From positions 1 through 22,508 of IMG/VR virus record IMGVR_UViG_3300006793_000312: DNA of 22,508 bases, one strand, 5' to 3'. The position numbers and the translations under genes were made by a program. This DNA is from a virus. Positions within the stretch are counted from its first letter, which is position 1, and each line of letters opens with the position of its first letter. This document shows positions 1 to 22,508 of the stretch, piece by piece. The notes beneath the pieces were generated by a model. That model had not been told where the DNA came from, ran no database searches, and saw only the letters and a program-made list of their open reading frames with translations.

Positions 1-2
1 AT

Positions 3-131
3 GTTATTGCATTAATAGAAACTTTGGAAGGTTATGCTGTAGATCCTAATTATATTTCTAAATTAAAAGCAACAATAGGATATCTATTAAGAGAATATCC
101 AAACTTGTTTCATGTATCAATCAGCACTTAA
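3..131 (+). CDS. C-terminal fragment of a rightward gene (5' end outside window)
   Basis: An open frame runs in from the left edge and ends at TAA (129-131), giving 42 residues that begin VIALIETLEGYAVDPNY and end FHVSIST. The composition looks protein-like, with alternating hydrophobic and charged residues and no stop. I do not recognise the family. Its last 15 bases overlap the 3' end of the leftward 68-aa gene, so the two converge tail to tail, as happens at the other convergent junctions in this window. Only the tail is present, so function cannot be assigned. A chance open frame of this length is possible in such AT-rich DNA, hence the modest confidence. Confidence 0.45.
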   Translation, partial: VIALIETLEGYAVDPNYISKLKATIGYLLREYPNLFHVSIST

Positions 132-323
132 AATTTTATCTAATTTTTGATTTATTTCTTTTACCTGTACTTCAATGACCGAGAGCCGTGAGTCAATACG
201 CAACATATCTAAATCTTTTATCTTTGATTCAAGGGCCGTGACTCGTGATGACATCATCCCATTAGTGAAAGCGATACCAGCTACTATACAACCAACCCAT
301 ATCCAATCACGCATATTTAACAT
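117..323 (-). CDS. Small membrane protein with coiled coil (holin/spanin-like candidate)
   Basis: This 68-residue protein has one N-terminal hydrophobic segment (about residues 5-23, with W7, W9 and small residues) and then a charged, heptad-like helix (about 27-65) ending DKILSAD. One membrane span plus a coiled coil is the layout of many small phage lysis or membrane-associated proteins (holin- or Rz-like), but no diagnostic motif is visible, so the role is inference. It is the last gene of the leftward virion operon. Its ATG overlaps the stop of the preceding 559-aa gene (TAATG), so translation is probably coupled. A second in-frame Met at residue 4 is an alternative start. The 3' end overlaps the rightward fragment at 3-131. 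Confidence 0.75.
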   Translation of the reverse strand: MLNMRDWIWVGCIVAGIAFTNGMMSSRVTALESKIKDLDMLRIDSRLSVIEVQVKEINQKLDKILSAD

Positions 324-2002
324 TAACGTAATTTGTTAAGTCGTTCTTGGACAAACTCGTCAAAGACAACAGGCTCACTGGCAAAGTTATAAGGATCATT
401 TGTTTGTACTCCTGCTATAGAAGTAGGTGTTAAGTTTACTCCACCTTGATTTACAAAATCTGATAAAGAAGATTTTTGATTCATGTCTAAACCTTGAGCA
501 TTTTCAATAGCAGCAAGGGCTTCTTTATTTTTTGTAGCTATGTTATTCGCCCATTCTTCTCCCGTGTATTTTGTTTGTTGTTGAGGGGCAAAAGCCTCAT
601 TTCTAACATAGTCTGTCATATCTGAATAACCATCTAGTTGGTTTGCACCGGTTAAAAAACCAAGTAGATCTAACGGAGCCGCAGCAATTTGCCCTGGTAA
701 ATTACCACTTTGCGCTGCTTTAACATCCTTTACTATAGGAGCTTGAACATCTTTTTCCTCAATTACACCTGATTTAAACAATTGTTGTTGAATTATAGGA
801 GTAGAAAATTTTTGATTATAAAATGCTTCATTTATTCCAGCCTTTTTTAAGTCATCGCTTGTTATTTCTTTACCATACGTTTCTATTTCATATTCTTTTT
901 TATTTACATCAGCTTGTTGATTTAAGTTTTCTTTAACTTGTTCTGGTAAAGCAAACACATTAGGGGATACATTTAAATTTTTTTGATTAGTAGCTTGTTC
1001 TACTAAATCTGACAAAGTACCTTGTGTATTTGCTGCTTCTGCTAATTGCAAAGCTGAACCTGTACTTAAATCTGATTCTACAATTGGAGTCTCCGGGTCA
1101 TCTGGAAGAGAAAAAATAAAATTAGGATCAATTCCTCTATCAATAGCCGCTTGTCTATCCTTATCTGTAACTTCATCTTTTCCTGGTAGTGTTGGTTTTT
1201 CAAAATCTAATCCTGGTTGTCTATCGGAAATAGTAAAAGGGTCTTCATCTAATGGCGACTGTCTATTTGATCTTGTTCTTACAGCCACTGGGTCTAATGG
1301 GTATCGCACCCCTGGCATATCTTCTAAGTTGTAAGGAATCTTTTTTTCATCCATGTCAAAAAATTCTTTAGCAAAACGTACACCTGGTAATCCTTGTTGT
1401 AATTGACTAGCGACTGGATACATTTCTGAATAGGCTTCTGGATATTCGTTTTGTATTTGTCTTGTTGGATCTATATAATCTTGATCCATTGTTTCTTGGA
1501 ACACATCTAAACCCGGACCGGTAAGCATAGGGCTACCATCACTTGTTCTCATAATTTTTCCGTCAGAAGTTCTAAGAACTCCTCCAGATTTTTCAGCTCT
1601 TTTGTATCCTAATTTTTTTACAAACTTTTTTTGTCTTGAGCGAAGATCTTTAACTTTATCTGTATCTCCTTTTTGTAAGGCTGTCTTAATTCGTCTATCA
1701 AGACTACCTACACTTTGTTGTAAACTATTTTGAGTATTACCTTTAGAAGCAGTTCTTGCTGCAGCATCTCTACCTGTAAGATATTGAGGTTCTGATTTTT
1801 TTTTCTTACCACTAGCTCTAGCCGCCGCTATACCTCTATTACCATCAGTTTGTTGGCGTCTTTCAGCAACTCGTTTATTAACTTTTTGTTGACGTCTAAG
1901 CCTAGATCTTCTGCCCCCAGCACCTCGGTTGGGTCTGTTTGGCCTACTTCTTTTAGGTCTACTTGGCCTTTTATTTTTAGTTCTTTTTCCCGGTGGCGGC
2001 AT
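323..2002 (-). CDS. Phage protein with Arg/Lys-rich N-terminus, putative virion protein
   Basis: I do not recognise this 559-residue protein. Residues 1-50 are extremely basic and Pro/Arg/Lys-rich (KRPSRPKRSRPNRPNR), a tail that could bind nucleic acid; residues 66-69 are four lysines. The rest is mostly acidic, Gln/Asn/Pro-rich and probably partly disordered. Short internal echoes include RTSDGK/RTSDGS (145-156) and LPGVRF/MPGVRY (205-210 and 229-234). Residues 259-264 are SDRQPG, a hexapeptide also found in the 406-aa neighbour. A strong Shine-Dalgarno (AAGGAGA) sits about 6 nt before the ATG, which overlaps the stop of the 1340-aa gene (TAATG). Its place directly after a giant internal-protein candidate suggests a virion or ejection component, an inference from context only. 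Confidence 0.8.
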   Translation of the reverse strand: MPPPGKRTKNKRPSRPKRSRPNRPNRGAGGRRSRLRRQQKVNKRVAERRQQTDGNRGIAAARASGKKKKSEPQYLTGRDAAARTASKGNTQNSLQQSVGSLDRRIKTALQKGDTDKVKDLRSRQKKFVKKLGYKRAEKSGGVLRTSDGKIMRTSDGSPMLTGPGLDVFQETMDQDYIDPTRQIQNEYPEAYSEMYPVASQLQQGLPGVRFAKEFFDMDEKKIPYNLEDMPGVRYPLDPVAVRTRSNRQSPLDEDPFTISDRQPGLDFEKPTLPGKDEVTDKDRQAAIDRGIDPNFIFSLPDDPETPIVESDLSTGSALQLAEAANTQGTLSDLVEQATNQKNLNVSPNVFALPEQVKENLNQQADVNKKEYEIETYGKEITSDDLKKAGINEAFYNQKFSTPIIQQQLFKSGVIEEKDVQAPIVKDVKAAQSGNLPGQIAAAPLDLLGFLTGANQLDGYSDMTDYVRNEAFAPQQQTKYTGEEWANNIATKNKEALAAIENAQGLDMNQKSSLSDFVNQGGVNLTPTSIAGVQTNDPYNFASEPVVFDEFVQERLNKLR

Positions 2003-5000
2003 TATGTTCTCCTTGCTGCTATAGCTTCAGTTATATCAATATCTCCGCTTTTGGCAAGTTGAGATGTGTCGGATTGGTTAAGTACATTACCTGTATTAGT
2101 AGGAATATTAGGTTGAATCATTGGAGGAAGAGCAGTTAAATCAGCACCGTATGCATCTTGAGCCGATGGATATACAACATTAGGTGTTCTGTCTTCTTCT
2201 CGTATATCAAATTCAAATGGCTTATCAAACAATCCTTCTGGGTCATCAAATAAATTACTTAACCCAAAATTTTGAAAAATTGGAGAGATTAAATTCATTA
2301 AAGTAGGTAATGGATCAGGTTTATTTCTAAGCATAGCATTTTCTCGTATAACTTTTAAACTAAATTCAGAAGGTTTAAATGGGTTGCTTCTGTTGTTTAT
2401 AAGTCTTGTAGCTTTAGACTTTGAAAAACGATTACTTAATGTTTTTATAATTTCACCTTTACTTAGTCCTAAATTTTCTGCTGCTCTAATTTTTTTATAT
2501 AATATTTTATCAGCTTCTTTCATTCTTTCATTGGCTTCTGCATATGCAGCTACTATTTCTTCTGGTGAAGCATCACCATTTCGTGCTGCTTTTTCAAAAA
2601 CAGATTTTGCAGCATCTATTGACTCCTGATTATCTCTAGATTTAAATTGTAATCCTTGTTCAATAAAAGGGTTTTGTATTCTAAAACCAAGAAGTCCTAA
2701 TGCTTCGTTAACAGGTTTGTATCCTCGATTATATTTTTGAACATTACCTACACCTGATAAATAAGTTCTGTATATTTGATTAAAAGAACCAGGTGCTGCA
2801 CGTTTAGCAAATTCCATTATAGCTTTACCTACTATTTCGCCAGGACCATCTCCTGGATTCCAAACTCTTACACCGTCTTTGGTTTCCCCACCTCTAGCAA
2901 AAATATCTAAATAGTATTCTGTAATTATTGCCTCAGAAGCAAACGGTTGAAGAAATTCTTTACCCGCATCTATGGCTCCTTGCATAACTGCGCTTGTCAG
3001 TCCTTTCTCATCTGTTATCCCTTGATTTATTCCATTCATTGCAGCACGAAGAGGTCTAGTTAAAAAATCATAAGCATTACTGTGCGAGTAATCTATGTAA
3101 AATATTTGACCATTTTGTTTAATAGGGATGAGTGTAGAATTTTGAGACCATTCTGGTAAAAATTCTCGTAAAGAATTTATTGTTTCATTACTAACACCTG
3201 TCATAAACTGTGCTGTTTCTTGAACTATTTTACCAGAACCAACACCAAATAATCCTGCGCCTAACAATCTTTGAAATCCTATTCCTCTTGTTAAAGGATC
3301 AGCAAATTCTTTTGCTCCTTGATTAATAGTATTAATACCTGTTCGTAAAATTTCTGCTGGGAAAGAAACAAAGTTTCCAAATGGTGCTTTACGTAATCCT
3401 TGAATCCATCTTCCTACATAATCGTAGTTAGGAATATTATTACGAACCGTTTCGGCTGCATATTCTTTTACAAATTGATTATAACCTTTTTCGTCTAATA
3501 AATTAGTAATACCATATTTATCTCTTGCTAACTCTCCATATTTTTTAACAAATTCTTCTGGATTATTTTGACGTAAATTATCCCAAACTCTTTTGTATTT
3601 ACTTTGTTCAGCAAACCAATTCTGTATTTTATAAAAATCATCTTCCGCAGAATACAAACTTCGAGCACCTTCTCTTAATCTTTTTAATCCTTTTGGTTGT
3701 TTAAACCTACCTAAAACATTTAAAAATTGACCTTCAGATGTTAAGTTTTCTAATCCACTAGACATATCGTCAAGTAATCTTGTTAAGTCTCCTAGTCTTG
3801 CACTAGTATTTACAATACCTAATCGTTGCATTTCTTTATATTGATTTAAAGCTTCCTCATATTTTTTAGTGCCTACAGTATCTTTATATAATCGCCTACC
3901 TGCTTGTGTTTCAAACTGTCCTTTGGTTATGGCTTTGGTAATATCAAAAGATCTTTTAAAATCTTTTATAAAAGTAGCTGGACTAAATAAATTACCATTC
4001 ATTCCTGAAAAATGTAATGCACTAGCTACGTTTCTAAAGTGAGTAATAGGAGATAAAGTAGTTTTAGATTCTTGTATTAAAGCTTTTGGTGCAAGAAGAA
4101 GTCCGTTGTATAATGGACTATCAAACATTCCTGTTTTTTTGTTTATATCCGACATACGTTCAATTGCGGTAGCTATTCCATCTGAAGTAAACTTTCCATT
4201 TAAAGGATTCCATGTGTCAGTTATTATTTCTCTCATAAACTTTTGTCCTCCCTGACTTACAGTTCCTTCTTCAAAAATATATTTTCCCAATCCATCATCA
4301 AGTACCTTATTAAAATATTTAGAAGAGGTAAGAAAATTATTTATTCTGTTAGAAGTCTCTAGTAATTGTATACTTGGGTCTTTAATTTCTCCTAATAATG
4401 CACGTATTTCTTTTGGTACTTGTTGTCTTGCTTTGAATATTTCACCATCAACTGATTTTAAACGTTCAAGAACACCACCTAAACTTTTCATTTTTCCTGA
4501 TTCTAATATAGCTGTAATTTCTGCATCCATTGCTTCACGTTGAGGACCACTAAAAGGGACAAATCTTTCGTTTCCTTTTGAACCAATAACTTTTCCATAT
4601 TCACCAGGATTTTTTTCCGCTATAAATATTTTAGCTTTTTCAATAATGTCTCTTCCTTTATCAGTCTTATAAAGAGTCTCTAGCCATTCTTTTTTTACTT
4701 GGTCTGAACTTCCAATTGCTCGGTAACTTCGTGTTAAATATTCTCCTATGTTAGCAGCTACTGCTTGAATAAAAGGTTCATTGTGAGCTACAGCTAATGG
4801 ATTTTTCATTAAAGTTTCACTTAAATTATCTACATGAGATCTTACTTTATTTACTGTTTCAATTAATTCTTTAGGAATTTTAGTAGCATCTTTTGCATTT
4901 TTAGGGGCAGTAAGATAATCATAAATTGATTCCATAATTTCTTCTCGTTTTTTTATACCCACATCATCCAACGCACCACCTAGAGGGTCTATAAGATCTT

Positions 5001-6024
5001 GGACATCATTTTCTAATTGTCTTACTAAATTATTTGCTTCGGTTAATGCCGCACGTTGTTCGCCTACTCTTTTTCTCCAAGCATCAAACATCTTAGGAGT
5101 TTGAACTCCTCGTGCTCGTAAGTTTGCTAAAACTTTATTATCAAACCAACGAAGAATATTATTAGCACTAAATTGAAAACCTTCCTCTAATTGTGTAACT
5201 TGAGGAACTCTTCTACCAGTCTTCACTGATCTTTTTTTTGTAAGACCTGAAACAGGATCTACATAATCTTCTAATTTAGTTTCATCTACCATACGAGTTA
5301 CACGATCAGGACCTCCAGTACTTCTGGTAATTATTCCTTTAGCTGTCGGTACTGCTTTTTGCCAAGCAAATTTAAATAAAGGAATTACTCCTTTTTCAAA
5401 CGCACCAAAACCTAATGCTCCTTCTAAACCAAACTTAAATCTATTTTCTAAATTTCTTACTGCTTCTTTTCTTCCGGTTTCCCCTTGTTTTTCTCGTTGT
5501 TCTGTTAGACCAAAGCCCATCATATCACCTAATGTACCTAGATCTTCGGTTTTTGCTGCAAGTTCTGCACCTCCAACTGCAGCCATACGTGTAAGTGTAG
5601 GCATCCGTCTCGCTGTTTTTGCTAATGTCCCTACTTGTTTTGCTTTAATTAAAACATTAGCTCCTTTTAATGCTATACCTCCAGGTACACCAAGTTGAGT
5701 TAAAATTTCTGTTACTGTTCCAGTCCAACGATCATCAGCAAAATCTTCCATCTTGTTAAAAAAATCATTTTCATCAAATTTTTTTTCTACTTCTTTTGTA
5801 AGTTCGGTTCCTGCACCAAGATCAATTAACGTTGTACCGAGGGTCGTGATTCCTTCTACAGCTTTTCCTGCCCCTGATATAACACCTGCAGCAGCAGATT
5901 TTAAATACCCGGCTCTGTCGTCATCTATTCCTAAATGGTTTTTTATTTTGGTCATGGCTTCTTCATTAGATAAACCATCTGGAAGGCTATATTCCTGCCC
6001 TTGATATGTATAAAGTTGAGCCAT
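2002..6024 (-). CDS. Very large putative internal virion (ejection) protein
   Basis: At 1340 residues this is the largest gene here. The N-terminus (residues 3-32, reading YTYQGQEYSLPDGLSNEEAM) resembles the short 'peptide plus EEA' N-terminal module seen in many phage internal and virion proteins. A Gly/Ala-rich hydrophobic stretch follows (about 40-75). The long middle is helical and charged, and the C-terminal ~80 residues are Pro/Asn-rich (LTALPPMIQPNIP). Length and position match T7 gp16-type internal core proteins (about 1318 aa), but I see no convincing lytic transglycosylase motif, so the assignment rests on size, order and composition. AGGAGAG lies 5 nt before the ATG. Eight nt separate it from the upstream 406-aa gene, and its TAA overlaps the next ATG. 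Confidence 0.85.
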   Translation of the reverse strand: MAQLYTYQGQEYSLPDGLSNEEAMTKIKNHLGIDDDRAGYLKSAAAGVISGAGKAVEGITTLGTTLIDLGAGTELTKEVEKKFDENDFFNKMEDFADDRWTGTVTEILTQLGVPGGIALKGANVLIKAKQVGTLAKTARRMPTLTRMAAVGGAELAAKTEDLGTLGDMMGFGLTEQREKQGETGRKEAVRNLENRFKFGLEGALGFGAFEKGVIPLFKFAWQKAVPTAKGIITRSTGGPDRVTRMVDETKLEDYVDPVSGLTKKRSVKTGRRVPQVTQLEEGFQFSANNILRWFDNKVLANLRARGVQTPKMFDAWRKRVGEQRAALTEANNLVRQLENDVQDLIDPLGGALDDVGIKKREEIMESIYDYLTAPKNAKDATKIPKELIETVNKVRSHVDNLSETLMKNPLAVAHNEPFIQAVAANIGEYLTRSYRAIGSSDQVKKEWLETLYKTDKGRDIIEKAKIFIAEKNPGEYGKVIGSKGNERFVPFSGPQREAMDAEITAILESGKMKSLGGVLERLKSVDGEIFKARQQVPKEIRALLGEIKDPSIQLLETSNRINNFLTSSKYFNKVLDDGLGKYIFEEGTVSQGGQKFMREIITDTWNPLNGKFTSDGIATAIERMSDINKKTGMFDSPLYNGLLLAPKALIQESKTTLSPITHFRNVASALHFSGMNGNLFSPATFIKDFKRSFDITKAITKGQFETQAGRRLYKDTVGTKKYEEALNQYKEMQRLGIVNTSARLGDLTRLLDDMSSGLENLTSEGQFLNVLGRFKQPKGLKRLREGARSLYSAEDDFYKIQNWFAEQSKYKRVWDNLRQNNPEEFVKKYGELARDKYGITNLLDEKGYNQFVKEYAAETVRNNIPNYDYVGRWIQGLRKAPFGNFVSFPAEILRTGINTINQGAKEFADPLTRGIGFQRLLGAGLFGVGSGKIVQETAQFMTGVSNETINSLREFLPEWSQNSTLIPIKQNGQIFYIDYSHSNAYDFLTRPLRAAMNGINQGITDEKGLTSAVMQGAIDAGKEFLQPFASEAIITEYYLDIFARGGETKDGVRVWNPGDGPGEIVGKAIMEFAKRAAPGSFNQIYRTYLSGVGNVQKYNRGYKPVNEALGLLGFRIQNPFIEQGLQFKSRDNQESIDAAKSVFEKAARNGDASPEEIVAAYAEANERMKEADKILYKKIRAAENLGLSKGEIIKTLSNRFSKSKATRLINNRSNPFKPSEFSLKVIRENAMLRNKPDPLPTLMNLISPIFQNFGLSNLFDDPEGLFDKPFEFDIREEDRTPNVVYPSAQDAYGADLTALPPMIQPNIPTNTGNVLNQSDTSQLAKSGDIDITEAIAARRT

Positions 6025-6032
6025 TTACTCTC

Positions 6033-7253
6033 CTAGTCTAATGATATGACTTCTTTTTTTTCTTCTACTTCTTCTGAAACTTGTCCTTCTCCTGAAACAA
6101 CAGCCCACCCTCTGTTTATAATATCTGCAATCTCGGGATCCGTGTATTGTTTTAAAGTACTAGGGTTTTGTGTTCCTCCTAGACTAGCATAAATTTGTGC
6201 AGCAAATTCTTTTCTACTTGTAGTTGCCCCAGATTTAGCCATGTTAACTAAGTCTTCTTCGGCGATAGTAAGTTTACCATCAGCTCCAGTAAACATAGCA
6301 GTTAATGTTCCTAAGTTTCTTTGAAAAGTTGTACCCTCTGGATCAGCTTCTGCAAGTCTATCTAATTGTGCTTGTTCTGCTTCAATACCCGCTTTTACTC
6401 CTGCCATTTTTATTTTATCTGCTCTGTCTTTGGCAGCCATACCTATAGCTGTAAAAGTTTTTAAAGGATCTTTAGCAGACCTAGCAATCTTATCCATAAA
6501 GTTTCCACCTCTTGCACTAGCTAAGTTTAATCCAAATTCTGTTAAAGCTGCAAAGCCTCCTTTTCTAACTTGATCCTTACCATCGCCTAAATATTTTTCA
6601 AAGATGTCTATTCTTTCTTTAATAAGCTCATCAAGATCTCCTTTTTCTATTTTTTTGCCTAAATCATTTGTTTCTTTTTCTATTTTTTTAAGTCCTTTTT
6701 CATTAGATTCTTTTATTCCTGGTTGTCTGTCGCTTGGTATAATTGTTTCTTTTTCTTCTACAATTTCTTCTTCTTCTTTTCCTTTCCATGAATCAGGTAT
6801 AAGTTCAGATAATCCCCACATTCCTCCCGCAAAAGTAGGTATTCCAAACAATCCTGTTTTAATTATTTGTCCTGTAGTAGGAGCATATGCTCCAGCATTA
6901 AAAGCGCCATAAGGTACAGGTGCTTTTGAAGAAGAAAGAGTAACTGTTTCTTTAGTTCCTGCCACATTTGGTGGAGCTTTACTTGTTTTAGTTTTACTTC
7001 CTCTCCAAAGACTAGGAAGTTTATTTTTAACTACTGCAGGAAGATTTTTTATTTTCGGATATATTTTTTTACCACCTTGAATCAAATACGGAAGACCTTG
7101 TTTTCCTACATACCAAGCACCTTGACCTGTTGTTGTTATTAATTTTCCTACCATTGCATACTGCACGGGTTTAATTCTCCCATCTTTCATCTTCGCAAAC
7201 ATAGGTCTGTCTAAAACTTTTGGGTTTGATTTTTGTATATTATTTAAACCCAT
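6033..7253 (-). CDS. Putative virion/internal protein, 406 aa
   Basis: This hypothetical protein sits in the structural operon. Residues 35-60 and 115-155 are hydrophobic and Gly-rich. Residues 158-172 are strongly acidic (KEEEEIVEEKET) and are followed at 174-179 by SDRQPG, the same hexapeptide as in the 559-aa protein. Residues 185-225 form a charged helix. Residues 230-300 (around FAALTEFGLNLASARGG and KDPLKTFTAIGMAAKDRADK) look like an amphipathic helical segment of a kind common in marine-phage internal proteins. Start and stop are packed: one base separates the ATG from the upstream stop, and an AAGG about 10 nt upstream is a weak ribosome site, so coupling is likely. The exact role is unknown. 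Confidence 0.8.
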   Translation of the reverse strand: MGLNNIQKSNPKVLDRPMFAKMKDGRIKPVQYAMVGKLITTTGQGAWYVGKQGLPYLIQGGKKIYPKIKNLPAVVKNKLPSLWRGSKTKTSKAPPNVAGTKETVTLSSSKAPVPYGAFNAGAYAPTTGQIIKTGLFGIPTFAGGMWGLSELIPDSWKGKEEEEIVEEKETIIPSDRQPGIKESNEKGLKKIEKETNDLGKKIEKGDLDELIKERIDIFEKYLGDGKDQVRKGGFAALTEFGLNLASARGGNFMDKIARSAKDPLKTFTAIGMAAKDRADKIKMAGVKAGIEAEQAQLDRLAEADPEGTTFQRNLGTLTAMFTGADGKLTIAEEDLVNMAKSGATTSRKEFAAQIYASLGGTQNPSTLKQYTDPEIADIINRGWAVVSGEGQVSEEVEEKKEVISLD

Positions 7254-7254
7254 T

Positions 7255-8241
7255 TTAATTACCTTGGAATTGATTGTAAGCTCCTAGTCCTGCAATACCA
7301 AGTCCTAGTGCTTGAGTAAATGGATTGGTTGAAGGTTGTTGAGTATACTGATATTGACCACTTGGAACTCCTCGTAAAATATCACTAGCAAATCCAAGTC
7401 TAGTAAATGGTTCACGTTGAGCCATTATTTCTTGTTGTCTTTGAGCATCCAACATTCCTTGACCTAGTTGTTGTTTCATACCACCTATACCTAGAAGTGA
7501 TTGGATATCTTGTTGACCTAATTGTGAACCAAGAGCGCCAAGTCCAGCCATAGTTTTACCTGTGCTTGCTTGACCTAAACCTAGTTGACCTAAACCTTGA
7601 CCTGCCTGTAATGCTCTTCGTTGTTGATCACCAAATGCTCCCATTGCTGCACCTTGTGCTTGTTGAAAGTTTCTTGACATGTCTTCAAAGATACGTCTTG
7701 ATTTAATGTCAGCTAAATTTTTCCCCATTTCTGCTTCTTGAACACCCATACGTGAGCCACCAAAAGCACCTACTTGTTGCGCTTGAGCAGCTAAACCTTG
7801 TTTAGCAATATCAGCTTGACGATCATATTCTTTAAGAGCTTCTTGTGTAACCTGTTGTTGATAAGGATTCATGAAAGCTTGTGCCTGATTAGGATTATAG
7901 GCTTGTGCTCCGCTTAATAATTGTCCTGCTCCAACAGCTTGTGTAGTAGCACCAAGTCCCGCTTGTTGTCCCGCTTGTTGTAAGTACGGCGCATACGAAC
8001 CAATACCTTGACTAGCTAAAGTAAATGCTTGTTGCTGCTCTGGTGAAAAACTTGCAAATTTAAATTGTGGAGTAGGTTGAGATATACCTGCTCTACCAAA
8101 CTTTCGTAAGTTAAAAGCCTCATCAGTTTCACCTGTTTTTTTAACAGCCTTTGGGTCTCCATATACGGAGGTTAATAATTGTTCCGCCCTCTTTTCTATG
8201 TAAGGGGGTTGTGCAGTAATATTTGTGTAAGTTTCAACCAT
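7255..8241 (-). CDS. Gln/Ala/Gly-rich phage virion protein
   Basis: The 328 residues are dominated by Gln, Ala and Gly, with repeated LGQ/LGLG elements (about 195-275). A conserved-looking central block at about 120-190 contains AFMNPYQQQVTQEALKEYDR and AFGGSRMGVQEAE. I recognise this block as recurring in structural proteins of marine and alphaproteobacterial phages, usually beside internal virion proteins; its exact virion role is not established to my knowledge. The C-terminus is hydrophobic (ALGLGIAGLGAYNQF) and could be membrane-active on ejection. The ATG overlaps the stop of the upstream gene (TAATG), and GGAG lies about 11 nt upstream. It is second in the leftward operon. Confidence 0.85.
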   Translation of the reverse strand: MVETYTNITAQPPYIEKRAEQLLTSVYGDPKAVKKTGETDEAFNLRKFGRAGISQPTPQFKFASFSPEQQQAFTLASQGIGSYAPYLQQAGQQAGLGATTQAVGAGQLLSGAQAYNPNQAQAFMNPYQQQVTQEALKEYDRQADIAKQGLAAQAQQVGAFGGSRMGVQEAEMGKNLADIKSRRIFEDMSRNFQQAQGAAMGAFGDQQRRALQAGQGLGQLGLGQASTGKTMAGLGALGSQLGQQDIQSLLGIGGMKQQLGQGMLDAQRQQEIMAQREPFTRLGFASDILRGVPSGQYQYTQQPSTNPFTQALGLGIAGLGAYNQFQGN

Positions 8242-9032
8242 TATGTTCTTGCTCCGTAATTATTTTGTATACTGTATAAAAATTTTGATCCTCTTTCTCT
8301 TTCATCTTCTCTTCCTTTAGCACCCATCGCTGCGCCAAGTCCTCTAACTGTTCTTGCATTAACAACAAATTCTCCATCACTTAGCATCGCTGGTATTTCA
8401 TCACTTGTCTCGGTTCCTGGTCCTGCTATCTTACCATTCTTACGAGGAAAGTCCCCACCATCTGCTAAACTTATTATCCCTCCATTAGCTAAATTAAAGC
8501 CATAAGGTTTATTAGCACTACCATAAGGTATTAATTGAGGAGGTGCAATATCCGCTTGACCTAGATCTCTAAAGCCTGCATATTTTCCGTATACATCTTC
8601 ATATTCTGATGTTGCTTCTTCTTCACCGCCAGCACCTATAGCACCTGCTACACCTAAACCCGCTAATGCAGATTTCATTGGATTAGCTTTAATCCATCCA
8701 AGTCCTTTTTGAAGTATATTTTGTTTAGGGAAAGTAGCTGCTTGCATAGGTCTTCCAGCAATTTCTCTTGTTATGTTAGCGCCTACGGGTTTATTAAATA
8801 TTCCCCCTAATCCCTTGCCAGCTTGAACACCTCCAAATTTACTAAGGGCTCCTCCTGCTAATCCCGATAGAGCTGCAAATTTAAGGGCTTCCTGTGGGCT
8901 TTTACCGGCAACTAAACTTCCAAGGCCACCACCAATGGCGGAACCTAGCATTGGTCCTCCGTATAAAAATCCTAGTCCTGCACCTACTGCCGGTGCTATT
9001 TTTTTTGCTGCTTTAAAAATCTTTTTTAGCAT
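8241..9032 (-). CDS. Gly-zipper phage virion protein with 'PAMLSDGEFV' C-terminal motif
   Basis: This is the first gene of the leftward virion operon, 263 residues from the ATG chosen here. The N-terminus is basic and amphipathic (MLKKIFKAAKKIAPAVG), followed by Gly/Ala-rich hydrophobic segments (about 12-60 and 125-135) like those of pore-forming ejection proteins. Near the C-terminus it carries SDEIPAMLSDGEFVVNARTV followed by a basic stretch and KFLYSIQNN. This 'D-x-IPAML-x-x-GEFV' signature recurs in phage tail and internal structural proteins. An in-frame TTG 39 nt further upstream (9071) would add 13 residues, but AAGGAGA lies 3 nt before ATG 9032 and decides the start. The stop overlaps the next ATG. 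Transcription probably starts at the promoter at 9110-9138. Confidence 0.85.
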   Translation of the reverse strand: MLKKIFKAAKKIAPAVGAGLGFLYGGPMLGSAIGGGLGSLVAGKSPQEALKFAALSGLAGGALSKFGGVQAGKGLGGIFNKPVGANITREIAGRPMQAATFPKQNILQKGLGWIKANPMKSALAGLGVAGAIGAGGEEEATSEYEDVYGKYAGFRDLGQADIAPPQLIPYGSANKPYGFNLANGGIISLADGGDFPRKNGKIAGPGTETSDEIPAMLSDGEFVVNARTVRGLGAAMGAKGREDERERGSKFLYSIQNNYGART

Positions 9033-9034
9033 GT

Positions 9035-9040
9035 TCTCCT
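9035..9040 (-). promoter_or_regulatory. Shine-Dalgarno deciding the 9032 start
   Basis: On the minus strand AAGGAGA ends 3 nt before ATG 9032. The alternative TTG at 9071 lacks a comparable site at proper spacing, so the shorter 263-aa protein is preferred. Confidence 0.7.
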
Positions 9041-9082
9041 TTTGCAAGTCATGATTGTGTGTTATAAGCAAGGAGGCTAAAC

Positions 9083-9111
9083 TTGTAGAAATGCCAATTT
9101 AATTATATATT
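9083..9111 (+). promoter_or_regulatory. Weak candidate promoter for the rightward operon
   Basis: On the plus strand TTGTAG (9083-9088) and TATATT (9106-9111) are 17 nt apart. The -10 is good (5/6) but the -35 matches only its first three bases. It would give a leader of about 50 nt before ATG 9169 and would overlap the -10 of the leftward promoter. The rightward operon must start somewhere in this gap, and this is the best match I found. Confidence 0.22.
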
Positions 9112-9138
9112 TATAGGCAAATTATTGCTATATGACAA
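9110..9138 (-). promoter_or_regulatory. Sigma70-like promoter for the leftward virion operon
   Basis: On the minus strand TTGTCA (9138-9133) and TATAAA (9115-9110) are separated by exactly 17 nt. Each hexamer differs from consensus at one position. Predicted transcription start is near 9103, giving a leader of about 70 nt before ATG 9032. It lies in the 136-bp gap between divergent operons. Transcription by host RNA polymerase is inferred; a phage RNA polymerase promoter elsewhere in the gap cannot be excluded. Confidence 0.5.
9112..9132. repeat. Imperfect inverted repeat, operator-like
   Basis: TATAGGCAA and TTGCTATA form 8-bp arms with one bulged G around an ATTA centre. The element fills the spacer of the minus-strand promoter and could be an operator for a dimeric repressor or simply AT-rich symmetry. 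No repressor gene is seen in the window. Confidence 0.35.
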
Positions 9139-9168
9139 TAGATATTTATAGCTAACCGAAAGGAAAGA

Positions 9169-9312
9169 ATGATGGCTACTAAAAAAACACCCACTCCTGT
9201 AGTTCCCGCACCTCCATATGGAAGACCTTTAAATAAAGATGAAATAGAATTTGTAAAAGAAAATATAAAAAAACTACAAGAATATGGGCAAAAGAAAAAG
9301 AAAAAGAAATGA
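9169..9312 (+). CDS. Small Pro/Lys-rich protein, first gene of the rightward operon
   Basis: This 47-residue protein begins MMATKKTPTPVVPAPPYGRP, continues with a short charged helix and ends in six lysines. A good ribosome site (AAGGAAAG) directly precedes the tandem ATGs. The stop overlaps the ATG of the following oxygenase (ATGA), so the two are translationally coupled. I do not recognise a family. The dense Pro segment (seven Pro in residues 8-20) beside a 2OG oxygenase makes a substrate or recruitment role conceivable, but that is speculation. The coding evidence is the ribosome site, the coupling, and the fact that it fills the gap exactly. Confidence 0.7.
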   Translation: MMATKKTPTPVVPAPPYGRPLNKDEIEFVKENIKKLQEYGQKKKKKK

Positions 9313-9980
9313 GTAAGGAAAAAACTAAAGTAGATTTTCACGCAATTAGACCTTTTGGTCCTACAATATTACAGGGAAAACTACCGGATCAGTTAATTAA
9401 AATACTTGATGATAGAGCAACAGAGTTGTTTGATGATGAAAAATTATCAAAAGAATATGATCATTCAATGAATTTAGCGGGTAATGTCAAACAAGAAGTT
9501 CGTTATCCTACTGAAGATTTAGGGGGTAAAGAATTCAAACCTTTAATAGATGCTATAGGTCAAATTGTTAAACAATATATATCTATACCTCCAGCTAGTG
9601 ATACCATATCACCTGCATTTGTAGGTTCAATGGTTATTGAATCTATGTGGGCCGTGAGCCAATGGTCGGGAGACTTTAATCCTTTTCATATACACCAAGG
9701 AGAATTATCAGGTGTAATTTATTTACGGGTACCACCTAGTTTAAAAGAAGAATATAAAAAAGAAGATCACTATCCTTGTGTAGGAGATATAATTTGGCAT
9801 TGTGGTCAAGCTGCAACTTTTAGCGGACACAAACATCAAGCAACCCCTGAAGTTGGAGCAATTTATCTTTTTCCTTCTTGGTTATCACATGGTGTTTATC
9901 CATTTAGAACACAAAACGAAGAAAGAAGATCGGTGTCTTTTAATTTACATTTAAAGAAAAAAGAACCTATTAATGATTGA
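9309..9980 (+). CDS. 2OG-Fe(II) oxygenase-like protein 1 (2OG-FeII_Oxy_5 type)
   Basis: This 223-residue predicted non-haem iron dioxygenase would couple 2-oxoglutarate decarboxylation to hydroxylation of an unknown substrate. The C-terminal half has the family's blocks: W119 then NPFHIHQGELSGVIYLR (H127, H129), LFPSWLSHGVYPF (H194) and RRSVSFNLH (R206/R207). The second metal position reads H-x-H rather than H-x-D. Compared with oxygenases 2 and 3 it has a longer insert between the blocks (about 141-180, with a Cys/His-containing segment). Translation is coupled to the 47-aa gene by ATGA, and its own ribosome site is poor. It overlaps the next gene by 8 nt. The substrate is unknown; the family assignment rests on recognised motifs, not a search. 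Confidence 0.85.
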   Translation: MSKEKTKVDFHAIRPFGPTILQGKLPDQLIKILDDRATELFDDEKLSKEYDHSMNLAGNVKQEVRYPTEDLGGKEFKPLIDAIGQIVKQYISIPPASDTISPAFVGSMVIESMWAVSQWSGDFNPFHIHQGELSGVIYLRVPPSLKEEYKKEDHYPCVGDIIWHCGQAATFSGHKHQATPEVGAIYLFPSWLSHGVYPFRTQNEERRSVSFNLHLKKKEPIND

Positions 9981-10254
9981 CATTGATAAAGTTCCAATGG
10001 TCCGTGTGACGTGGCTCGATGCCCGTGATACAGAAACCGGGTGGCTTGACATAAAAGAAATTATTAATGCACCGTTGGCCGTGTGCCAAGAAGTAGGTTG
10101 GATGATTACTAATAATGATGAAAGAATAGTTATTATGAGATCTTACAGTAAAGACAAAGACGATGTATCTGGAGGAGGTGCTATTGCCATACCTAAAGGA
10201 TGGATAACAAAAATAGAATATTTAGAGGTAAGTTATGCAAGAAATAATTCTTAA
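9973..10254 (+). CDS. Conserved small phage protein, function unknown
   Basis: The 93 residues contain VRVTWLDARDTETGWLD, CQEVGWMITNNDERIVIM and AIPKGWITKIEYL. I recognise this pattern (a 'W-x-DA', a 'T/V-GW' turn, then 'IP-x-G-x-I') as a widespread small phage protein of mixed beta type with no known role. It starts 8 nt before the end of oxygenase 1 and overlaps oxygenase 2 by 20 nt, so it belongs firmly to this operon. The ribosome site is weak and coupling is likely. Confidence 0.85.
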   Translation: MIDIDKVPMVRVTWLDARDTETGWLDIKEIINAPLAVCQEVGWMITNNDERIVIMRSYSKDKDDVSGGGAIAIPKGWITKIEYLEVSYARNNS

Positions 10255-10756
10255 AAAATTAAGTGTTATAAAGACAAGTGTTAACATTGAATTATTAAAT
10301 ATAATTAATCAATATGTAAAAGAACACGGGGACAAATTTAAAAGTAGAAAATGGAATTGTAATTCTGCAACATCTCATAATTTATGTCATAATATATTAC
10401 ATGATGTTATTGAGTTTAAAAATGTTAGAGAAGCCATACACGAACAATTAGCTATTTATTTTGAGGCAGTTCAAAAAAGAAGCATTCCGTTTTTAATAAA
10501 TGAATCTTGGATAAACATAATTGATAAATGGGGGTATCAAGAATTTCATGAACATAGTCCTGCTTTTGTTGCAGGAGTTTTATACATATCCGAACAAAAC
10601 TCAGACATAGAATTTGCTACTTTTCCTAGTAGTAGTAAAACATTAATTACTCCTAAAAAAGGAGATTTATTATTTTTTGAGGGCAATGTTTTTCATAGAG
10701 TTATTGACTCAGATAAAAAACGAATTTCTTTAGCTTTTAATATTCATGCACCATAA
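10235..10756 (+). CDS. 2OG-Fe(II) oxygenase-like protein 2
   Basis: This 173-residue protein has the same motif order as oxygenases 1 and 3: W92, YQEFHEHSPAFVAGVLYIS (H105, H107), GDLLFFEGNVFHRV (H154) and KRISLAFNIH (R163). The predicted fold is a double-stranded beta-helix occupying roughly residues 85-172, with a helical N-terminal part. GAGG lies about 6 nt before the ATG, which is 20 nt inside the preceding gene. As in protein 1, the H-x-H at the expected H-x-D site is notable. Substrate unknown. A 74-nt gap, the largest in this operon, follows before the glycosyltransferase. Confidence 0.82.
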   Translation: MQEIILKKLSVIKTSVNIELLNIINQYVKEHGDKFKSRKWNCNSATSHNLCHNILHDVIEFKNVREAIHEQLAIYFEAVQKRSIPFLINESWINIIDKWGYQEFHEHSPAFVAGVLYISEQNSDIEFATFPSSSKTLITPKKGDLLFFEGNVFHRVIDSDKKRISLAFNIHAP

Positions 10757-10830
10757 TAAAAATACAAAATCAGATTTACAATCTTTCGGTGATAGCTCTA
10801 ATAGATTTACATTAAACATATTTTATAAAG

Positions 10831-11619
10831 ATGTCACATAAGATCTTCATAGGTACCCCTTGTTACGGAGGTATGCTTACAGCAGATTATTTTAAAAGTT
10901 GTTTGCAACTTATTGCTTTAGCCGCTCAAAAAAAAATAGAAATACAAATTGGTACAATCGGTAATGAATCATTAATAACACGAGCTCGTAATACTTTAGT
11001 TCAATTATTTATGGATGAAAAAAAATATACTCATCTTTTATTTATTGATGCTGATATTGCTTTTAATCCTGAATCAGTTTTTCGCATGTTAGATTTAGAT
11101 AAAGATGTAATAACAGGTGTTTATCCTCGTAAACTAATTGATTGGACAAAAGTTAAAAGAAGAGTGATTGAAAACCCTAATATAAAAGAAGATGAATTGC
11201 ACGCAGCTTCTTTGCAATATAATTTAAATGTTAAAGATCCTAATAATGTTAAAGTTGAAAAAGGATTTATTGAAGTATTAGACGGTGCAACAGGTTTTAT
11301 GTTAATAAAAAGACAAGTGTTTGAGAAAATGGCTAAGGCCTATCCTGATTTAAAATTTAAATCTGACCAACATTTAAATCAACCACATGATACAGAATTT
11401 AATTATCATGATACATCTGATTGGAACTACGCATTTTTTGATACTATGGTGGAACCAGAAACTAAAAGATATTTATCTGAAGATTATTCTTTTTGCCGTT
11501 TATGGCAGAAAATAGGTGGTAAAATATATGCGGATATTCTTAGCGGTATGACTCACTTTGGTAATTACCCTTTCAAAGGTAATGTAGCCACTCAATTCTT
11601 GCCACAAAACAATAAATAA
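10831..11619 (+). CDS. GT-A type glycosyltransferase
   Basis: The 262 residues have a nucleotide-sugar transferase look: a beta-strand start (KIFIGTPCYGG), then ARNTLVQLFM, then THLLFIDADIAFNP, whose D-A-D (about residues 73-75) is the metal- and nucleotide-binding DxD motif. ITGVYPRK and LDGATGFMLIKR follow, then a C-terminal acceptor region with YLSEDYSFCRLWQKIGGKIYAD. The pattern is that of a phage glycosyltransferase (GT2/Anp1-like) that could glycosylate virion proteins, DNA bases or host envelope sugars. It sits between an oxygenase and a tail protein, which favours modification of virion or cell surface (inference). No strong ribosome site is visible (only AAAG before the ATG). Confidence 0.85.
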   Translation: MSHKIFIGTPCYGGMLTADYFKSCLQLIALAAQKKIEIQIGTIGNESLITRARNTLVQLFMDEKKYTHLLFIDADIAFNPESVFRMLDLDKDVITGVYPRKLIDWTKVKRRVIENPNIKEDELHAASLQYNLNVKDPNNVKVEKGFIEVLDGATGFMLIKRQVFEKMAKAYPDLKFKSDQHLNQPHDTEFNYHDTSDWNYAFFDTMVEPETKRYLSEDYSFCRLWQKIGGKIYADILSGMTHFGNYPFKGNVATQFLPQNNK

Positions 11620-11627
11620 TTTAGTAT
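11599..11627 (+). promoter_or_regulatory. Weak candidate promoter before the 614-aa tail gene
   Basis: TTGCCA (11599-11604), a 17-nt spacer and TAGTAT (11622-11627) precede ATG 11636, which lacks a ribosome site. Predicted initiation would fall only one or two nt before the ATG, implying a near-leaderless message. Chance is a serious alternative in AT-rich DNA. Confidence 0.2.
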
Positions 11628-11635
11628 ACTCCAAC

Positions 11636-13480
11636 ATGAAATTGACTGATTTAAAGTTCCAACCTGGTATAGATAAACAAGATACTGCTTATTCAGCAGG
11701 AGACCAACGTAAATATGTTGACTCTGATTTTGTACGTTTTCACTACGGAAAACCTGAGAGATGGGGTGGCTGGGGATATTTACCTAGCCCTAATAAAACT
11801 ATTGTGGGCGTGGTCCGTGATACACATTCTTGGCTAGGTTTAGATGGAACCAAATATTTAGCTTTAGGAACAGATAGAAAATTATATCTTTTTACAGGTG
11901 GTGGTTTTACTGATATTACTCCTATTAGAGAAACAGCTTCTTTAACAAATCCTTTTACAACAAATGGCACTACTACAGTAACTGTTACAGATGCAGCTCA
12001 TGGCGCTGCTGAAGGTGATTTTGTAACCTTTGATTCTTTTTCAGCTATTGATGGTTTAGATATGAATCAAGAGTTTGAAATTACAACGTATGTAGATGCT
12101 AGTACATATAAAGTTACTCATACTAGCACAGCTTCTGGATCAACTTCAGGAGGTGGAGGAACAGGAAATGCTAATTATCAAATAACTACAGGACCTGCTA
12201 CTTCTACTTTTGGATATGGTTGGGGAACTCTAACATGGAATTTAAGCACTTGGAACACTCCTAGATCAAGTTCAAGTCTTGTATTGTCAGCACGTCAATG
12301 GTCTTTAGATAATTTTGGAGAAGATTTAATTGCTACTGCTTTAAATGGTGGTACTTTTATTTGGGACACATCAAGTGGATTAGGAACTAGAGCAACAGCT
12401 TTATCCAATGCACCAACAGCTTCTAGATTTAGTTTGGTTTCTACAGATACTAGACACTTATTAATTTTTGGAACAGAAACAACAATTGGAAATACTGGAA
12501 CTCAAGATGATTTGTTTTTTAGATTTTCTGATAGAGAAAATGCTACTGATTATACTCCTGTAGCTACTAATGAAGCAGGTTCCCTTCGTATTTCTGATGG
12601 TTCTAGAATAATAGGTGCTGTAAAATCTGCGGGTCAGATACTTGTTTGGACCGATACATCTTTACAAGGTATTCAATTTGTTGGCACTCCATTTACTTTT
12701 GGAATGAGACAACTTGGTGCTAACTGTGGATTAATAGCACAGCATGCGGCAATAGAAGTAAATGGAAAAGCGTATTGGATGTCGGATGATTCCTTTTATT
12801 TGTATGATGGTGTTGTTAAAAAAATGCCTTGTTCTGTGCAAGATTATGTATTTGATGATCTTAGTTATACAAACAGAAATGATATTGCCGTTGGGTTAAA
12901 CACAGCGTTTAACGAAATTATTTGGTACTACCCTTCAGCAAATGCTACACAAATAGATAGAGGCGTTGTTTACAATTATTTAGAAAATACTTGGTATACA
13001 TTAACTTTAGATAGAACAACTTGGCTTGGTGCTTATGTATATGAATTACCAATAGCCACAGAATATAGCACAAGTGTAACAGCAAATGTATCTACTATAT
13101 TAGGTTTGACCGCAGGAGCTTCGTATGTTTATGAACATGAGACAGGTAATAATCAAGCTAATGGTGCAGCAATTACAGCTTTCTTAACTACAGGTTCAGT
13201 AGAAATAGGAGATGGGGACGAGTTAATGTCAGTTAGTAAATTAGTTCCTGACTTTGATAATTTATCAAACACCTTAACAGCTACCTTAACTTTAAATCAA
13301 TATCCACAATCCACTAATAGTGTTTCTACTTCAGGAACTATCTCTAGCACAACACAGAAAATTAATGTAAGAGGGAGAGGCAGGGCAGTAAAAATTAAAT
13401 ATGAAACTAACACAATTAATGACACAGCTTGGAGACTTGGATCAACAAAGTTACAACTTAGACAAGACGGAAGAAGATAA
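11636..13480 (+). CDS. Tail/head-completion structural protein (P22 gp10-like candidate)
   Basis: This 614-residue beta-rich protein begins with FQPGIDKQDTAYSAG, then VDSDFVRFHYGKPERWGGW. This 'QPGI...T-x-Y...W/Y-x-D-x-D-x-VRF-x-x-G-x-PE-x-GGW' signature recurs at the N-terminus of a large family of podovirus-type tail proteins. Residues ~100-175 form a small beta module (TVTVTDAAHGAAEGDFVTF...STYKVTHTS). The rest has repeated blade-like patterns (LLIFGTETT, ILVWTDTSLQGIQFVG, YWMSDDSFYLYDG), suggesting a beta-propeller-like body. A tail-hub or stabilisation role is inferred. There is no ribosome site before the ATG. Its TAA overlaps the next ATG (TAATG). Confidence 0.8.
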   Translation: MKLTDLKFQPGIDKQDTAYSAGDQRKYVDSDFVRFHYGKPERWGGWGYLPSPNKTIVGVVRDTHSWLGLDGTKYLALGTDRKLYLFTGGGFTDITPIRETASLTNPFTTNGTTTVTVTDAAHGAAEGDFVTFDSFSAIDGLDMNQEFEITTYVDASTYKVTHTSTASGSTSGGGGTGNANYQITTGPATSTFGYGWGTLTWNLSTWNTPRSSSSLVLSARQWSLDNFGEDLIATALNGGTFIWDTSSGLGTRATALSNAPTASRFSLVSTDTRHLLIFGTETTIGNTGTQDDLFFRFSDRENATDYTPVATNEAGSLRISDGSRIIGAVKSAGQILVWTDTSLQGIQFVGTPFTFGMRQLGANCGLIAQHAAIEVNGKAYWMSDDSFYLYDGVVKKMPCSVQDYVFDDLSYTNRNDIAVGLNTAFNEIIWYYPSANATQIDRGVVYNYLENTWYTLTLDRTTWLGAYVYELPIATEYSTSVTANVSTILGLTAGASYVYEHETGNNQANGAAITAFLTTGSVEIGDGDELMSVSKLVPDFDNLSNTLTATLTLNQYPQSTNSVSTSGTISSTTQKINVRGRGRAVKIKYETNTINDTAWRLGSTKLQLRQDGRR

Positions 13481-13647
13481 TGGCTAAAATTACAATAACA
13501 AGATTACCAAACGCAACATCAGAGTATAGTGCTACTCAGTTTGACCAAATGATAAATTTGTTAGATCAAATTATTTTTTTGCTTAACACAAACTATCAAA
13601 GCGAATTAAAATCAGAGGCGGAGGCGGAGGCTTTTTTCTTTGGCTAA
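13480..13647 (+). CDS. Small phage tail-region protein (55 aa)
   Basis: This 55-residue protein starts MAKITITRLPNATSEYSATQ and ends with a Glu-Ala repeat and FFFG. The pattern 'RLPxAT-x-EY...Q-F...LL-x-Q-I...LN-x-x-Y...E-A-x-x-F-F-G' is one I recognise from short proteins found beside marine-phage tail genes. The ATG overlaps the TAA of the 614-aa gene. The last 8 nt overlap the TTG start of the next gene. The 3' end contains a GAGGCG tandem repeat that also supplies the next gene's ribosome site. Function unknown, presumably tail-associated. Confidence 0.8.
   Translation: MAKITITRLPNATSEYSATQFDQMINLLDQIIFLLNTNYQSELKSEAEAEAFFFG
13615..13631 (+). repeat. GAGGCG hexamer repeat (about 2.8 copies) coding Glu-Ala and serving as ribosome site
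   Basis: Two full and one partial GAGGCG units encode the Glu-Ala run at the end of the 55-aa protein. The last GGAGG (13626-13630) lies 9 nt before the TTG start at 13640, so the repeat doubles as a Shine-Dalgarno sequence. Confidence 0.6.
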
Positions 13648-14002
13648 TGTATTTAAAAGCGCAATGTTGGATGTCACCACGACAGACCTAACAATTTTAA
13701 TTACCGTGCCAACAGCTGATCCTGGTGCTTCTCCTTCCGTGCCCCCTACTACAGCATTAGTGAAATCTATTTTGGTTTGTAATGATTCAGCTAATACCAC
13801 TCTTCTTGATATAGAAGTCTTGAGATCATCAGCGACGTTTGAAGTATTTAAAGAAAAAAGTGTTGCTACAAAAACAACAACAGAATTATTAGAACAACCA
13901 TTAGTTTTACAAGAAAGTGATGTTATGAAAGTCCAAGCAAATGCAGCTAATCAAGTACATATTACTGCAAGTTATATGGAGATTACGAAAGGACAACTTT
14001 GA
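13640..14002 (+). CDS. Small beta-rich phage structural protein, TTG start
   Basis: The 120 residues start MANVFKSAMLDVTTT and show alternating hydrophobic strands throughout (TILITVPTA, ALVKSILVCNDS, ELLEQPLVLQESDVMKVQA). I recognise the pattern 'MANVFK...T-V...L-x-V-x-N...D-V' with late 'L-x-x-GD-x-I-x-V' as a small beta-sandwich protein common next to phage tail genes; its role is not known to me. The start is TTG, supported by GGAGG 9 nt upstream and by the conserved-looking MANVFK beginning; ATG 13664 would lose it. It overlaps both neighbours (8 nt upstream, TTGA downstream), so the block is translated as a unit. Confidence 0.8.
   Translation: MANVFKSAMLDVTTTDLTILITVPTADPGASPSVPPTTALVKSILVCNDSANTTLLDIEVLRSSATFEVFKEKSVATKTTTELLEQPLVLQESDVMKVQANAANQVHITASYMEITKGQL
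13988..13993 (+). promoter_or_regulatory. Shine-Dalgarno supporting a TTG start at 13999
   Basis: AAAGGA ends 5 nt before TTG 13999. This supports initiation at the TTG that overlaps the previous stop (TTGA) rather than at the next in-frame ATG far inside the oxygenase domain. Confidence 0.5.
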
Positions 14003-14595
14003 TTAATCTTCATTCTTTATTTATAACTCCAGTTTTTTCTCTTCAACTTAAAGATTATGAACATCTTAGCGATGCTATATACCAATTAAAAGAAAAAGAT
14101 CAAAAAGGAATGCCTCGATCAAATATAGGCGGATGGCATAGTAATGATGAAATACATGAAATAAAAAAATTTAAACCTTTAGTTAATGATATTCTTAAAT
14201 ACGCTAAAGATTGTTTTAATCACATGGATGTAAAAGATAATTATGTTCCTGAAGTGACTGGAATGTGGGGCATGATAAATCCACCAAGATCTAGAAATAA
14301 TGTTCATACTCATCCCTATAACTATCTATCTGGTGTATTTTATTTAAAGGCACCTAAAAAAAGTGGCAGTATTGTGTTTCTAGAGCCTAAACCACAGTCA
14401 GAGGTACTATCACCCCCAAAAACAGATAAAGCTTCTATACACCTCGCTCATAGCGTACAATGGGAACCTGTTGAAAATTCCTTGATTTTTTTTCCTTCAT
14501 GGTTACAACATGAAGTACAAACAAATAATTCTGATAAAGATAGAGTTATTATTAGTTTTAACATAAATTGGAGAGACAAAGATGCCGATAGTTGA
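13999..14595 (+). CDS. 2OG-Fe(II) oxygenase-like protein 3 (2OG-FeII_Oxy_5 type)
   Basis: This 198-residue protein starts at a TTG overlapping the previous stop. The family blocks are complete: N-terminal FITPVFSLQL, MWGMINPPRSRNNVHTHPYN (H103, H105), YLSGVFYLKAP, SLIFFPSWLQHEVQ (H171) and DRVIISFNINW (R182). Of the ten oxygenases here, this fits the 'HxHP...SGVYYL...FPSWL-x-H-x-V...R-x-x-ISFN' signature best. That signature belongs to a putative 2OG-Fe(II) oxygenase family widespread in marine phages and bacteria with unknown substrates. It sits directly after three tail genes and overlaps the next gene by 14 nt. Confidence 0.88.
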   Translation: MINLHSLFITPVFSLQLKDYEHLSDAIYQLKEKDQKGMPRSNIGGWHSNDEIHEIKKFKPLVNDILKYAKDCFNHMDVKDNYVPEVTGMWGMINPPRSRNNVHTHPYNYLSGVFYLKAPKKSGSIVFLEPKPQSEVLSPPKTDKASIHLAHSVQWEPVENSLIFFPSWLQHEVQTNNSDKDRVIISFNINWRDKDADS

Positions 14596-14833
14596 ACCCG
14601 CTGAATTACTAGGACACATTACAACAAGTGATGGAAGAAGAATTCCTCACTATAAAGTAAAAACTGAAACAACGATTACTCACGTTGATACAGGTGTTGA
14701 ATATGAATCAGAAAATGCAGCTCAAGCTGATGTTGATAATCCAGGGACATCTACAACTGCTGAAAAGATTAGAAGAGATGTAAAAGTATTTGCTCCTTCT
14801 TTAGAAGATATGCTAGGTGAAACACCTGAATAA
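14582..14833 (+). CDS. Small conserved phage protein, unknown function
   Basis: The 83 residues include LLGHITTSDGRRIPHYKVKT, then THVDTGVEYESENAAQADVD and IRRDVKVFAPSLEDM. The 'THVDTG-x-x-Y-x-S...DI-x-RDV-x-V' pattern resembles small proteins of marine (cyanophage-like) phages. GGAGAG lies 6 nt before the ATG, which is 14 nt inside oxygenase 3. It is the last gene of this rightward block. Its TAA directly abuts the stop of the leftward 71-aa gene with no base between them, and no terminator hairpin is visible. Confidence 0.82.
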   Translation: MPIVEPAELLGHITTSDGRRIPHYKVKTETTITHVDTGVEYESENAAQADVDNPGTSTTAEKIRRDVKVFAPSLEDMLGETPE

Positions 14834-15049
14834 TTAAGCACTACAAGCTTCACAATCAATTTCTGAAGAATTGCCGTTTAACATAACTTGTTCATCTGAA
14901 GTATTATGACAAGCACATCCTTGAAGATGTCTTGCAAAAGCATCACTTAATCTTTCTTTCTCTCTTTCTAATTGTAATAAACGTTCATGATATCTGCTCA
15001 CCTTATCTACAAGGGTAGCTATAGCCTTCAATACTTCTTGATTTTCCAT
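14834..15049 (-). CDS. 71-aa coiled-coil protein with Cys/His cluster
   Basis: Residues 3-42 form a strongly predicted charged helix or coiled coil (VDKVSRYHERLLQLEREKER). The C-terminus holds C45-x-C47-H48, then a gap and C66-x-x-C69, spacing compatible with a small zinc or iron-sulphur site. Neither is proven. A clear AGGAGA lies 6 nt before the ATG. The gene stands alone on the minus strand between two rightward blocks, with its own candidate promoter at 15085-15113. This arrangement suits a small regulator or an early-expressed accessory protein. I do not recognise the family. Confidence 0.82.
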   Translation of the reverse strand: MENQEVLKAIATLVDKVSRYHERLLQLEREKERLSDAFARHLQGCACHNTSDEQVMLNGNSSEIDCEACSA

Positions 15050-15084
15050 AATTTCTCCTGATTTTTTAATTTTGGGTGAGATCT

Positions 15085-15113
15085 AATTTAAACATGTGTA
15101 CAGAATATATCAA
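15085..15113 (-). promoter_or_regulatory. Candidate promoter for the 71-aa gene
   Basis: On the minus strand TTGATA (15113-15108), a 17-nt spacer and TAAATT (15090-15085) give 5/6 and 4/6 matches. The predicted leader is about 30 nt and includes the AGGAGA ribosome site. It lies in the 126-nt gap between this gene and oxygenase 4. Confidence 0.38.
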
Positions 15114-15175
15114 GCAATCTTTTTAAAATTGTTTTCTTGACAGCGAATTCATGCTATGAAAGAGGCAGAAAAAGA

Positions 15176-15760
15176 ATGCAATTAGTTAATAATTATTTCA
15201 TTATAGAAAATGCTGTTCCAGACAGATTTTGTAATTATATTCTTGAATATGGAAAAAACTTAAAAGAAAAAGTAGCCACTATTGCAGGTGCTGATGAAAA
15301 ACAAAAAGAAGAATTAGAAAAAACAAGAAAATCGAACGTTGTTTGGTTAACTGAAAAATGGTTATATAGAGAAATACAACCATTAGTTCATGAAGCTAAT
15401 GCACAAGCAGGTTGGAATTTTCAATGGGATAATACAGAGTCATGTCAATTTACAAAGTATGAAGGTTCAAAGAAACAATTTTATCATTGGCACACAGATT
15501 CTGGTGCAGACGTTCTTGATAATCTACCTATGAGAAAAATTTCTGCTACTTTAATTTTGGTAGACAGAGAAAATTATAAAGGCGGTGATTTTGAAATATG
15601 CATTCCACATCCTGAAAAATCAAAAATTATTACTATTGAACTTCGTAAAAGAGGCACAATGATATTTTTTCCTTCTTTTGTTTGGCACAGAGTTACTCCT
15701 GTTACTGAGGGAACAAGATGCTCATTAGTTTGTTGGAATACAGGGAAAAAATTTATATAA
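15176..15760 (+). CDS. 2OG-Fe(II) oxygenase 4, prolyl-4-hydroxylase/PKHD type
   Basis: This 194-residue protein has the P4H-type catalytic layout: N-terminal YFIIENAVPDRFCNYIL; QFTKYEGSKKQFYHWHTDSG with the iron-binding H106-x-D108; a second strand block with KISATLILV and GGDFEICIP; then FFPSFVWHRVTPVTEG with the distal H171 and the 2OG-binding R181 in TRCSLVCW. This is close to the bacterial/phage PKHD hydroxylase pattern, so prolyl or other peptidyl hydroxylation is plausible but unproven. An in-frame TTG at 15137 would add 13 residues unlike the family start, so I chose ATG 15176, with GAGG about 10 nt upstream. It opens the second rightward block; an 18-nt gap follows. Confidence 0.88.
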   Translation: MQLVNNYFIIENAVPDRFCNYILEYGKNLKEKVATIAGADEKQKEELEKTRKSNVVWLTEKWLYREIQPLVHEANAQAGWNFQWDNTESCQFTKYEGSKKQFYHWHTDSGADVLDNLPMRKISATLILVDRENYKGGDFEICIPHPEKSKIITIELRKRGTMIFFPSFVWHRVTPVTEGTRCSLVCWNTGKKFI

Positions 15761-15778
15761 CAATTTTAAGGAGATAAA

Positions 15779-16402
15779 ATGAGTTTTCAAAAAAATAAAT
15801 ATGAAATAGTTAAAAAAGCAATTACTAAAGAATTAACTAGTTTTTGTTATGCTTATTTTTTAAACAAAAGAAAAGTTGCAGATTATTTATTTAATTCAAA
15901 ATATATTTCACGTTTTGATCCTACTTGGGGAACGTGGGCCGATGAACAAATACCAAACACATACTCTCACTATGCTGATTTAGTTATGGAAACTTTATTA
16001 GAAAGAGTTCTTCCAAAAATGATACAAACAACAAAACTTAATCTTATTCCTACTTATAGTTATGCTCGAATATATAAATATGGTGATATTTTACATCGAC
16101 ATAAAGATAGACCATCGTGTGAAATATCATGCACTCTTAATTTAGGCGGAGATGAATGGCCTATATATTTAGATCCTACTGGAGAATTTGGTAATAAAGG
16201 TAAAAAGGTTATTCTTAAACAAGGAGATATGTTAGCTTATAGTGGATGTGATTTAGAACATTGGAGAGAAACTTTTAAAGGTCAAGATTGTTGTCAAGTT
16301 TTTTTACATTATAATAATACTGAAGGTGATTTTGAACAAAAAAACATTTATGATAATAGACCTTTTTTAGGTCTACCAGGAGACTTTAAAAATAATGGAT
16401 AA
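15779..16402 (+). CDS. 2OG-Fe(II) oxygenase-like protein 5 (HRHKDRPSCE type)
   Basis: The 207 residues contain PTYSYARIYKYGDILHRHKD with the iron motif H108-x-D110, RPSCEISCTLNLGGDEWPIY, and KQGDMLAYSGCDLEHWRETF with the distal H161. QDCCQVFLHYNN follows, where other oxygenases have the 2OG-binding Arg strand. I recognise this 'HRHKDRPSCEIS...GC-x-LEHWRE...QVFLHY' pattern as a phage and marine-bacterial oxygenase subgroup distinct from the P4H-like ones. AAGGAGA sits 5 nt before the ATG, the best ribosome site in this block, so expression may be high. The substrate is unknown. It overlaps the next gene by 8 nt. Confidence 0.85.
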   Translation: MSFQKNKYEIVKKAITKELTSFCYAYFLNKRKVADYLFNSKYISRFDPTWGTWADEQIPNTYSHYADLVMETLLERVLPKMIQTTKLNLIPTYSYARIYKYGDILHRHKDRPSCEISCTLNLGGDEWPIYLDPTGEFGNKGKKVILKQGDMLAYSGCDLEHWRETFKGQDCCQVFLHYNNTEGDFEQKNIYDNRPFLGLPGDFKNNG

Positions 16403-16727
16403 TTTACAAGAAAAATTTAATTTTTTAAAATCAAGAAAATATGAAAAGTCTAATCACCCTGGGGTAGAAGTTTTTTATGATAAACAAACTTTTTTAAAAA
16501 TAAATAAAAAAACAAAAATTACTTTAACACCAGGAAATGTTTTATTTATAATAAAAAAAGCAATTGGTTTAAAAGAAGGGGCTTTAAAAATTTTAGAAGA
16601 AGCTGAATTACATAATGAAACAAATCAAAATATGTATTGTGTTTTAACAAATTGTTTATTTTCAGAAGAATATACGAACAATAAAATTTTTATAAAAACA
16701 GGTAATAGTGAAAGGGCTTTAATATGA
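16395..16727 (+). CDS. Orphan 110-aa protein inside the oxygenase block
   Basis: I do not recognise a family. The protein is Lys/Asn-rich with no HxD motif, no transmembrane segment and no signal peptide. Visible segments are a charged N-terminus (LQEKFNFLKSRKYEKS), a strand-rich middle (VEVFYDKQTFLKI) and NVLFIIKKAIGLKEGALKIL. It overlaps oxygenase 5 by 8 nt and oxygenase 6 by 4 nt (ATGA), so it is translated with them. Its own ribosome site is poor (AGGAG about 12 nt away). Being locked between oxygenases suggests a partner, substrate or accessory role, but nothing in the sequence proves that. Confidence 0.72.
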   Translation: MDNLQEKFNFLKSRKYEKSNHPGVEVFYDKQTFLKINKKTKITLTPGNVLFIIKKAIGLKEGALKILEEAELHNETNQNMYCVLTNCLFSEEYTNNKIFIKTGNSERALI

Positions 16728-17230
16728 AAGTAATTGATAATTTTTTACCAAATGACATACATCAACAATTCGTTGATTTATTAATGTCAAACGATTTTCC
16801 ATATTATTTTATTGACGGTGTAGCTAACATAAATGGAACGGAAGATGATTTTATATTTTTTCACAATCTTTACGGCAATCCACATAATTTTAATCATTCT
16901 GGTGGAGAGATTGTTAGTAGATATTTTAATATGATAGCAATGCCATTATTAGGTAGATTAAATTTTAACAATTTATTAAGAGCAAGAGTAAATTTGTATA
17001 CAAGAAAACACGAAGGGGTAATTAGTGATTTTCATCAAGATTTAGAGGAAAGACATACTGTTGCTTTATACAATATAAATTCTAATAACGGAGTAACTGT
17101 ATTTAAAACAGGAGAAAAACTTCCTTCGGTTGCAAATCAAATGATTATTTTTGATGGTAAATTAGATCATGCAGTAATACCTCAAACAGATACGAAGTTA
17201 AGAGTAAACATTAATTTAAATATTTTATGA
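16724..17230 (+). CDS. 2OG-Fe(II) oxygenase-like protein 6, tandem paralogue A
   Basis: This 168-residue compact oxygenase is of a type common in cyanophages: start MKVIDNFLPNDIHQQF, NDFPYYFIDG in the N-terminal part, LLRARVNLYTR strand, iron motif SDFHQDLEE (H104, D106), VALYNINSNNGVTVF, then VANQMIIFDGKLDHAVIPQTD with distal H149 and R160 for 2OG. All expected catalytic residues are present. AAAGGG lies 7 nt before the ATG, so this first array member can be initiated independently; later members lack such a site. It overlaps its neighbours by 4 nt on both sides. Substrate unknown; soluble, cytoplasmic by sequence. Confidence 0.86.
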   Translation: MKVIDNFLPNDIHQQFVDLLMSNDFPYYFIDGVANINGTEDDFIFFHNLYGNPHNFNHSGGEIVSRYFNMIAMPLLGRLNFNNLLRARVNLYTRKHEGVISDFHQDLEERHTVALYNINSNNGVTVFKTGEKLPSVANQMIIFDGKLDHAVIPQTDTKLRVNINLNIL

Positions 17231-17739
17231 AAGTAATTAATAATTTTTTACCTGATGAAATACATCAACAGTTTGTTGATTTGTTAATGTCAAATGATTT
17301 TCCATATTTTTACATAGATGGTTTATCTCACACAGACGGAACTGAGGATGATTTTCACTTTCTTCATAATCTTTACGGCAATCCACACAATTTTGATCAT
17401 TCAGGGGGAGAGATTGTTAGTAGATATTTTAATCGTTTAATCATGCCTATATTAGGAAGACTTCCTCTTACTTTTAATAATTTATTAAGAGCAAGAGTAA
17501 ATTTATTAACAAGAGCCAAGAACCCAATAATAAGTAATTTTCATAGAGATTTAGAAGATAAACATACAGTTGCATTATATTATTTAAATTCAAACAATGG
17601 TGAAACTGTTTTTAAAACAGGCGAAAAAGTTCCTTCAGTTGCAAACCAAATGCTTATTTTTGATGGTCATATGGACCATGCTGTTATTCCACAAACAGAT
17701 GAAAAAGTAAGGGTTAATATTAATTTAAATTTATCATGA
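17227..17739 (+). CDS. 2OG-Fe(II) oxygenase-like protein 7, tandem paralogue B
   Basis: The 170 residues are clearly paralogous to its two neighbours along the whole length. Catalytic set: SNFHRDLED (H106, D108), DGHMDHAVIPQTD (H151) and R162. Differences from A and C are a two-residue insertion (LPLTFNN against LNFNN) and a changed loop before the iron motif (LLTRAKNPI against LYTRKHE), which lies where a substrate-specificity loop could be. No ribosome site is visible before the ATG; translation probably depends on reinitiation through the ATGA overlap with A. Near-identical DNA blocks are shared alternately with A and C. Confidence 0.86.
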   Translation: MKVINNFLPDEIHQQFVDLLMSNDFPYFYIDGLSHTDGTEDDFHFLHNLYGNPHNFDHSGGEIVSRYFNRLIMPILGRLPLTFNNLLRARVNLLTRAKNPIISNFHRDLEDKHTVALYYLNSNNGETVFKTGEKVPSVANQMLIFDGHMDHAVIPQTDEKVRVNINLNLS

Positions 17740-18257
17740 AAGTAATTGATAATTTTTTACCTAATGAAATACACCAACAGTTTGTTGATTTGTTAATGTC
17801 AAATGATTTTCCATATTATTATATTGATGGAAATAATTTTTTATTAACTAATACAGATAATAAAGCTGAAGATGATTTTTTATTTTTTCATAACCTCTAT
17901 GGTAATCCACACAATTTTAATCATACAGGAGGAGAAATAATAAGTAAGTATTTTAATATGTTAGTAATGCCTTTATTAGGTAAATTAAATTTTAACAATC
18001 TACTAAGAGCAAGAATAAATTTATACACAAGAAAACATGAGGCAATTATGAGTAATATGCACAGAGATATAGAAGAAGAACATACCGTTGCTTTGTATTA
18101 TTTAAATTCTAATAACGGAGTAACTGTATTTAGAGAAGGTAAAAGAGTACCCTCAGTGGCAAACCAAATGCTTATTTTTGATGGTAAATTATACCATGCT
18201 GTTATTCCACAGACAGATAAAAAAATAAGAATAAACATAAACCTAAATTTATCATGA
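17736..18257 (+). CDS. 2OG-Fe(II) oxygenase-like protein 8, tandem paralogue C
   Basis: The 173 residues form the third close paralogue. Catalytic set: SNMHRDIEE (H109, D111), DGKLYHAVIPQTD (H154) and R165. It differs by a longer, Asn/Thr-rich loop at residues 33-45 (NNFLLTNTDNKAED) where A and B have a shorter one, so the length variation lies in the N-terminal lid region while the catalytic core is kept. It has no ribosome site of its own and is coupled to B by ATGA. The next gene begins with the same ATGA overlap. Confidence 0.86.
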   Translation: MKVIDNFLPNEIHQQFVDLLMSNDFPYYYIDGNNFLLTNTDNKAEDDFLFFHNLYGNPHNFNHTGGEIISKYFNMLVMPLLGKLNFNNLLRARINLYTRKHEAIMSNMHRDIEEEHTVALYYLNSNNGVTVFREGKRVPSVANQMLIFDGKLYHAVIPQTDKKIRININLNLS

Positions 18258-18787
18258 AGAAGAAAACGCAATACAAAATATTTGACAATTTTTTAGATCA
18301 AAAAACTTTTTTGATGATTCAAGAATTAGTAATGTCTCCCGAACTACCTTTTTTTTATAATGCTATTTTAAATTATGAACAAGGAGACGATTATGAAAAG
18401 CATAAATATGATTATTATTTTACGCACCTTGCATATAAAAACGACAGAGATAATTTAGTAAAAGGGGGGAGACAAAGTGTTTATTTAGAAAATTTTATGC
18501 CAATAGTAGAGAAGCTTAGTGTTTCTTCTTTATTAAGAATTAAAGTTAATTTTTATCCACGAACAGAAGAAATGAAAATACATGCTGCTCATACAGACTA
18601 CCCTTTTGATCACAACGGTGCACTATTTTATATTAACACTTGTGATGGTTATACGGTGTTAGAAGACGGAACAAAAATTGAAAGCATTGCAAACAGAGTT
18701 TTGGTTTTTAATGGTGGTTCTCTACATTCATCAACTTCTTGCACAAATGCACAAGGTAGATTTAATGTTAATTTTAATTACTTTTAA
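18254..18787 (+). CDS. 2OG-Fe(II) oxygenase-like protein 9, diverged array member
   Basis: The 177 residues share the architecture of A-C with low identity: YKIFDNFLDQKTF, LPFFYNAILN, SLLRIKVNFYPRTEE, iron motif HAAHTDYPF (H113, D115), ALFYINTCDGYTVLEDG, IANRVLVFNGGSLHSSTS (H158) and GRFNVNFNYF (R169). It is closer than A-C to the cyanophage form ('LLRIK-x-N-x-YPRT...HTD...YINT-x-x-GYT...IANR...F...H-x-x-T-x-C'). So it is probably an older or separately acquired member, not part of the recent triplication. It is coupled by ATGA to C. Its TAA abuts the stop of the leftward oxygenase 10 with no gap. Confidence 0.86.
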   Translation: MKKKTQYKIFDNFLDQKTFLMIQELVMSPELPFFYNAILNYEQGDDYEKHKYDYYFTHLAYKNDRDNLVKGGRQSVYLENFMPIVEKLSVSSLLRIKVNFYPRTEEMKIHAAHTDYPFDHNGALFYINTCDGYTVLEDGTKIESIANRVLVFNGGSLHSSTSCTNAQGRFNVNFNYF

Positions 18788-19381
18788 TTATTCTCCAGGA
18801 TAAGCATTTTGCCAACGCATAGATAAACCAACAAAAGGTTTTTTATTTTTATTTTGTGTAATGCTATGACGTAAGTAAGAAGGAAACATAACAAATCTTC
18901 CTTTTTTAAAAGTAACTGCGTATCTTCTTTTTTTATGTCTTCCATATTCATGTTCAAATATTATTTCACATGGTTTATCTCCGGGATCTAAACAAAAAAC
19001 TAAAGACATGTCAGGAGACTCTTCATAATCCCAATCATTAATATGATGATGTGATCCAATACTTTCATTATGATTTAAATAAATACCATACAAAGAATTT
19101 ATCTTTATAGGTTGCTCACATTCATAACGATAGTTATCTCTTATATAGTCAACCAACCAAGTTATGTGTTGTAAAGCATCTAATTTGTAATAATTATTAT
19201 CAGAGTACCAATGTTCAGGTCTAACTCTTAGATTTTGTTTTTTACTTTTTTTAACATGATTACACATCATATCATTGTCTATTAAAAGTTTTTTTGAAAG
19301 TTGATGAACAATTACAAATTCCTCTGAAAGAACTTTCTTATCAAATAATTTGTATGTAGAAAAATTTAAATGTTTATCCAC
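18788..19381 (-). CDS. 2OG-Fe(II) oxygenase-like protein 10, GTG start, in the tail-fibre operon
   Basis: This 197-residue protein carries the oxygenase 1-3 type layout: YGIYLNHNESIGSHHHINDWD (H111-H113 and D116), SLVFCLDPGD, GRFVMFPSYLRHSITQN (H172), then KPFVGLSMRW. At the last block the Arg normally followed by -x-S-[IV]-S is replaced by Lys/Pro (residues 180-182), so 2OG binding may be altered or use Lys. It starts at GTG 19381, 16 nt inside the preceding gene, with no visible ribosome site. It is the last gene of the leftward fibre operon, which links it in expression to the adhesins rather than to oxygenases 4-9. Confidence 0.7.
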   Translation of the reverse strand: MDKHLNFSTYKLFDKKVLSEEFVIVHQLSKKLLIDNDMMCNHVKKSKKQNLRVRPEHWYSDNNYYKLDALQHITWLVDYIRDNYRYECEQPIKINSLYGIYLNHNESIGSHHHINDWDYEESPDMSLVFCLDPGDKPCEIIFEHEYGRHKKRRYAVTFKKGRFVMFPSYLRHSITQNKNKKPFVGLSMRWQNAYPGE

Positions 19382-19875
19382 GAAGAATTACTAGCATCCC
19401 ATTTAACTTGAGTGCTGTTATCATCTGGATCAACACTTAACCATCTTGTATTAGTTTCATCCCATTGTATAACATAAGGCAAATCACCTTTTAATGTTAC
19501 TGATGGGAAAGCCACGGGGGGATCATACAAGCAAGTTGTGTTATTTAATGTCCATGATGAAAAAGGTTGAGGTTCTACAAAAGCGTCTTTTCCTGAATCA
19601 TATATCCAACCTATACCAGGAAAATTTTTTCTATATGCTTTTGATTGGTCACTTGCTGCATTTGTAAAATTACCATCGCTATCAACATCATACTTTACCC
19701 CTGCATGTGTGCTTCGTGAACATTTTTTCCAATTTGTCCATCCATGCACATCTGTTAAAAAAGCAACTCCAGTTGCTTCATCTTCAACATTAGAATCATT
19801 TGTTGTATCTGCGTCAGCAACAACTGAAACGCTGAGAACTACATTAGAATCATTTAATTTTGCAAAGTGTGCCAT
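19366..19875 (-). CDS. MAHFAKL-type marine-phage protein, probable tail-associated
   Basis: The 169 residues begin MAHFAKLNDSNVVLSVSVV and contain KAYRKNFPGIGWIYDSGKDAF, then PQPFSSWTLNNTTCLYDPP, and near the end YVIQWDETNTRWL. I recognise this as a protein common in marine phages: 'MAHFAKLD-x-NNVV...RKN-x-x-GIG-x-x-YD...DAF-x-x-PQP-x-x-SW-x-L...C-x-W-x-P-P...W-x-E...W'. It generally sits beside fibre genes, and its molecular role is not established. Its ATG overlaps the adhesin stop (TAATG). The C-terminus repeats W-D-x-S/T-N motifs (WDETN, WDASN). The last 16 nt overlap oxygenase 10. Confidence 0.85.
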   Translation of the reverse strand: MAHFAKLNDSNVVLSVSVVADADTTNDSNVEDEATGVAFLTDVHGWTNWKKCSRSTHAGVKYDVDSDGNFTNAASDQSKAYRKNFPGIGWIYDSGKDAFVEPQPFSSWTLNNTTCLYDPPVAFPSVTLKGDLPYVIQWDETNTRWLSVDPDDNSTQVKWDASNSSWINI

Positions 19876-20918
19876 TATTGAAACTTATACCTTACTACTA
19901 CTAGCCCTGAACCGCCGCCAGAGCCACCATTTCTTAAACCTCCAGCAGCACCACTTCCACCGCCAGTATTAGCACTTCCAGCTTGTCCAGCGACTGGTTG
20001 ACTTCCACCGTCACCGCCTCCTCCGTCACCGCCAGGAGCTTCAGGTTTTCCGCCTGGGCCTGGTCTAAAAAAACCACCACCGCCGCCGCCTGCGTATGTC
20101 ACAGGAGAACCTGGTATAGAAGTTGCTGTTCCATTACCACCAACACCTGCAGGGCCACCAGAAGTTCCATGACCGCCAGCTTGACTAGCACCGCCACCGC
20201 CACCACCCATTTGTGTTCCACCCGCTGATACAGCGTGACCGCCAGGATTACCTTGAGGGGGAGATACAGGAGGAGTATTTCCAGCACCATCAGCTGTACT
20301 CGGAGAACTGTTTGCAGCACCAGCACCACCGCCAGAGCCACCACTTAATCCTTGAGCACCACCATATTGAGGTTCTAAAGCACCACCTCCACCACCACCT
20401 TCAGAGGTAATAGAAGAAAAAACTGAATTTGAACCATCTTGACCTTTTGTTGTATATCTAGCACTTGGAGCGCCAGCAGCACCACCACCTACCGTTATAG
20501 GATAACCTTGAGCAGAAACAGGAAGACCACCAGTAGCAGGAGAAGGATAGTTTACTCTAAATCCTCCAGCGCCACCACCGCCACCATATCCAGAGCCACC
20601 AGAGCCGCCTCCAGCAACAACTAAATATTCTACTGTGTTTGATCCCGCAGCATTACCTGCGCCTTGTACTGTAAAAGTAGCATCTGAAGTAAAAGTGTGA
20701 ACTTTATAATCTCCTTGTGTAGCAATACTTCCGCCAGTAGCTTGAATAAATTGTGCATTTGATTTTCCTTGTAAATCTGCCATTGCAATATCGCCAGAAG
20801 GTTGATCGGCCAACGTTCTTACAGCCGTAGCACCCATATTAATGGTAGTAGAAGAAGGGGAAATGTCTAATTCTGTATTAACTTGGGATAAGGATATAGC
20901 ACCTGTAGGTAAGGTCAT
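19875..20918 (-). CDS. Glycine-rich tail fibre/adhesin
   Basis: The 347 residues begin with the phage fibre start PTGAISLSQVNTELD (residues 4-18). Then comes ATGGSIATQGDYKVHTFTSD and VEYLVVAGGG, the entry to the 'LVVAGGG' glycine-rich domain that fills residues ~100-335 with runs of four to six Gly broken by Ser, Ala, Pro and Asn. It closes with GSGLVVVRYKF. The domain is typical of phage and bacterial surface fibres and may form packed polyglycine II helices, as known for some phage adhesins. A host-recognition role is likely. AGGAG lies 7 nt before the ATG, at the very end of the upstream fibre gene. Confidence 0.88.
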   Translation of the reverse strand: MTLPTGAISLSQVNTELDISPSSTTINMGATAVRTLADQPSGDIAMADLQGKSNAQFIQATGGSIATQGDYKVHTFTSDATFTVQGAGNAAGSNTVEYLVVAGGGSGGSGYGGGGGAGGFRVNYPSPATGGLPVSAQGYPITVGGGAAGAPSARYTTKGQDGSNSVFSSITSEGGGGGGALEPQYGGAQGLSGGSGGGAGAANSSPSTADGAGNTPPVSPPQGNPGGHAVSAGGTQMGGGGGGASQAGGHGTSGGPAGVGGNGTATSIPGSPVTYAGGGGGGFFRPGPGGKPEAPGGDGGGGDGGSQPVAGQAGSANTGGGSGAAGGLRNGGSGGGSGLVVVRYKFQ

Positions 20919-20920
20919 TT

Positions 20921-22240
20921 TTAACTCCTATTCTTTAGTTCATCAATTTCCGTTTTAAGTTGTTTTATTGATTCAATTAAAACAGAAGTTAGTTTTCCAT
21001 AATCAACTGATTTTGTTTTAATATCATCATCCGCAGTTATAACAACTTGTGGTAAAATCTCTTCCATGTCTTGAGCTAATACTCCAATTTGTTCTTTAGC
21101 ATCTTGTATATCATTTCTTTTATAGTAAACACCTTGCATTTTTATTACCTTAGATAAAGCATCATCAATATTTTTTATGTCTGTTTTTAATCTTTTATCA
21201 GAGAAAGCAGTAACATCATTATTGAAAGTAGCCGCACCAGCACCTGACATATCAAGAGTTAGTGCTGTAACACCAGAGCCACCATCATTACCTTTAAAAA
21301 TCATGTCTTTGTCAGAAACTTTTGATTCAATAACTAAATCACTTGAACTATTAGTAATATGACCAATAGCTGTTCCACCAGATGAGAAAATTACATCATT
21401 GCCAGCTGCATCTAAGATTATATCGCCCGCAACATCTAAAGTTAAATCACCAGATGATAAATCTATTTCTGTTCCATCAATTGTAATATTGTCAATAGTA
21501 ACACCTGAGTCTGCATCTACGACATCACCAAATGTAGCTCCTGCATTAAATACAGCTTTACCTGCATCGGACATATCTAATTGTAATGCTGTAATAGCAC
21601 CTCCGCCATCATCACCTTTAAATAAAATATCTTTATCTTGTACAGCTGAAGTAATTACAAAATCACTTGATGAATTTGTTAAATTTGCAACGTCAGTATT
21701 ACCAATTTTTAAATCAATTTGGTCATCGGTGTCAGCAGTTATAGATGTATCTGCATCAGCGTCTAGTATTAATTCTTGACCTTGAAGGTCTATTGATCCT
21801 GCCAAAGAAAAAACATCATACCAGTTTGTGCCGTCTGTTGAAACAAGACGAGTTGTGCCGTTAGCTATTGAAAGTGTGTTACCTGAAGCACCTAATCTGC
21901 AAGTCATTGCGTAAGGACCAGAAGATCCTGAATCAGTCGTTGCGTTTGTAATTAAATAAACTTTTTGTGTAGCTGGGAATTGAGCTATTCTTACTGCACC
22001 ATGTGCACCCGTTAATCTTATGTGAGCATTTCTTGCTTGGTTATTTGCTTGTGATTGTGGACCATCAGCGTTTGTAAGTGTTGTTACAGCAGCATCGCCA
22101 CACGCAACATTAACTACACCAGCTATGGAAAATTCTAAAGACTGAGAAAAGTTGTTGTTTGTAATAGTTCCCCAAGTACCAGAATTTGCTCCTGAAGCTT
22201 GAAGCTCTATCCTTAAACTTGTTGAATATGTCGAACTCAT
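20921..22240 (-). CDS. Tail fibre with C-terminal S74 intramolecular chaperone
   Basis: The 439 residues comprise an N-terminal attachment-type module (STYSTSLRIELQASGANSGT...WG), a beta shaft with ILDADADTSITADTDDQIDL (about 158-177), two ~51-residue repeats (182-232 and 290-340) and a C-terminal Peptidase_S74 domain (about 345-436). The S74 dyad is visible as S347-D-K-R-L-K352, Ser and Lys five apart as in the endosialidase chaperones. GVLAQDMEEILPQVV and a final coiled coil (ESIKQLKTEIDELKNR) follow. Autocleavage before Ser347 would release the chaperone after trimerisation. AGGAGA lies about 8 nt before the ATG. The adhesin gene follows after 2 nt. Confidence 0.92.
   Translation of the reverse strand: MSSTYSTSLRIELQASGANSGTWGTITNNNFSQSLEFSIAGVVNVACGDAAVTTLTNADGPQSQANNQARNAHIRLTGAHGAVRIAQFPATQKVYLITNATTDSGSSGPYAMTCRLGASGNTLSIANGTTRLVSTDGTNWYDVFSLAGSIDLQGQELILDADADTSITADTDDQIDLKIGNTDVANLTNSSSDFVITSAVQDKDILFKGDDGGGAITALQLDMSDAGKAVFNAGATFGDVVDADSGVTIDNITIDGTEIDLSSGDLTLDVAGDIILDAAGNDVIFSSGGTAIGHITNSSSDLVIESKVSDKDMIFKGNDGGSGVTALTLDMSGAGAATFNNDVTAFSDKRLKTDIKNIDDALSKVIKMQGVYYKRNDIQDAKEQIGVLAQDMEEILPQVVITADDDIKTKSVDYGKLTSVLIESIKQLKTEIDELKNRS
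21221..21373 (-). repeat. Fibre shaft repeat, copy 2
   Basis: Codes residues 290-340 (around TNSSSDLVIESKVSDKDMIF), the second copy of the 51-residue shaft unit, placed just before the S74 cleavage Ser347. Confidence 0.75.
21545..21697 (-). repeat. Fibre shaft repeat, copy 1
   Basis: Codes residues 182-232 (around TNSSSDFVITSAVQDKDILF), matching copy 2 in the pattern 'LTNSSSD-x-VI-x-S-x-V-x-DKD-x-x-FKG-x-DGG...TAL-x-LDMS-x-AG-x-A-x-FN'. Confidence 0.75.
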
Positions 22241-22259
22241 TTTATTTATCTCCTATATA

Positions 22260-22289
22260 ATTATTATTAGTTAAAATAAAGTTTGTCAA
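22260..22289 (-). promoter_or_regulatory. Candidate promoter for the fibre operon
   Basis: On the minus strand a perfect TTGACA (22289-22284) is followed after 18 nt by AATAAT (22265-22260), or after 17 nt by the weaker TAATAA. Predicted initiation falls at about 22253-22254, at the edge of the AGGAGA ribosome site, so the leader would be very short. It lies in the 54-nt gap between the truncated upstream gene and the S74 fibre. Confidence 0.38.
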
Positions 22290-22294
22290 AACTT

Positions 22295-22508
22295 TTATGC
22301 AGCTTTATGGACTTCCGTCCAACTTATTGCTGAGTTAGAATCATCTACTTGGTTCCAAAAAGTACCTTGTAGAGTTCCTGTGCTACTTGTAACAGAAACG
22401 CCAGTTGGTGTAAAGCTAACATCTGTACGAATATTTAATACTCCAAAAGATACCGTGGCTGATACACTAGGTGCTTCATAGATAGTTTCTTGCGTTTCAT
22501 CTCCTAAA
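22295..22508 (-). CDS. 3' part of a beta-rich virion/tail protein (5' end outside window)
   Basis: An open frame enters from the right edge and ends at TAA (22297-22295), giving 70 residues. It reads ETIYEAPSVSATVSFGVLNI, then VSFTPTGVSVTSSTGTLQG, and closes with FWNQVDDSNSAISWTEVHKA. The short beta-strand repeat style with 'GVSVTSSTG' and a terminal 'W-x-QVDDS...WTEV' is like repetitive marine-phage virion proteins whose last segment carries 'W-x-x-x-D-x-S' units. Only the C-terminal part is visible. It lies upstream of the S74 fibre in the same direction, so it is probably part of the fibre module. Confidence 0.72.
   Translation of the reverse strand, partial: LGDETQETIYEAPSVSATVSFGVLNIRTDVSFTPTGVSVTSSTGTLQGTFWNQVDDSNSAISWTEVHKAA

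Follow-up and report, generated by a model that had tools for sequence, protein, structure and literature searches.

Oxygenase genes of a marine phage within a replaceable tail-fibre cassette

Ten genes resembling 2OG-Fe(II) oxygenases crowd into one part of a stretch of phage DNA of 22,508 nucleotides (IMG/VR record IMGVR_UViG_3300006793_000312; the whole stretch is called the window here). Such oxygenases are found again and again in marine phages, with no known substrate. The original prediction was of a dedicated island for the modification of virion adhesins, the host envelope, host proteins or nucleic acids. This was right insofar as genes 4-10 lie within a cassette that is swapped together with a tail fibre. 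Crowds of 2OG genes in marine phages are already known, with described precedents, and are not unique to the window. Linking the enzymes to an adhesin cassette gives a testable form to what was a vague 'auxiliary metabolic gene'.

Ten genes in four families

The ten reading frames, which span positions 9309-19381 (10,073 bases), all proved to be genes where they had been predicted, each matching a phage family. The anticipated division into at least four subgroups corresponds to the PHROGs families phrog_81 (genes 1, 2, 3 and 10; E values of 3e-28, 1.6e-23, 2.5e-39 and 4e-12), phrog_61 (gene 4; 6.3e-36), phrog_2954 (gene 5; 3.9e-49) and phrog_274 (genes 6-9; 4e-35 to 4.6e-44). With Pfam, four of the ten lay above the curated cut-off (PF13759 in genes 1, 2 and 3, PF13640 in gene 4), gene 10 fell just below it (25.7 bits, cut-off 27) and genes 5-9 exceeded none. 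The features are as follows.

9309-9980, plus: OX1, phrog_81 / PF13759, 2OG-type oxygenase, H127-x-H129; backbone-linked
9973-10254, plus: 93-aa gene between OX1 and OX2, phrog_25889
10235-10756, plus: OX2, phrog_81 oxygenase, H105-x-H107; variable, exchanged apart from the fibre cassette
10831-11619, plus: possible glycosyltransferase (GT), GT-A-like, phrog_1574; nothing in Pfam above cut-off
11636-13480, plus: virion structural / stabilization-type protein, phrog_3287; backbone
13640-14002, plus: 120-aa gene overlapping the OX3 start, phrog_1276 match; backbone
13999-14595, plus: OX3, phrog_81 / TIGR02466 oxygenase, H103-x-H105...H171; conserved left flank of the cassette
14582-14833, plus: 83-aa gene directly after OX3; an 83-aa frame stands at the same place in 25 of 25 cassette loci
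14834-21800, no strand: swapped receptor-binding cassette, approximate; inferred ends, carried over from the L369/L405 breakpoints
15176-15760, plus: OX4, phrog_61 / PF13640, PKHD/P4H-type, H-x-D...H + Arg
15779-16402, plus: OX5, phrog_2954 (label 'ferrochelatase'); modelled 2OG fold, H108-x-D110...H161
16395-16727, plus: 110-aa gene within the cassette
16724-17230, plus: OX6, phrog_274 (label 'DNA endonuclease V'), H-x-D...H + Arg
17227-17739, plus: OX7, phrog_274; modelled 2OG fold, H106-x-D108...H151...R162
17736-18257, plus: OX8, phrog_274; paralogue of OX6 and OX7
18254-18787, plus: OX9, phrog_274; paralogue, more diverged
18788-19381, minus: OX10, divergent phrog_81, H-x-H from H111; ends the tail-fibre strand, overlaps 19366-19875
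19366-19875, minus: 169-aa gene between the fibre genes and OX10, phrog_7759
19875-20918, minus: fibre/adhesin-like protein, glycine-rich, PF21722 Gly_rich_2
20921-22240, minus: tail fibre, Peptidase_S74 chaperone domain; L369 and L405 have its N-terminal part in common and differ in the swapped distal part

The frame of gene 4 is open from a TTG at 15137, with an ATG at 15176. The predicted glycosyltransferase is tentative (phrog_34859, E 4.4e-5; Pfam below cut-off). Neighbours were counted in a wider collection, from which 210 of 277 loci of at least 6 kb were kept and the 146 with at least three 2OG genes used: the phrog_25889 gene adjoins 2OG genes in 20 of the 22 loci carrying it, and a GT-like gene adjoins one in 19 of 39.

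Structures were predicted for genes 5 and 7, and the other eight genes were placed by sequence families. Both models agree with the expected fold: they show the jelly-roll (double-stranded beta-helix) of the 2OG-Fe(II) dioxygenase superfamily, with pLDDT of 95.4 for gene 5 and 93.4 for gene 7, and all of the best 50 matches listed per model belong to the 2OG-type or related non-haem iron oxygenases (Z 14.5-17.2). The gene 5 model aligns over its full length (residues 1-207) with 2OG enzymes, its top Foldseek match being a bacterial prolyl hydroxylase; antibiotic-tailoring enzymes such as SnoN are among its matches too. The gene 7 model consists mostly of beta structure with two helices and resembles PHD2 across residues 1-170; its top match is PHD2/EGLN1, its nearest folds are mainly peptidyl hydroxylases, and against the PBCV-1 collagen prolyl hydroxylase (5c5t) it gave Z 14.5 and rmsd 2.5 with 136 aligned. 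Sequence comparison indicated that gene 4 resembles PKHD hydroxylases too. For genes 4, 5 and 7, the resemblance to peptidyl-proline hydroxylation enzymes (P4H / PHD) is to be read as a likeness of predicted fold or sequence only.

Two family labels are probably misleading, since the models of genes 5 and 7 show 2OG folds. Neither ferrochelatase (phrog_2954) nor DNA endonuclease V (phrog_274) was among the best 50 matches listed per model, and both labels were set aside on fold. Ferrochelatase has an alpha/beta fold, and T4 DNA endonuclease V (DenV) a helical glycosylase fold. E. coli has a ferrochelatase, and the phrog_2954 profile found no match in 14 control genomes, E. coli among them. None of 68 phrog_2954 members matched any Pfam family at E 0.01, ferrochelatase or 2OG, a result that is weak alone since 2OG profiles also miss them. 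Solved structures, searched by sequence with the phrog_274 and phrog_2954 profiles, gave nothing usable. Published as the ferrochelatase partner of such genes, phrog_2954 is on its predicted fold most likely an oxygenase, which we count as new here. The 'ferrochelatase' genes of HTVC023P and 023Pt_psg01 match phrog_2954 and have 2OG genes beside them; the GenBank name in 023Pt_psg01 is already hedged ('putative ferrochelatase / putative Fe(II) dependent' oxygenase). A label in current ecological use is called into question (a passage of PMC11561400 counts phrog2954 as ferrochelatase), and, since phrog_2954 models as an oxygenase, interpretations of that gene in terms of haem or iron should be reconsidered.

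A histidine at the carboxylate position

The metal-motif block with a distal His, foreseen for all ten genes, is present in two forms: H-x-D...H in genes 4-9 and H-x-H...H in genes 1, 2, 3 and 10. Because H-x-H replaces H-x-D in phrog_81, four of the ten genes are without the usual carboxylate ligand of the canonical H-x-D/E motif. Motif alignments were restricted to members over 60 bits; OX10 falls below this cut-off and was judged from its own sequence only. Among distinct sequences, the H-x-D...H triad was conserved in phrog_61 (225-226 of 227), phrog_274 (148-149 of 149) and phrog_2954 (199-200 of 203). In phrog_81, the carboxylate position was His in 423 of 427 sequences, H-x-H was found in 136 of 138 representatives under 60% identity, and the acidic share reached at most 48% in any column.

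A first round of comparing the phrog_81 profile with those of phrog_274 and phrog_61 aligned the distal His region only. With deeper alignments the full motif was aligned, H105 standing opposite the Asp of phrog_61 and phrog_274; the alignment of phrog_2954 with phrog_81 was not significant. The solved relatives 3bvc and 2rg4 likewise have H-x-H. Judged by sequence, members of phrog_81 are still homologous to the 2OG superfamily despite H-x-H. In genes 1, 2, 3 and 10 three histidines may coordinate the iron, perhaps with different chemistry, which makes this class a candidate for unusual iron chemistry. We count the H-x-H finding as new here. The one paper found on three-histidine sites with 2-oxoglutarate concerns EgtB/ACCO. 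Phrog_81 is also the most numerous of the four families (594 of 1,381, in a biased set counted per locus and not dereplicated).

Exchange with the tail fibre and what the enzymes may act on

Relatives of the window were compared in 36 contigs that carry seven or more window genes together with OX3 or a close structural gene. In 25 loci the cassette is bounded by conserved flanks, OX3 on one side and on the other a 148-aa gene or the gene next to it (identity of 75% or more required, 87-100% found). These loci reduce to 15 different cassettes, and every one of the 15 contains an S74 fibre and between 1 and 7 2OG genes. The contigs of L369 and L405 have 5,999 bp in common at 99.4% and carry different cassettes, similarity being lost after OX3 and returning inside the S74 fibre gene. 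Between the window and L405, dS was 0.11-0.27 in eight cassette genes and 0.55-1.24 in OX3, the structural gene and the GT. That genes 4-10 share a replaceable cassette with the receptor-binding tail fibre is new here. Cassettes with a long fibre carried 4-7 2OG genes and those with a short fibre 1-6 (p 0.022), and phrog_2954 occurred in 6 of 7 long-fibre versus 1 of 8 short-fibre cassettes (p 0.010), both p values being indicative as the cassettes are related.

Genes 1 and 3 are mostly backbone genes, and gene 2 varies independently. OX1 and OX3 remain with the backbone while the fibre changes (OX1 identity is 59-100% in the kin contigs having it, with a single exception at 27%). Low dS had suggested that OX2 is transferred with the fibre; this was rejected, as L369 pairs OX2, at 95%, with a different fibre, and OX2 was exchanged recently without it. 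For G024-G028, which are five relatives of the structural gene, the matches listed include no member of the four families, so this phage type does not require the oxygenases. S74 or glycine-rich fibre genes stood directly beside 2OG genes in 4 of 170 cases in the wider set; in the window, the phrog_7759 gene lies between.

The 2OG genes are under purifying selection. dN/dS was 0.09-0.31 across the seven orthologue pairs and below 0.32 in 10 of the 11 2OG pairs compared, the old OX7/OX9 pair (dS 1.0) giving 0.67. OX6-OX8 are tandem paralogues (76-77% identical, dN/dS 0.12-0.20), so the ten genes are not ten independent acquisitions.

We favour, at slightly below an even chance, a reading in which the locus belongs to a marine phage, a distant relative of the short-tailed HTVC023P/027P pelagiphages, and forms its receptor-binding island, where the cassette enzymes hydroxylate co-encoded adhesins. 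The oxygenases would be made together with the late virion proteins and, with Fe(II), O2 and 2-oxoglutarate, would hydroxylate side chains of the neighbouring adhesin; this could tune adhesin folding, stability or receptor chemistry, and with it host binding. Adhesin and enzymes would move together because each new adhesin would need its own enzyme set. A more far-reaching version, which we hold to be rather doubtful, is that adhesin alleles carry matched kits of peptidyl hydroxylases, the three-histidine class included, and that receptor specificity is altered by chemistry as well as sequence. Counterpoints to the adhesin reading are that physical closeness alone could make genes co-transfer, that many 2OG genes of the larger phages are located elsewhere, that OX1 and OX3 are backbone genes, that OX2 moved without the fibre, that fibre genes seldom adjoin 2OG genes in the wider set, that G024-G028 do without the four families and that the glycine-rich protein shows no collagen repeat by eye.

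The same cassette linkage would arise if the enzymes modified the host surface (LPS, a glycan or an outer-membrane receptor), for instance to block superinfection; sharing a receptor with the adhesin, they would move jointly with it. The GT-like neighbour counted above fits this, as do the carbamoyltransferase and tryptophan-halogenase genes that recur beside other 2OG clusters, and a passage of PMC7029224 proposes that the glycosyltransferases found in host-recognition regions of pelagimyophages have a role at the surface. We consider it unlikely: the oxygenase genes are intermingled with virion genes and overlap them, and gene 7 has a mainly peptidyl-hydroxylase-like predicted fold, though gene 5 is also SnoN-like.

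Fibre-allele linkage is unexpected for metabolic genes, and we give only a small chance to auxiliary enzymes acting on small molecules or on host iron or haem metabolism with the 'ferrochelatase' as partner. That view is in print, in passages of PMC9599517 and PMC11561400, and haem-oxygenase and bilin-reductase genes lie alongside the Mosig cluster, but phrog_2954 models as a 2OG fold with H-x-D...H and the Pfam and control-genome searches were silent. Slimmer still is the chance that a hypervariable slot gathers selfish or neutral paralogues that hitch-hike with the fibre: copy number does vary among close kin and OX6-8 are tandem paralogues, but the low dN/dS, the almost invariant catalytic residues of the family alignments and the presence of a 2OG gene in every cassette point the other way. 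AlkB-like repair or modification of nucleic acids, the least probable reading, was proposed for Syn9 in a passage of PMC2984593 and agrees with the P-SSM2 2OG genes among replication genes, with some in HTVC008M and P-SSM2 near uvsY or recombination genes and with two AlkB-type DNA-repair structures, 3bi3 and 3rzl, lower down in the Foldseek lists for genes 5 and 7. It was set aside: in the window the genes stand among virion genes and vary along with the fibre, and no AlkB- or TET/JBP-named Pfam family appeared to E 1 in the ten genes, which says little for genes 5-9 (5-7 match nothing).

Oxygenase crowds in other phages and known systems

The original prediction was to be given up if ten 2OG genes per genome proved routine, and in the six large marine T4-like phages scanned they are. 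Our profiles, which give lower bounds (Syn9 gp50 was missed though PHROGs assigns it to phrog_61), were run on ten of 42 records, picked by us. Six large marine T4-like phages, picked for having matches, carried 10-22 (at least 22 in P-SSM2, 19 in HTVC008M, 12 each in Mosig and S-RIM44, 11 in Syn9 and 10 in P-SSM7); the podoviruses HTVC023P and 023Pt_psg01, of ~60 kb, carried at least 4 each. A unique density record was likewise rejected, since other contigs equal the window and isolates come near. In a biased set, 12 other contigs reach the same peak of 9 per 10 kb, and two of these are nearly identical to the window (19 sequences make 13 contigs, window included; counts are per locus and not dereplicated, in a set that includes named phages L003-L007 and two window pieces, L001 and L002). 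In HTVC008M, Mosig, S-RIM44 and Syn9, too, the four families occur in runs next to tail-fibre or neck genes.

The PBCV-1 collagen prolyl hydroxylase (5c5t) is a virus-encoded peptidyl hydroxylase with the fold of the gene 7 model. PBCV-1 is a chlorella virus that infects algae, and the substrates are collagen-like; in contrast, the glycine-rich protein of the window, inspected by eye, has no collagen Gly-X-Pro repeat. A passage of PMC9301287 cites the PBCV-1 enzyme and calls the viral use of prolyl 4-hydroxylase still cryptic. Literature searches for hydroxylation of phage fibres showed no phage case in the titles and abstract openings listed, one of them matching a single paper, on large DNA viruses.

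In Syn9, 7 of 10 consecutive genes (gp45-gp54) match phrog_81, 61, 274 or 2954 and two more phrog_1644, a run that follows tail-fibre assembly and tryptophan halogenase genes and approaches or exceeds the density of the window. Unlike the window phage, Syn9 is a T4-like myovirus, its remaining 2OG genes scattered over 177 kb.

The claim that no system of this form had been described is not supported in view of Wittmers et al. 2022 (PMC9599517), which in the relevant passages reports eight non-orthologous 2OG genes, often near one another, in HTVC023P-type pelagiphages, clustering near a 'ferrochelatase' named as partner gene. The window likewise has several non-orthologous 2OG genes near one another and, as in that partner-gene group, near such a gene (genes 4 and 5 are adjacent), and HTVC023P and HTVC027P are among its nearest named phages (structural gene 43% and 40% identical). 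It differs in having ten 2OG genes against the four that our profiles found in HTVC023P and in 023Pt_psg01, and in that many are directly adjacent, whereas a passage of PMC9599517 says 'although not adjacent'. The main text of that paper contains neither 'tail fiber' nor 'receptor', and the partner is taken there to be a ferrochelatase.

The host recognition cluster of pelagimyophages and cyanomyophages, as outlined in PMC7029224, is likewise a hypervariable island of tail fibres and accessory enzymes flanked by conserved structural genes. The enzymes named for it in the passages of that paper are mainly glycosyltransferases, whereas those of the window are mainly 2OG oxygenases, in another type of phage.

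The oxygenase-type genes and their families

The IMG/VR record is spanned completely by the window (22,508 bases, 34% GC), in which no tRNA was found. The original prediction had named ten reading frames as 2OG-Fe(II) oxygenase-like genes (OX1-OX10, here also genes 1-10). All ten were present, and each matched a PHROGs phage family with E values of 4e-12 to 4e-49: phrog_81 for genes 1, 2, 3 and 10, phrog_61 for gene 4, phrog_2954 for gene 5 and phrog_274 for genes 6-9. Pfam cut-offs were passed by four of the ten. Virion genes among their neighbours code for a tail fibre with an S74 domain, a glycine-rich protein, a phrog_3287 structural protein and a protein of the DNA-ejection type, and one large product matches a virion structural family. 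The closest named phages, judged by the structural gene (40-46% identity), were Phage DSL-LC04 and the pelagiphages HTVC027P and HTVC023P, the last with 023Pt_psg01. The main features are:

9309-19381, plus (OX1-OX9) and minus (OX10): 2OG-Fe(II) oxygenase-like genes
10831-11619: possible glycosyltransferase, GT-A-like
11636-13480: structural gene, phrog_3287
about 14834-21800: projected extent of the cassette (OX4-OX10, 169-aa gene and fibre genes, the S74 gene in part)
19366-19875: 169-aa gene
19875-20918, minus: glycine-rich fibre gene
20921-22240, minus: S74 tail fibre gene

Among the distinct sequences gathered here, an H-x-D...H motif and an Arg were nearly invariant in phrog_274, phrog_61 and phrog_2954; no 2OG-binding role is claimed for the phrog_2954 Arg. 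The phrog_81 motif was H-x-H...H, with His at the carboxylate position in 423 of 427 sequences. When representatives below 60% identity were taken (n = 138), 136 had H-x-H and the other two H-x-N and Q-x-H; in no alignment column did acidic residues exceed 48%. In deep profile alignments this His fell at the position taken by Asp in phrog_61 (probability 96.4%) and phrog_274 (96.2%); the alignment with phrog_2954 gave the same placement but was not significant. H-x-H is also found in the solved relatives 3bvc and 2rg4. Judged from sequence, the second His is at most a candidate iron ligand.

PHROGs labels phrog_2954 'ferrochelatase' and phrog_274 'DNA endonuclease V'. Diverse IMG/VR members, together with those of the window, were aligned (68 for phrog_2954, 87 for phrog_274), and structures were predicted for genes 5 and 7. 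The gene 5 model (pLDDT 95.4) had a Pseudomonas prolyl-4-hydroxylase as best Foldseek match (E 3e-8, TM 0.60); a second structure comparison put SnoN at the top (Z 17.2, rmsd 2.9, 180 aligned), with the prolyl-4-hydroxylase 4j25 at Z 15.9 (rmsd 2.7, 161 aligned). For gene 7 (pLDDT 93.4), the best Foldseek match was PHD2/EGLN1 (E 1.4e-6), and the second comparison gave 6n1f_D as top match (Z 16.5, rmsd 2.4, 158 aligned) and a chlorella-virus collagen prolyl hydroxylase at Z 14.5 (rmsd 2.5, 136 aligned). None of the 68 phrog_2954 members matched any Pfam family at E 0.01, and none of 14 control genomes, E. coli among them, gave a match to the phrog_2954 profile. Because genes 5 and 7 model as 2OG folds and the phrog_2954 profile and Pfam searches were negative, both labels look wrong. 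The name 'ferrochelatase' for a phrog_2954-type gene is used by two ecology papers (PMC9599517, PMC11561400). In the GenBank record of 023Pt_psg01 such a gene is called 'putative ferrochelatase / putative Fe(II) dependent' oxygenase, so doubt about the label is not wholly new.

Genes of phrog_2954, a family named 'ferrochelatase' in PHROGs and GenBank but modelling as a 2OG oxygenase, lie at 15779-16402 in the window, L492:14603-15145 and L491:10809-11450 (L-numbers denote compared loci). The family phrog_274 (window 16724-18787), which models as a PHD2-like 2OG fold, appears as 'DNA endonuclease V' or denV in cyanophage records. A further candidate for a mislabelled 2OG family, on sequence matches, is phrog_1644 ('minor coat protein'), whose members also match phrog_274 or phrog_81. 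It was seen within 2OG runs at L141:10312-10974, L492:9682-10473 and L492:13414-14025, two of the three also matching phrog_274.

Density of 2OG genes in marine phages

Profiles built here matched 1,381 ORFs, before removal of overlaps, in the window and 405 loci, which include two window pieces and five named phages. Among sequences of at least 9 kb (n = 166), 152 had at least one 2OG gene, with peaks of 1 to 9 per 10 kb; as the locus set was baited with 2OG genes or the structural gene, this is not a population estimate. The peak of 9 was reached by 19 sequences representing 13 contigs, the window and two near-identical ones among them. Contigs 3300025103_000155 and 3300008050_000744 were 100% identical to the window in those cassette genes that were compared; the kin contigs 3300030095_006154 and 3300044305_001818 had 11 and 10 2OG genes.

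Totals for T4-like phages, all lower bounds, were 22 (P-SSM2), 19 (HTVC008M), 12 (Mosig), 12 (S-RIM44), 11 (Syn9) and 10 (P-SSM7); HTVC023P and 023Pt_psg01 had at least 4 each. Named phages peaked at 3-7 per 10 kb. Syn9 gp45-gp54 form a ten-gene run in 6.1 kb; seven of these genes match one of the four families, and another two match phrog_1644. Of the IMG/VR relatives, a 60-kb record had eight 2OG genes, all within 10 kb, and a 62-kb record had two; five structural-gene relatives (records of 24-35 kb) had no match to phrog_81, phrog_61, phrog_2954 or phrog_274. At least ten per genome were thus present in 6/6 large marine T4-like phages scanned; for a 22-kb record ten genes are many, but kin share this.

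Exchange of the cassette on a common backbone

We compared 36 kin contigs. The glycosyltransferase-like gene, the structural gene, a 120-aa gene, OX3 and OX1 (one exception) were kept in nearly all of them where the locus reaches, the presence of OX3 being by selection because 2OG genes or the structural gene had led to the loci. Similarity to the window in OX4-OX10, the 169-aa gene and the fibres was lost together. Where the glycine-rich fibre was at least 86% identical (four contigs), those of the OX4-OX10 genes that were present stood at 77-100%; where the S74 fibre was at 67-87%, OX4 and OX5 stood at 30-81% if present and OX6-OX8 were mostly absent. In the remaining kin, most of the OX4-OX10/fibre set was missing or below 40%. 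Two loci, L088 and L342, had OX4 at 94-100% and stop before the fibre. Past the fibre, the far flank was conserved again (148-aa gene 92-97%, 221-aa gene 79-94%, in kin except HTVC023P-type records, G005 and L247).

The interval from OX3 to the far flank, available in 25 loci, gave 15 distinct cassettes, each carrying an S74 fibre alongside one to seven 2OG genes; cassette content was not selected for where OX3 or the structural gene had served to reach the locus. Long-fibre cassettes (n = 7) had 4-7 2OG genes versus 1-6 in short-fibre ones (n = 8; Mann-Whitney p 0.022), and phrog_2954 was found in 6/7 versus 1/8 (Fisher p 0.010), p-values that are indicative only because the cassettes are related. 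A 228-230-aa gene (L397:6853-7539, DUF6065/phrog_7084) recurs in short-fibre cassettes, with none of that size among the long-fibre cassettes listed. An 83-aa frame directly follows OX3 in 25/25 cassette loci (window 14582-14833; L386:10584-10835 and kin); the two scanned against PHROGs gave no match.

Contigs 3300044270_001147 (L369) and 3300044305_001818 (L405) share 5,999 bp at 99.4%. This stretch stops shortly after OX3 and is followed by a 385-bp piece at 86%; similarity returns inside the S74 fibre gene (83.5%). On a shared backbone, the fibre tip and the oxygenases therefore differ together as a single block. When the window was compared with L405, eight cassette genes gave synonymous distances of 0.11-0.27, versus 0.55 (OX3), 0.84 (structural gene) and 1.24 (glycosyltransferase-like gene) in the backbone. 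OX2, at 0.17, has been exchanged recently and separately from the fibre, since L369 carries OX2 with a different fibre. Seven 2OG orthologue pairs had dN/dS of 0.09-0.31 and are therefore under purifying selection.

Genomic setting and putative substrates

HTVC008M has five consecutive genes (four annotated as 2OG and one 'ferrochelatase') between baseplate/tail-fibre-type genes and a neck gene. A similar run follows the tail fibres in the pelagiphage Mosig, leading to two haem/bilin genes and then neck genes; in S-RIM44 the run lies ahead of the neck gene gp13, and in Syn9 it comes after genes for tail-fibre assembly and for two tryptophan halogenases. The Mosig genes immediately after the run (L007:14313-15549) encode a haem oxygenase and a phycocyanobilin:ferredoxin oxidoreductase. 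Tryptophan halogenase (phrog_2928; L167:4780-6192) and Nol-like carbamoyltransferase (phrog_1601; L385:5646-6695) genes recur beside 2OG clusters.

Our best reading is a receptor-binding cassette that carries its own oxygenases, with the adhesin as putative substrate of the predicted activity. The runner-up is that the oxygenases would act on the host receptor. A role confined to the fibre is weakened because 2OG genes also lie among clamp, clamp-loader and methylase genes in P-SSM2, and near uvsY in both P-SSM2 and HTVC008M.

In the portions of the open-licence literature covered, nothing was found that links such oxygenases with exchanged adhesin cassettes, revises the phrog_2954 label or gives a description of the H-x-H class. 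Clustering of 2OG genes with 'ferrochelatase' in HTVC023P-type phages is already in print (PMC9599517), phrog61 and phrog2954 have been reported as seasonally enriched and read as auxiliary metabolic genes (PMC11561400), and an AlkB-like role has been suggested for Syn9 (PMC2984593). Host recognition clusters with glycosyltransferases have likewise been described (PMC7029224).

Follow-up and report, generated by a model that had tools for sequence, protein, structure and literature searches.

A tandem array of three diverged 2OG/Fe(II) oxygenase-like genes at a site of variable copy number in a marine phage

Organization and setting of the array

The DNA analysed here is the 22,508-base virus record IMGVR_UViG_3300006793_000312, and we refer to this whole stretch as the window. 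Its source is a marine phage akin to the HTVC023P-type pelagiphages, and the host is probably a SAR11 bacterium. Three head-to-tail open reading frames, A, B and C, lie within 16724-18257 (Table 1). The first-pass annotation had described them as paralogues joined by ATGA overlaps, and the coordinates, the overlaps and the pairwise protein identities (77, 78 and 76%) agree with that description. The tandem run of three is real, but it does not stand alone: a fourth family member, D, ~33% identical to A, B and C at the protein level, follows directly behind. All of A-D matched the PHROG_274 profile over its full length (E 4e-35 to 5e-44). In the tree, D clusters with homologues from the related phages L106 and L108, in a different clade, which rules out its descent from the duplication that gave A, B and C. 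Gene U, on the other side, had no match in family profile searches.

An assembly artefact is unlikely, as two contigs carry the full array (L006 and L007, 99.965% identical to the window across 8504 bases) and a third matches part of it. This third contig, L005, is the same phage by identity (99.96% over 5103 bases) and contains A, B and no more than the beginning of C; the comparison stops at window position 17826, inside C.

Table 1. Genes and sequence features of the array and its surroundings, in window coordinates
Feature	Position	Strand	Remarks
2OG-Fe(II) oxygenase	15137..15760	+	PF13640, phrog_61
phrog_2954 gene	15779..16402	+	labelled 'ferrochelatase'; model resembles another 2OG oxygenase
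Gene U	16395..16727	+	110 aa; left-hand neighbour of the array
ATGA overlap U-A	16724..16727	+	stop/start overlap, from sequence
Oxygenase A	16724..17230	+	168 aa; phrog_274 family, HxD...H...R intact
Variable loop of A	16820..16849	+	residues 33-42; flanking strands 28-31 and 43-51
ATGA overlap A-B	17227..17230	+	stop/start overlap, from sequence
Oxygenase B	17227..17739	+	170 aa; orthologue-like copies E1 (L008) and G1 (L089)
C-like 5' segment of B	17227..17307	+	6/90 differences to C over codons 1-30
Variable loop of B	17323..17352	+	residues 33-42
Two-codon insertion P80-L81	17464..17469	+	B-type copies; loop after helix 68-76
ATGA overlap B-C	17736..17739	+	stop/start overlap, from sequence
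Oxygenase C	17736..18257	+	173 aa; clusters with E2 of L008
Variable loop of C	17832..17876	+	longer by 5 residues
ATGA overlap C-D	18254..18257	+	stop/start overlap, from sequence
Oxygenase D	18254..18787	+	177 aa; family member from a separate, older clade; flanks the array on the right
2OG-Fe(II) oxygenase-like gene	18788..19381	-	phrog_81; PF13759 slightly below cut-off
Glycine-rich protein	19875..20918	-	PF21722
Tail fibre protein	20921..22240	-	Peptidase_S74 chaperone domain

The array sits in an accessory region beside tail fibre genes, and the window holds further 2OG-type genes at 9309, 10235, 13999, 15137 and 18788. Two relatives carry an additional 2OG-type gene between the orthologues of the 15137 and 15779 genes (L008:1993-2550, which has a PF13759 match, and L089:3984-4547) that is absent from the window. 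Several 2OG genes with a phrog_2954 'ferrochelatase' partner near the tail genes are also found in HTVC023P-type pelagiphages. A virion protein of the window is 29.6-31.7% identical to those of HTVC027P and 023Pt_psg01 over 49-59% of its length, and 023Pt_psg01 carries a gene of phrog_274 type at the equivalent place. In the HTVC023P-type phages, eight 2OG genes, distinct and not orthologous to one another, lie close together without being adjacent (PMC9599517), whereas the three paralogues of the window are of one type, stand in direct tandem and differ in number between relatives. Syn19 also differs, in that its two phrog_274-type copies are near each other but non-adjacent. Tandem pairs in other phages are 65% (L200), 58% (L060), 46% (L054) and 42% (L074) identical. 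A literature search on tandem duplication, with narrow terms, returned nothing relevant.

The first copy had been credited with the only good ribosome site. B and C, and likewise D, have no Shine-Dalgarno match, as that claim implied; the element of A (AAAGG, -4.7 kcal/mol), however, is moderate and weaker than those of many genes in the window. In L008 and L089 the element of the first copy is weaker still (-1.6 and -2.3). The ATGA overlaps would allow coupled re-initiation along the array.

Catalytic core, predicted fold and family labels

The three copies had been described as keeping all predicted catalytic residues, and H104, D106, H149 and R160 are indeed invariant across A, B, C and the copies found in two relatives. 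The family alignment of 88 rows had D106 in 88, H104 in 86 and H149 in 87, and position 160 held R in 85 and K in 3. The array genes carry the hallmarks of the 2OG-Fe(II) superfamily, namely the HxD...H triad, an Arg/Lys for the 2OG carboxylate and, in the model of A, a double-stranded beta-helix (DSBH). Two family members elsewhere no longer have all the iron ligands in the alignment (L054:1199-1663, DDHR; L097:5808-6296, QDYR) and are possibly inactive forms.

The structure of A was predicted with a pLDDT of 93.3, falling to ~70 in blocks 31-40 and 51-60. The best PDB fold matches listed were 2OG oxygenases (among them PHD2, P. putida P4H, PiuC, 6n1f and vCPH; Z 13.7-15.6), and 7v4f, a hydroxylase of nucleoside antibiotic biosynthesis, was also among the matches. 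The loop order of A is that of the prolyl hydroxylase finger loop and the fold is similar, but PiuC and others tie. PHD2 and P. putida P4H resemble the predicted A in fold (Z 14.7 and 14.1) and differ from it in sequence (14-18% identity in the structural alignments). A family-profile search of PDB sequences gave only four matches, all weak and all to N6-methyladenine demethylases (best E 0.13); neither PHD2 nor P4H was listed at E up to 10. By residue conservation and modelling, A, B and C are paralogous 2OG/Fe(II) oxygenases of predicted prolyl-hydroxylase-like DSBH fold and putative catalytic activity.

Differences among the copies are concentrated, as the first-pass annotation had noted, in two loops, 33-45 (with a 5-residue insertion in C) and 94-103. 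Structure models had been proposed as a check on whether the variable loops border the active-site mouth. In the A model, by element order and aligned range, loop 33-45 occupies the position of the PHD2 beta2/beta3 loop; this agreement with the substrate-loop place of PHD2 is one of topology. A flexible loop occupies this place in both, and that of PHD2 governs substrate selectivity (PMC5007464). By this topology, loop 33-45 is predicted to grip the substrate.

The closest named family, PHROG_274/T4-GC_100, is called 'denV' in cyanophages and HTVC008M. The array genes match its profile, and the best match of A in the phage collection, in HTVC008M, is 44.6% identical. Of 173 phage records matched by tblastn with A, five were checked; together they contain six proteins of phrog_274 type that bear the 'DNA endonuclease V' label, and 6/6 of these proteins share the HxD...H...R motif of the array genes. 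Records bearing the 'DNA endonuclease V / denV' label are L190, L191, L248, L249 and L250. Comparison of 87 family members with Pfam at E 0.01 gave no nuclease family, and 34 of the 87 matched 2OG-FeII_Oxy_3. The 'DNA endonuclease V' (denV) label on phrog_274 thus looks wrong, the conserved residues and models pointing to a 2OG oxygenase-like family.

More tentatively, the 'ferrochelatase' label on phrog_2954 also appears mistaken, since the protein models as a 2OG oxygenase. The predicted structure of the protein at 15779 (pLDDT 81) had listed fold matches that were largely 2OG oxygenases, H108, D110 and H161 are unchanged across 28 aligned sequences, and none of six phrog_2954 members had a ferrochelatase match in Pfam. 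The gene has been treated as a partner of the oxygenases in pelagiphages (PMC9599517) and in marine viral communities (PMC11561400). No paper on either relabelling came up in literature searches with narrow terms; the one paper returned for endonuclease V in cyanophages was on an Aeromonas phage. If we are right, two widely copied labels need correcting.

Age, exchange and copy number

Synonymous divergence (dS), dN/dS and the shuffling tests were computed with our own NG86 and run-length scripts. The triplication had been called recent, a description that the divergence contradicts: dS among the copies is 0.73 (A-B), 0.93 (A-C) and 0.67 (B-C), far above the 0.11 and 0.12 that separate D from its orthologues in two near relatives, and the copies are old.

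The three copies of the window together with E1, E2 and G1 form one clade (100/100) with the topology ((A,(C,E2)),(B,(E1,G1))), which defines two types, A/C/E2 and B/E1/G1. B does not belong to its type along its whole length. Towards the 3' end it hardly differs from E1, whereas its 5' end is C-like; over codons 1-30, B differs from C at 6/90 sites but from its counterparts E1 and G1 at 18/90 and 16/90. A run of identical variable sites shared by B and C at codons 15-27 had P 0.0004 (5000 shuffles; 15 pairs tested), and codons 1-30 differed from the remainder of the B/C comparison with a Fisher value of 9e-5. On these comparisons B is chimaeric, its C-like 5' end apparently introduced by gene conversion. 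Between B and E1, dN/dS is 0.71, with the differences concentrated in the 5' part.

Among A, B and C, dN/dS is 0.13-0.25. This overall purifying selection, and the absence of any broken copy in the relatives examined, support the earlier view that selection keeps the copies intact. Nor did dN/dS by region approach 1 across whole copies, the outcome that would have signalled relaxation: pooled over non-independent pairs, it reached 0.86 only in loop 33-45 and was 0.50 in loop 94-103 and 0.17-0.25 elsewhere. For a value near 0.9 in one short loop, relaxed constraint fits as well as diversification.

We anchored the site in relatives on D, U and the 15779 gene; few close relatives were found for the comparison. 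The window, L006 and L007 each have three copies between U and D. L008/L087 has two, L088 and L089 have a single copy each, and L106 and L108 have none, a D homologue directly following U there. In L105 (5696-7168) and L107 (6334-7806), a 491-aa gene that matches no window protein occupies the place of the array. Random copy numbers accompanied by broken copies had been named as the pattern that would speak against selection; copy number does vary (0, 1, 2, 3), but no broken copy was seen at the U-D site in the relatives' contigs examined.

Retention of the copies and candidate substrates

The reading we favour, and hold to be probable with some reservation, is that the array is an old, recombining oxygenase cassette, acquired and shed among close relatives, whose copies appear functional and have diversified in substrate recognition. 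A common ancestor would have split into the B type and the A/C/E2 type well before divergence from the near relatives. The U-D block would then have come to hold one, two or three copies among carriers, being absent from more distant relatives, and segments would have been exchanged between copies within it. Purifying selection would keep each copy functional while the putative substrate loops differ, a combination that points to different substrates, or forms of one, rather than to dosage alone. Specialisation of this kind, with A, B and C acting on different substrates or on different forms of one, is the most likely role of the copies.

The tandem might instead have been built by import, with divergent alleles of one locus in related phages joined by homologous recombination. 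Recombination at the locus is indicated, and E2 is a close orthologue of neither A nor C, its distances to C (dS 0.79) and to A (0.60) being comparable to that between these two. The copies also differ between the window and L008 despite flanking blocks that are 93-98% DNA-identical outside the array region. We nevertheless regard import as a minority possibility, as all six copies fall in a single clade and no phage with an A- or C-type copy alone was found in the scans, thin as the sampling was. That multiple copies are kept to supply more of one enzyme activity seems unlikely. The conserved catalytic residues and most of the sequence in every copy, under strong overall purifying selection, are what dosage would predict, but about a quarter of the residues differ, the changes are gathered in loops, the downstream copies lack a Shine-Dalgarno match and relatives keep one copy or none. 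Less likely still is drift, in which copy number wanders by unequal crossover and selection needs one copy only; 0-3 copies at the same site are consistent with it, whereas the lack of broken copies in the relatives examined, the low dN/dS between old copies and the nearly unchanged three-copy form in other contigs speak against it.

For the substrates of the favoured cassette, a clue comes from SAR11 bacteria. A genome scan found five SAR11 loci with a family member. The family gene lies between lpxA and lpxI at L243 (5001-5486), L244 and L245, to which genome searches added L256 and L258; the members at L254, L255, L257 and L246/L247 lie beside unrelated genes, and no lipid A link was found for locus L246. 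The LpxA proteins of the lpxA-lpxI loci share 53-59% identity with the L243 protein, or 93% in the case of its close sister L244, so that four diverged SAR11 lineages share the placement of an oxygenase between lpxA and lpxI. A sample of 30 SAR11 loci had 24 with lpxI directly behind lpxA. All seven aligned SAR11 members keep the H, D, H and R residues; those of the lipid A operon share 33-38% identity with A and fall in a different part of the tree. This operon placement suggests a role in lipid A.

A known dioxygenase that acts on lipid A is LpxO (PMC6002686). The present family differs from it in sequence: PF05118, the family of LpxO, matched 1 of 87 family members (E 1.8e-4) and none of A-C. 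Because SAR11 relatives occupy the lipid A operon, host lipid A/LPS is our leading guess for the substrate, a tentative one, and a host or phage protein comes next. A protein substrate, such as a phage fibre or a host translation factor, would be hydroxylated in the manner of P4H/PHD; we consider this candidate doubtful. EF-Tu-bound P. putida P4H and a chlorella virus collagen P4H are among the fold matches, and the glycine-rich protein and S74 tail fibre are close by in the window; PiuC and 7v4f match as well, however, so that no substrate is singled out by the fold, and the HTVC008M homologue has tail completion and uvsY genes, not fibre genes, as its neighbours.

Taken to its full extent, the lipid A guess would make the array a set of enzymes that alter host lipid A/LPS, with copies specialised by swaps of substrate loops and the surface of the infected SAR11 cell changed. 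We think this combined picture improbable as it stands; if true, the changed surface could, for example, exclude competing phages. The SAR11 lipid A operon gives a first concrete candidate for a substrate. Genes for 2OG oxygenases are common in marine phages, and paralogues that differ mainly in predicted substrate loops offer a natural comparison for substrate finding. One further SAR11 family member, at locus L259 (G047), was reported with a TAA within the match.
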